Shown here: positions 1 to 64,000 of the stretch, piece after piece | Layout: each line of letters starts with the position of its first letter | Numbering within the stretch: the first letter of the stretch is position 1 | NCBI GenBank assembly: GCA_025174535.1 | Contig: JALBUN010000037.1 | Location: 1 to 64,000, forward strand | DNA: 64,000 nt | Reading direction: 5' to 3' | Origin: Cantharellus purpuraceus | Taxonomy: Eukaryota; Basidiomycota; Agaricomycetes; Cantharellales; Hydnaceae | The notes under the pieces: generated by a model | The model's database searches: none | Seen by the model: only the letters and a program-made list of their open reading frames with translations | What the model was told of the DNA's origin: nothing | Made by a program: the position numbers and the translations under genes

Positions 1-855
1 AGCATCAGACCACACATCTGGTGACATATCACCCAACGATAGACATCGAGCCCACCTTGTCTGCTTACAGTGAAGTTGAGTCTTTTCGCTACCTATCCCT
101 CTGGAACCTTCAGCAAAATCCAACGACCAGCTTCATGAACCTTCAAGTTGACGATGTGTCCACTCAAGCCAGCCCCTCTTGATGAAACAAAGATCGGCCA
201 TCATTTCGCCGGTAGGAACGGCTATTATTAAACTTGCATGCAGTGAAGTATCCAAAACCTGTGCTTTAAAGTCTTCCGCTGCGCACTTCATATTTCTGAT
301 ATTCGTCGTACGTCTGTAGCACGGGACCCAATCGCCTATCTTCAAACTCTAAATTTGGAGTGGATTCATTACCCTCCTACCCCATCGTAGAATAGTAGAC
401 TAGAATACAACCGCTGTGACCCCGAATAATCACCCCAGCCAGAGGTCTGTCGCATGGATCTTCACCCTACCAAACTATCTTGCTTCCGGAGTTACATTGT
501 TCTCTCTTCATCATATTACCAATGCGGGGTTCCTGCCGCACTAACAGCATACATGACCTGGCAATACCTACGATTGTCTTCTCTGATACATCATCAAAAG
601 AGGGTCCCTACCTAGAGCCAACGATTTCTGTCTAGGAAGAGCCGTTCTGACACACCAGACCATCTTCTGGCGCCCACTCCATAGAACCTTTAATATTCAT
701 CACTGGCCGCAACTGCCAGTACATGGCCTTCCTCTCGGCGCCCAGGTATTCCAAATCCTTTCCTTTCTGTCACAGTTGGAATCCCCTATAAAGCTCCAAG
801 TCCTGCCACCAAACCTTGTCTGCAAGTTATCGCAGCAGCGACTACTTTCAAAACC
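1..855. other. Upstream intergenic DNA, no supported gene
   Basis: I see no gene that can be defended here. A 70-codon open frame on the minus strand (345 down to 133) has no recognisable domain and no clear exon partners; it could be an exon of a minus-strand gene running off the window, but nothing supports that. The last 100 bp resemble the region just upstream of the paralogous gene at 11421 (a TTTCTGTCAC stretch, then a TATA box), so the right part is the promoter of the gene at 856. Confidence 0.5.
786..792 (+). promoter_or_regulatory. TATA box of secreted-protein gene 1
   Basis: CTATAAA lies 64-70 bp upstream of the ATG at 856. The paralogue at 11421 has a matching box (ATATAAAA, 11336-11343), and both are preceded by the shared string TTTCTGTCAC. 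The shared position in two duplicated genes supports a real core promoter. Confidence 0.6.
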
Positions 856-1909
856 ATGGCTTTCTCGAAATGCATGATGACGGCTTTCGCACTGGCATCT
901 GTCGTGTCCTGGACGAGAGCGGAATCGCATACGGTTGTCTTTGATAACAGGTACGCATCACCAACACCCTAATCCTCCCCAACCCCTGGCTTGTGATGCA
1001 AGGGACTCGAGGCTCACCCTCATCCCATTCATAGATGCGGGTCCGGAACGGTAAATAGCATGATTTTCTTCTCGCTCACAAACACAGCGTATGACATATA
1101 TCATTGTCGTAACATAGCCTCTTCTCAAAGCAAACGGCCAAACGCTTTCCACCGGTGGACCCTTCACGTCAAACGGGCCCTTGGTCTCTGCTATAGCGTA
1201 TGTCCCCCCAAAGAGCCTGGGTCACTTTGCGTGATAGACATTTGACATCTTCACCCTTCCCCATTTACTTGTCTGGTGTTCAGATTTCTTCAAACCGGTT
1301 CGTAAGCACCACCTTCGCCTCCTTCGCCTTCACCCGTTAGATGACATATCAAACGTCTTGAGTTGACTGAATTGACCCCTAGGCAGTTGTGGTGCTAACG
1401 GCGAGGGCTGTACGCTCGTAGAAACGACGCTGATAAACCCGGACCCGGCGAGGCCGGGAAGTGGGTCGAGCACGGATTTGTCGCTTATTCCCCCGTGAGT
1501 GCATGTTTCATGTCGAGGTTATTGTTTGATGTGTCATTCTCACCATTATCCGTTGCTTCGGCAGGCATTCGTTTTCTGTGACGAGTGGATTTGGGTATGC
1601 AACTCCACTTCACTACAAGCAAGGACACGTAATTTGATCGCATCGACTGACTTTCACTAGGTATTTTAACGGGTGCGATGGTGCCGGCGCAGACTGTGAG
1701 TCTACAGATGTAGATAATGTCTTCGTTCTGACTTTATTGTAACATGGATGCAGGCAACAACCCAAATTGCCCCACGGCATTCCATCAACCGAACGATACC
1801 AACGTCCAGGTTGCGTGTCAAGTAAACAACGTGAGTCGTCGTTATTAAATATTATTGTCAAGTGATGGATATTCGGCAGGTCAACCTCGCTATTACTTTC
1901 TGTGACTGA
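856..1909 (+). CDS. Small secreted cysteine-rich protein, 'glycopeptide' family, copy 1
   Basis: Nine exons: 856-950, 1035-1050, 1118-1197, 1284-1301, 1387-1494, 1565-1594, 1661-1695, 1754-1830, 1880-1909. They total 489 nt and encode 162 aa. All introns are GT-AG and the phases agree throughout. Residues 1-22 form a signal peptide (MAFSKCMMTAFALASVV, then WTRA). The mature part has eight cysteines in the contexts RCGSGT, GSCG, EGC, NGC, ADC, PNC, VAC and TFCD, suggesting four disulphides. The pattern CG-GT, LSTGG, SNGPL, LIPP and YFNGCDG is what I know from basidiomycete proteins annotated 'glycopeptide'; their biochemical role is not established. The fourth intron can be cut in two ways that give the same protein (GTAAGC donor at 1302 with acceptor 1386, or GTTCGT at 1298 with acceptor 1382). 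The paralogue at 11421 has the same nine-exon structure and the same length, so both genes look intact and were probably duplicated around the large gene between them. Confidence 0.85.
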
Positions 1910-2708
1910 GCCTTGCAGAGGGAGACACTTGGATCCTCAATGTACAATTTACTTTTAAGGAGAGCTTTCGTTTCTCTTCATCAGAATAAATACAATTGGA
2001 TTTTCAACTGTCGCTGGCTGTGCCATTGAACCAACAGTGGTACTGTCGTCAGAGGTCATTCCCATGAGAGGAAATGGACTCTCCGCGAGCCCATCGATAG
2101 AAGATCAACGAGGCTACCTTGTTATAGCTGCTGCCCGGGCTCGTGCCATCCGGGGATGCTCCCAGAGGTTAGGACCATATAGTTGAGCACGACGCCAGTC
2201 AGACTATGCCGCCCCATTCACCGCCACCCGCCACCCCATCCACCGTCCGCTCACCCCCCATCCACCGTCCGCTCACCCCCCATCCACCGTCCGCTCACCC
2301 CCCATCCACCGTCCGCTCACCCCCCATCCACCGTCCGCTCACCCCCCATCCACCGTCCTCTGGCACTACTGCAGCTGCCTACCGATGCCGTCCCCTCCTA
2401 CCACCACTGCCGCCGCCGCCTCACCGCCGTCATCCCGTGCCGACCCCTCCCATCCCCTTCCGCCGTTTCCTCCCACTACGCCGCTGCCTCACCGTTATAG
2501 AACTGGAGCGCTGCGGGAGTTGACGTTAGGCGCCCGTCTCTTTGACTGACGCTTGAACACAAGCCTCATGGTATGTGATGCACACGAGGACTGTCTCCGA
2601 ATGCCTGGCGGCACGGATTCTGACCGAGAAAGGATGGGTACTCTTCGAAGTTTTAACAGAAGCGTCCGGGCCTCATGGTAATCGCGTGTCACTTACCATC
2701 CAACATCT
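1910..2708. other. Intergenic DNA with a minisatellite
   Basis: Spacer between the secreted-protein gene and the DUF6535/HEAT gene. Apart from the 22-bp tandem repeat at 2236-2358 I see nothing. The two 105-codon proline/histidine-rich frames across 2183-2523 are products of the C-rich repeat, not genes. Confidence 0.6.
2236..2358. repeat. 22-bp minisatellite, about 5.6 copies
   Basis: Unit CCATCCACCGTCCGCTCACC plus CC. Five full copies start at 2236, 2258, 2280, 2302 and 2324, followed by a 13-nt partial copy to 2358. The copies are identical, so the array is young or homogenised. It lies in C-rich intergenic DNA about 350 bp before the next gene. Confidence 0.9.
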
Positions 2709-5700
2709 ATGTCTGAACAAGTGGAAGTATGTAGTCCTGTAGCACATACCATGGCTGATACTCATTGGCATTGGTCACTAGCCTCCGCCTGACTTGCCAG
2801 AGGCTGAAGCCCAGAAATATAACACTCAAGGTCGGTGCCGATCATGGTTCCATGCTCTGAGGTCAGGCATCTTCGCTCCAACCATGTCTGAGCAAGAGAA
2901 GGTCTGTCTGCGTATCCCTGCTGTACACATACGACAGCCCATGCTCAGTCGTGTTAGGTTGAACGCCAGAAACATAACCGTGAAGGTCCGTCCCGATCTT
3001 GGTTCCAACACTTTACGTTGTCGTTGAATTCCCCGTGTTTAGACACCCTCCGTCCTGATAAACCCCCTCCCCACGTTGTTATTACAACCACCTCAGAGTC
3101 TGATCCCGCCGAAATCAGCGACAGCCCGTATGCCTCACATTATCGCCCCGATGCACCCATCTGGTCGCTCTACTTAAAGGAAACAGAGGCTGAGGACAAA
3201 GAATTAGTGACGCGATGGCAGAGTGGCCTTGACACTCTTTTGGTATTTGTGAGTCCAAATTTTTCATCGGCACAAGATCAAAGTCTGACGTGCTCAGGCC
3301 GGTCTGTTCGCTGGAATTCTGACTGCCTTCCTTATCGAAAGCCGGAAAGGATTGCAGGCGGATCCACAAAGCATGTTGCTGCAAGAAATCCTTTCTACTC
3401 TTCGGAACGATTTGAACGTGTCCGCATCTTCGTTTACTCCATCCACGCTGTCCTTGCATGTGAATTATCTATGGTTTACCAGCCTGACGTTTACCCTGAT
3501 CGGTGCGCTGGCCGGAGTGCTCGCCAAAGGTTGGCTCACAAAGTACGCACCGGCATCTCCAGGAGTGTCTTCAAGCGATGCATGTGAGCGCCATCTTCGC
3601 GCTATTGGGGCCTACAAGTGGCATTTCGGTGCAGTCATCAGTGGCATCCCGTTCCTGACTCAGCTTTCCCTCTTCCTGTTCTTCGCAGGACTTGTTCTAT
3701 TTATCTTGGACGGCAGCAGTGGAATTGGCTACACCGTTCTCGGCTTGGTCGTCATCACTGCGGCTATCTATCTCTTGGGAACAGTCTTACCGTGGTTCTC
3801 CCCGGGATGCCCACTCCAGACAACAATGTCTGATTTTATACCGGGGATGGCAGCACTCTCACGATACAAGAAAGACCGTACTTTTTCTTACGGTATGGGA
3901 AAGCTCGACTCTAGTAAGCGTTTGTCGTTCTGGGACACGCTTGCGGATCTGCATCACAAGCCAGGGCAAACGGAACTTGAAGCGGCTATCCTTACATGGG
4001 TTATCGCAAGCTCTGCTGTGGAGGAGAACATTGAAGAGGCTGTCCGGGTTGTCGCAGGCATGCCTTCGACACATTTCGACGCATGGGGAAATGTGGTGGT
4101 CAAGTCGGGTGCTGTGTCAGTACTATGCGACAGGTTCTCTCGATGCTTCAAGTGGTCTCCGGATCTCAGAATGACTACAGATAATGTCAATCAAGTCGAG
4201 GCTTATCTATATGCTCTGCTCCAAGTTGCGAAGACAGACCCCAAGCCATGCCTTAAATTATTCGGGCTGGGACAACCGTTGCATCGGTGGGATAATTTGC
4301 AGCCCTGCCTGCACTCACTCGCGTTTTGTGTGCGTACAGAGATCCTCCTGGCGGTGAAGAAAGATGATCACCAAGAGGGCTGGGAGACAACCAAGAGAAG
4401 CTTACGGTCTATGTGTCGAACAGGGTCACCTCCAAATTTACTGAAGCAGTTGATGGATGCGGCCATTGGCAGTGTCGAAAGAGGAGGAGATTGCTTACAA
4501 AGGACGGGGGCAATTTTGCTCTCTTTACTCGTAAAAACTGGCGGGTCCCCGCAGCAATTTGGATCATTGGTGACTGGAAGCAGCGGAGCCAACCTGGACG
4601 AGAATGTAGAATCATCAACAAAGAGTACACGGGATGCAACAATAAAAAGGCTTTTTGCGCTGTTGAAAGACCAGGATGCTGACATCCGTGACGCAGCTTT
4701 GCTCGGACTTACGAAACTGGCCCATTTTGGTGGGTGATAGAAATCATGTGGAAGGAGTGAACAATGAAGAATAGCATAAATCAGGTGTATTCCAAGATGC
4801 GATCAAGAGTGCTGGCCCTCAACTCTGTGAATGGCTTAAGGAGAGTGACTTGGTAGTTCGAGCGGCTGGTGCGAACACTGTTGTCAAACTTGCTGAGCAC
4901 CGTATGTGATGGCTCCCACTCCGCTCTTTGAGACTGATGTCCATTTGCAGCCGCATTTCATGCCGTAATCAACGTCGCTTGTCCTCACATCATAGAGCTA
5001 CTCAAGGCCAGCGATTCAGATGTCCAATCTGCTGGCGCGAGTGCAGTGAGCAACTTGGCTGAGCACCGTATGTAATGGTGCTTATCACGCTCCATGAGAA
5101 GACTGATTTTATTTCTAGCCGCATTTCATGAGACGATCAGGGCTGCTGTTCCACACATCATTGAACTGCTCCAAGATAGCACATCAGATGCCATTGAACA
5201 GCTCCAGGGCCACCATTCAGATGTCCAATCGGCTGGTGCAAGAGCATTGAACAACCTGGTTAAGTACCGTATGGAATGTGCTCACTGTGCTCTCTGACGA
5301 GACTGATGTCCATTTATAGCCGCATTTCATGACGTGATTAGGGGTGCTGTTCCTCACATCGTCGAACTGCTAAAGAGCAGCCACTTGTTTGCCCCATCGG
5401 CTAGTGCAAGAGCATTGAGCAACCTGGCTGAGTACCGTATGTGATGGTGCTCACCACGCTCTCTGACACGACTGATGTACATTCTAGCCGCATTCCATGA
5501 GGCGATCAAGGGTGCTGTTCCATGCATCATTGAAATGCTCCAGGACAGGCATGATTCATCTGTCCGATCGGCTTCTGCAACTGTGCTGGGCAACCTCGCT
5601 AAGTACCGTATGTGATAGTGCTTACCGTGCTCTTTGACCAACTGACGTCCATTCCTAGCCGCATTTCATGACGCAATCAGGGATACTGTGCCTCACACCA

Positions 5701-8700
5701 TTGAGATGATCCTGGAAATCGATTCAACGGTCCAATCAGCTGGTGCAAGTGTGTTGGGAAACCTGGCTGAGCACCGTATGTGATGGTGCTCACAACAGTT
5801 TTTGAGGAGGCTAATGTCCCTTCTCCCTTCTAGCTGTGTTCCATGATGCGATCAGGGGTGCTTTGCCCCAGATCATCGAACTGCTCCAGCAGAGCGATCG
5901 AAGACTCCGATCAGCTGGTGCAAGAGCAATAGACAACCTGCCTATGAACTGTATGTGATGGTGCTCACAGTGCTCTTGAGGAGACTGATGTTCCTTTTAG
6001 CTGCATTTCATGAGGCGGTCCGAGGTGCTGTCCCATACGTCATTGAGCTGCTCAAGGACAATGACTGGTATGTCCGATCGGCTGGTGCAGAAGCATTGAG
6101 CAACCTCGCTAAGCACCGTATGTCATGGTGCTTACCATGCTCCATGAGGAGACTTATGTTTATTTCTAGCTGCATTTCATGAGGCGATCAGGGGTGCTGT
6201 TCCATACATCATTAAACTGCTCCAGGACAGCGATTCATATGTCCGATCGGCCAGTGCAAGCGCGTTGGGCAACCTGGCTGAGCACTGTATGTGATAGTGC
6301 TTGCCACACTCTTTGACGAGACTGATGTCCCTTCTAGTTACCCTTCTACCTGCGTTCTACGAGGTGATCAGTGATTCTGCTCCTCACATCATCAAACTGC
6401 TCCAGGACAGCAAATCACATGTGCAATTGGCTGGTGCAAGTGCATCTGGCAACCTGGCCAGGCACCGCAAGTGATAGTGATTACTAGGCTCTGTCACCAA
6501 CTGACGTCCATTTCTAGCCGCACTTCATGAGGCAATCAAGGGTACTGTTCCACACATCATCGAACTGCTCCAGGCCAACGACCCATACGTCCGATCAGCT
6601 GGTGCAATTGCATTAGGCAACCTGGCTGAGCACCGTATGTGATGGTGCAACAGTCTGTGAGGAGGCTGATGTTCCTTCCAGCTGATTTCCATGAGGCGAT
6701 TAGGGATGCTTCTCCGCAGATCATCGAACTGCTCCATAATAGCGATCTAGGTGTCCAAGTAGCTGGTGCAAGTGCATTTGGCAACCTGGCCAAGTACCGT
6801 ATGTGACGGTGCTCACCGCACTCTTTGATCCACTAACGTCCGTTGCTAGCCGCACTTCATGATGCAATCAAGGGTGCTGTTCCCCACATCATCGAGCTGC
6901 TCAAGGACGGTTACTGGGATGTCCGATCGGCTAGTGCAAGAGCGTTGGGAAACCTGGCTGAGTACCGTATGTGATGGTGCTCACCACGCCCATTGATGAG
7001 ACTGATGTCCCTTCTAGCTGCATTCCATGAGGCGATCAAGGGTATTGTTCCACGTATCGTTGAACTGGTCCAGGACAACAATTCGAATTTCCGATCAGCT
7101 GGTGCAAGTGTATTGGGCAGACTGGCTGAGCACTGTATGTAATGGTGCTTACCCCTCTTTTATGACCGGGCTAATGTCAGTTCCTAGCCGTGTTTCATGA
7201 CGTGATCAGGGATGCTGTTCCTCGCATCATCGAGCTACTCAGATACAGCCGTTCCGATGTTCGATTGGCTTGTAAAGATGCAATACACAATCTGACAGCC
7301 CACAGTCAGTGCTCATTGTTTTATGTAACTTTTGTATCGCTGAGATAATATCCAGTTGATATTTATTCAACACTTGAACCAGATATGGTCAATTTTCATG
7401 CCAAGGTTGCCGATGATGACACACCTATTGCGGATGCAGCTGCCACCGTATTGGAAGCAATTTCTCGACGTGGTAGAGTTTTTCCTGTTCATTTTCATTG
7501 TCCTTACTCATACACTACTCAGCAAATCCAGTGATGTGGCTTGGACATGGCCTGTCTGCATTTCTCACTCAGTCCTCTTCGATACTAGGCACTTCGAAAC
7601 ACTCATCAGAATCACACATGGATGCTAATGGCAAGTGTGCATTTTTTTCATATATTGACTGTCGCGCAATTGTGTGGCTAGGGAACCTATATGCCAATCC
7701 CATACTGGCGGCGTGTGTCAACGTCAACAGCAACAACTCCGAGCTTTGTTATAATGGTACACGATGCCTCGCCTTACTAGTCCGCTACAGTATGTAGTCC
7801 AATATTTGTTCTCTGACATCAGCACATATCACCTTTGCAGTCCATACAAACCTTGTCCATATTCCCCACTTTTCGAAACAGCTCATTCCTCAATTCAAGT
7901 TTGATGCATCGGAAATCAAGTCCAGTCTCACAATGGCTATAGGTGCATGGGCCAAAGACGGTTTAGTGACAATTCTTATTGTGCTCCATGGCGAGACTGA
8001 GGTTTATTTCTAGCCGCATTTCATGAGACGATCAGGGATGCTGTTCCTCACATCATTCAACTGCTCAAGGACAACGATGCAGATGTCCGATCGGCTAGTG
8101 CAAGTGGATTGAGCAACCTGGCTGAGCACAGTATGTGATGGTGCTTACCACGTCCTTTGACGACTGATGTCTCTTCTAGCTGCATTCCATGATGCGATCA
8201 TGGGTGCTATTCCATGCATCTTTGAACTGCTCCAGGACAGAGATTCAGGCGCCCGGTCAGTTGGTGCAAGTGCATTTGGCAACCTGGCTAAGCACCGTAT
8301 GTGATGGTGCTCACAACAGTCTTTGAGAGACTGATGTCTTTTCTAGCTGCACTTCATGACGCAATCAAGGGTGCTGTTCCTCACATCATCGAACTGCTCC
8401 AGGACAGCAATTTATATGTCCAATTAGATAGTGAAAGTGCATTTGGCAACCTGGCTGAGCACCGTATGTGATAGTGCTCACCATGGTCATTGGTGAGGCT
8501 GATGTTCCTTTTAGAGACATTCCATGAGGCGATCAGGGGTGCTGTTCCACACATCATTGAACTTGTCCAGGACAACGATTTCTGTTTCCGATCAACTGGT
8601 GCAAGGGTATTGGGAAGACTGGCTGAGCACCGTATGTAATGGTGCTTGCACTGTTTTTGACCAAACTGACGTCTGTTTCTAGCCGCATTTCATGATGCAA

Positions 8701-10457
8701 TCAAGGGTGCCATTCCTCACATCATCGAACTGCTTAAGGACGGTTATTCAGATGTCCGTTCGGCTAGTGCAAGTGCATTGGGTAGCATGGCTGAGCACTG
8801 TATGTGGTGCTCACCACGCTCATTGACGAGACTGATGTCTGTTCTAGCTGCATTCTATGAGGCTATCAGTGGTTCTGTTCCACAAATCATAGAACTGCTC
8901 CAGGACGGCGATTCAGATATCCGATCAACTGGTGCAAGTGTATTGGGCAGACTGGCTGAGCACCGTATGTAATGGCGCTTACCACTCGTTTTAACCAAAC
9001 TTACATCCATTCCTAGCCACATTTAATGACGCCATCAAGAGTGCTGTTCCACACATCATTGAACTGCTCAAGGACGACGATTCAGATGTCCGATCGGCTG
9101 GTGCAAGTGCATTGGGAAACTTGGCTAAGCACTGTATGGTGATGGTGCTCACCATGCTTGTTGACGAGACTGATGTCTCTTCTAGCTGCATTCCATGGGG
9201 CGGTTCCACACATCATTACACTGCTCCAGGACAGAAATTCAGAAGTCCGATCGGCTGGCGCAATGGCATTGGGCAATCTGGTTGAGGACTGTATGCGATG
9301 GTGCTTACCATACGTTTTGGTCAAATTGACGTCCATTTCTAGCCGCATTTCATGATGCAATAAAGGGTACTGTTCCTCACATCATCGAGCTGCTCAAGGA
9401 CCGTTACTGGCATATCCGATCGGCTAGTGTAAATGCATTGGGCAACCTCGCTAAGTACCGTATGTGATGGTGCTTACCATGCTCTTTAATCAAATGACGT
9501 CTATTTCTAGCTGCATTTCATGACGCGATCAGAGGTGCTGTTCCACACATCATAGGCCTGCTCAAGGCCAGCGATTCGGGTGCCCGATCAGCTGGCCCAA
9601 GTGTATTGAGTAATCTGGCTAAGAACCGTATGCGGTAGCGCTTGCAATGCGCTTTGACGAGACTGATACCTGTTTCTAGCCGCATTCCATAATGCGATCA
9701 AGGGTGCTGTTCCACTCATCATCGAACTGCTCAAGGACAGCGATTCGGATGTCCGATCAGCTGCTGTAGATGCATTAGGTACCCTGGCTGAGCACCGTAT
9801 GTCATCTTATTTCTCATGTCCATGTCGATGTTCAGATCTTGCCACAGAATACTTCTCTGATTCTCTGCTGTCGTCCTTAACATCAGTACTGAAGAATAAT
9901 TCTCCATTTTCCCAGTCTGGTGCGATGGACTTGCTTTCCAAGCTGCCTGGTGATGGTCAGCGGATGTTATTTCCAATCATAGTGCTATTGCTCATATGTT
10001 TGCCTTTAGCACTTGCCGGCCTCATCGATATATTTCCAGCCTCTGATCTTCTCAATGTTCTCAAATGCAAAGATCATACTGTCGCGGCATCCTCTGCGCA
10101 CCTTTTTTGTGCACTTGCCAGCCAGTACTACCTCAAACCCACGTTTTCTTGGGATGAATTCCCTGAAACTACGCTGAATGTTATTCTCTATACTCTCGCA
10201 TGTCTTGATGATGAGGACACTGAATTGAAAGCATGCGGGACATCCATCCTGTTGGTTTTGATGGATCATGGTATGCTTGTATTCCTGCACCTCTTGGTCT
10301 GATGATTTACATGTTGCCAGGTACCTTCAGGAATATTATTTCTGAAGTCGGTGTCATCCGTGGCTTTGTTCGATTGTTCATGATAGATATCTCTCATACC
10401 CAGCGAGATCAAATGATGTATTCCCTGCAGAAATTTGGTATTTTGGAGACCTTGTAA
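2709..10457 (+). CDS. DUF6535 membrane protein with a long HEAT-repeat array (38 exons)
   Basis: My model has exons 2709-2726, 2782-2830, 2867-2901, 2958-2985, 3043-3248, 3298-4729, then 15 repeat exons (4785-7304), three divergent exons (7383-7472, 7523-7789, 7841-7960), 11 more repeat exons (8014-9796), and 9836-9955, 10010-10270, 10321-10457. The sum is 5841 nt, exactly 1946 codons plus stop, with consistent phases, which supports the model. Residues about 70-285 match DUF6535, starting at APIWSLYLKE, with four transmembrane segments near 107-125, 169-192, 224-252 and 259-283. A helical linker follows to about 589. Residues about 590-1774 are 39-residue HEAT/ARM-like repeats of type AFHEAI..AVPHIIELLQD.DSDVRSAGASALGNLAEH. 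The tail (about 1775-1946) is another helical region. DUF6535 proteins are common in Agaricomycetes and their function is unknown; a membrane-anchored scaffold is an inference. Exons 2 and 4 look like a small internal duplication (EAEAQKYNTQ and VERQKHNRE). The first four short exons are the least certain part. Confidence 0.82.
4785..9796 (+). repeat. Tandem exon-intron cassettes encoding HEAT units
   Basis: Twenty-six near-identical cassettes of about 168 bp: a 117-nt exon (39 aa) and an intron of about 50 bp. Exons start at 4785, 4951, 5119, 5320, 5488, 5659, 5834, 6001, 6170, 6338, 6518, 6682, 6850, 7018, 7188, then (after three divergent exons) 8014, 8180, 8347, 8515, 8683, 8848, 9017, 9186, 9343, 9511 and 9680. 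Nearly every intron begins GTATGTGATGGTGCT and ends near GACTGATGTCC...TTCTAG. Each exon begins in phase 1 with CCGCATTTCATGA or CTGCATTCCATGA and ends GAGCACC, so cassettes can be added or lost in frame. Length variants: 5119 (+33 nt), 5488 (+3), 6338 (+12), 9186 (-12); all keep frame. The exon at 6338 is followed by a GC-AG intron (GCAAGT at 6467). Confidence 0.9.
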
Positions 10458-11420
10458 TACTCCCCCTGTATATATATACATGAGCTGGTAGCCTTAGTGT
10501 CAACATTGTAATTTCTTGTGAATAGCAAGGCGACCACAAAACGCGGTGAGTGCTTACACACTGGTCTCAAGTTGTTCGGACACCGCAGCGGAGTATTGAA
10601 GTGGGCTCGTGTCAAGTGGGAGTTCTTGCAGTGCAACGAGATCGGATTGCTGTGATTGGTTAGCCGATAAAGGTACATCCTGGGTTACTTGAATGCCTTT
10701 AATGGCACTTGCGTCAGGACCTGACCATCTACCGGGACTCGTGTGTCGCCTGTGAGGTAAACGACTGGGATCCCTAGTTCAGCTATATCTAATCAACAAA
10801 CTCTTCTGTCAGTGTTTCGCTTGCAGGCATAGCTATTAGTAACCTTGCGCCGAAGCGTCGAAATACTGCCAGTGCAGTGCTACCAAGTCGTCCGCTGAGT
10901 GCACTTCTATTCGTCTACCCCATTAGCCGGTCATCGAACTCCAAACTAGGAATTCCAAACTAGGAATAGGGTCCATCCTCGCCTTACTCTTCAGTGATTC
11001 ATCATATCATGTGAGAAACCAGAATACGTACGTGCTCCAGGGACAAAGCATCTCAATCCAGAAGGACGTCTAACTGACATGGCCTCTCGGAACACGTAAC
11101 ATTTTATGCGTGACCTATATTCCCCCCACAACAAGTGTTGTCTTGCGTATTTCTGACATACCAGACCACCCGGCCACCTTCTTTACTCGCCTGGGGCCCC
11201 TCCATTCCATTCCCATACTTTTGAGATCGATACAATCACACGTAGTGCATTACAGCGATCACCATCATATGTCAGGCTCTCTCATCACGCACGTAATCCG
11301 AGCCCTTCCTTTCTGTCACCCAGCGCTCATGAACCATATAAAAGGCCCCAATGCTCTCCAGCAGTGAGCACCCCATCCCCACCGTGTTCTGCAAGCCAAC
11401 AGCGACCACTCATTGAAACC
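10458..11420. other. Intergenic DNA and promoter of secreted-protein gene 2
   Basis: No gene seen. A 70-bp TA-containing stretch follows the HEAT gene stop (TATATATACA near 10471). The sequence AATTCCAAACTAGGAAT near 10950-10967 is a short imperfect inverted repeat. The last 150 bp resemble the promoter of the first secreted-protein gene. Confidence 0.5.
11336..11343 (+). promoter_or_regulatory. TATA box of secreted-protein gene 2
   Basis: ATATAAAA, 78-85 bp upstream of the ATG at 11421, in the same relative place as CTATAAA before the gene at 856. Both are preceded by the conserved TTTCTGTCAC string (here about 11310). Confidence 0.6.
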
Positions 11421-12404
11421 ATGGCCTTTTCCAAATACATGATGACCGCTTTCGTACTGGCATCAGTCGTGTCCTGGACGAGGGCGGAATCGCATTTGGT
11501 TGTCTTTGACAACAGGTGCGCACCATCAGCACCCAACCCCGAGACTCGAGGCTCACCTTCATTTCATTTTCACAGATGCGGGTTCGGAACGGTCAACAGC
11601 ACGCTTGTCTTTTCGCTTGCGGACACTGTGGAATGACTTTGTATCATATAGCCCCTCCTCAAAGCAAACGGCCAGACGCTGTCCTTCGGTGCACCTTTCA
11701 GGTCAAACGGACCCTTGATTTCTGCTATAGCGTATGTTTCCCCAAGGAGTCTTTCGTGACATATGACGTCCTCACCCTTCCCCTTTCCCACGACGTTCAG
11801 GTTTCTCCAAACGGGTTCGTGAGCACCGCTTTCACTTGCATCCGTTAAGTGACATATCAACGTCTTGAGTTGACGGAGTCGATTCGCAGGCGGTTGTGGT
11901 GATAACGGCGAGGGCTGTACGCTCATAGAAACGACGCTGATAAACCCGGACCCGTCGAGGCCAGGAAGTGGGTCGAGCACGGATGTGTCGCTTATTCCGC
12001 CGTGAGTGCATGTCCATGTCGAGTTAATTGATGTGTCGTTCTCACCTTTTTCCAGGCATCGGTTTTCCGTAACAAGTGGATTTGGGTATGCAACTCTACC
12101 TACGTCGCCCGCACGCAAGGATAATCGTCTAATTTTCATCGCTGGGATTTAGGTACTTCAACGGGTGCGACGGCGCCGGGGCAGACTGTGAGTGGGAGGC
12201 GCGTGTCAAAATGACAGCGTTAACTGTGCCATTGACGCAGGCACGAACCCGAACTGCCCCACCGCATTCTTTGATCCGAATGATACCCAGGTGCAGGTGG
12301 CCTGTCAATCAGACAACGTGAGTCGTCCTGGTTGTCCTGCAGTAAGTGATTGTCATGTGAGAGACGTTACGTAGGTCAACCTCGCAATTACCTTTTGTGA
12401 CTGA
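11421..12404 (+). CDS. Small secreted cysteine-rich protein, 'glycopeptide' family, copy 2
   Basis: Nine exons: 11421-11515, 11576-11591, 11652-11731, 11801-11814, 11890-12001, 12056-12085, 12153-12187, 12241-12317, 12375-12404. They total 489 nt and encode 162 aa, the same length as copy 1. The signal peptide (MAFSKYMMTAFVLASVV, then WTRA) and all eight mature cysteines are kept. Here the fourth intron must use the weak donor GTTCGT (11815): the stronger GTGAGC at 11819 breaks the frame with the only good acceptor (11889). The protein reads LQTGGCGDNGEGC across that junction. Differences from copy 1 are mostly conservative (STGG to SFGA, HQPND to FDPND). The gene is intact by inspection. It lies downstream of the HEAT gene in the same orientation as copy 1, so the pair brackets that gene. 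Confidence 0.83.
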
Positions 12405-12746
12405 GGTGGTTGGAAAGGGGCGTTTGGATACTGTCATCAGTGTACAATATAGTGTTGGAAAACCAGCGAGGTTTTTTTTTGCTTCTGAGAGGGTTGCGCA
12501 TTTGCGGTCAGGAAATACGCCTCCACAAGATGACATAAACTCTTCATACTGATGCGACGACATGCACGGTTTGGAACCTTTTGTGCAAGGATTGACCAAG
12601 TCCGAATTTGGATTGTTACATGTTGCTCTCACGTTCCATTTGCGTCTGTTTCGCTGATCGATGTGTGTCAGCACTAACGCGATGTTGCGGAGTGACGCGT
12701 AGATGCGTTTGGCCTTGTTTGGTACTGGACTGTATACGTAAACGGA
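12405..12746. other. 3' flank of secreted-protein gene 2
   Basis: No gene recognised. This is the last stretch of host-like sequence before the palindrome at 12747 and the transposon-rich part of the window. Confidence 0.5.
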
Positions 12747-12791
12747 GGGATTCGTGGGAGAGGTTTGTCACAAACCTCTCCCACGAATCCC
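12747..12791. repeat. Perfect 45-bp palindrome at the host/transposon junction
   Basis: Left arm 12747-12768 begins GGGATTCGTGGGAGAG and ends GTTTGT; a single C is at 12769; right arm 12770-12791 is the exact reverse complement. All 22 bp pair. Copia gag-like sequence begins directly after it, with the gag N-terminus missing. It could be a fold-back formed when the truncated element was joined to the chromosome, or a transcriptional terminator-like hairpin by chance; I favour the first. Confidence 0.9.
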
Positions 12792-14607
12792 AGGTATGAT
12801 ACTTTGGGCTATCAGCATGCAGGGCAGATTCATGACAGTGAATGCATGGAGGATCACCACAGGTGAAGCTGAAAGACCCAAAGACACTGCTGAAGCCACA
12901 GAGTGGACACTCAAGAGAGAAAAAGCTGCTAGCATTATACTCAGGTTGCTCATACACACTCAATATGTGCATATCAAAGGCATCATGGATGATTCTACAG
13001 CCATGTGGAGGTGCCTAAAGGGTGCACACCAATCTCAAATAGCTAACAGCAGATACTACACAATGCAGAGATTGCTCAACATTCACAAAGATGACACTGA
13101 GTCACTCACAGAGTACTTTGCTCACATAACCACCATGACAAGAAACCTTGCTGCATTGGCACCTAGTGTGCTCACTCTACTGGAGATCATCAATGAAATC
13201 TGCCTCCACACTGTGATAGCAGGACTTGATCAAGTGGAGTATGGAGCATTCACTTCATCTCTACTCCTGCTAGGGAGCCTAGACCACTGTGCCATGGCAA
13301 CTGCATTCCAAAATAAGGATATGAAGTGTGAAGCATCACTTATTTAATTTGCTGTGCTTGTGGCTTCTCATGCCAAGACAACCAACCCCAATCCAAATGT
13401 GGTCTGCATGGTCTGCAAGAAAAAGGAGCATCCTGCTGGTAGATGCTGGGTGGCACACCCTGAACTGCAACTGGCACACATAGAACAATGAGGAAGAAAT
13501 GCCACAAGTGGAAAACCAAGGTCAATGAATAGTGCCCAGGAAGCAAAACAGGTGGATGGGACTCACAAACTTGCAACCAATGCAAGTCTTCCTACTGTGT
13601 TCTCATGCTTCTCACCTGATGACTCCTGGAACACAAACACCAGTGCCATGAGCCATATGACCCTGAGAAGAGAATGGTTTCATAATCATGAGCATTATCA
13701 CACACCAATCCACTTAGCAAATAATGATACAGTATATTCAGTGAGGCAGGGTGACATTTTTTTTGGCCAATTATAAATGGGATACAGGTCAAAGAAATAA
13801 GACTTTCCAGAGTCTTACATGTTCCCACATTACAAAGTAATTTACTGACAGTCATTCACCTCTTCACCCATCATGTGTTCATAACAAATATTACCAAGGA
13901 ACATATTTCTTTCTCATTCAATGAGGAATTACAGATGCAAGCATCAATATGAAATGGAGCAGGCTACCTAGATGGAATGACTATCCCAGATTTGGAACAA
14001 GTACTTGTCAGCACACAACGCATTGACACTTGTTCAGAATGATATCATTATACAATATTCTGATGTATATCTCATATACATCAGAATTTCAATGATACAT
14101 AAAGCCAGGGAGTTACAATTTAGATATCTTAAAAGATTTTGGATATCTGAAATTTTCAAAAATAGACATATATTTCATATAAACTTTACAATAAGATATT
14201 TGGTTAAGATGAACATAACTGTTTATGTGAATATAAGAGTAATGTAATTGGTATTATATAGGATATTTAGATATACAAATACCAGGTGGGGATTAAAGAT
14301 AGTTCAAATTATGTTACAAGTATTGTATAAGAAGAATCAATGATATTTGAATGTTCCCTCAACAGAGTTGCCACTAGTAAATGGGGAAAAAAGAATCATT
14401 TTTGAGAATTATGCCAAAATATCAAAATATGTTTTAATCTAGTATATTGTGTAAAATTTGAGGAAAATAAATTGTATATACATATTTAATGTATTTCTGA
14501 ACAAGTGTCATTGTTGACCAACTACTACTGCATAAGCAACTAGCACACATTGGCATGGCTCACCTGGAATGTCTCATCTTAAGGAATGCTGCTTCTTTGT
14601 AAATTGG
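12792..14607 (+). pseudogene. Ty1/copia gag-protease fragment (broken)
   Basis: 12793-13345 reads as copia Gag (UBN2/DUF4219-like: WAISMQGRFM, then LTEYFAHITTMTRNL) and ends at an in-frame TAA. The same frame continues into a CCHC zinc knuckle (VCMVCKKKEHPAGRC, cysteines at 13404, 13413 and 13444, histidine at 13429). A protease region follows (SHMTLRREWFHNHEHYHTPI, 13525-13776) in which the usual D-S/T-G catalytic triplet reads N-T-S, so it would be inactive. After a shift in the T8 run near 13757 the frame reads VLHVP.LQSNLL, typical of the protease to pre-integrase region. The MITE at 14025-14509 interrupts it. Beyond the MITE the sequence reads VDQLLLHKQLAH, the GAG-pre-integrase motif. 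The rest of pol is missing; the next element begins near 14608. Confidence 0.8.
14025..14509. mobile_element. 485-bp MITE with 15-bp terminal inverted repeats
   Basis: Starts GACACTTGTTCAGAA (14025-14039) and ends with the exact reverse complement TTCTGAACAAGTGTC (14495-14509). It is flanked by ATT on both sides (14022-14024 and 14510-14512), a 3-bp target duplication as in PIF/Harbinger elements. The interior is AT-rich and non-coding; the 80-codon frame inside is not convincing. It sits inside the copia fragment, whose reading frame is restored when the MITE and one ATT are removed. Related sequences are at 21651-21966 and 28297-28862. Confidence 0.88.
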
Positions 14608-14846
14608 TGTCTTAGTTCACACTGTTACACAGAACTCAACCAAGTATATTGGTTGTGTGATGTGCTGTACAGTGTGGTTGTTTACTAAGGTCTGTCTACT
14701 GTATGTGGACCCACACATGTACTTGGGTCCACTGGCTTATATAATAACTATACATATGCATACTATGGGTGCATATATCTACCAAGAAGACAGCATTCCT
14801 TAATAGAATGCTGCATACATTAATTATAATTATATACTATAGAATG
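14608..14846 (-). mobile_element. Hairpin-rich 270-bp repeat, truncated copy
   Basis: Starts TGTCTTAGTTCACACTG and contains the same hairpins as the full copy at 31064-31341: GTGGACCCA pairing TGGGTCCAC, and GCATTCC pairing GGAATGC. It breaks off at ACTATAG near 14846, before the GTAAGTACCC palindrome that ends complete copies. No coding capacity. Orientation is given relative to the copy at 60592-60869. Confidence 0.65.
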
Positions 14847-15250
14847 AGGCACAATCTCATTCAGTACTTTTTAATCATACAGCTCCTTATGAAGCTGCTC
14901 CAATGAGTCAGTGTCCATATGATCATCTTGATTATATGGCTCTAGAGGGGGATGGCTCTCAGTTGTCCCCAACGTGGTTGTGGTATCCTCATCCACTTGA
15001 ATGGATGAGGAGGATGCAATTGCTACTGCAGCATCCCAATTGAGGTCACAATTAACTTGATCGTGACCTAAATGCTCAGCAAGAGAGTGTTTAGCAGCTT
15101 TATGAGCTGCTTGGGAGACTCCTTGAGTCCCCTGCTTTCACTTACCAACCCTGGTAGGCTGGTTAAATGCTGCTCCAGAGGTGATGCATTTAGCAAATTC
15201 CTCTAATATAGCAGCACAATTGGGGGTGATGTCTCCCGATCACCCAAACC
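14847..15250 (+). other. Hairpin-tiled non-coding segment of the gypsy-related composite
   Basis: Matches 50719-51118 and, inverted, 40813-41215. It contains successive stems such as CAGCT/AGCTG, CCTCATCCA/TGGATGAGG, AGGTCAC/GTGACCT and AGCAGCT/AGCTGCT. No intact reading frame. It lies between the 270-bp repeat and the long LTR-like repeat at 15251. Confidence 0.6.
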
Positions 15251-15529
15251 TGTATGGGAACTGGTTTTCCCTTAAAAGATCTTGTTTAAAGTCCCAAAAC
15301 TGTACAATTTCGCTTCATGGCCTTAAAATATCAGCATATATGTGCTGCTTTCTCTTGATTCAGGGCCATTCAAATATTCTCTATTTTTTCATATTTTTTT
15401 CAGGAATTTTCCATGCAGAAATGAGTCTACAAACTTATTGTTCTGCTGGGTGGGGTTTTGGGACCCACATGGACCCACAAACCTTTGCAGATGTCAGCAG
15501 CCCCAAAGTCAGCCAGAGTCACCTGGACA

Positions 15530-15850
15530 ACTGACTCATTTTTAATCACATGACTCATTTCAATCTCCAACTCAATCTGGTCACCACTGCCAGTAAATGC
15601 TTAATATCTTCGCAACCACTGCACCTCCTGACTCCATTTTCAGTGGAGAGTTCAATAGAAGCTGTGCCTACCCATAGCTGTGCTAATCAGCCCGGGAAAC
15701 GAAGTATTGACCGAGTTATTTGAGTAATGGTGACTCATGCAATGACTTCTGCCATGACTCATATCATGACTCCTGTGATTACTCATACTATGACTCCTGC
15801 TCTGAGTCACACTATGACTCCATCCATGACTCATGCCATGAGTCAGAGCA
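15530..15850 (+). promoter_or_regulatory. Array of TGACTC (bZIP/Gcn4-type) sites upstream of a TATA box
   Basis: About eleven copies of TGACTC or its complement GAGTCA lie between 15530 and 15850, most of them in 15729-15850 at intervals of 10-20 bp. They end about 125 bp before the TATA box at 15976. TGACTCA is the classic AP-1/Gcn4 core. The inverted outer copy (63930-64000) has the same array up to the window edge; the inner L5 copies at 41.2-42.4 and 49.5-50.7 kb do not. Function as an LTR enhancer is inferred. Confidence 0.55.
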
Positions 15851-16412
15851 AATCAAGCAGCTCATTGGCTAGGAAACTTCCACCCCCTTCTCACATATTC
15901 CACTAGCTTCCAGTAGTTTCCATCTATCAATAGGTAGAAGTTTCCAGTAGTATTAGTCAGCTCTTGTAAATACAATATAAAAGGAGCCCATTCTGCCTCT
16001 GAATAAATAACCATTTCTACCCCATCATTTGCACATCAGTGTGACTAGAGTGACATACAGTGTCATCCTCTATATCTCAGTAACTGTTGATTGTTCAGTT
16101 CAAGGGTTGCTTACAGTTGTGTAACTGTATTTGATTGCACTCAAAGTAGTGATTGTCCTGCTTTGGGTGTGAGTGTAGTATCTACCTCGCATGACTACGA
16201 ATCTATAGGGTGAGATTGTCTGTCGATAGTCCTGCCATTAGTGTTCTTTGTTTAAGTTACTAGTGTGTACTGCCTTTGCAGAGCATTAAGATCTTGAACT
16301 CGTGTGAAGCAGTTGCTAGACTACTTCACACATCGCTGTTACCCGCTTCAGAGTGTTACTGGTTGGACGGTCGGATTCATCCACCTACTTCCTCTAGCCT
16401 CTAAGTGCATTC
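15777..16412 (+). repeat. Outer segment of giant inverted repeat, left side
   Basis: Pairs base for base with the reverse complement of 63365-64000 (coordinate sum 79777 at both ends, so no net indel over 636 bp). Only rare substitutions were seen, for example CTTGTAAAT here against CCTGTAAAT in the partner. The match ends exactly where copia LTR sequence begins at 16413 and continues to the window end on the other side. Confidence 0.9.
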
Positions 16413-16770
16413 TGTTGAAAATTTCGCCTTGCTGGGGAGGTGTAGAGAGTAGATTTCGAATAATGACAGAGGGAGTGATGGGAACTGGGTGTATGCGTAG
16501 TCGAATTGAAGATATATCTTGGGAGTATCCTCGTACGAAGTTTGATGAGATTTGGTGTAGTCCTCGTCTAGATATTGACAATTTGAGCAGGGATCAGGAG
16601 CAGATGACTCGAACGAGAGTAAATGCTTAATAGAAAATCAACCAGTGGAGATTAGGCTTCACAAACTGGGATATTCTTAAATAGATGGTGCAATGCTTTA
16701 GCAAGAGCTGTGCAAAGGCTTGAAGGGGAAATTCAAGAGTTAAAAGTTCTGGAGTTATTCAGAAGCAGGA
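16413..16770 (-). repeat. Copia 3' LTR
   Basis: Begins TGTTGAAAATTTCG at 16413 and runs to about TTCAGAAGCA (16770), followed by GGAGTCCTCCCCTT, the complement of a polypurine tract. Roughly 360 bp. It differs from the other LTR by many transitions (for example CGTACGAAG against CATATGAAG), so the element is old. Confidence 0.7.
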
Positions 16771-16864
16771 GTCCTCCCCTTCTAACCACACAGTCCCCTC
16801 AATGAAAACAAGCTCCTGTTCCCCCTATCTCCTAACCCCTTTCTCCCATAATCAATATGCCCCC

Positions 16865-19800
16865 TCAAGCACAGCAAATACTAAGCGAAGCAAGTAGGTG
16901 CTGGTGCTTGCGTGGAGATAGTGGTTTGGTGAGGATGTCTGCTGGATTTTCATGTGTAGGGATGTAGTGCAAGACGATGTTGCCCTTCGAGACCTGATCA
17001 CGTGTGTAGTGATAATGTGTGTCGATATGCTTGGTTCGATTGTTGTTGACGTCGTTGTTGGCAAACATGATGAAGGATTGATTGTCAGTAAAGACAGGGA
17101 TTGGAGTGAAGATGTGTGAAAAGTCCTGTCCCAATCTTATCAACCTCCGCTGATGCAAATGATCCCGCAATGAGCTTGGATTCCATCGATGATCATGAGA
17201 TGCAAGTCCGCCTCTTTGAAGCCCAGGAAAGGGGTGCACTATTGTATGTGAAAATCCAGCCAGTTGTTGATTTATGATTGTTAACATCGCCTGTGAAATC
17301 TGCATCTGTGAAACCTGCAAGGTTATGTGCATATCCTTGAACTCCCTTTCCATCTTTCTGAAAGAGAATGCCATAGTTCGCCGTGTGTTGTAGATATCAA
17401 ACTATTCTCTTCACGGCTTCCCAGTAATCGGCTGTGGGTTGTGACATAAACTGGGCACACTTGTTTGTGGTGTACGCAACATCAGGTCGAGTGGAAACTG
17501 CACAGAGTTAATGCAGCCGATGAGAGAGGCATATGGGGCATTAATGGTGTCGTCAGAATTTGTTGAGGTGCGCAAGTCAAGTGACGGGTCCATGGGGCTG
17601 TTGATTGACTTTCCAGGTGTTATCTCAAAGTGTTTGGCGATTGTATTGATAAATGCAGGTTGAGATATATGTATCGTCCCATCGGTTTGATTTCTGTGGA
17701 TTTTAATGCCTAATAAACGCGTTGGCTCACCCAGGTCTTGGATATCAAATGCGTCGCTAATATCCTTAACAAGTCCCTCCATTGCCTCCTTTGTATTCAT
17801 TGCCAGCAGCCCATCGTCTACATACCAACTGGCTATTTCAATGGATCCCAGTTCCTTGTTTCGAAAGTAGATGGTTCCATTGGCCTCTCCAGGTTTGAAA
17901 CCAAGTTTCATCAACTTCTCTTTTAGCGTCTGGTACCAGACTTGTCTGGATTGCTTGAGGCCGTAGATGCCCTTATTCAGCTTGCAAACGAGATGTTCCT
18001 TCCCTTTTACAACAAATCCTTTGGGCTGTTTCATGTAAACAGTCTCCTCAAGTGCACCATTCAGGTATGCCCCCTTAATGTTGATTTGATGCAGTTTGAG
18101 GTCGTACTGGGTGGCAAGTGCAAAGATGAGTCGTATGGATGTAAATCTGATAGTAGGCGAGTATGTTTCATTGAAATCGATGCCTTCGACCTGAGAGAAA
18201 CCCTGCATGACGAGTCTAGCTTTTCATTTGTCAAGGTTGCCCAGATTATCCTTTTTGACATGAAAAACCCATCTGCTACCGACTATGTTTGTGTGAGTTG
18301 GTTTCTCAACGAGTGTCCATGTTTTGTAACTCATCAGGTTTCCATATTCTGTTTCACAGGCTCTTCTCCATTCAGGAGCATTGATGGATTTCATTGTGTC
18401 CCCATAGTTGGCTGGCTCATCCTCAGCGAGTGTAACAAAGGCTTGTTCAGTTTTTTCCAGATTGATTATTCCATTCGAGAAAGCTGATATATTTGAGTAT
18501 AGTGCCTTGATTTGTTTTCCCTGTCCATAGGTAACATTGGACGGGTTGAGCCAGGCACCCCGCTTGAAGTCCTTGGGCATGTATGTTTCTTCTTCCTCTG
18601 GTTCTCCTTCTTCTTCGGCAGTTCCTTCTTCCCTCACTCCTCCACCGGCTGTTCCTTCTTCCCTTGCTCGTCCACCAGCTGTTCCTTCTTCCCTCGCTCC
18701 TCCATTCCAATCCACTCCTTCAATCCCAGCCTCTTCCTCAGCTCCCCTCTCCAGGTGTGAAGGGAAGCTCATGGTCCTTGGTCCATTGGGTGACGGGCGT
18801 TGGTGCTTCAATAGGAGTGATTTGGATCGGTATGTCCTCTTTCCAGAGGTCTGGGAGGTCATCCATGTCGGTCGCGTGTATAGTTACACGTTTGATGTGA
18901 TCCGCTTCATCAAATATGACATTGCAAGCCTTCATGATGGTATGGGTGTGCAGGATCCATATCTTGTATGACTTTGAGTTATCAAAGTAGCTGACAAATA
19001 TTCCTTCCACTGATCTGAAGTCGCCCTTTCTTCTGATAGGTTTTGGTACAAGGGCACAGCACTTTGCGCCATATGTCCTTAGCCAATCTATTCTGGGCCT
19101 GTTTCCCCAGAAGGCTTCATGTGGGGACATATTGATACAACTGTGAAGTAGACGGTTTTTGATGAAGTTCACCGTATGGGTCGCTGACACCCAAAATTTG
19201 TTGGACAGACCAGAGTCATGCAAAAGGGTGAGCAAGCCTTCTTGAAGTATTTGATTGTATCTTTCAGCAATCCCATTGTGCTCTGGAGTATATGGTGAAG
19301 TAGTTTCATGTGTTATTCCTAGCTCACCGCATAACTCCTGGAATTTGTGTCCAGTATATTCTTCACCATTGTCGGTCCTTATTCTCTTGACATGTGCACC
19401 TTTTTGCCTTGTGATCCATGCTAGATAGCACTTGAACGAATCAGTGACTGTCCTACACTCCTTGTTCTTCAAAAATTCAATGCTGACATATCTGCTCTTG
19501 AGATCGATCCAAGTTACAAAGTATCTGTATCCTCCAATGGATGGTTCGAAGGGACCACAGAGATCCGATGCAAGTATATTGCTTATGTCCTTGGGGATTT
19601 CTTCTACTTTCTGGAATGGTGCGTGCACTTGTTTTCCATATGGGCAGTTCGTACATTGACTGATTTGATTGAGGTTGATCTTTGTGGGTAGGCCGATGAC
19701 AATATTGCCCTTCAACATTTTGTCAATTGTAGAATAACTTGCATGTGCAAGTCAATGGTGCCAAAGGGTTGCCTCTGGTGGTTCCATAGAGGAATGAACT

Positions 19801-21290
19801 TGTTCGTGAGTGGTTTCCATTGTAGTGTGGAATGCAAATAGATTGTTGACTTTTGAACCCTGTGCGATTATGGTGTTATCTATGGACAGATAGGAGCAGT
19901 CTTTGGTGAAAGATATGTCCACATTTGCATTTGTGATATGTCTGACTGATAATAAGTTCATGTTGAGTTTTGGAACATATACGATGTCATGCAGGGTCAC
20001 TGGTATGTCGTCCACTGTGTCTGAATGAATAGTGATATCAATGATTCCTCATTTGTTGGCAGTGAAAGATTCTCCACTTGCAGTCTTGATCGTGAGGGTA
20101 GGGACCGTATACATTGTCTTGAACATCCATTTGTTTCTGCATATATGGCTGGATGCGGCTGAGTCCATGAACCATAGGTGAGACACTTCTTTGATTGAAG
20201 AGAATGCTAGAGTATTTGTTGATACAATTAGCTTTGGCTCTTTGTCAGGTTCAACCTCAGGTATTCGTGCCATCAGGGCAATATTCATCCTCTTCTGTTC
20301 AGCTAATCTTGCTGGAGTCGTTGTTTTGGGAATGTTTGAGGTGGTGGAGCAATTAGAGACTGAGGGAGCAGGTGGTGAGCTTCTGTTTGGAATAATATTC
20401 GATCCAAACTGATTATTCCATGGTGCTTGGCCCTCCATTCCACCTCCTCATGTGTAACATTTGACTGAAGTGTGGCCTTGTTTCCTACAATTTGTGCAAT
20501 AGTAATTCATCCTTTGGTTAGGGGATTGGAATGGAGTGGGAGTGAATGTAGGTTGTTGATTGTTATTAGATGTTCTTGGGTTGCTGATGCTTTGGCCTTG
20601 AGGCATGAACCTGGCAGTGAATGCAGTAGCAGCTTGGCTGGAAATCTCCAGTGCGCTAAGGTCTGCTTCATGTGCTTCCAATTTCTGCTCAATCTTGTTA
20701 ACATCCATGTGAATCATTCAAATAGTTTGAGCAATGGATCGCCATGATTCTGGGACATTTCATAGGATTGTGGCAGCGTGAGTCGAGTCAGGTATAAGCT
20801 CCCCCATTTTTCCAAGCTGACTTCTGTATTCTTTCATCGTTGTTAGGTATGAACTGACAGACTGGCCTTCCACCATGTGATAGTTTTCATATCTTGTCCT
20901 CATGATGCTGATTTTGCTTGGATCCTTCGATTCGAATTTATTTGTTAGGATTGTCCAGGCTTCCAAAGCTCTATCAGTCTCATCGATCGCAGTTTGTTGC
21001 TCGGGTGAAATGCATAAGAGGATCTGGTTGTAGCTGGTGTTGTTTCTATCATGCCATTCATCAATCTTCTGTGCAAGGGGGACTTCTCCTGCGAGTTGAA
21101 TTCCTCCAACCAATGTAGTAGTGGTATTTCATTCCATAGGGAGTTCATCTGTTCCTAGAATAGTCACATATAGACCTCTGTTGCATGCAGTTGCAAGTAG
21201 CTCTCACTTTCAAGAGACCCAGTTATCTCTACTCAACTTGGGCCTAATCTCTCTGAATTTGTGAATGTCATGTTTAGCTGGTTGGGCCAT
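16865..21290 (-). pseudogene. Copia gag-pol polyprotein, many nonsense codons
   Basis: Start ATG at 21290 (MAQPAKHDIHKFREI). Domains in order: Gag/UBN2 (to about 20760), CCHC zinc knuckle (YYCTNCRKQGHTSVKCYT, near 20460-20515), protease region with MDSAASSH (near 20150), GAG-pre-integrase (WHH*LAHAS near 19750), integrase core (YFVTWIDLKSRY; RTDNGEEYTG; TPEHNGIAER, 19718-19260), a low-complexity acidic linker, reverse transcriptase with intact YVDD (SWYVDDGLLA, about 17810), and RNase H ending IPTHENPADILTKPLS near 16920. Premature stops interrupt it, mostly TGA where CGA or TGG is expected (after WVS, after LPME, before GGGMEGQ, before LAHAS), plus small frameshifts. The reverse transcriptase core itself (18208-17411) is an open frame of 265 codons. 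Confidence 0.88.
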
Positions 21291-21333
21291 TGATATATAT
21301 GTGCAATCAAAGAGTACTGAGACTCCTAATCTT

Positions 21334-21650
21334 TGTTGAAAATTTTACCTTACTGGGGGGGGGTGTGGAGAGTAGATTTCAAATAGTGACAGAGGGAGTG
21401 ATGGGAACTGGGTATATGGTAGTTGAATTGAAGATATATCTTGGGAGTATCCTCATATGAAGTTTGATGAGATTTGTTGTAGTCCTCGTCTAGATATTGA
21501 CAATTTGAGCAGGGATCAGGAGCAGATGACTTGAATGAAAGTAAATGCTTAATATAAAATCAACCAGTGGAGCTTAGGCTTTGCAAACTGGGATTCAAAT
21601 AGATGTTGCAATACTTTAGAAGAGTATGCAAAGGCTTGAAGAAATTCAAG
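21334..21650 (-). repeat. Copia 5' LTR, truncated
   Basis: Begins TGTTGAAAATTTTACC at 21334 and follows the other LTR until AAATTCAAG at 21650, where AT-rich MITE sequence starts. The promoter end of the LTR is therefore lost, so the element cannot be transcribed from its own LTR. Confidence 0.7.
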
Positions 21651-21966
21651 TTTTATATAAGGTATTTAGATATACAAATACCAGGTGGGGATTAAAGATA
21701 GTTCAAATTATGTTACAAGTATTGTATAAGAAAGAATCAATGATATTTGGATGTTCCTTCAAGAGAGTTGCCACCACTAAATCAGGAAAAAAGAATTATT
21801 TTTGAGAATTATGCCAAAATATCAAAATATGTTTTAATCTAGTATATTGTGTAAAATTTGAGAATCATGTTGAAATATGAAAATAAGTTTGAATTGAAGT
21901 GTATTGTATAAAATTTGAGGAAAATAGGTTGTACATACGTATTTGTTGTATTTCTGAATAAGCGTC
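21651..21966. mobile_element. MITE right half (left half deleted)
   Basis: Almost identical to 28547-28862, ending in TTCTGAATAAGCGTC. Its left half and left terminal repeat are missing and are replaced by copia LTR. With the complete copy at 28297 it brackets the AT-rich gene block as a direct repeat. Confidence 0.8.
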
Positions 21967-22494
21967 TTAGGAAAGTCTTGGAAACAAACACCTTTAATGC
22001 AGTGAAGCTATTTTTAAAACAAAGTAACTTAGTTAGGGCATAGTGGTAGATAATCTTGTTCTAACATAAGACCGTATGACTATCCCTCGTACTTTAGGGT
22101 GCAATACCATCAGATTTTCCATCCAAAGTGGTGGAAAATAATGATCCTGCTCCATACTAGTATATAACTCTGTTAATTTCTGTTCCAGAAGTGTGCCATC
22201 AGTACATCTGTATAAAGTCAGTGATTGGAACCTTGATATTTATAAAGGAACTTACCTCAGAAACAAATCATGGATGGATCCTATCCGAGATATATACCAA
22301 TCATTAACTCTTCTATCAAACTCTATCTTGCATTGAAGCATAAAAGAGAGCATCTTCATAATGCTTATAACATAAAAACATAATAATCATTTTATTAAGA
22401 AAGCAAGATGTATATATCTACTGCCTATACAAAATATCAAATGTTCAGAAAAAAATGATTTTTATATTTTTTCATTTCTGTTTTATAAGCAGAG
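21967..22494. other. Non-coding left part of the AT-rich block
   Basis: No gene. At 22031-22112 the sequence resembles a tRNA-like pol III promoter: GGGCATAGTGGTAGATAA as a possible A box and TTTAGGGTGCAATACCATC as a possible B box about 40 nt later. No tRNA cloverleaf can be drawn with confidence, so a tRNA-derived SINE fragment is only a suggestion. Confidence 0.35.
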
Positions 22495-23495
22495 ATGGAT
22501 TTGAAAATGCCACAAATCTTTGAAGATATAAAAGCAATCAAAGGCTGGATAAGTGACAATGATGCACTGATAAAAGCTATGGCAAGTCAAATGGAAGTAA
22601 AAGATGAATTAATATCTGATCTTATAAATGTCAAGTCTTGGATGAGTGAAAAGGATAGGCAGATCACTATACTTGAACAACAGGTTAATTCCCAGAGTCA
22701 GGAAATTCAGGTGCTTAAGAAACAGGTTGAGGAAAAAATACAATTATAACTACTTTGACAGACAGGAAAGAGAATTTAGATGAATGGATGAGTGAAATGA
22801 ATGATATTGTATCAGGATTTGGAACAGATATTCATAAACTTCAGAGACAGGTTAATAGGTGTGTTGCCACAATATCAGACCATGGAACAGATATTCATCA
22901 ACAGGTCAATACACATAATGCAGAGAATCTTATATTGGACCATAGAACAGACATTAATAAACTTCAGAAACAGGTTAATAGATGTATTGCAACAATATCA
23001 GACATTGTGGAATGGAAATCTGAAGTGCATGAGTGGATTGTAGAAACAGATGATACTGTAGTGGAACTTGGAACAGACATTAATAAACTTCAGAAACAGG
23101 GTGATAAATATAAAGCAATAATATCTGAGATTGTTGACTGGAAATTTGATATGAATCACTGGGCTGGAAAACAAGAACAGGAGGTAACAAGGTTACAGGA
23201 AAATGGTACCAGAAAGGTGACATTTAAGATAGTGAAAAGAGGTGTAGACTATATACTTATAGACTCAGATCAGTCTTGTAGACTAAATAGAATGGAATTA
23301 TTCATAAATGGTGAGCCTAGAAAACTATCTACAATATATACTAGGAAGAATGAAATGTCATCATATGGCGTAGATGGTAATAGGATTAATTTTCAAACAT
23401 GGAAGCAAGGAATGACTCAAGGTTCAAGGCATCAAGAAAAAGGTCTAATGAACGATCTCAAACTCCTAGTTCAAGGCATCAAGAAAAAGGTCTAA
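22495..23495 (+). pseudogene. Coiled-coil protein of the AT-rich block, split by a frameshift
   Basis: Two frames (22495-22749, 84 aa; about 22741-23495, about 250 aa) join if one base is gained or lost in the A-run at 22734-22739. Both halves are long amphipathic helices with repeated units: KSWMSEKDRQITILEQQV in the first; GTDIHKLQRQVNRC, GTDINKLQKQVNRC and GTDINKLQKQGDKY in the second. A C-terminal globular piece (KVTFKIVKRGVDYILIDSDQ) follows. Past it, two copies of AGGCATCAAGAAAAAGGTCTA occur (near 23427 and 23472). I do not recognise the family. Coiled-coil companions of transposases may mediate oligomerisation; that is a guess. Confidence 0.5.
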
Positions 23496-23660
23496 GGAAC
23501 GATCTGATTCAGACTCTGATCAATCTCAAATTCCTAGTTCAAGAAAAAGATGTAGATGGAGAACCCAGTAATGTAAGCCTCCGAAGACATAGGATACAAG
23601 GCATTCCATGCTTCTGACAAGGTCACCTTGGAGTGAATGGCTGTCCATGAGCACTCGGAT

Positions 23661-23870
23661 CACATCATTAGACTGCTCAAGGACAACGATTCAATTATCT
23701 GGTACACCATGCCGCTGCAAAGTCTCACCTACTGTCTGCTCAGTAAGTGCATCATTATCAACCCTCACAGCCAAAAGGCTGTCCTTTGATAATGTGATCA
23801 AACTGCTCCTGACAAGGTGACCTTCCATCCGATGTCATTATCATGATATGATAATATCCAATCGGCTGGT
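23661..23870 (+). pseudogene. Scrambled fragments of HEAT-repeat exons
   Basis: 23661-23693 (CACATCATTAGACTGCTCAA, then GGACAACGATTCA) matches the core of the HEAT exons at 2709-10457 (CACATCATTGAACTGCTCAA, GGACAACGATTCA) with two differences in 33 nt. 23857-23870 (TCCAATCGGCTGGT) matches the later part of the same exon, and 23799-23812 (GATCAAACTGCTCC) resembles another copy. They are out of order and have no open frame. They look like host gene pieces taken up by the AT-rich block. Confidence 0.6.
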
Positions 23871-24158
23871 ACACCTATTTAGCTATGCAGCAAAGAATTT
23901 GGAATGAAAGACTGGCAAGATAGGAAACAAGGAACTGGTAGAAGAATGATAGATGAAAGGACAGGAAATTCTGTATGGGACTTTGTTGTAGTATTCAGAT
24001 CGAGTGCATGCATCTGGCTATTGACAACTTTAGAAAATATATATAATTCAATTTATAAATATTAGATAAAAATATGGATGTTTACTACAACATTCTGCTC
24101 TTCAGAACTATCTAGTAAAAAATGAAATAAATTTTATATATCCTTCTTTATTGACATC

Positions 24159-24929
24159 ATGGGTAAAGATAAGAAGTGCAATGATTGGAGTTCTTGTGAT
24201 CTTTGGGATTATGGTATAATGGTTGACACACAATGGACTAAACAGTTTTTTGAGACAGATTTTAGAGATATTACTTTAGATATTGATGATGAGATCCTCA
24301 GTTTTGATTACAAAAAAGATGATGTGAAATGTTTAAAGGAGTCTTCAAGAAAATTTTTTACATACTTAGATAGATCTACTAGAGTCAGAGAAGGATCTAC
24401 GTTGGTTAATGATTTTACCAGAGAAGTGCTCTTTCTCATGAAATATGACAAGGATGAAAGATTAATCATCACTCATAATAAAATCCCTATGAATGTGATG
24501 GGAAATATAACAAGAAATGTTATAGAGATGTGTGTTATAAAAAATGATAATGAGATACTGTTTTTTACACATGAGAACACAAATCAGATAAATCCAGAAC
24601 CGCAGATTATAGCAAGAGCTATAGCAGTTTTTCAATTGAATAACAAGATTAGGAAGAATAAGGGAAAAAGTGCTTTAGAGGAAATGACAATACCTTGCAT
24701 TCAAACATCGAGAAAAGTCCCCCAGTTTTACCTAGTAACTGTTACAAGAGAGCTTGATCATGCTATCACAGAAGGGTTGTTTTCAGAAGTGAAAACAAAT
24801 GTAAGGTGTTGTTTCCCTGTAACAGTAACAGGTATGAAACATATTAATAGTAGAAAGAATGTTCTACAGTGTTTTGAAGCATTTAAGAAGTTTGTAGATA
24901 TACTTGATAGGAAATTAGATGAGAAATAA
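24159..24929 (+). CDS. 256-aa protein of the AT-rich block, possible degenerate nuclease-fold family
   Basis: Intact single frame from ATG at 24159; no earlier in-frame start. Mixed alpha/beta composition, no signal peptide or membrane segment. Recognisable stretches: STLVNDFTREVLFLM (about 80-94), NITRNVIEMCVIKNDNEILF (about 116-135), then NPEPQIIARAIAVFQLNN (about 145-162), and a C-terminal VLQCFEAFKKFVDIL. From memory, the order N-D-F, an acidic beta-strand pair, PE-Q-IA-AI-AFQ-NN and a final CFEAF helix recurs in many Agaricomycete hypothetical proteins that resemble PD-(D/E)XK nucleases. Here the strand that would carry E-x-K reads THEN, without the lysine, so activity is doubtful. Family assignment is uncertain. 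Confidence 0.55.
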   Translation: MGKDKKCNDWSSCDLWDYGIMVDTQWTKQFFETDFRDITLDIDDEILSFDYKKDDVKCLKESSRKFFTYLDRSTRVREGSTLVNDFTREVLFLMKYDKDERLIITHNKIPMNVMGNITRNVIEMCVIKNDNEILFFTHENTNQINPEPQIIARAIAVFQLNNKIRKNKGKSALEEMTIPCIQTSRKVPQFYLVTVTRELDHAITEGLFSEVKTNVRCCFPVTVTGMKHINSRKNVLQCFEAFKKFVDILDRKLDEK

Positions 24930-24967
24930 TGAGTTTTTAAAATTAATATATAATAACCAGAGACACC

Positions 24968-25147
24968 ATGTTGAATATACCCGAGATTGGTGATAAGGTA
25001 TCATTTATCAATGCAAGAACACAAATGACAGTGACAGGTATTGTTACATTAGTAACTGGCACTTTGTCAGATGACACTTTGCTAATAACTGTTACTTATG
25101 ATGACAATGAGATTCAGCTACCACTATGTGCACTACAACAAGTATAA
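24968..25147 (+). CDS. 59-aa small protein of the AT-rich block
   Basis: ATG at 24968, 38 nt after the stop of the 256-aa gene; stop TAA at 25145-25147. The sequence starts MLNIPEIGDKVSFINA and continues with alternating hydrophobic and polar residues (TGIVTLVTGTLSDDTLLITV), ending LPLCALQQV. This strand-rich pattern, with GDKVSF at the start, suggests a small SH3-like or Tudor-like barrel. The close spacing and shared composition suggest it belongs with its neighbours. No family recognised. Confidence 0.45.
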   Translation: MLNIPEIGDKVSFINARTQMTVTGIVTLVTGTLSDDTLLITVTYDDNEIQLPLCALQQV

Positions 25148-25440
25148 GATAAATCAGATAAGTGAATATGCAATATTTTTATTCACTCAAATGAAGGCAT
25201 GTGTGGTGATAGTGAAAAATTCAAATTACTTGGAAGTGCAATCATATAACTACTACATCTGTAGTTACAGATTGTAAGGATATTAAATGTCCTAAGAGCT
25301 CTGAACATTCAAAAAATACTCATCATGATACTAATGGTACTTATTGTTGTGTGAACAAAAGTTCAAATCTTGAAATTATCCAAGTGAAAATAGATGAAAA
25401 ATGTTGTGAGTGTAGAAACTAGGACTTTTAAATCAACTCC
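25148..25440. other. Spacer with a cysteine-rich open frame
   Basis: Between the 59-aa gene and the convergent 216-aa gene. The plus-strand frame 25216-25422 is open for 68 codons, lacks an ATG, and has eight cysteines (CKDIKCPKSSEHSKN; TYCCVNK; EKCCECRN before the stop). It could be the last exon of a spliced gene or a decayed one. Confidence 0.3.
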
Positions 25441-26091
25441 TTATGAGGATTCTTTGAACATCTGATTTCTTATACTTTGGAATATAATGTCAATAGCATT
25501 AGAACACTCTTCAAACTGAGCTTCTATGCTGTATCCAGAGGAAGGATATACAACAATTGAAACACCCTGATTGTTATTGGTGGTTTCATATAATTTTAAC
25601 CTACCATCCTTAGTTATGATCATACCATAGATTGTGATTTTACTTTTCTTGAAAACTCTCTGCTGTTGTTTCAATGCAACAACCATTGATGTAACCAAAT
25701 TGTTATACACATCACAGTTCTTACAAGTTTCCCCAGCAATAGAAATATCACACTTCTTGCCAGTTTCTCTAGCAATAGAAATATTACAACTAGGCAGATT
25801 ATCCTGTTGCATGGTTTGCAGACTTGACATACAATGATTTTGTTGAATCCAGGTTGAATTACTTATTTCATTGCCCTTTTCAATCATCTTATTGTACAGT
25901 GCTTCTGGTGTTTTATCTCTTTCCTGAGAAACTGATCCAGCTGGAAAGAAGTCCTTTGGGGGATTTCTTAATCTGAATTTTATGTAGATGGTGTCAGAGT
26001 CTATATACAAAGGATTTTCATCATCCTCTGGTTCTTTTTTAACAAAGACAGTAGATATTTTATGAACAACTTGCTTAGAGACAGACAACAT
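25441..26091 (-). CDS. 216-aa protein of the AT-rich block (minus strand)
   Basis: Single intact frame, start at 26091. It lies divergent to the transposase, with 96 bp between their starts, so they may share a promoter region. The N-terminal half is polar (VKKEPEDDENPLYIDSDT). The middle holds a near-perfect duplication, ISIARETGKKCD followed by ISIAGETCKNCD. The C-terminal part (about 140-216) looks globular: KKSKITIYGMIITKDGRLKL, then SIVVYPSSGYSIEAQFEE. Not recognised. A KKEPED string could be a SUMO-type site, but that is speculation. Confidence 0.5.
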   Translation of the reverse strand: MLSVSKQVVHKISTVFVKKEPEDDENPLYIDSDTIYIKFRLRNPPKDFFPAGSVSQERDKTPEALYNKMIEKGNEISNSTWIQQNHCMSSLQTMQQDNLPSCNISIARETGKKCDISIAGETCKNCDVYNNLVTSMVVALKQQQRVFKKSKITIYGMIITKDGRLKLYETTNNNQGVSIVVYPSSGYSIEAQFEECSNAIDIIFQSIRNQMFKESS

Positions 26092-26187
26092 AGCTTCATA
26101 GAATAAATATTATTTAATTTAAAATTCAATTATCAAAAAAATGAACATATTTTTGTTTTACTGTAATATAATAGTATCTTAGTCAAA

Positions 26188-27607
26188 ATGCCCTCAGACC
26201 AGCAAAAAAGCACAAAGGAGCAAAAAGAGAAAGAGCAAAAATAGAAAGAAGAAAAAGAGCTTCAGCAACTTAAAATGTGGAATGATCAAAGGGACAGAGC
26301 ATATAATAAGTTGATGGACAATCATTGGAATTTTCTATACACAAAGTGGCCTGTCTTAGAACACAAAAAATATCATAGAACAAAACTAAAAGATATGAAT
26401 GACATGGATGATGTAAAAAAAGTAGTATATAACAAGCTTGGACCAATACCAGTATTTTTCTTTCTTGTGGTATTGTTTTCAGTTGAAGAACATTCTACAC
26501 CTTATAGAGAGATAGAAAAAGGCTTGTTAGTACTATATCATCTACTCAAAGGTCCTACTTATGAAGAAATAGGAAATTTCATGCCATCAAGTAGCTTTTA
26601 TGATGTTCATAAGGAATTTTATGGTCGTCTGCATCATCTTAACTTTGATCTAGATAAACAAGTTACTGATTCACTGCGTACAATGTTCTCAAATATAATA
26701 ATAAGGATATTATCAGCTCTTATAAAGAATCCTCCAAAAATGGAATCAGTGACATTACTTCTTGATGGTCATGATACAAGAGGAATTTTGATTGGATCGA
26801 CATCTGAAGAGGGGTACTCACATAAATTTAAAAAGGCAGGATTTCGTACTCAAGTATGCATTGACATTAATCAAATGGTTCTATTCACCTCACCTTCATT
26901 GGCATGTAAACTAAATCCTGATGCAAAAATGTTTGTAGAGATGGCTGTATGGAATAAAATAGATAAGAATGATCAGATAGGCTTTGATGGAGCTTATCCA
27001 TCTGCTATTCCAGAAGTAGTAAAGGCAAGTATATTAAAGCCTAAGAACTTCTTTTATCCTTTTAGGAAGCCAAAAAATGTTGAACTTAAACCTGAAGAAA
27101 AGATTTTTAATAAGAAGTTTGGTGCCTTTAGTTCAACAGTAGAAGCATTCTTTGGAGGGTTTGCAATATTGTTTGAAAAATTTGATAATAAGAGATCTAT
27201 TAGAACTACAAATCCTGCTGTCTTTAATCTGGAATTAAAGGTAGCATGTCTATTATGGAATATTAAGAAATTTGTAGAACTACGTAAGATCAAACCATCC
27301 CCTTATCATGAAAAATGGTGTGAACAATATTTTGATTACCCTGAGGAAGAGGACCCAGATATTGAGCCACCCAGATCATTACTGGAAAGAGCAGAAGATG
27401 TTGACAAGATGACTCTATCTCAACAACGACTATTAGAAAGATGTGAGTATGATGTGGAGATGCATTATGAGACTGAAAATGAAGTAGAACAAATAATAAG
27501 GCAAAGAAAAAGGAAATTACGTAGAATATTTAGTTAAATGGAAATGTTATGCAGAGAAAACTTGGGAAGCAACATCAAGCTTTAAATCTACAGAATGTAT
27601 TAAATAG
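26188..27607 (+). pseudogene. DDE transposase (DDE_Tnp_4/Harbinger-like) with C-terminal chromodomain
   Basis: From ATG at 26188 the frame meets TAG at 26242, then is open from the ATG at 26275 for 420 codons. Numbering from 26275, candidate catalytic residues are D164 (LLLDGHDTRG), D238 (IGFDGAYP) and E290 (FSSTVEAFFGGF), the layout of DDE_Tnp_4 nucleases. Conserved-looking neighbours are FRTQVCIDINQM and VFNLELKVACLLWNIKKFV. After EVEQIIRQRK a frame change in the A-run near 27510 leads into a chromodomain (NYVEYLVKWKCYAEKTWEAT, 27520-27580) that ends at TAG 27605 where Q is expected before YW. So the gene has two nonsense codons and one frameshift, while the nuclease core is intact. A chromodomain would direct insertion to histone-marked chromatin, as in chromoviruses; here that is inferred. 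Confidence 0.7.
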
Positions 27608-27719
27608 TATTGGAAAGACAATAGTAATAGTATTATTGTATACCTATGCTACATTCAACTGTAAATTTTTTTCCCAGAATAAAATTGAATATTTGTATGT
27701 TTTATACTTATAGGTATCT

Positions 27720-28217
27720 ATGGAGACTGATCCATTACTGAAACAGCGTCTCAATCAACAGTTTTACCAAAAGCCTTTTCACAGCAATCCACACCGGCTA
27801 GCTAATTGTGCAACGTGTGACTGGTACCCCTTTGGGCAGTATCTGGACCGTTCATATGCTGAAGGTGAAGTGTTCCATCTTTCAAAGTATCCTCATATCA
27901 AATATGTATTTCTTGGTCTACAACCTGATAAAATAGGCTATAATGAAAGTGATCCTATTTTTGTAGCAGAATTTGCAGGTTTTCTGAATAAAACCAACAG
28001 ATTTGTAAGTGGTTCTGATCCAACCTCTGGATATGCACACATTATAACCACACATGTGAATCAGGCGTTTGTTAGACAGCCAGGCCCAGATATAAATAGG
28101 CAGAAACTATATCTTGGCCGTACAGTGCACATGATCTACATAACTAGTATTGGTATACTATTGGCTTTGCTGTGTTGGACAGTGTCCAGACATACCAATG
28201 AAGATAAGAATTCATAA
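27720..28217 (+). CDS. 165-aa protein with C-terminal membrane segment (AT-rich block)
   Basis: Starts METDPLLKQRLNQQFYQK and has one hydrophobic helix at about 133-153 (MIYITSIGILLALLCWTV) followed by a short charged tail, like a tail-anchored protein. The central part has the strings ANCATCDWYPFGQYLD and IKYVFLGLQPDKIGY. Intact frame, A/T-rich codons, 113 bp after the end of the transposase chromodomain. Not recognised; a cargo gene of the block is the simplest view. Confidence 0.45.
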   Translation: METDPLLKQRLNQQFYQKPFHSNPHRLANCATCDWYPFGQYLDRSYAEGEVFHLSKYPHIKYVFLGLQPDKIGYNESDPIFVAEFAGFLNKTNRFVSGSDPTSGYAHIITTHVNQAFVRQPGPDINRQKLYLGRTVHMIYITSIGILLALLCWTVSRHTNEDKNS

Positions 28218-28296
28218 TGGCATGTCTAAATCTATGGAGAAAGAAGCTTGTTGATGATATAAGGTGATGATTTTTGTTTTTAAAATGACCTCCCTA

Positions 28297-28862
28297 GACG
28301 CTTGTTCGGAATCATGTCAGTATACAATATTCTGATGTATATGAGATATACATCAGAATTTCAATGATACATAAAGCCAGGGAGTTACAATTTGGATATC
28401 TTAAAAGATTTCGGATGTGTGAAATTTTCATAAATATAAACATATATTCTATATTTTAATAAACTTTTAAAGATAAGACATTTGGTTGAGATGAACATAA
28501 TCATTTACATGTACATAATAGGAATGTATATATGAATATAATTGGTATTATATAGGGTATTTAGATATACAAATACCAGGTGGGGATTAAAGATAGTTCA
28601 AATTATGTTACAAGTATTGTATAAGAAAGAATCAATGATATTTGGATGTTCCTTCAAGAGAGTTGCCACCACTAAATCAGGAAAAAAAGAATTATTTTTG
28701 AGAATTATGCCAAAATATCAAAATATGTTTTAATCTAGTATATTGTGTAAAATTTGAGAATCATGTTGAAATATGAAAATAAGTTTGAATTGAAGTGTAT
28801 TGTATAAAATTTGAGGAAAATAGGTTGTACATACGTATTTGTTGTATTTCTGAATAAGCGTC
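28297..28862. mobile_element. 566-bp MITE, complete copy at the right edge of the AT-rich block
   Basis: Starts GACGCTTGTTCGGAA (28297-28311) and ends TTCTGAATAAGCGTC (28848-28862), matching as inverted repeats at 13 of 15 positions. Its right half repeats 21651-21966. The right flank TATGTTCTTTGG is the first base of the giant inverted repeat arm. The flanking triplets differ (CTA and TAT), so one flank was replaced after insertion. Confidence 0.75.
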
Positions 28863-29255
28863 TATGTTCTTTGGGGGAGCGATTCTCCTAATTATACGCT
28901 CCAGTGATTGAAGTGCAGAAGATGTCACCAAGAGTTGGTGAGAACTTTTGACCACTGGTCAATAATTCCCAGTGGCTGGGATTCTGGAACATAGTCCAGA
29001 GGTTCTTCTTAAACACAGAAGAACCCTTCTTGGGAGTGGCCTTTTGCAGCCACATCCATATGTCCACATTGGACAAGTTCATGGTGCCATCCAACTCCTG
29101 TTGGATGGCCAGGGGGACCCCATTAGGGTTTACTTGCCACCTCTGTATGAGGGTAAGTGTGTCTACCGGTGTAGTTGATAGAGTGATGATAAGACTCACA
29201 TTATCAGCATGAGCCAGCAGAGTCATTCTCTTGATGACTCTGCGCATTGGTACAG

Positions 29256-29562
29256 TGTCAGGGTTCATATGACTCAGTTTCTATTTTGAGTACCTTTCTT
29301 ATCACCCCTATCAGCACAGCCTGTTAGGGTGCACTCTCCTATCTCTCCCTATTGTTCCCCTATCTTGGTTCCCCTATTGTTCCCCTATCTTGGTTCCCCT
29401 ATTCCTTGCATCGTCTAGTATAAAGACCTTGCCTGGTGCAGCATGGTTTCCTCAGCTTGATCTCTGAGGATATCTGCTGTACCAGCTGGCATTATCTCTT
29501 ATCGGCTCTCACTTATTGAGTATCTTGTTGTTGTGGCCTCATCATTCAGCATAGCCCTCACA
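29256..29562 (-). mobile_element. 307-bp solo LTR with TACAG target duplication
   Basis: Begins TGTCAGGGTT and ends CCCTCACA, flanked by TACAG at 29251-29255 and 29563-29567. It contains a TATAAAG box near 29420 on the plus strand and a 25-bp tandem repeat. The uninterrupted target is seen in copy A2 (near 40420). The mirror copy is 62372-62678. Confidence 0.8.
29350..29399. repeat. 25-bp tandem repeat inside the 307-bp solo LTR
   Basis: Two perfect units of TATTGTTCCCCTATCTTGG plus TTCCCC (29350-29374 and 29375-29399), followed by a few bases of a third. The mirror is near 62535-62585. Confidence 0.85.
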
Positions 29563-31063
29563 TACAGTCCATTTTGCAATCAGCGTGGCCAATGCCTTTT
29601 TATGGAGTGATATGAACTCTGGAGTGTCCATATCACAGATGTTGAACCAGTCTGCCCTGATGGGGGTGAACTTGTCCAGAGGTTGTGGCAGGTGGCCAGT
29701 GACTGCTCTGGGAGGGTCAGTCACAGTCATGAACCATGGTGCCCATTTGGGGAATGATTTCCCCATATTGGCATGCTTGAGAGCATGCCTGAAATTGTCC
29801 CAGCAATTGCGATAATTTGCACATTGGGCTTCTTCCAGCATCTTCAATGCTGGATCTTTTAAGGTACAGCTGGCATCACTGTGTATTCCTTTTGAAGCTG
29901 ATCAATCTCAGCTTCAATTTCAGATAGGGCAAACTCAAAGAGTTTTCCCAGTTGCTTAGCACCCTTGGGGATGCTAGCCAGGAGGAGACTATGATCATGG
30001 TTGCATCCCTCCTAAATTGGGTCAGTGTCATCCCAATCTTGACCCTCAAACCCTTGAGGGTCGACCCAAGGCAGTTTGCTCAGGGGATCATCCTCTTTGG
30101 TGAGGTTGATCATTTCCCATGACAATGAAGCCATGGGTTGTGAAGGCATAATGGCAGGCAGTGATTTGCCTGCCGTAGTACATGATAACAATGCTACTGG
30201 AGCCAAGCACACTGTTGTGAGCTTGGTTTTGAACATAGGAGGTGCTCTATCTGCAGCCTCCTTCAGTGTTTTTAACTAATCTCTGAGACGAGTTACTTCA
30301 GACTTCTCATTATCAAGAAGTCCTTCGAGTTCTTGGACCTGTGCAAACAGGTCTGAGTTATCTTTATACATTTTATTGTAGTCTTTACGATAAGGTGTCA
30401 TGACATCATCTTTGATGTCACATATAAGTTGTGGCCATGCAACTCTTAATGCTCTTTCCACTGAAGCAGTGGAAAGATATAGTCAGCCTCCATTTTGGGC
30501 CTTGATTAAGTGCGATACGTATGTGTTGCACTTGTTACATCTGTGAGAGTGATGGATGGCAGTGCCACCATGCCATCTGCCAATTTTCCAGGTCATCTCA
30601 TCTTAATGACCTCTGATCATATCTGCAGCACTTATTGCAGGTGGTACTGCTGTGGAAGTTTGTTCAACTTCCATTGGATGCTCATCTTGAGCATCCATCA
30701 TCTCTCTTCTGGGAGATGACATTTTGGTGGAGGGGGGGTTGTGGTGGTTCAAAGAAGCACCGTTAGCCTTTTACAGCAGAGCTTGAAAATTTTTTATTGA
30801 GAATTTTTCTGGTGACTATGTCACATGGGTGTAACACAATTAATTATCACTTACCTCTTGCATGCTACCATGAGTAGCACAATGGTAAACTGCTCCCTAT
30901 GGGAGCAGTTTTTACTGCTATTGAGCTGCCTGTTGTTATGGCAGCTCTATCCTCATCTAGGAACTACCATTAATTAAGGTAGTTCCTCTTCCTCTCATTG
31001 AACTACCATCATTGATGGTAGCTCCACTTCTCCCCTTGAGCCCCATTAGATCTTTGGGCTCTG

Positions 31064-31341
31064 TATAAATGTGTATCTTAGTTCACACTGTTACACAGAA
31101 CTCAACCAAGTATATTGGTTGGGTGATGTGCTGTACAGTGTGGTAGTTACCTAAGTTCTGCCTCCTACATGTGGACCCACACATGTACTTGGGTCCACTA
31201 ACTTACATAATAACTATACATATGCACCCTATGGGTGCATATATCTATTAAGAAGACAGCATTCCTTAATGGAATGCTGCATACATTAATTATGACTATA
31301 TAACTACATACTATAGTAAGTAAGTACCCTGGGTACTTACA
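31064..31341 (-). mobile_element. 278-bp hairpin-rich repeat with CTCTG target duplication
   Basis: Flanked by CTCTG at 31059-31063 and 31342-31346. The equivalent region of copy A2 (near 38880) lacks it, so it is an insertion. On the minus strand it begins TGTAAGTACCC and ends ATTTATA. It contains stems 31171-31198 (9 bp), 31220-31242 (10 bp), 31258-31280 (9 bp) and the near-perfect palindrome 31320-31340 (10-bp arms, 1-nt loop). No ORF. Class unknown; size and TG start are compatible with a very short solo LTR. Confidence 0.7.
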
Positions 31342-31398
31342 CTCTGTCTCTCTGAGAACTACCATTTATGAGGTAGTTCTCACACTCAAATCACCCCT

Positions 31399-34300
31399 CA
31401 AAGCTCTAAATAATTGTCTAGAGCTTCTAGGTCCTTACACAACATGTAAGGTTCCTAGGTGATGTCTCCCAATGTCCATAGAACTTGAAATTCAAGTTCT
31501 TTATTGCTTATCCATTGATGAGTGATGATTTCATCAACAAGCCACTCTTGCTCATTGTTGTTTCCAAAGTCATAAAATGACTTTGCTTCCTGTTTAAGGA
31601 ATCTCATCTCATTATTTGACACATACAGTCAAATGAGACTGACATGGAATGTAGGCATAATGCATCTACTAGTTGTTAAGAAAAGATATGGAAGGGTGTT
31701 GTGGGTGAGTGTAAAATGATGGTGAGGGATGGTGGCGAAGTAGATTTTTGAATAGGGGAGCAATTACTGCAAGGATGCAGATATATGCAGGGTCGATGGA
31801 AAGATATTGTTTAGTAGAGTAATGTTACCAAATATCAGAATATTTGGTTAAGAACTGGGACTTCTGCGAAATATTTGAGCAGAAATGGAAATAGCAACAC
31901 TTCGAAAAAGTGTTTGCTTAATAGAAATGGATGTAATGATCCAAATCGTTCGTAATTTGAGATAGCAATAGTTGATGCAATATCCTAATGGGATATGCAA
32001 AAGATTTCCAATAGAATAGGTCGTTTAGGAGTTATTCCAGGAACGACAGAAAGTTGACACAAGCTGTTTGTTTGCAGCTTGGAAGGGATTAAGAGTAATG
32101 AATCTCCTTCTTGATACTCGTACACAGTTGTAGTTAATATACAATTTGACAATCACATGATAAAAAAGCCTTTTAGTAAGATTGAAACATATGATAAAAG
32201 AAATGATGTGGATACTGATAATATGTGATGTCATGGGGAAAAACTTTTTACAGAGAAAGGAGTTTTTACCCGTTTGACTTGATGTTTATGACGAATGAAA
32301 ATCATCATAATACCTCCCTTTTTGAGTAGTAGCCACCCCGTAGAACGAAAGGATGGCTCACAAAATAAAATCGAAAAACACCTTCTCCTCATCCCTTAAT
32401 CAAAAAAATTCCCAAACTTTTCACAACTTTTTCTTATCATAAAACTCCCCCTTCTTGCTCCAATAAATTGTAATATTCCTTGAATAAATTCTTGACACTA
32501 GTCAGTTCTGGTGGCAGTTCTAGTGTCATCATTGAAGCTTTATTATGGGCTTCAATTACTTTATAGGGCCTGATAAACTTGGGCACTAGTTTGTTGGTTC
32601 TACCTTAGGTAGAGTCAAGTTCTTCATTGAGAGGTAGACCTTGTCACCTCTCTGGAAGATTGAACCTTTCTGATGTTTCTTATTGGCATGAAATGTCTGA
32701 ATGACACAACTTTCTATGATTGCATTGTGCATTGCTAGCAGGTTCATTTGAGCCTGCTGTGCAAATTGTTTGACACCCTTGAACTTGGTGTCATTGTTTA
32801 TAGGCATGCCTATTCTAGGCATATACCTGTAGTTAAGCTCAAATGGAGTAAACTCCATTGTTGAGCTTATGTTGGAGTTTAGTGTGAACTCCACCATTGG
32901 ACACTTATGTGCCCAATCTTTCTGATCACTTTGTACAACTATAAGAAGTATTTGGCCAATGGAATGATTTGCTTGTTTCTTCACTCTATCTGTTTGTGAA
33001 TGGAACACTGTGGACATGAGGAGTTTCACTCCTATTATCCACTGTAGTTCACACCAAAAGATAGATGTGAATTTTGAGTCTCAATCAGACACGATTGAGT
33101 CTGGTACACTGTGAAGGTGTACAACTTCTCTAATGAATAGCCATGCTACTCCTTTGACTGTTACATGCATATCTGTAGGTATTATATGTGCCTGTGATGT
33201 GAAGTGATCTATGACTACCAGTAGGTAGTCATAGTCATTTGATTTTGGTAATGGACCCATAAAGTCCATATCTATTGATTACCAGGGTCGTTCCAGTACT
33301 GACAAGCTATGAAGGAGCCCTATGGGTTTCTTCATACTGTCTTTATTCATTTGGCACTTTGTGCATGAAGTGCAGAATGATTCAACATCAGTGGCCATGC
33401 CTGGCCACCAGTACAACTGTTAAATGTAATTCATGGTCTTTAGTTGACTAAAATGGCCAACTACTTGGTGCACATAATCAATTATTATCTTGACCAGCTT
33501 CCTCCCCTTCAGGAATGCTGAGCAGGGTATACAACATCACATCTGTATATATTTTTGGTCCATATTAGACCATCACATATGCCAAATCATGCATGCTCTT
33601 TTGGTGCTTCCAGCACCTTAGAAAGGACAGTATCCTTTCTATATGCACCTCATACAATCTGCATGAGGTTGATCCCATGCTTGACATGGGATCACAATAG
33701 TGTTCCATCATCATCTGATGACATCACTCCAATGTCCTCTATTTCTTTAGAGGAATTAGAATTATTATTCAATGATTCTGTTTGAACATGGAGTGCTTCA
33801 GCTTCTAGCACTCTGTTCTCTTTTTTCTCAAGCAGTTGCCTTTGGGTAACTGCTGCTGTCCTGATCTCAATGAACTGTTCCATAGAGAGCAGTTCTCCTT
33901 CAGGGTCGAGATGTACATCTGCACTCATGTAGATGTAGTTGGGATGACTCTCTGTTGAGGAGTCATCGGCATAGTAGCATGATAGACAATCTGCTACTTT
34001 GTTCTCTACCCCATCTACATGCAGGGTAGTAAAGTTGAAATGGGATAAGAACTCCCACCATCTAATCTGTCTAGGAGACAGGTTCTTTTGAATCTTGAAA
34101 TATTTGAGACCCTTATGGTCAGTTACTAGGACAAACTTTCATCCTAGTAGCTTATCTTCCCATTTCTCAAGCACAGCTATAGTCTCATGCTTGTGGGTCT
34201 TATAGTGCTACACAGCAGCACTAAATTTCTTGAATAGGAATCTGGCAGGCCAACAGGTCTGCCAATCTTTTCCTTGTCCATAGACGGCTCCGACTCCAGT

Positions 34301-34975
34301 TTTGGAGCTGTCAGTAATAATTCAAATAGTATTGGGGTTATTAACATCAATGGACTTCAATATTGGAGCCCTACATGCTAGGAGCTTAATACTTTTGAAG
34401 CATTTCTCTAGCAATGGCATCCATAAGAATAAACAATTATTACAAGCACAACCCAATAATGGGGTAATGTATGCAGTTATATCTGGCATATAGTGTGCCA
34501 GATACTGCACTAGTCTAAGGAAATATTGGACTTTGTAGTATGACCTAGGTTGTCTCCACTCTCATATTTGCTGCATTTTATCAGTGTCTGCATGCATGCC
34601 TTGGTCATCTATTAGGTGACCAAGGCAATCCATACTTGTTGAGTATAGATTGATCTTATCCTTGCTCAATGCCATCTTGGGTATATCTGTCAGCCTGACA
34701 TGTATCTGTTTGTATGCCTCAGACATATCAAGTTTAGATTAATATGTACAGTGGGCAACATTGTATCTGATGTTGTTCTGATTGGGGTAGGGCATTATAT
34801 CCTTCACTGTATTGTCATTCTGTTTGTGCAAGTCAAACACAGTGTGGAGCTTCCCATTTTTCTTGGGAACACATAGCATTGGTACAGCCTGTCGGGCTGT
34901 AGCTGGTACCCACCACTTAGCAGTGGTGTATCGCAGAACTTTCTCTGAAAGTTCTGCTTGGCTGTAAGTACCCAA
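31399..34975 (-). pseudogene. Ty3/gypsy pol remnant (RT without active site, RNase H, integrase, C-terminal domain)
   Basis: Reads right to left. RT fingers (QAVPMLCVPKKNGKLHTVFD, 34975-34739), then SKLDMSEAYKQIHV. The frame then jumps directly to MDCLGHLIDDQGMHAD, so the segment with the catalytic Y-x-D-D is deleted. Next come the connection/RNase H region (RAPILKSID; ITDSSKTGVGAVYGQG; LVTDHKGLKYF, about 34530-34090), an acidic linker (33928-33692), integrase core (MDFMGPLPKSNDYDYLLVVI, 33269; VFHSQTDRVKKQANHSI, 33005) and the final domain (MPTFHVSLI; SFYDFGNN; EWLVDEI; WEPYMLCKDLEALDNYLEL), ending at 31399. Many stops. The solo LTR at 31674-32497 splits the end, and hairpins run throughout. 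Not functional. Confidence 0.83.
31674..32497 (-). mobile_element. 824-bp solo LTR with CTAGT/ACTAG target duplication
   Basis: Flanked by CTAGT at 31669-31673 and 32498-32502. It starts TGTTAAGAAAAG and ends TTCTTGACA on the plus strand. It sits inside the gypsy pol remnant; the intact target (CTGACTAGTAGGTG) is present at 38580-38593. A second family member is at 43809-44630. No internal coding region, so it is a solo LTR. The mirror copy is 59436-60259. Confidence 0.92.
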
Positions 34976-35231
34976 GGTACTTACTTACTATAACATATAA
35001 GTACAATTAATATATGCAGCATTCCCTTAAGGAATGCTGTCCTCTTGGTAGATATATGCATCCATAGGGTGCATATGTATAATTATTATGTAAGCCAGTG
35101 GACCCAGTACATGTGTGGGTCCACTTATAGTGGGTGGAACTTAGGTAACTACCACACTGTACAGCACATCGCCCAACCAATACACTTGGTTGAGTTCTGT
35201 GCAATGGTGTAAACTAAGGCACCTAATAACA
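34963..35231 (-). mobile_element. Hairpin-rich 270-bp repeat between divergent pol and gag
   Basis: Starts TGTAAGTACCC on the plus strand and ends CACCTAATAACA. It carries the same hairpins as 31064-31341. It lies exactly between the minus-strand pol remnant and the plus-strand gag remnant. No clear target duplication was seen, which suggests it was involved in the rearrangement that put the two gene halves back to back. Confidence 0.6.
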
Positions 35232-35420
35232 CTTTTTTGAACTTCCAAAGAAAGAATCAATTGATTCTTCCTCATTATTAAAGTTTTCTAGTCAATACTA
35301 GAAAACCAGCTGTTGCTGGTGTACAGACATATACCAACCCCCAGTCGCTCATATAAGTGAGCAACTAGTAGACTAACTTAGTTAGCCTATAAAGATAGAA
35401 GAAAGAAAGGAGTCATCATA

Positions 35421-37957
35421 ATGATGACTCACAGTAGAGTGAGTCATGCTGGCAGTGCACAGGATATCATAAATGATGAATGGCAGCATGTAGCCAGCAG
35501 CAGAAGCTCCAAGGAAGGGGAGCTAGACCTTAGAAAAGTCGCAGGGACTTCTCATAAGGAAGACTCTAGAAGAGAGTTGCCACAATCGTGAGATCACACA
35601 ATAGATCATCTGTCAAACAAGAACCCTTCATCAAGTGGTTCTTTGATTAGATAAGAAAGGAGGAGATAGTCATCCACTGTCTCCAATGTTCCTAAAGGAA
35701 AGGAATGTACTCAATATATGAGCACAAGTAGAAGTAGCAATACTTCTACTAGGGAATTGTACAGCATGGAGCAGCATGAAACCCACAGGTCAATCACAAG
35801 ATTGACTGAACAACTCATGCATAATCAACATGAGATGAAGAGCATTAGTGAAGCTAGTGCTCAGGCAGCTAAGATGGCTACTGAAGCAGGGCATGCTGCC
35901 ACTACTATGGGGCAGCAAATAGCAGAGCTAGGAACAATGTTAAAATTGCTCCAAGAGAACTCTGAGCAACACAAGTTGCATTGCTAAAGATTGGATTCTT
36001 GACAAGAATCTGAATCCAGAGAGTCTGGACCTCCCTGGGGTGAGAGGGTCCAATTGAATGATCGGTTAGACAGAGGAAATGAAATTCCCTCAATGGAGGG
36101 AATTAGAGACCCAGTAATCCCAGTGAGGCAAGGATTACCGATCCAGATTGAAGAGGAAACCCCTCAATCCATGACAAAGGAGCTTGATCAAGAGATCAAG
36201 CCATGGAAATAATGAGAAGTTGAGGCTTCTCATAAACATAGATTAGCTCTCAAATGGAAGGCTAAACATGCAGAGCAGGAGCTTGGCCACCTGTTTAGAG
36301 AGCAGCAGCCCCAGGAAGAGCTCAATGTGGCTGTTGATTTAAATCGACAGTCGCGACATGCGCTGAACAGTTATCAGCATATACAAGCGGTGAGCCTTTC
36401 AGGAGACACCTGCCATGAGCAACAAGATACCAAATGGGTACCTCAAGAAGACATTCCCCATAACAGGGAACAATCAGTGCCATTGACTCTAGAAGGTCAA
36501 GGCATACTGTATCAATTGGACACAATTGATCCTATCAATGGCATTACTCACATGGTGTGAGTAGCCATAGTTGATAATAGAGACACAGACCCAGAGAAGT
36601 CTGTACTTGCCAAGGTGGACATTAAAGTATCGCCTCCTGAGCAATATGCAGGAGGTGCAGATCTTGAAGAGTTTAAGATCTTTGTAGCAGGTATGCTACA
36701 ATGGCTGAAGATGAATAATCTCCTAGGGCCATCAAGTACAAAGTTTCAGCTATTGTACTTAGGCACTCGCCAGAAATAGTTCTACAGGAATGTAGAACAC
36801 TACAACAGGGCAGTCCAAGACTGGACCCTGGAAACTGCAATCCAAGGATTGCAGCATAGATTCCTACACACCCTGACGCATCACCATGCATCAAATAAAT
36901 TTGACTCTGTAATACAGGGTCAAAGGACCATTCATGAATTAATGAATGGCCTCGATAAGTATGTGGGCCACATGATAATGCTGCCAGATGCATACACATA
37001 CAGGAAGAGGTTTATAACCACAATGTGTGAACCTCTGAGACAAGAAGTCCTCAAGAAGGGCTTCAATGCCAAGTTTAGCAGTATAGCAGTTGTACAAAAC
37101 TGCTCAAATGATAGAGGAAGTGATGCAATACCATCAACAGTATGCGACACCTGGAGAATGTGACTAATGCATCCTCCTCAACCCATAGACCAGTAGTCAA
37201 TAGAACTACTGGTATGATGAATATGGGGAGTTGACCCATGCCCCAAGGATGTGTGTCAAGGTTGGAATCCCATAATGGAAGCTCCAGGTCCAATTCCAAC
37301 AATTACCTTTTCAAGGGTAATTATCAATCGAAGCCACCAGCACACACAAGTGGTGATCGATTGAACAATGTTACTAGTAATGCGTGACAGGTATGAAAAC
37401 CTTCATGCTAGAGCAACCCATTGCACTGCAATTAGCGTGCATTGGGAGCAGGAGTACCATAAATTATGGTACTCACACTACCATAAAGTTTGGTAGTTGG
37501 GACATTGAAGAATATTTCAATGTCACCAACATTGAGTATTACAGTGTAATACTTGGTACCCCATTCCTATGAAGGCTAGGAATATGCCTGGACTTCAATG
37601 GCCCAGGCTGAATCATGATGGGAACTGAAGAAGTCCCCACCAATGAAGAGCATAATACTGATGCTCTTCATACCCCATCATGGGGTATAAACTCAATGCA
37701 AAGAAGGAGTATTGGTGTGAATAAATGATGCCAAGGGGGTAACTCTAAACACAAGCTACCCACAATGCAGTCCTTCCTAAAAAAAGGACTAGACTTGGTA
37801 AAGGACAAATAAGAGCACAAGGTGAATAGCTTCGTCTCGTGAAGGATCAAGCTTACATGGCTGGTCAGATCCCTCAGTTGAGGGATCAATAGAAAGAAAA
37901 GTACGCTGACCTATTTGGCAGCATACCCTTAGAACTTCCCCCATTTAGGGAAGTTAA
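35421..37957 (+). pseudogene. Ty3/gypsy gag-protease remnant
   Basis: ATG at 35421 (MMTHSRVSHAGSAQDI) begins a gag broken by stops. A helical segment (35718-35987) is followed by a capsid region (near 36790-37160: LQHRFLHTLTHHHASNKFDS, then LPDAYTYRKRFITTMCEPLR), which matches basidiomycete gypsy Gag. A retropepsin-like domain follows (37384-37572: TGMKTFMLEQPIALQLACIG, then INYG, EEYFNVTN, VILGTPFL). Its catalytic D-x-G part is not preserved in this copy but is seen in the spacer copy at 45705. The frame then reaches the start of RT (LFGSIPLELPPFREVN) and is cut by a solo LTR at 37958. A probable CCHC region between gag and protease is unreadable. Confidence 0.78.
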
Positions 37958-38471
37958 TGTTATGACTATATTCATTAACACCCAGATCCCCGTCCGATCC
38001 CCTCAGATCCCCGCACATATGAAATCTATACTCCATTTGGAAACCGCTACGTCTCCATTTTCCTGTCCGATTGTCACTGCCGATTCCGCCCATCTGTCTC
38101 TGGTTCTGATTGATGCATCAGCATCACCATAGGAACCTGGACATCCGTCCCCATCGGACTCGGACATACTCATGTAAGGCCATCGGCCTCGGAGACCCAT
38201 CACTGGAGTAATTATTATTAGATTTTGAATATGTATTTAAGTTGCCAACTGGGGACTTCATTCCCCAGTTCGAATATCGAATCATGCCTAGCTCCTAAGT
38301 CCGATCCTAACTCTGTAAGTCGTACTCCGTCTCTGAAATCTCGGACACCGGTATTAGTGAGGGCGCAGCACATAAGCTGAAGCCAAGTCCGTTCCGACCC
38401 CCATGACATGCTCCGACTCCGACCCAACCTCCGACCCAATCTCCGACCCCAATCGGTACTAGTGCGTAACA
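37958..38471 (+). mobile_element. 514-bp solo LTR with GTTAA target duplication
   Basis: Begins TGTTATGACTATATTC and ends GTGCGTAACA; flanked by GTTAA at 37953-37957 and 38472-38476. Inserted in the RT motif PPFREVNH of the gypsy element; removing it and one GTTAA restores that motif. Related copies lie at the centre of the giant inverted repeat (45344-45470 and 46084-46583). The mirror copy is 53462-53975. Confidence 0.92.
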
Positions 38472-38839
38472 GTTAACCACAAGATTAATCTCATGGATCC
38501 TGACAAGCAAATACATTATCACTTGTCTAAGTGTCCAGAGCACTAAGCTTTGACAGTGACACTGGAACTGCCACCAGAACTGACTAGTAGGTGCATTATG
38601 CCTACATTCCATGTCAGTCTCATTCAACTGTATGTGCTGAATGATGAGGTGAGATTCCCAAAATGGGAAGCGAAGTCATTTTATGACTTTGGAAATGATG
38701 ACAAGCAGGAGTGGCTTGTCAATGAAATCATCGCTCATCAATTGAATTTCAAGTTCTATGGACATTGGAAGACATCACCTGGGAACCTTACATGTTGTAT
38801 AAGGACCTAGAAGCTGGAGACAATTATTTAGAGCTTTGA
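38472..38839 (+). pseudogene. Gypsy pol remnant: RT start fused to pol C-terminus
   Basis: 38472-38548 reads VNHKINLMDPDKQIHYHLSK, the beginning of RT. It then jumps, after a TAA, to the last domain of pol (LTVTLELPPELTSRCIMPTF, SFYDFGND, EWLVNEIIAHQ), ending near 38839. About 900 codons of RT, RNase H and integrase are missing; those parts lie in opposite orientation at 34975-31399. The segment from about 38556 on is a second, diverged copy of 31399-32540. Confidence 0.75.
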
Positions 38840-39274
38840 GGGGTGACTCAAGCATGAGAACTACCTCATAGACAGTAGTTCTCAGAGAGACAGAGCCCCA
38901 AAGATCTAATGAGGCTCAAGGGGGAGAAGTGGAGCTACCAAGAATAAAGGTAGCTCCTAGTGGGATGCAACAAAGAGCTACCATCAATGATGGCAGCTCA
39001 ACAAGGGGAGGAGGAACTACCTCAATTAAATGGTAGTTCCTAGATAAGGATAGAGCTACCATAACAACAGACAGCTTGATGGTAGAAAAAACTGCTCCCC
39101 TAGGGAGCAGTTCACTGTCATGCTACTCATAGTAGCACGAAAGGGGTAATTGATAATTAATTGTGTTACACCCATGTGACATAGTCACCAGAAAAATTCT
39201 CAATAAAGAATTTTCAAGCTCAGCCATAAAAAGCTAGTGGTGTTTCTTTGAACCATCACAACCCCCCCATCAAA

Positions 39275-40812
39275 ATGTCATCTCTCAAAAGGGAGATGAT
39301 GGATGCTCAGGATGAGCATCCAATGGAAGTTGAACAAACTTCCACAGTGGCAGCACTGGCAACAAGTGCTGCAGATATGATCAGAGGTCATTAAGATGAG
39401 ATGACCTGGAAAATTGGCAGATGGCATGGTGGTGCTGCCATCCATCACCCTCATGGGTGCAACAAGTGTGACACATATGTGTCACACTTAATCAAGGCCC
39501 AAAATGGAGGCTGACTATATCTTTCCACTGCTTTGGTGGAAAGAGCATTAAGAGTTGTGTGGCCATGACTTATATGTGACATCAAAGATGATGTCACAAC
39601 ACCTTATCATGAAGACTACAATAAGATGTACAAGGATGACTTGGACCTGTTTGTGCAGGTCCAAGAACTTGAAGGACTTCTCAACAATGAGAAGTCCAAA
39701 GTAACTTGTCTCAGAGATGAGTTAAAAACACTGAAGGAGGCTGCTGATAGAGCACCTCCTACATTCAAGACCAAGCTCACAATGGTGCACTTGGCCCCAG
39801 TAGCATTGCTATTGCCTGCCATTATGCCATCACAGCCCATGGCTTCATCATCATGGGAAACTATCAATCTCACTAAAGAGGATGATCTCCCAAGCAAATT
39901 GCCTTGGGTCGACCCTTGAGGGTTCAAGGGTCAGGATTGGGATGACACCAACCCAATCTGGGAAGGATACGACCACGATCATAGTCTCCTCTTGACTAGC
40001 ATCCCCCAGGGTGCTAAGCAACCAGGTAGACTCAAAGAGTTTGCCCCATCAGAAATCAAAGCCGAGATTGATCAGCTTTGAAAGGAATATATGGCTGGTG
40101 ATGCCAGCCATACCTTAAAAGACCCAGCATTGAAGACACTGGAGGAAGCCCAGCATACGAATTATTGCAAATGCTGGGACAATTTCAGGCATGCTCTCAA
40201 GCATGCCAATGCAGGAAAATCATTCCTCAAATGGGCACCATGGTTCATGACTGTGACTGACCCTCCCAGAGCAGTCACTGGCCACCTGCTGTGACCTCTG
40301 GTCAAGTCCACCTCTATCAGGGCAGACTGGTTCAACATCTGCAATATGGACACTCTGGAGTTCATATTGCTCTATAAAAAGGCATTGGCCACACTGTCCG
40401 CAGAATGGACTGTACTGATGTGCAGAGTCATCAAGAGAATGACTCTGCTCTGCTGGCTCATGCTGATAACATGAGTCTTATCATCATTCTACCAACCACA
40501 CCGGTAGACACACTTACCCTCATACAGAGGTGGCAAGTAAACCCTAATGGGGTTCCCCCAGCCATCTGACAGGAGTCAGATGGCACCATGAACTTGTCCA
40601 ATGTGGACATATGGATGTGGCTGCAAAAGGCCACTCCCAAGAAGGGTTCTTCTGTGTTTAAGAAGAACCTCTGGACTATGTTCCAGAATCCCAGCTACTG
40701 GGAATTATTGACCAGTGGTCAAAAGTTCTCACCAACTCTTGGTGACACCTTTTGCACTTCAGTCACTGGAGCGTATGATTGGGGGAATTGCTCCCCCAAA
40801 GAACATACTTAA
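39275..40812 (+). pseudogene. Coiled-coil/'WMWLQKATP' retroelement ORF, copy A2
   Basis: Same architecture as A1: MSSLKREMMDAQDEHPMEVE at 39275, CNKCDTY, coiled coil (DLFVQVQELEGLLNNEKSKV, about 39640), LPWVDP, WDNFRHALKHANAGKSFLKW (about 40170), and NLSNVDIWMWLQKATPKKGS (about 40590), ending at 40812. At least six stops. It lacks the solo LTR and the 278-bp repeat present in A1, so it shows the uninterrupted target sites. Stems differ from A1/A4 by paired changes, for example at 39911-39932 and 40056-40081. Confidence 0.65.
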
Positions 40813-41215
40813 TTAGAGCTTGTGCTCTGGTTTAGGTGATCGGGAGGCATCACCCCCAATTGTGCTGCTATATTAGAGGAGTTTGCTAAATGCATCACCT
40901 CTGGAGCAGCATTTAACCAACCCACCAGGGTTGGTAAGTGAAAGCAGGAGACTCATGGAGTCTCTCAAGCAGCTCATAAAGCTGCTAAATGCTCTCTTAC
41001 TGAGCATTTAGGTCACGATCAACTTAATTGTGACCTTGATTGGCATGCTGCAGTAGCAATTGCATCCTCCTCATCCATTCAAGTGGATGAGAATACCACA
41101 ACCACATTGGGGATGACTGAGAGCCATCTCCCTCCAGAGCCATATGAACAAGATGACTATATGGACACCAACTCATTGAAACAGCTTCATAAGGAGCTGT
41201 TTAAGCAGACTATAT
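40813..41215. other. Hairpin-tiled non-coding segment after copy A2
   Basis: Inverted match of 14847-15250 and 50719-51118. Stems include AGCAGCT/AGCTGCT and CCTCATCCA/TGGATGAGG (as read on the minus strand). No gene. Confidence 0.6.
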
Positions 41216-42455
41216 GCAGAAAAGTAATATGTTTCTTAGCAGCAAGAAATGAATAAGACTTCCAAAGTCTAGAGTTCATGGATGCTTAGGGGTCCAGATA
41301 TTCTAAAATGAGGGGAATGCACTTAGAGGCTAAAGGAAGTAGGTGGATGAATTCAACCATCCAACCAGTGACACTCTGAAGTGGGTAACAGCAATGTGTG
41401 AAGTAGTCTAGCAACTGCTTCACACAAGTTCAAGCTTCTAATGCTCTGCAAAGGCAGTACACACTAGTAACTTAAACAAGAGCACTAACTGCAGGACTAT
41501 TGACAGATAATCTCACCCTGTAGATTCATAGTCATGTGAGGCAGATAGTACACTCATGCCTAAAGCAGGAATATCACTACTTCAAGTGCAATCAAGTACA
41601 GTTACACAACTGTAAGTGACCCTTGAACTGGACAATCAACAGTTACTAAGATATAGAGGATGACACTGTATGTCACTCTAGTCACACTGGTGTGCAGAAG
41701 ATGGGTAGAATATATTACTGTTTTAGAGGCAGAATGACCTCCTTATATATTGTATTTACAGGAGCTGACTAATGCTTCTGGAATATTCTACCTATCAATA
41801 GATGGAAACTACTGGAAGGTTGTGGAAGGTGGAAGAAAGGGGTAGAATATTCCAAGCCAATCACAGGTTCTGATCACTGAAATAACACTGATCAGGAGCT
41901 GAATAATGGTTCTGGAATATTCTATCTAATAATAGAAGGAAACAGCTAGAATGTTATGGAAAGGGGTAGAATATTTCAAGGCAATCACCTGATCTGATCC
42001 CTGAACTAGGCACTGATCAGGCAAAAAAGAAGGGTATCCACCCTGTTTTCTGCACTGGTTTAGACAGCCATGGATAGCCACATCTCAGATGATGATCTCC
42101 ATGGAACATAGTGCCCTGAGAGGCTGTGATTGTCAAGTTACAGAATATTTATTGATCAGAGACATCTGAGCTTGAATTCAGGCCAAATGCCTGGTCCAAA
42201 GGGGAGAGCCGGCTGTGCGAAGGTTTGTGGGTGTCTATGGGTCCACAACTGTAGCACAGCAGAAATAAATCATTCTGGGACGAGTTCTGCATGGAATATT
42301 CCTAAAAAAAATATGGCAAAATAGAGAATATTTGAATAAGTCCATACCAGGTACAAGCACCAAATATATGCTGATATTTAGGAATGGAAAAGCGAAGTAT
42401 AGCACATTGGTGCTGCATAAATAGGATTTAATAGGGAAAAGGTGGTTCCCATACA
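41216..42455 (-). mobile_element. Long LTR-like repeat L5, left arm copy
   Basis: Reverse-oriented copy of the repeat at 49479-50718. On the minus strand it starts TGTATGGGAACC at 42455 and has TATATAAGG near 41745. It lacks the TGACTC array of the outer copies. It abuts a chromodomain remnant at its promoter side. No 5-bp target duplication was found, so the borders are approximate. Confidence 0.55.
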
Positions 42456-42798
42456 TTCACCCTCCACCTCCTGGACCACTTCCAAGCAGTTCATCTGGTC
42501 TTCTATATATCAATGCTCAAACCTGCTACTACAAATGAGATCTCTGGTCACACAACCTCCACCTCCTCCGATCATCATCAAAGGAGATAACGAATATGAG
42601 ATAACTGAGATCCTGGACTTGAAGATCAATTGTCAATACAAGTGCAAGCTCCAGTACCTAGTCAAATGGACTGGATACAAAGGCACCGATGAAGAGTCCT
42701 CATGGATTTCTGTGTCCGAACTTGATTACACATCCAAATCCATGTCCAATTTTCACTCTGCTTATCTCAACAAACCTGGGCCTCTTATGAATCTTTAA
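42456..42798 (+). pseudogene. Chromodomain end of a chromovirus-type gypsy pol
   Basis: The readable part is PPPPPIIIKGDNEYEITEIL, CKLQYLVKWTGYKGTDEESS, then FHSAYLNKPGPL and a stop at 42798. The aromatic residues of the methyl-lysine cage are represented by Y (EYEI), W (VKW) and a third position reading W (SSWIS). A frame break lies just upstream, in the stretch ACTACAAATGAGATC near 42525. The rest of the element is missing. The stop is 159 bp from the end of the convergent coiled-coil gene, an arrangement that looks original. Confidence 0.75.
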
Positions 42799-43808
42799 GT
42801 TCCATTATTGATGCCAATTATATTATTTCGCATAATCATTCATTACAAAGTCACAAAGGAAATTACAAGTCTACCCCAAACTCTGAAGGAATCTCACTCC
42901 ACCCTATTTTTCTCTGCTCCGAAATATTACAATCATTTTCATTTTCATTTTTTATGTTATACATTGTGTTTCCTTTTTCCCTTCCCCTTGTCTACCTCAG
43001 GCTCCATCTCCGACTCATCATCACTCTCTACATCCAACACCCAATCTTTCTCATCCCCCATATCTGAATCCTCATCCAAGGGGGCCATGAACTTCCGCAG
43101 CTGACGCAACTCAGCAGTCTGCTGACCCTTGAGAACCTCCTTCTGTTTCATTGTCTTCACCAAGTCCACTGACAACCCCTCCATCCGCCAGAGGTGCTCC
43201 GACTGCAGGTTAACCAGCCAGATAAGCTGGCCCACGATACTGTTGGGTGCAGAGACACACCCCGTACCTGCACTGGTCATTGCTCCTTCCGATCCGACAC
43301 TGCTACCCCCAGCTGCCACAGTGCCCATCTCCATCTGTGGCTTTTTGGTTGGACGACCTTCTGATTCTTTCTCTGCTTTGCACCATATGACCCTCTGGTC
43401 CGCCTCCCACTTCTCTGTATCAGCACTTGGGTGTGCCTTCAATGAAAAGATCGCAACCTCGAGGTTCTTCTTGGTGGTAGCAGCATAGAGCTCTGCTCTT
43501 TTGCGAGCTTTGACCGCACCTACCCAAGCCATCTTCTCATAGCAATTCGAGGTTGGATCTGGCTCCATATCTGTCCCAACATCCACACCCACCTCTGGCT
43601 CCGCATTTGCGTCAAGCTCCATATTGGCATCAGGGTCCACCTCCACCTCCACCCTCTCCACCTCTGCCACGTCATCTTCCTCAGCCACACCCACTGCAAA
43701 TAATGGCTGTGACCACAGGCGTAAAGGCAAGTCCATCGTAGGGATAGTTGTTGGACGGGTTGACTCTGTCTGCATAATCAAGATAATGGCAACCTCAGGG
43801 GTCCCTGC

Positions 43809-44630
43809 TGTCAAGAACTTATTCAAGTAATATTACAATCTATTGGAGCAAGAAGGGGGAGTTTTATGATAAGAAAAAGTTGTGAAAAGTTTGGGAATTT
43901 TTGATTAAGGGATGAGGAGAAGGTGTGTTTCGATTTTATTTTGTGAGCCATCCTTTCGTTCTACGGGGGTGGCTACTACTTGAAAAGGGTGGTATTATGA
44001 TGATTTTCATTCGTCATAAACCTCAAGTCAATCGGGTAAAAACTCCTTTCTCTATAAAAAGTTTTCCCCATGACATCACATATTATCAGTATCCACATCA
44101 TTTCTTTTATCATATGTTTCAATCTTACTAAAAGGCTTTTTTATCATGTTATTGTCAAATTGTATATTAACTACAACTGTGTACGAGTATCAATGAGGAG
44201 ATTCACTATTCTCAATCCCTTCCAAGCTGCAAAACAAACAGCTTGTGTCAACTTTCTGTCGTTCCTGGAATAACTCCTAAACGACCTATTCTATTGGAAA
44301 TCTTTTGCATATCCTATTAGGATATTGCATTAACTACTGCTATCTCAAATTACAAATGATTTGGATCATTACATCCATTTCTATTAAGCAAACACTTTTT
44401 CGAAGTGTTGCCATTCCCATTTCTGCTCAAATATTTTGCAGAAGTCCCAGTTCTTAACCAAATATTCTGATATTTGGTAAAATTACTCTACTAAACAACA
44501 CCTTTCCATCGACCCTGCATATATCTGCATCCTTGCAGTAATTGCTCCCCTATTCAAAATCTACTTCGCCACCATCCCTCACCATCATTTTACACTTACC
44601 CACAACACCCCTCCATATCTTTTCTTAACA
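43809..44630 (+). mobile_element. 822-bp solo LTR with CCTGC target duplication
   Basis: Starts TGTCAAGAACTTATTC and ends TTTTCTTAACA; flanked by CCTGC at 43804-43808 and 44631-44635. Same LTR family as 31674-32497, inserted in the antisense coiled-coil gene. The mirror copy is 47297-48119 with GCAGG on both sides. Confidence 0.92.
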
Positions 44631-44809
44631 CCTGCCTGGTATTGGCACACTCAGACTCCCCAGGTGACTAGTCGCCCCTGCCCCGGTCACCTCCTCCTCT
44701 ACCTCCATGGCGGCTTCTAGCTCGTGCGCCTGCTCTTCCACTTCCTTCAGTCTCACAGCCTTCATTGCGGCCACAAGTTCCTTGACCCTGCAGGCTCACT
44801 CGGCTTTCG

Positions 44810-45160
44810 CTTCTTCCTCCTTCCTTCTCCATCCCATCTCTGCCTCCTCCTTCCATCTCCGCTCCTCCTCCTCCTCCTTCCGTCTCCGTTCCACCTCCTC
44901 CTCCTCTTTCCGTCTCTGTTCCACCTCCTCCTCCTCCTTCCGTCTCCGTTCCACCTCCTCCTCCTTCCATCTCCGTTCCACCTCCTCCTCCTCCTTCTGT
45001 CTCTGTTCCACCACCTCCTCCTCCTTCTGTCTCCGTTCCACCACCTCCTCCTCCTTCTGTCTCCATTCTGCTTCCTCCTCCTCCTTCCGTCTCCATTCTG
45101 CCTCCTCCTCCTCCCTCTGTCTCTGCTCCTCTTCCTCTTCCTTCCGTCGGGCCAGGAGCA
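44810..45160. repeat. Purine/pyrimidine-biased minisatellite encoding a Glu/Arg coiled coil
   Basis: About a dozen imperfect units of 27-30 nt built on CCTCCTCCTCCTTCCGTCTC (plus strand), giving RRKEEEEVER on the minus strand. Long serine-rich and leucine-rich frames on the other strand and frames are by-products. The mirror array is 46770-47115. Confidence 0.85.
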
Positions 45161-45343
45161 ACTGCTCAAGCTCCGCCACACTCATGTTTGCCAAAGGATT
45201 TGACATTGTTAAGGATAAGACCTCAATCATGTCCTTTTATATGTCTCCAGACCCCCAGTATAACTCCAACTGCACCCAACCGTCTCACCTATTCAATCCA
45301 TGGACATGAGGCCTCAGGGGCTCAGCCTTAAATGGAGAGATAC

Positions 45344-45470
45344 TGTTATGACTATATTCATTAACACCCAGATCCCCATCTGATCCACTCAGATCCCCAC
45401 ACATCTATACTCCATTTGGAAACCATCACGTCTCCATTTATCTGTCCGATTGTCACTGCCAAATCTCACC
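45344..45470 (+). repeat. Partial LTR at the inner end of the left arm
   Basis: TGTTATGACTATATTCATTA and following bases match the first 127 bp of the 514-bp LTR family. The sequence departs from the family at AAATCTCACC/AAATTCC (45470). The right arm has the whole LTR (46084-46583). Confidence 0.85.
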
Positions 45471-46083
45471 AAATTCCACCAAAACACACCTATGCAGTGC
45501 ATTTCTGTAGTGCAACAAGATTCCCAACAAGCAGGGAATCACGACAGCTGCATATAGCTGCTGTCAGCATCAATAGATTGGCCAAACCTATGTATAATCA
45601 TAGGAGTCAACAGAAGTCAACAGCTTGACCTGATAGGCTGCATATAAATAATAAAACAATCTCCAGATATTGGAAGATTGGGGGAACACTTGCTCACTGT
45701 CTATTAGACAATGGGAGTGAGGGGATAATGATATCCCCTGAATTCACATGTGTGACAGGTATGAAAACCTTTGCACTAGAGCAACCCATTGCACTGCAAT
45801 TAGTGTGCATTGGGAGCAGGAGTACCATAAATTATGGTACTCACACTATCATAAAGTTTGGTAGTTGGGACATTGAAGAATACTTCAATGTCACCAATGT
45901 TGAGTATTACAATGTAATACTTGGTGCTCCATTCCTATGAAGGCTAGGAATATGCCTGGACTTCAATGGCCCAGACTGAATCATGATGGGAACTGAAGAA
46001 GTCCCCACCAATGAAGAGCATAATACCAACACTCTTCGTATCCCATCATGGGGTACAAACTTAATACAAAGAAGGAGTATTGG
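45471..46083 (+). pseudogene. Spacer: gypsy protease fragment with intact active-site motif
   Basis: This 613-bp part of the 986-bp spacer exists once. It holds the end of gag and the retropepsin domain: CLLDNGSEGIMISPEF (near 45700-45745) with the DNG catalytic triplet, then TGMKTFALEQPIALQL, EEYFNVTNVEYYNVILGAPF, LGICLDF. It is the counterpart of 37384-37700 but diverged, and keeps the catalytic part that the arm copies lost. Stops interrupt the N-terminal half. Confidence 0.75.
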
Positions 46084-46583
46084 TGTTATGCACTAGGTCT
46101 GATTGGGGGTCGGAGGTTGGGTCAGAGTTGGAGGATACGTTGTGGGGGCCAGCACGGACTTGGCTTCAGCTTATGTGCTGCACCCTCACTAATACCGGTG
46201 TCCAAGATTTCGGAGACGGAGTACAACTTAGAGAGTTAGGATCAGACTTAGGAACTAGGTGTGATTCGATATTTGAACTGGGGAATGAAGTCCCCAGTCA
46301 GGCCACTTAAATACATATTTGAAATCTAATAATAATTACTCCAGTGATGGGTCTCCAAGGCTAACGGCCTTACATGAGTATGTCTGAGTCCAACAGGGAT
46401 GGATGTCTGGGTTCCTATGGTGATGCTGATGCATCAATCGGAACTGGAGATGGATGGGTGAGATTTGGCAGTGACAATCGGACAGATAAATGGAGACGTG
46501 ATGGTTTCCAAATGGAGTATAGATGTGTGGGGATCTGAGTGGATCAGATGGGGATCTGGGTGTTAATGAATATAGTCATAACA
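46084..46583 (-). mobile_element. 500-bp LTR spanning the spacer and the start of the right arm
   Basis: On the plus strand it starts TGTTATGCACTAGG and ends GTCATAACA, the reverse orientation of the LTR at 37958. Flanks ATTGG and GTATC do not match, so it is not a simple insertion. Bases 46457-46583 pair with 45344-45470; the rest is spacer. The palindrome therefore turns round inside this LTR. Confidence 0.8.
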
Positions 46584-46696
46584 GTATCTCTCCATTTAAG
46601 GCTGAGCCCCTGAGGCCTCATGTCCATGGATTGAATAGGTGAGACGGTTGGGTGCAGTTGGAGTTATACTGGGGGTCTGGAGACATATAAAAGGAC

Positions 46697-48971
46697 ATGA
46701 TTGAGGTCTTATCCTTAACAATGTCAAATCCTTTGGCAAACATGAGTGTGGCGGAGCTTGAGCAGTTGCTCCTGGCCCGACGGAAGGAAGAGGAAGAGGA
46801 GCAGAGACAGAGGGAGGAGGAGGAGGCAGAATGGAGACGGAAGGAGGAGGAGGAAGCAGAATGGAGACAGAAGGAGGAGGAGGTGGTGGAACGGAGACAG
46901 AAGGAGGAGGAGGTGGTGGAACAGAGACAGAAGGAGGAGGAGGAGGTGGAACGGAGATGGAAGGAGGAGGAGGTGGAGCGGAGACGGAAGGAGGAGGAGG
47001 AGGTGGAACAGAGACGGAAAGAGGAGGAGGAGGTGGAGCGGAGACGGAAGGAGGAGGAGGAGGAGCGGAGATGGAAGGAGGAGGCAGAGATGGGATGGAG
47101 AAGGAAGGAGGAAGAAGCGAAAGCCGAGTGAGCCTGCAGGGTCAAGGAACTTGTGGCCGCAATGAAGGCTGTGAGACTGAAGGAAGTGGAAGAGCAGGCG
47201 CACGAGCTAGAAGCCGCCATGGAGGTAGAGGAGGAGGTGACCGGGGCAGGGGCGACTAGTCACCTGGGGAGTCTGAGTGTGCCAATACCAGGCAGGTGTT
47301 AAGAAAAGATATGGAGGGGTGTTGTGGGTAAGTGTAAAATGATGGTGAGGGATGGTGGCGAAGTAGATTTTGAATAGGGGAGCAATTACTGCAAGGATGC
47401 AGATATATGCAGGGTCGATGGAAAGGTGTTGTTTAGTAGAGTAATTTTACCAAATATCAGAATATTTGGTTAAGAACTGGGACTTCTGCAAAATATTTGA
47501 GCAGAAATGGGAATGGCAACACTTCGAAAAAGTGTTTGCTTAATAGAAATGGATGTAATGATCCAAATCATTTGTAATTTGAGATAGCAGTAGTTAATGC
47601 AATATCCTAATAGGATATGCAAAAGATTTCCAATAGAATAGGTCGTTTAGGAGTTATTCCAGGAACGACAGAAAGTTGACACAAGCTGTTTGTTTGCAGC
47701 TTGGAAGGGATTGAGAATAGTGAATCTCCTCATTGATACTCGTACACAGTTGTAGTTAATATACAATTTGACAATAACATGATAAAAAAGCCTTTTAGTA
47801 AGATTGAAACATATGATAAAAGAAATGATGTGGATACTGATAATATGTGATGTCATGGGGAAAAACTTTTTATAGAGAAAGGAGTTTTTACCCGTTTGAC
47901 TTGAGGTTTATGACGAATGAAAATCATCATAATACCACCCTTTTCAAGTAGTAGCCACCCCCGTAGAACGAAAGGATGGCTCACAAAATAAAATCGAAAA
48001 ACACCTTCTCCTCATCCCTTAATCAAAAAATTCCCAAACTTTTCACAACTTTTTCTTATCATAAAACTCCCCCTTCTTGCTCCAATAGATTGTAATATTA
48101 CTTGAATAAGTTCTTGACAGCAGGGACCCCTGAGGTTGCCATTATCTTGATTATGCAGACAGAGTCAACCCGTCCAACAACTATCCCTACGATGGACTTG
48201 CCGTTACGTCTGTGGTCACAGCCATTATTTGCAGTGGGTGTGGCTGAGGAAGATGACGTGGCAGAGGTGGAGAGGGTGGAGGTGGAGGTGGACCCTGATG
48301 CCAATATGGAGCTTGACGCAAATGCGGAGCCAGAGGTGGGTGTGGATGTTGGGACAGATATGGAGCCAGATCCAACCTCGAATTGCTATGAGAAGATGGC
48401 TTGGGTAGGTGCGGTCAAAGCTCGCAAAAGAGCAGAGCTCTATGCTGCTACCACCAAGAAGAACCTCGAGGTTGCGATCTTTTCATTGAAGGCACACCCA
48501 AGTGCTGATACAGAGAAGTGGGAGGCGGACCAGAGGGTCATATGGTGCAAAGCAGAGAAAGAATCAGAAGGTCGTCCAACCAAAAAGCCACAGATGGAGA
48601 TGGGCACTGTGGCAGCTGGGGGTAGCAGTGTCGGATCGGAAGGAGCAATGACCAGTGCAGGTACGGGGTGTGTCTCTGCACCCAACAGTATCGTGGGCCA
48701 GCTTATCTGGCTGGTTAACCTGCAGTCGGAGCACCTCTGGCGGATGGAGGGGTTGTCAGTGGACTTGGTGAAGACAATGAAACAGAAGGAGGTTCTCAAG
48801 GGTCAGCAGACTGCTGAGTTGCGTCAGCTGCGGAAGTTCATGGCCCCCTTGGATGAGGATTCAGATATGGGGGATGAGAAAGATTGGGTGTTGGATGTAG
48901 AGAGTGATGATGAGTCGGAGATGGAGCCTGAGGTAGACAAGGGGAAGGGAAAAAGGAAACACAATGTATAA
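46697..48971 (+). pseudogene. Antisense-type coiled-coil ORF, right arm copy
   Basis: Mirror of 42957-45230: N-terminal coiled coil 46697-47131, TGA, continuation to the solo LTR at 47297, and the acidic/basic C-terminal part to 48971. The C-terminal frame (289 codons as read) is identical in both arms as far as checked. A few substitutions distinguish the coiled-coil parts. Confidence 0.7.
47297..48119 (-). mobile_element. Solo LTR, mirror of 43809-44630
   Basis: GCAGG at 47292-47296 and 48120-48124 on its two sides. 823 bp, one base longer than its mirror. Confidence 0.92.
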
Positions 48972-49135
48972 CATAAAAAATGAAAATGAAAATGAAAATG
49001 ATTGTAATATTTCGGAGCAGAGAAAAATAGGGTGGAGTGAGATTCCTTCAGAGTTTGGGGTAGACTTGTAATTTCCTTTGTGACTTTGTAATGAATGATT
49101 ATGCGAAATAATATAATTGGCATCAATAATGGAAC

Positions 49136-49478
49136 TTAAAGATTCATAAGAGGCCCAGGTTTGTTGAGATAAGCAGAGTGAAAATTGGACATGGATTTGG
49201 ATGTGTAATCAAGTTCGGACACAGAAATCCATGAGGACTCTTCATCGGTGCCTTTGTATCCAGTCCATTTGACTAGGTACTGGAGCTTGCACTTGTATTG
49301 ACAATTGATCTTCAAGTCCAGGATCTCAGTTATCTCATATTCGTTATCTCCTTTGATGATGATCGGAGGAGGTGGAGGTTGTGTGACCAGAGATCTCATT
49401 TGTAGTAGCAGGTTTGAGCATTGATATATAGAAGACCAGATGAACTGCTTGGAAGTGGTCCAGGAGGTGGAGGGTGAA
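49136..49478 (-). pseudogene. Chromodomain remnant, right arm copy
   Basis: Mirror of 42456-42798, with the same readable chromodomain (CKLQYLVKWTGYKGTDEESS) and the same upstream frame break. It is convergent with the coiled-coil ORF ending at 48971. Confidence 0.75.
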
Positions 49479-50718
49479 TGTATGGGAACCACCTTTTCCC
49501 TATTAAATCCTATTTATGCAGCACCAATGTGCTATACTTCGCTTTTCCATTCCTAAATATCAGCATATATTTGGTGCTTGTACCTGGTATGGACTTATTC
49601 AAATATTCTCTATTTTGCCATATTTTTTTTAGGAATATTCCATGCAGAACTCGTCCCAGAATGATTTATTTCTGCTGTGCTACAGTTGTGGACCCATAGA
49701 CACCCACAAACCTTCGCACAGCCGGCTCTCCCCCTTTGGACCAGGCATTTGGCCTGAATTCAAGCTCAGATGTCTCTGATCAATAAATATTCTGTAACTT
49801 GACAATCACAGCCTCTCAGGGCACTATGTTCCATGGAGATCATCATCTGAGATGTGGCTATCCATGGCTGTCTAAACCAGTGCAGAAAACAGGGTGGATA
49901 CCCTTCTTTTTGCCTGATCAGTGCCTAGTTCAGGGATCAGATCAGGTGATTGCCTTGAAATATTCTACCCCTTTCCATAACATTCTAGCTGTTTCCTTCT
50001 ATTATTAGATAGAATATTCCAGAACCATTATTCAGCTCCTGATCAGTGTTATTTCAGTGATCAGAACCTGTGATTGGCTTGGAATATTCTACCCCTTTCT
50101 TCCACCTTCCACAACCTTCCAGTAGTTTCCATCTATTGATAGGTAGAATATTCCAGAAGCATTAGTCAGCTCCTGTAAATACAATATATAAGGAGGTCAT
50201 TCTGCCTCTAAAACAGTAATATATTCTACCCATCTTCTGCACACCAGTGTGACTAGAGTGACATACAGTGTCATCCTCTATATCTTAGTAACTGTTGATT
50301 GTCCAGTTCAAGGGTCACTTACAGTTGTGTAACTGTACTTGATTGCACTTGAAGTAGTGATATTCCTGCTTTAGGCATGAGTGTACTATCTGCCTCACAT
50401 GACTATGAATCTACAGGGTGAGATTATCTGTCAATAGTCCTGCAGTTAGTGCTCTTGTTTAAGTTACTAGTGTGTACTGCCTTTGCAGAGCATTAGAAGC
50501 TTGAACTTGTGTGAAGCAGTTGCTAGACTACTTCACACATTGCTGTTACCCACTTCAGAGTGTCACTGGTTGGATGGTTGAATTCATCCACCTACTTCCT
50601 TTAGCCTCTAAGTGCATTCCCTCATTTTAGAATATCTGGACCCCTAAGCATCCATGAACTCTAGACTTTGGAAGTCTTATTCATTTCTTGCTGCTAAGAA
50701 ACATATTACTTTTCTGCA
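49479..50718 (+). mobile_element. Long LTR-like repeat L5, right arm copy
   Basis: TGTATGGGAACC at 49479 to about TTTTCTGCA at 50718, with TATATAAGG at 50185-50193. Best complete copy of L5; compared with 15251-16412 it lacks the TGACTC array but shares the region around and after the TATA box closely. Confidence 0.58.
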
Positions 50719-51120
50719 TATAGTCTGCTTAAACAGCTCCTTATGAAGCTGTTTCAATGAGTTGGTGTCCATATAGTCATCTTGTTCATATGGCTCTGGA
50801 GGGAGATGGCTCTCAGTCATCCCCAATGTGGTTGTGGTATTCTCATCCACTTGAATGGATGAGGAGGATGCAATTGCTACTGCAGCATGCCAATCAAGGT
50901 CACAATTAAGTTGATCGTGACCTAAATGCTCAGTAAGAGAGCATTTAGCAGCTTTATGAGCTGCTTGAGAGACTCCATGAGTCTCCTGCTTTCACTTACC
51001 AACCCTGGTGGGTTGGTTAAATGCTGCTCCAGAGGTGATGCATTTAGCAAACTCCTCTAATATAGCAGCACAATTGGGGGTGATGCCTCCCGATCACCTA
51101 AACCAGAGCACAAGCTCTAA

Positions 51121-52658
51121 TTAAGTATGTTCTTTGGGGGAGCAATTCCCCCAATCATACGCTCCAGTGACTGAAGTGCAAAAGGTGTCACCAAGAGTTG
51201 GTGAGAACTTTTGACCACTGGTCAATAATTCCCAGTAGCTGGGATTCTGGAACATAGTCCAGAGGTTCTTCTTAAACACAGAAGAACCCTTCTTGGGAGT
51301 GGCCTTTTGCAGCCACATCCATATGTCCACATTGGACAAGTTCATGGTGCCATCTGACTCCTGTCAGATGGCTGGGGGAACCCCATTAGGGTTTACTTGC
51401 CACCTCTGTATGAGGGTAAGTGTGTCTACCGGTGTGGTTGGTAGAATGATGATAAGACTCATGTTATCAGCATGAGCCAGCAGAGCAGAGTCATTCTCTT
51501 GATGACTCTGCACATCAGTACAGTCCATTCTGCGGACAGTGTGGCCAATGCCTTTTTATAGAGCAATATGAACTCCAGAGTGTCCATATTGCAGATGTTG
51601 AACCAGTCTGCCCTGATAGAGGTGGACTTGACCAGAGGTCACAGCAGGTGGCCAGTGACTGCTCTGGGAGGGTCAGTCACAGTCATGAACCATGGTGCCC
51701 ATTTGAGGAATGATTTTCCTGCATTGGCATGCTTGAGAGCATGCCTGAAATTGTCCCAGCATTTGCAATAATTCGTATGCTGGGCTTCCTCCAGTGTCTT
51801 CAATGCTGGGTCTTTTAAGGTATGGCTGGCATCACCAGCCATATATTCCTTTCAAAGCTGATCAATCTCGGCTTTGATTTCTGATGGGGCAAACTCTTTG
51901 AGTCTACCTGGTTGCTTAGCACCCTGGGGGATGCTAGTCAAGAGGAGACTATGATCGTGGTCGTATCCTTCCCAGATTGGGTTGGTGTCATCCCAATCCT
52001 GACCCTTGAACCCTCAAGGGTCGACCCAAGGCAATTTGCTTGGGAGATCATCCTCTTTAGTGAGATTGATAGTTTCCCATGATGATGAAGCCATGGGCTG
52101 TGATGGCATAATGGCAGGCAATAGCAATGCTACTGGGGCCAAGTGCACCATTGTGAGCTTGGTCTTGAATGTAGGAGGTGCTCTATCAGCAGCCTCCTTC
52201 AGTGTTTTTAACTCATCTCTGAGACAAGTTACTTTGGACTTCTCATTGTTGAGAAGTCCTTCAAGTTCTTGGACCTGCACAAACAGGTCCAAGTCATCCT
52301 TGTACATCTTATTGTAGTCTTCATGATAAGGTGTTGTGACATCATCTTTGATGTCACATATAAGTCATGGCCACACAACTCTTAATGCTCTTTCCACCAA
52401 AGCAGTGGAAAGATATAGTCAGCCTCCATTTTGGGCCTTGATTAAGTGTGACACATATGTGTCACACTTGTTGCACCCATGAGGGTGATGGATGGCAGCA
52501 CCACCATGCCATCTGCCAATTTTCCAGGTCATCTCATCTTAATGACCTCTGATCATATCTGCAGCACTTGTTGCCAGTGCTGCCACTGTGGAAGTTTGTT
52601 CAACTTCCATTGGATGCTCATCCTGAGCATCCATCATCTCCCTTTTGAGAGATGACAT
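51121..52658 (-). pseudogene. Coiled-coil/'WMWLQKATP' retroelement ORF, copy A3
   Basis: Mirror of copy A2. ATG at 52658, end at 51121, the same set of stops and the same C-terminal motif. The segment 50719-51120 between it and L5 is non-coding and hairpin-tiled. Confidence 0.65.
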
Positions 52659-53093
52659 TTTGATGGGGGGGTTGTGATGGTTCAAAGAAACACCACTAGC
52701 TTTTTATGGCTGAGCTTGAAAATTCTTTATTGAGAATTTTTCTGGTGACTATGTCACATGGGTGTAACACAATTAATTATCAATTACCCCTTTCGTGCTA
52801 CTATGAGTAGCATGACAGTGAACTGCTCCCTAGGGGAGCAGTTTTTTCTACCATCAAGCTGTCTGTTGTTATGGTAGCTCTATCCTTATCTAGGAACTAC
52901 CATTTAATTGAGGTAGTTCCTCCTCCCCTTGTTGAGCTGCCATCATTGATGGTAGCTCTTTGTTGCATCCCACTAGGAGCTACCTTTATTCTTGGTAGCT
53001 CCACTTCTCCCCCTTGAGCCTCATTAGATCTTTGGGGCTCTGTCTCTCTGAGAACTACTGTCTATGAGGTAGTTCTCATGCTTGAGTCACCCC

Positions 53094-53461
53094 TCAAAGC
53101 TCTAAATAATTGTCTCCAGCTTCTAGGTCCTTATACAACATGTAAGGTTCCCAGGTGATGTCTTCCAATGTCCATAGAACTTGAAATTCAATTGATGAGC
53201 GATGATTTCATTGACAAGCCACTCCTGCTTGTCATCATTTCCAAAGTCATAAAATGACTTCGCTTCCCATTTTGGGAATCTCACCTCATCATTCAGCACA
53301 TACAGTTGAATGAGACTGACATGGAATGTAGGCATAATGCACCTACTAGTCAGTTCTGGTGGCAGTTCCAGTGTCACTGTCAAAGCTTAGTGCTCTGGAC
53401 ACTTAGACAAGTGATAATGTATTTGCTTGTCAGGATCCATGAGATTAATCTTGTGGTTAAC
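53094..53461 (-). pseudogene. Gypsy pol remnant, right arm copy
   Basis: Mirror of 38472-38839: RT start fused to the pol C-terminal domain, next to the solo LTR at 53462. Confidence 0.72.
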
Positions 53462-53975
53462 TGTTACGCACTAGTACCGATTGGGGTCGGAGATTGGGTC
53501 GGAGGTTGGGTCGGAGTCGGAGCATGTCATGGGGGTCGGAACGGACTTGGCTTCAGCTTATGTGCTGCGCCCTCACTAATACCGGTGTCCGAGATTTCGG
53601 AGACGGAGTACGACTTACAGAGTTAGGATCGGACTTAGGAGCTAGGCATGATTCGATATTCGAACTGGGGAATGAAGTCCCCAGTTGGCAACTTAAATAC
53701 ATATTCGAAATCTAATAATAATTACTCCAGTGATGGGTCTCCGAGGCCGATGGCCTTACATGAGTATGTCCGAGTCCGATGGGGACGGATGTCCAGGTTC
53801 CTATGGTGATGCTGATGCATCAATCAGAACCAGAGACAGATGGGCGGAATCGGCAGTGACAATCGGACAGGAAAATGGAGACGTAGCGGTTTCCAAATGG
53901 AGTATAGATTTCATATGTGCGGGGATCTGAGGGGATCGGACGGGGATCTGGGTGTTAATGAATATAGTCATAACA
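53462..53975 (-). mobile_element. Solo LTR, mirror of 37958-38471
   Basis: TTAAC at 53457-53461 and 53976-53980; 514 bp, the same length as its mirror. Begins TGTTACGCACTAG and ends GTCATAACA on the plus strand. Confidence 0.92.
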
Positions 53976-56513
53976 TTAACTTCCCTAAATGGGGGAAGTT
54001 CTAAGGGTATGCTGCCAAATAGGTCAGCGTACTTTTCTTTCTATTGATCCCTCAACTGAGGGATCTGACCAGCCATGTAAGCTTGATCCTTCACGAGACG
54101 AAGCTATTCACCTTGTGCTCTTATTTGTCCTTTACCAAGTCTAGTCCTTCTTTTAGGAAGGACTGCATTGTGGGTAGCTTGTGTTTAGAGTTACCCCCTT
54201 GGCATCATTTATTCACACCAATACTCCTTCTTTGCATTGAGTTTATACCCCATGATGGGGTATGAAGAGCATCAGTATTATGCTCTTCATTGGTGGGGAC
54301 TTCTTCAGTTCCCATCATGATTCAGCCTGGGCCATTGAAGTCCAGGCATATTCCTAGCCTTCATAGGAATGGGGTACCAAGTATTACACTGTAATACTCA
54401 ATGTTGGTGACATTGAAATATTCTTCAATGTCCCAACTACCAAACTTTATGGTAGTGTGAGTACCATAATTTATGGTACTCCTGCTCCCAATGCACGCTA
54501 ATTGCAGTGCAATGGGTTGCTCTAGCATGAAGGTTTTCATACCTGTCACGCATTACTAGTAACATTGTTCAATCGATCACCACTTGTGTGTGCTGGTGGC
54601 TTCGATTGATAATTACCCTTGAAAAGGTAATTGTTGGAATTGGACCTGGAGCTTCCATTATGGGATTCCAACCTTGACACACATCCTTGGGGCATGGGTC
54701 AACTCCCCATATTCATCATACCAGTAGTTCTATTGACTACTGGTCTATGGGTTGAGGAGGATGCATTAGTCACATTCTCCAGGTGTCGCATACTGTTGAT
54801 GGTATTGCATCACTTCCTCTATCATTTGAGCAGTTTTGTACAACTGCTATACTGCTAAACTTGGCATTGAAGCCCTTCTTGAGGACTTCTTGTCTCAGAG
54901 GTTCACACATTGTGGTTATAAACCTCTTCCTGTATGTGTATGCATCTGGCAGCATTATCATGTGGCCCACATACTTATCGAGGCCATTCATTAATTCATG
55001 AATGGTCCTTTGACCCTGTATTACAGAGTCAAATTTATTTGATGCATGGTGATGCGTCAGGGTGTGTAGGAATCTATGCTGCAATCCTTGGATTGCAGTT
55101 TCCATGGTCCAGTCTTGGACTGCCCTGTTGTAGTGTTCTACATTCCTGTAGAACTATTTCTGGCGAGTGCCTAAGTACAATAGCTGAAACTTTGTACTTG
55201 ATGGCCCTAGGAGATTATTCATCTTCAGCCATTGTAGCATACCTGCTACAAAGATCTTAAACTCTTCAAGATCTGCACCTCCTGCATATTGCTCAGGAGG
55301 CGATACTTTAATGTCCACCTTGGCAAGTACAGACTTCTCTGGGTCTGTGTCTCTATTATCAACTATGGCTACTCACACCATGTGAGTAATGCCATTGATA
55401 GGATCAATTGTGTCCAATTGATACAGTATGCCTTGACCTTCTAGAGTCAATGGCACTGATTGTTCCCTGTTATGGGGAATGTCTTCTTGAGGTACCCATT
55501 TGGTATCTTGTTGCTCATGGCAGGTGTCTCCTGAAAGGCTCACCGCTTGTATATGCTGATAACTGTTCAGCGCATGTCGCGACTGTCGATTTAAATCAAC
55601 AGCCACATTGAGCTCTTCCTGGGGCTGCTGCTCTCTAAACAGGTGGCCAAGCTCCTGCTCTGCATGTTTAGCCTTCCATTTGAGAGCTAATCTATGTTTA
55701 TGAGAAGCCTCAACTTCTCATTGTTTCCATGGCTTGATCTCTTGATCAAGCTCCTTTGTCATGGATTGAGGGGTTTCCTCTTCAATCTGGATCGGTAATC
55801 CTTGCCTCACTGGGATTACTGGGTCTCTAATTCCCTCCATTGAGGGAATTTCATTTCCTCTGTCTAACCGATCATTCAATTGGACCCTCTCACCCCAGGG
55901 AGGTCCAGACTCTCTGGATTCAGATTCTTGTCAAGAATCCAATCTTTAGCAATGCAACTTGTGTTGCTCAGAGTTCTCTTGGAGCAATTTTAACATTGTT
56001 CCTAGCTCTGCTATTTGCTGCCCCATAGTAGTGGCAGCATGCCCTGCTTCAGTAGCCATCTTAGCTGCCTGAGCACTAGCTTCACTAATGCTCTTCATCT
56101 CATGTTGATTATGCATGAGTTGTTCAGTCAATCTTGTGATTGACCTGTGGGTTTCATGCTGCTCCATGCTGTACAATTCCCTAGTAGAAGTATTGCTACT
56201 TCTACTTGTGCTCATATATTGAGTACATTCCTTTCCTTTAGGAACATTGGAGACAGTGGATGACTATCTCCTCCTTTCTTATCTAATCAAAGAACCACTT
56301 GATGAAGGGTTCTTGTTTGACAGATGATCTATTGTGTGATCTCACGATTGTGGCAACTCTCTTCTAGAGTCTTCCTTATGAGAAGTCCCTGCGACTTTTC
56401 TAAGGTCTAGCTCCCCTTCCTTGGAGCTTCTGCTGCTGGCTACATGCTGCCATTCATCATTTATGATATCCTGTGCACTGCCAGCATGACTCACTCTACT
56501 GTGAGTCATCATT
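53976..56513 (-). pseudogene. Ty3/gypsy gag-protease remnant, right arm copy
   Basis: Mirror of 35421-37957; start at 56513, capsid region near 55105-54770, retropepsin-like domain 54549-54361. The capsid frame opens slightly further upstream here, because a single base differs at 55104 (CCATGG here, CCCTGG in the partner at 36829). Confidence 0.78.
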
Positions 56514-56701
56514 ATGATGACTCCTTTCTTTCTTCTATCTTTATAGGCTAACTAAGTTAGTCTACTAGTTGCTCACTTATATGAGCGACTGGGGGTTGGT
56601 ATATGTCTGTACACCAGCAACAGCTGGTTTTCTAGTATTGACTAGAAAACTTTAATAATGAGGAAGAATCAATTGATTCTTTCTTTGGAAGTTCAAAAAA
56701 G

Positions 56702-56970
56702 TGTTATTAGGTGCCTTAGTTTACACCATTGCACAGAACTCAACCAAGTGTATTGGTTGGGCGATGTGCTGTACAGTGTGGTAGTTACCTAAGTTCCACC
56801 CACTATAAGTGGACCCACACATGTACTGGGTCCACTGGCTTACATAATAACTATACATATGCACCCTATGGATGCATATATCTACCAAGAGGACAGCATT
56901 CCTTAAGGGAATGCTGCATATATTAATTGTACTTATATGTTATAGTAAGTAAGTACCTTGGGTACTTACA
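56702..56970 (+). mobile_element. Hairpin-rich 270-bp repeat, mirror of 34963-35231
   Basis: From TGTTATTAGGTGCC to GGGTACTTACA. It lies between the divergent gag and pol remnants and overlaps the first codons read for the RT frame at 56958. Confidence 0.6.
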
Positions 56971-59900
56971 GCCAAGCAGAACTTTCAGAGAAAGTTCTGC
57001 GATACACCACTGCTAAGTGGTGGGTACCAGCTACAGCCCGACAGGCTGTACCAATGCTATGTGTTCCCAAGAAAAATGGGAAGCTCCACACTGTGTTTGA
57101 CTTGCACAAACAGAATGACAATACAGTGAAGGATATAATGCCCTACCCCAATCAGAACAACATCAGATACAATGTTGCCCACTGTACATATTAATCTAAA
57201 CTTGATATGTCTGAGGCATACAAACAGATACATGTCAGGCTGACAGATATACCCAAGATGGCATTGAGCAAGGATAAGATCAATCTATACTCAACAAGTA
57301 TGGATTGCCTTGGTCACCTAATAGATGACCAAGGCATGCATGCAGACACTGATAAAATGCAGCAAATATGAGAGTGGAGACAACCTAGGTCATACTACAA
57401 AGTCCAATATTTCCTTAGACTAGTGCAGTATCTGGCACACTATATGCCAGATATAACTGCATACATTACCCCATTATTGGGTTGTGCTTGTAATAATTGT
57501 TTATTCTTATGGATGCCATTGCTAGAGAAATGCTTCAAAAGTATTAAGCTCCTAGCATGTAGGGCTCCAATATTGAAGTCCATTGATGTTAATAACCCCA
57601 ATACTATTTGAATTATTACTGACAGCTCCAAAACTGGAGTCGGAGCCGTCTATGGACAAGGAAAAGATTGGCAGACCTGTTGGCCTGCCAGATTCCTATT
57701 CAAGAAATTTAGTGCTGCTGTGTAGCACTATAAGACCCACAAGCATGAGACTATAGCTGTGCTTGAGAAATGGGAAGATAAGCTACTAGGATGAAAGTTT
57801 GTCCTAGTAACTGACCATAAGGGTCTCAAATATTTCAAGATTCAAAAGAACCTGTCTCCTAGACAGATTAGATGGTGGGAGTTCTTATCCCATTTCAACT
57901 TTACTACCCTGCATGTAGATGGGGTAGAGAACAAAGTAGCAGATTGTCTATCATGCTACTATGCCGATGACTCCTCAACAGAGAGTCATCCCAACTACAT
58001 CTACATGAGTGCAGATGTACATCTCGACCCTGAAGGAGAACTGCTCTCTATGGAACAGTTCATTGAGATCAGGACAGCAGCAGTTACCCAAAGGCAACTG
58101 CTTGAGAAAAAAGAGAACAGAGTGCTAGAAGCTGAAGCACTCCATGTTCAAACAGAATCATTGAATAATAATTCTAATTCCTCTAAAGAAATAGAGGACA
58201 TTGGAGTGATGTCATCAGATGATGATGGAACACTATTGTGATCCCATGTCAAGCATGGGATCAACCTCATGCAGATTGTATGAGGTGCATATAGAAAGGA
58301 TACTGTCCTTTCTAAGGTGCTGGAAGCACCAAAAGAGCATGCATGATTTGGCATATGTGATGGTCTAATATGGACCAAAAATATATACAGATGTGATGTT
58401 GTATACCCTGCTCAGCATTCCTGAAGGGGAGGAAGCTGGTCAAGATAATAATTGATTATGTGCACCAAGTAGTTGGCCATTTTAGTCAACTAAAGACCAT
58501 GAATTACATTTAACAGTTGTACTGGTGGCCAGGCATGGCCACTGATGTTGAATCATTCTGCACTTCATGCACAAAGTGCCAAATGAATAAAGACAGTATG
58601 AAGAAACCCATAGGGCTCCTTCATAGCTTGTCAGTACTGGAACGACCCTGGTAATCAATAGATATGGACTTTATGGGTCCATTACCAAAATCAAATGACT
58701 ATGACTACCTACTGGTAGTCATAGATCACTTCACATCACAGGTACATATAATACCTACAGATATGCATGTAACAGTCAAAGGAGTAGCATGGCTATTCAT
58801 TAGAGAAGTTGTACACCTTCACAGTGTACCAGACTCAATCGTGTCTGATTGAGACTCAAAATTCACATCTATCTTTTGGTGTGAACTACAGTGGATAATA
58901 GGAGTGAAACTCCTCATGTCCACAGTGTTCCATTCACAAACAGATAGAGTGAAGAAACAAGCAAATCATTCCATTGGCCAAATACTTCTTATAGTTGTAC
59001 AAAGTGATCAGAAAGATTGGGCACATAAGTGTCCAATGGTGGAGTTCACACTAAACTCCAACATAAGCTCAACAATGGAGTTTACTCCATTTGAGCTTAA
59101 CTACAGGTATATGCCTAGAATAGGCATGCCTATAAACAATGACACCAAGTTCAAGGGTGTCAAACAATTTGCACAGCAGGCTCAAATGAACCTGCTAGCA
59201 ATGCACAATGCAATCATAGAAAGTTGTGTCATTCAGACATTTCATGCCAATAAGAAACATCAGAAAGGTTCAATCTTCCAGAGAGGTGACAAGGTCTACC
59301 TCTCAATGAAGAACTTGACTCTACCTAAGGTAGAACCAACAAACTAGTGCCCAAGTTTATCAGGCCCTATAAAGTAATTGAAGCCCATAATAAAGCTTCA
59401 ATGATGACACTAGAACTGCCACCAGAACTGACTAGTGTCAAGAATTTATTCAAGGAATATTACAATTTATTGGAGCAAGAAGGGGGAGTTTTATGATAAG
59501 AAAAAGTTGTGAAAAGTTTGGGAATTTTTTGATTAAGGGATGAGGAGAAGGTGTTTTTCGATTTTATTTTGTGAGCCATCCTTTCGTTCTACGGGGGTGG
59601 CTACTACTCAAAAAGGGAGGTATTATGATGATTTTCATTCGTCATAAACCTCAAGTCAAACGGGTAAAAACTCCTTTCTCTGTAAAAAGTTTTTCCCCAT
59701 GACATCACATATTATCAGTATCCACATCATTTCTTTTATCATATGTTTCAATCTTACTAAAAGGCTTTTTTATCATGTGATTGTCAAATTGTATATTAAC
59801 TACAACTGTGTACGAGTATCAAGAAGGAGATTCATTACTCTTAATCCCTTCCAAGCTGCAAACAAACAGCTTGTGTCAACTTTCTGTCGTTCCTGGAATA

Positions 59901-60535
59901 ACTCCTAAACGACCTATTCTATTGGAAATCTTTTGCATATCCCATTAGGATATTGCATCAACTATTGCTATCTCAAATTACGAACGATTTGGATCATTAC
60001 ATCCATTTCTATTAAGCAAACACTTTTTCGAAGTGTTGCTATTTCCATTTCTGCTCAAATATTTCGCAGAAGTCCCAGTTCTTAACCAAATATTCTGATA
60101 TTTGGTAACATTACTCTACTAAACAATATCTTTCCATCGACCCTGCATATATCTGCATCCTTGCAGTAATTGCTCCCCTATTCAAAAATCTACTTCGCCA
60201 CCATCCCTCACCATCATTTTACACTCACCCACAACACCCCTCCATATCTTTTCTTAACAACTAGTAGATGCATTATGCCTACATTCCATGTCAGTCTCAT
60301 TTGACTGTATGTGTCAAATAATGAGATGAGATTCCTTAAACAGGAAGCAAAGTCATTTTATGACTTTGGAAACAACAATGAGCAAGAGTGGCTTGTTGAT
60401 GAAATCATCACTCATCAATGGATAAGCAATAAAGAACTTGAATTTCAAGTTCTATGGACATTGGGAGACATCACCTAGGAACCTTACATGTTGTGTAAGG
60501 ACCTAGAAGCTCTAGACAATTATTTAGAGCTTTGA
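56958..60535 (+). pseudogene. Ty3/gypsy pol remnant, right arm copy
   Basis: Mirror of 31399-34975: RT fingers at 56958-57194, catalytic Y-x-D-D segment missing, RNase H region about 57420-57960, integrase 58664-59347, C-terminal domain split by the solo LTR at 59436. One coding difference was noted in the integrase (SQVHI here, SQAHI in the partner). Confidence 0.83.
59436..60259 (+). mobile_element. Solo LTR, mirror of 31674-32497
   Basis: ACTAG at 59431-59435 and 60260-60264; 824 bp, TGTCAAGAATTTATTC to TTTTCTTAACA. Interrupts LELPPELTS/RCIMPTFHVS of gypsy pol. Confidence 0.92.
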
Positions 60536-60591
60536 GGGGTGACTTGAGTGTGAGAACTACCTCATAAATGGTAGTTCTCAGAGAGACAGAG

Positions 60592-60869
60592 TGTAAGTAC
60601 CCAGGGTACTTACTTACTATAGTATGTAGTTATATAGTCATAATTAATGTATGCAGCATTCCATTAAGGAATGCTGTCTTCTTGGTAGATATATGCACCC
60701 ATAGGGTGCATATGTATAGTTATTATGTAAGTTAGTGGACCCAAGTACATGTGTGGGTCCACATGTAGGAGGCAGAACTTAGGTAACTACCACACTGTAC
60801 AGCACATCACCCAACCAATATACTTGGTTGAGTTCTGTGTAACAGTGTGAACTAAGATACACATTTATA
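60592..60869 (+). mobile_element. 278-bp hairpin-rich repeat, mirror of 31064-31341
   Basis: CAGAG at 60587-60591 and 60870-60874. Begins TGTAAGTACCC, ends ACACATTTATA. Confidence 0.7.
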
Positions 60870-61211
60870 CAGAGCCCAAAGATCTAATGGGGCTCAAGGG
60901 GGAGAAGTGGAGCTACCATCAATGATGGTAGTTCAATGAGAGGAAGAGGAACTACCTTAATTAATGGTAGTTCCTAGATGAGGATAGAGCTGCCATAACA
61001 ACAGGCAGCTCAATAGCAGTAAAAACTGCTCCCATAGGGAGCAGTTTACCATTGTGCTACTCATGGTAGCATGCAAGAGGTAAGTGATAATTAATTGTGT
61101 TACACCCATGTGACATAGTCACCAGAAAAATTCTCAATAAAAAATTTTCAAGCTCTGCTGTAAAAGGCTAACGGTGCTTCTTTGAACCACCACAACCCCC
61201 CCTCCACCAAA

Positions 61212-63050
61212 ATGTCATCTCCCAGAAGAGAGATGATGGATGCTCAAGATGAGCATCCAATGGAAGTTGAACAAACTTCCACAGCAGTACCACCTGCAAT
61301 AAGTGCTGCAGATATGATCAGAGGTCATTAAGATGAGATGACCTGGAAAATTGGCAGATGGCATGGTGGCACTGCCATCCATCACTCTCACAGATGTAAC
61401 AAGTGCAACACATACGTATCGCACTTAATCAAGGCCCAAAATGGAGGCTGACTATATCTTTCCACTGCTTCAGTGGAAAGAGCATTAAGAGTTGCATGGC
61501 CACAACTTATATGTGACATCAAAGATGATGTCATGACACCTTATCGTAAAGACTACAATAAAATGTATAAAGATAACTCAGACCTGTTTGCACAGGTCCA
61601 AGAACTCGAAGGACTTCTTGATAATGAGAAGTCTGAAGTAACTCGTCTCAGAGATTAGTTAAAAACACTGAAGGAGGCTGCAGATAGAGCACCTCCTATG
61701 TTCAAAACCAAGCTCACAACAGTGTGCTTGGCTCCAGTAGCATTGTTATCATGTACTACGGCAGGCAAATCACTGCCTGCCATTATGCCTTCACAACCCA
61801 TGGCTTCATTGTCATGGGAAATGATCAACCTCACCAAAGAGGATGATCCCCTGAGCAAACTGCCTTGGGTCGACCCTCAAGGGTTTGAGGGTCAAGATTG
61901 GGATGACACTGACCCAATTTAGGAGGGATGCAACCATGATCATAGTCTCCTCCTGGCTAGCATCCCCAAGGGTGCTAAGCAACTGGGAAAACTCTTTGAG
62001 TTTGCCCTATCTGAAATTGAAGCTGAGATTGATCAGCTTCAAAAGGAATACACAGTGATGCCAGCTGTACCTTAAAAGATCCAGCATTGAAGATGCTGGA
62101 AGAAGCCCAATGTGCAAATTATCGCAATTGCTGGGACAATTTCAGGCATGCTCTCAAGCATGCCAATATGGGGAAATCATTCCCCAAATGGGCACCATGG
62201 TTCATGACTGTGACTGACCCTCCCAGAGCAGTCACTGGCCACCTGCCACAACCTCTGGACAAGTTCACCCCCATCAGGGCAGACTGGTTCAACATCTGTG
62301 ATATGGACACTCCAGAGTTCATATCACTCCATAAAAAGGCATTGGCCACGCTGATTGCAAAATGGACTGTATGTGAGGGCTATGCTGAATGATGAGGCCA
62401 CAACAACAAGATACTCAATAAGTGAGAGCCGATAAGAGATAATGCCAGCTGGTACAGCAGATATCCTCAGAGATCAAGCTGAGGAAACCATGCTGCACCA
62501 GGCAAGGTCTTTATACTAGACGATGCAAGGAATAGGGGAACCAAGATAGGGGAACAATAGGGGAACCAAGATAGGGGAACAATAGGGAGAGATAGGAGAG
62601 CGCACCCTAACAGGCTGTGCTGATAGGGGTGATAAGAAAGGTACTCAAAATAGAAACTGAGTCATATGAACCCTGACACTGTACCAATGCGCAGAGTCAT
62701 CAAGAGAATGACTCTGCTGGCTCATGCTGATAATGTGAGTCTTATCATCACTCTATCAACTACACCGGTAGACACACTTACCCTCATACAGAGGTGGCAA
62801 GTAAACCCTAATGGGGTCCCCCTGGCCATCCAACAGGAGTTGGATGGCACCATGAACTTGTCCAATGTGGACATATGGATGTGGCTGCAAAAGGCCACTC
62901 CCAAGAAGGGTTCTTCTGTGTTTAAGAAGAACCTCTGGACTATGTTCCAGAATCCCAGCCACTGGGAATTATTGACCAGTGGTCAAAAAGTTCTCACCAA
63001 CTCTTGGTGACATCTTCTGCACTTCAATCACTGGAGCGTATAATTAGGAG
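61212..63050 (+). pseudogene. Coiled-coil/'WMWLQKATP' retroelement ORF, copy A4
   Basis: Mirror of copy A1. ATG at 61212 with the same order of motifs; interrupted by the 307-bp solo LTR. Near 62989 one extra A (GTCAAAAAGTTC) shifts the last codons relative to the mirror, a clear example of an arm-specific change. Confidence 0.65.
62372..62678 (+). mobile_element. 307-bp solo LTR, mirror of 29256-29562
   Basis: CTGTA at 62367-62371 and 62679-62683 on its two sides. Starts TGTGAGGGC, ends ACCCTGACA. The 25-bp tandem repeat is at about 62535-62585. Confidence 0.8.
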
Positions 63051-63072
63051 AATCGCTCCCCCAAAGAACATA

Positions 63073-63364
63073 CTGAACTAGAGCTTTCACTCTGGTTTTG
63101 TTTTGGAACCCACAAAATTATGGTGTTAGGGCAAACTCTAAATCACCACAATTCCGTGAATGAACAGCTGAGAAGAATATCAAATCCTACTGCAGCACAA
63201 CTCCAGAAACAATTTAACGTTTGTACTTTGGTTACAATCCGTTGTAATGGTCAATGCAGACAATACGCAGGAAGGTAATATGTTTCTTAGCAGTAGGGAA
63301 TGAATAAGACTTCCAGAGTCTAGAGTTCACGGACGCTTTGGGGTCCAGATATTCCAAAAGAGGG
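63073..63364. other. Right-arm sequence with no partner on the left
   Basis: About 290 bp (from CTGAACTAGAGC to AAAAGAGGG) that would lie between 16412 and 28863 in an uninterrupted left arm. No gene is seen. Its right part (from about 63270) continues the L5 repeat: CTAGAGTTCACGGACGC is like 50655-50675 inverted. Confidence 0.7.
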
Positions 63365-64000
63365 GAATGCACTTAGAGGCTAGAGGAAGTAGGTGGATGA
63401 ATCCGACCGTCCAACCAGTAACACTCTGAAGCGGGTAACAGCGATGTGTGAAGTAGTCTAGCAACTGCTTCACACGAGTTCAAGATCTTAATGCTCTGCA
63501 AAGGCAGTACACACTAGTAACTTAAACAAAGAACACTAATGGCAGGACTATCGACAGACAATCTCACCCTATAGATTCGTAGTCATGCGAGGTAGATACT
63601 ACACTCACACCCAAAGCAGGACAATCACTACTTTGAGTGCAATCAAATACAGTTACACAACTGTAAGCAACCCTTGAACTGAACAATCAACAGTTACTGA
63701 GATATAGAGGATGACACTGTATGTCACTCTAGTCACACTGATGTGCAAATGATGGGGTAGAAATGGTTATTTATTCAGAGGCAGAATGGGCTCCTTTTAT
63801 ATTGTATTTACAGGAGCTGACTAATACTACTGGAAACTTCTACCTATTGATAGATGGAAACTACTGGAAGCTAGTGGAATATGTGAGAAGGGGGTGGAAG
63901 TTTCCTAGCCAATGAGCTGCTTGATTTGCTCTGACTCATGGCATGAGTCATGGATGGAGTCATAGTGTGACTCAGAGCAGGAGTCATAGTATGAGTAATC
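63365..64000 (-). repeat. Outer segment of giant inverted repeat, right side (L5 repeat)
   Basis: Reverse complement of 15777-16412, running off the window. It contains the inverted TATA box (CTTTTATA near 63795-63802) and the beginning of the TGACTC/GAGTCA array (63930-64000). Confidence 0.9.

Follow-up and report, generated by a model that had tools for sequence, protein, structure and literature searches.

The window, the whole 64,000-nt stretch of DNA analysed, holds a repeat family filled with short hairpins (Table 1). Judged by sequence features, the hairpins are carried by a multicopy family of Ty3/gypsy-type LTR retrotransposons in an Agaricomycete-like fungus. The element is laid out as LTR, gag, pol, an extra ORF (ORF3) and a 3' part, with hairpins throughout. 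The LTRs are about 0.3 kb long (seven copies aligned). Among six LTRs inspected, four start with TGTAAG and one with TGTGAG, while the sixth is missing its start; each of the six closes with ACA, so that the termini follow the TG...CA form. The polypurine tract AAAAAGGGGAGGG directly precedes the 3' LTR in two of the three 3' ends examined, both in locus A, and is absent from the third (14.6 kb). On the minus strand, from 34.98 to 32.6 kb, pol has the Ty3-type order RT-RH-IN, with RNase H matched by PF17917 (7.8e-07) and integrase by the Ty3 chain 7q5b (2.6e-07). The RT piece, itself without a Pfam match, is 34-44% identical to other open frames of the genome. A CCHC zinc knuckle, CYKCGQTGHMRPSC, was read directly, without an HMM, in the homologous locus L035 just beyond the gag-homologous region. 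The family may belong to the chromoviral branch of Ty3/gypsy: the integrase end gave SH3_Tf2-1 at E 0.014 (below cut-off), and a chromodomain-like end in L010 was recognised by eye only. A Chromo match just under the cut-off at 42421-42795 sits outside the hairpinned element.

ORF3, originally called a coiled-coil ORF, is an orphan frame that stays open for 336 codons in one copy. A search of 3289 candidates with its protein gave no homologue at E 1e-3, and scans of viral contigs gave no relatives. Counting fragments, the genome contains 137 matches to ORF3 and 146 to the RT piece. The LTR ends, polypurine tract, CCHC gag, RNase H and Ty3-like integrase are thus shared with Ty3/gypsy retrotransposons, whereas the filling with hairpins and an extra ORF lacking a homologue set this family apart.

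Table 1. Parts of the hairpinned family in the window, with the perfect hairpins found and expected in each
Feature	Position	Strand	Found	Expected	Remark
Detached family piece, LTR + 3' part	14592..15250	-	8	0.62	
3' part of minus-strand copy	28863..29256	-	6	0.30	
Hairpin-poor stretch	29257..29562	.	1		Missing at homologous place of W2
ORF3 region, copy W1	29563..31024	-	19	0.93	
LTR, minus-strand copy	31059..31341	-	6	0.45	Apparently solo and nested
Homologue of 38.6-38.9 kb part, minus-strand copy	31342..31667	-	7	0.42	
0.84-kb insert of another repeat	31668..32506	.	3	0.78	
pol of minus-strand copy	32507..34959	-	25	1.82	
pol pieces, minus-strand copy	Integrase 32589-33080; RNase H 33695-34138; RT 34742-34984	-			Profile/sequence matches
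LTR of plus-strand copy	34960..35232	+	5 in 273 bp	0.20	Alignment-defined, begins TGTAAGTACC
gag region	35376..37256	+	19	1.0	
Post-gag stretch	37257..37948	+	12	0.38	
Hairpin-poor stretch	37949..38545	.	1	0.23	
Integrase end, SH3-like	38546..38895	+	3		PF24626 at E 0.014, below cut-off
ORF3 region, copy W2	38975..40414	+	19	1.23	Orphan ORF
3' part after ORF3 region	40409..40807	+	6	0.42	
3' part, 3' LTR side	40829..41200	+	5	0.33	
Mirror image of 28863-45470	46457..63072	-			Inverted repeat, 99.8% identical; no independent copies

The right-hand part of the window is one arm of an inverted repeat with arms of 16.6 kb. The original prediction had compared the element with copies at 60-62 kb; these mirror 29-32 kb and are not independent, and the contrast that stands is between the copies at 29-32 kb and 38-41 kb. 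The repeat inserted at 31668..32506 also interrupts the element in locus A, at a different place and with a 7-bp overlap. The stretch 37949..38545, which mostly matches a repeat present several times in locus A, is probably an insert, as is probably 29257..29562. The segment 37380-37632 recurs at 45748-46000 and lies within a frame with a faint likeness to proteases (PF13650, E 0.041, which is below cut-off). The detached piece at 14592..15250 is cut off from the remaining family sequence by copia and AT-rich elements.

Hairpins follow one another as perfect stems of about 7-11 bp with loops mostly of 3-7 nt. The element region carries 79 perfect stems (arm of at least 8 bp, loop 3-10 nt) in 11.2 kb, against 1.4 in shuffled sequence. 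In 30041-31040, where at least 14 stems had originally been counted, a script found 15 (at least 7 bp, loop 1-10 nt). Dinucleotide shuffles, the control that had been proposed, gave 1.25 expected stems for 28863-31040 and 6.6 for 31040-41215, compared with 26 and 116 found. Host genes and copia were likewise free of such an excess, as first noted: positions 1-13000 hold 8 stems where 7.45 were expected, and copia holds 4 against an expected 3.2. The excess over 28863-41215 is strong overall, but the tiling is a mosaic rather than continuous, with hairpin-poor stretches that look like inserts (1 stem in 29257-29562, 3 in 31668-32506, 1 in 37949-38545), and beyond the element only 2 stems occur in 41205-43808. 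Density falls at the element borders and at inserts. A moderate excess appears farther out, with 4 stems in 43809-44630 (0.35 expected) and 7 in 45471-46456 (0.53 expected), the latter partly homologous to 37380-37632.

All 30 family loci from one search, four of which are one copy, showed the stem excess. In the same genome, 20 of 20 other RVT_1 loci had 0.6-2.3 stems per kb (raw densities, unshuffled), L040 and L034 were further retroelement loci devoid of hairpins, and nine of ten random 3-kb stretches together had 16 stems in 27 kb; the tenth was the family itself. The tiling is thus a real and strong feature, and it is family-specific within this sample. That it came from tiny palindromic elements inserted independently, or from base composition or simple repeats, is scarcely credible: the listed stem sequences differ from one another, and inserted mini-palindromes were rejected on that ground; the dinucleotide shuffles fail to give the density, and chance and composition were rejected as its source; and a good number of the hairpins are embedded in an uninterrupted reading frame that is under protein selection.

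We analysed 28 close and five diverged ORF3 sequences, all from one genome. The 28-copy alignment leaves out L001-L004, of which L001 and L002 are the window copy and its mirror and L003 and L004 match at 100%. Smaller alignments comprised three copies for gag, seven for the LTR, and four, four and two for other parts. Locus B (L033 and L034) entered the loop counts solely through its ORF3 copy L006, and L065-L070 were retrieved but lie outside every analysis. L072 was excluded from one set of stem and loop divergence rates and included in the pN/pS and synonymous-rate analyses. The mean non-CpG divergence of close copies was 3.9%.

Exchanged base pairs between copies had originally been read as compensatory. 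At 39911-39932 versus 61872-61893 and at 40056-40081 versus 62017-62042, the exchanged pairs are TG/CA differences, at places where the arms of other copies read CG; in the stem at 38655 (TTCCCAAAATGGGAA versus TTCCTTAAACAGGAA) the inner pair looks CpG-derived. CpG decay was independent in the two arms, with 158 of 304 cells concordant and 146 discordant where 147.3 concordant were expected (15 sites, 28 copies), and these pairs were therefore rejected as evidence. Outside CpG-type columns, only 2 of the 214 stem pairs that were classified, from a total of 303, showed a Watson-Crick double change in the close set. Between diverged subfamilies, however, 13 double changes preserved pairing, compared with 0, 0, 0, 1, 2 and 2 with slid partners; the 13 amount to only six distinct pairs, the others being common to several sequences, and four more double changes were non-pairing. 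An excess of paired stem differences thus holds between subfamilies and fails for CpG sites and close copies. Resident copies look unrepaired after CpG decay, and the independence of this decay in the two arms suggests that the process at work operates outside the time spent in the chromosome.

Pairing has been kept over long times. Between subfamilies, stems diverged at synonymous sites by 0.196, compared with 0.476 outside them and 0.62 in loops. In close copies, stems differed only slightly from their surroundings (pS 0.086 versus 0.122). Repair is not fast: core stem pairs in non-CpG columns of close copies had just 2 pairing double states, whereas 14 other states were shared and 122 were rare. 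Of the hairpins counted in five diverged copies, 10/12, 5/8, 6/7, 17/17 and 8/8 were also present in close copies; the private ones (2, 3, 1, 0 and 0) resemble single-step changes by eye. The hairpins might have arisen once in an ancestor, by an unspecified route, and merely been inherited since. Such a neutral relic would fit this sharing and the frequency of states besides the commonest pair in close copies. We consider it improbable, because the double changes kept pairing and the stems evolved more slowly than their surroundings between subfamilies, which means that something maintains the hairpins.

One candidate for this maintenance is selection that requires the RNA or single-stranded cDNA to be a row of stable hairpins. 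Such a form might serve packaging or stability, help to evade host RNA defence or prevent long-range pairing, and would recall the genome-scale ordered structure of some RNA viruses; loop inversions would then be a by-product of perfect hairpins. The slow stems and the covariation above control between subfamilies agree with it, as do a folding z of about -4 and the protein selection acting simultaneously on ORF3 (pN/pS 0.25-0.29). The folding z was the same on both strands, though (-4.04 and -4.11; 53 windows), whereas in an rRNA control 20 of 21 windows folded more stably on the sense strand. In the element, the antisense strand came out lower in energy in 34 of the 53 windows; as mean z is equal, composition is probably the explanation. 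The stems are mostly pure Watson-Crick. Among one-mismatch stems of the window element, 16 had one G-U (2.7 expected) and 28 one A-C (3.3 expected), and in 26 ORF3 copies the excess was about equal for G-U (49; 5.6 expected) and A-C (55; 12.0 expected). These counts, made with looser flank rules and a control, supersede an earlier one, in which the window had 2 G-T and 1 A-C and the 26 copies had 9 and 21. Stems with other mismatches were little enriched (20 versus 12.3). The E. coli rRNA control, which is small, gave 4 G-U, 0 A-C and 0 perfect stems at arm 8 and no separation at arm 7 (4 G-U versus 3 A-C). Shared pair-breaking changes comprised 3 G-U, 8 A-C and 3 others, and the pairing phase relative to codons followed no clear pattern (11, 7 and 8 loci). 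Neither the mismatch counts nor folding of both strands gave a sign of G-U or strand preference in the element, or of sense-strand RNA selection. These results, together with the weak contrast between stems and surroundings in close copies, weaken the case for selected structure, which stays alive because pairing was maintained over long times; we regard it as rather unlikely, though to be taken seriously.

Six hairpins had exact reverse-complement loops between intact arms: ATA/TAT, AAA/TTT, GGGT/ACCC and CTCA/TGAG in ORF3, and CAA/TTG and ATA/TAT in the LTR. Among the 98 allele pairs differing at three or more loop positions, these six were the exact reverse complements, and no loop was only reversed or only complemented; for three of the six (AAA/TTT and ATA/TAT twice) the reverse complement equals the complement, and four of the six depend on one flipped sequence each in that count. 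This control had first included arm bases, which was unfair, and was repeated on loops alone. On a tree, the minimum number of changes for the four ORF3 loops was 3, 7, 2 and 1, the loop with at least seven orientation changes being scored in 26 sequences. These numbers are near those of shuffled labels, so recombination among copies could inflate the flips. In one loop pair with only two differences, the loops are the exact reverse of each other, at TG/CA-type positions. The inversions point to switching onto the opposite strand, beyond intrastrand fold-back alone.

The small inversions of plastomes and birds are scattered, whereas here the hairpins fill a coding mobile element. According to PMC6824564 and PMC3123225, short stretches flip between inverted arms, and the bird stem-loop inversions show homoplasy. 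The likeness of our loop inversions to these cases would suit a mechanism of the host's chromosomes, either template switching at replication forks or cruciform inversion, that acts on resident repeats independently of the element's own replication. We hold this to be quite improbable, given that no excess appears in the sampled random stretches or in the other sampled retroelement loci of this genome and that the decayed CpGs of the two arms stay unreconciled in resident copies.

The reading we favour, with about even confidence, is that the family was filled with perfect hairpins by short-range template switching during its own copying, reverse transcription. A copying strand would stall at an imperfect inverted repeat and copy the other arm, so that a perfect stem is made or repaired; alternatively, the whole hairpin would be copied from the opposite strand, leaving the arms unchanged and the loop inverted. 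As hairpins would promote stalling, the process would feed itself within coding limits. Both the causal role of switching in the tiling and its timing in reverse transcription are inferred. Somewhat more tentatively, the element's reverse transcription may keep turning near-palindromes into perfect hairpins and flipping their loops, so that the entire element, its coding parts too, is now a string of hairpins: a self-reinforcing, copying-driven architecture that coexists with purifying selection on the proteins. Of the two options first offered, intrastrand template switching and selected RNA structure, the former gains support from the loop inversions, the Watson-Crick stems and the lack of G-U or strand preference; the argument from compensatory changes fails. 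Against switching, no hairpin birth was seen as one multi-base event, and multi-base creation or repair in one step was nowhere recognised by eye in the inspected alignments; moreover, selection on structure also predicts the lower synonymous rate in stems.

The genome-scale ordered RNA structure of persistent RNA viruses is known as statistical folding energy of RNA. It resembles the present case in extending over the entire genome, coding parts included, whereas the element has perfect, uninterrupted short palindromes with no strand or G-U preference. A precedent for the favoured reading comes from rRNA and microRNA genes, where Monttinen and Loytynoja (2022; PMC8794818) describe hairpins that template switching makes and keeps up, loop inversion included; they call complete loop inversions very rare. 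Those hairpins share with the element perfect stems, compensatory changes and loop inversion with the arms kept. They differ in that the element is hairpin-filled over its entire length and has one loop with at least seven orientation changes, and in that DNA replication is invoked for them where reverse transcription would be at work here. A targeted literature search, with narrow combined queries and sparse coverage of subscription papers, gave no fungal element of comparable hairpin tiling.

If switching is the cause, mutation bias alone can structure an entire mobile genome, and arm covariation, the usual proof of functional RNA structure, can stem from copying errors. If structure is selected instead, the family would give a clear example of perfect hairpins along a retrotransposon's entire genome. 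With more than 100 sequence matches in one genome, it offers material for measuring the rates of template switching and loop flipping and the conflict between hairpins and coding.

Perfect stems of at least 7 bp with loops of 1-10 nt were counted in the window and compared with expectations from dinucleotide shuffles. We found 26 stems in 28863-31040 (1.25 expected) and 116 in 31040-41215 (6.6 expected), and the tiling of 30041-31040 described in the original prediction (at least 14 stems) was borne out by a count of 15. The excess over shuffles was confirmed with arms of at least 8 bp and loops of 3-10 nt (79 stems vs 1.4 expected in the 11.2-kb element region). The hairpins are thus real. 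When loops of up to 40 nt were allowed (arms of at least 8 bp), 93 hairpins were counted; 58 of them had loops of 3-7 nt, with a peak at 4, and arm length was 8-11 in 92 and 13 in one. The host genes and the copia element had been said to show nothing similar, and indeed 8 stems were counted in 1-13000 (7.45 expected) and 4 in the copia element (3.2 expected); an AT-rich element had 12 (6.65 expected). Hairpin density fell at the element borders and at inserts.

Hairpin-poor and hairpin-rich stretches and neighbouring features of the window
Coordinates	Feature	Stems (expected)	Details
3352-4737	DUF6535 protein		named relatives over about the whole length in Gautieria (40% identity), Serendipita (39%) and Mycena (38%); JGI sources gave closer ones (up to 72%, whole length); host accordingly Agaricomycete-like
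4944-9823	about 20 tandem 168-bp units		downstream of DUF6535 gene; unit HEAT-repeat-like by eye only
16413-21650	copia-type element		no hairpin excess; LTR-like ends 90% identical; integrase and RVT_2 domains
21650-28863	AT-rich element		319-bp direct terminal repeats, 99% identical; ORFs of 246, 256, 216 and 420 aa; no Pfam match for the three of four searched; 420-aa ORF resembles a transposase, judged by eye only
28863-45470 / 46457-63072	inverted repeat		16.6-kb arms, 986-bp centre
29257-29562	low-hairpin stretch	1
29563-31024 (-)	ORF3 copy W1
31668-32506	low-hairpin stretch	3	0.8-kb repeat
37949-38545	low-hairpin stretch	1
38975-40414 (+)	ORF3 copy W2
41205-43808	low-hairpin stretch past element	2
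43809-44630	moderate excess past element	4 (0.35)	same 0.8-kb repeat, inverted, 96% between places
45471-46456	moderate excess past element	7 (0.53)	partly homologous to 37380-37632

The 0.8-kb repeat looks like a separate small transposon, because it also interrupts the element in another family locus (locus A), with a 7-bp overlap.

The LTRs of the hairpin-tiled element are about 0.3 kb long, and of three 3' ends printed two carry a polypurine tract ahead of the 3' LTR. Further features of the element are a gag CCHC knuckle (read in family locus L035), RNase H and Ty3-like integrase matches, and a weakly matching SH3-like end. ORF3, an extra ORF downstream of pol, was uninterrupted for 336 codons in one copy, and a search for protein homologues gave none at E 1e-3. 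Its pN/pS (0.25-0.29 between subfamilies, 0.23 within, CpG columns masked) indicates that it is under protein selection. Two broken copies lie in the window in mutually opposite orientation. In the 40.15-Mb assembly (50 contigs), 29500-31040 had at least 46 matches at 81-100% identity, a lower bound because scoring covered 40 of 620 first-look candidates; ORF3 had 137 and an RT piece 146, diverged subfamilies and fragments included. All 30 family loci scored, four being one and the same copy, showed the excess (12-24 stems each, 0.2-2.0 expected). Twenty other reverse-transcriptase loci had 0.6-2.3 stems per kb, and nine of ten random 3-kb stretches (27 kb) contained 16 stems in total; the remaining one, with 27 stems, turned out to be the same family (89%). 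As far as sampled, the hairpins are confined to one family.

The compensatory changes originally predicted between copies did not hold up. Since 28863-45470 is mirrored at 46457-63072 with 99.8% identity, the 60-62 kb copies taken as a separate comparison are the 29-32 kb copy mirrored. Left-arm fragments of ORF3 and RT also had 100% matches close to the ends of contigs C1 and C35, so the inverted repeat may represent a subtelomeric segment that is shared, copies from different haplotypes or a join made in assembly. We aligned 28 ORF3 copies (W1, W2 and the close copies L005-L030; L001-L004, the same copy, were omitted), in which CG, TG or CA alternate at many places, a pattern that cytosine methylation decay or a RIP-like process would produce. 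At 15 sites with TG/CA variation in both arms, 158 cells were concordant and 146 discordant, whereas independence predicts 147.3 concordant. The GACCCTTGA/GACCCTCAA and TCAAAGC/TTGAAGC examples arise because TG/CA variation is independent between arms, and nothing therefore points to repair in resident copies. In the close set, 214 stem pairs were classified outside CpG-type columns, and 2 of them carried a pairing double change.

Many hairpins persist in five diverged copies (L071-L075), whose aligned pieces are 72-82% identical in DNA: summed over the five, 46 hairpins were shared and 6 private, and 17 majority hairpins were absent. Fixed pairing double changes numbered 13, representing six distinct pairs (one being TCTTTCCACTG...CAGTGGAAAGA to TCTCTCCACTG...CAGTGGAGAGA), vs 0, 0, 0, 1, 2 and 2 in slid-partner controls; 4 further double changes did not pair. 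Stems had a synonymous divergence to these copies of 0.196, loops of 0.62 and sequence outside of 0.476; inside the close set the values were 0.086, 0.092 and 0.122, respectively. The shared hairpins, pairing double changes and slow synonymous change in stems support maintenance. Lower synonymous divergence in stems is what selected structure predicts. It would also be expected from arm-to-arm copying in coding sequence, by which pairs would change only where both codons tolerate it.

The stems were mostly Watson-Crick, which supports a DNA-level process. Among 26 ORF3 copies we observed 351 perfect, 49 G-U, 55 A-C and 109 other stems (5.8, 5.6, 12.0 and 43.2 expected), and one-mismatch stems in the window element comprised 16 G-U, 28 A-C and 20 other (2.7, 3.3 and 12.3 expected). 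E. coli 16S and 23S rRNA gave 0 perfect, 4 G-U and 0 A-C at arm 8, a weak wobble control because arm 7 gave 3, 4 and 3. Near-equal folding on both strands also supports a DNA-level process: mean z over 53 element windows of 200 nt was -4.04 sense and -4.11 antisense, compared with -1.05 and -0.25 for rRNA (greater sense-strand stability in 20 of 21 windows) and -0.31 for host and copia sequence.

Loop inversion supports a DNA-level process as well. Among 111 geometries whose stem columns were identical and whose loops measured 3-9 nt, 6 of 98 allele pairs differing at three or more loop positions were exact reverse complements (ORF3: ATA/TAT, AAA/TTT, GGGT/ACCC and CTCA/TGAG; LTR: CAA/TTG and ATA/TAT), three of them indistinguishable from complements; none of the 98 was reverse-only or complement-only. 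By strict count one flipped sequence each lay behind GGGT/ACCC, CTCA/TGAG, CAA/TTG and the LTR ATA/TAT; under a looser pattern ACCC occurred in three sequences. On an ORF3 tree built from 1232 of 1546 columns after exclusion of CpG-type ones, the four ORF3 loops required at least 3, 7, 2 and 1 changes, similar to shuffled labels (3.7, 8.2, 2.8 and 1.0), and recombination among copies could explain part of the scatter of these changes. Close ORF3 copies had a mean non-CpG divergence of 3.9%.

PMC8794818 describes template switching in rRNA and microRNA genes that gives rise to hairpins, preserves them and inverts their loops, and small stem-loop inversions are on record for plastomes and birds (PMC6824564, PMC3123225). 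Narrow queries of the open-licence literature found no hairpin-tiled retrotransposon, which is weak evidence of absence, most subscription papers lying outside. Core stem pairs in the close copies often departed from the commonest pair: 14 other states occurred in at least three copies and 122 in one or two, vs 2 pairing double states, indicating that repair is slow or absent on this time scale. No stem arising in one templated step was recognised among aligned copies, and a hairpin-free ancestral state was not found. These three points speak against template switching; we therefore give it an even chance of being the main cause of the tiling, and regard selected structure in that role as less likely. 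A mixture of template switching and selected structure is likely to underlie the hairpins of this family.
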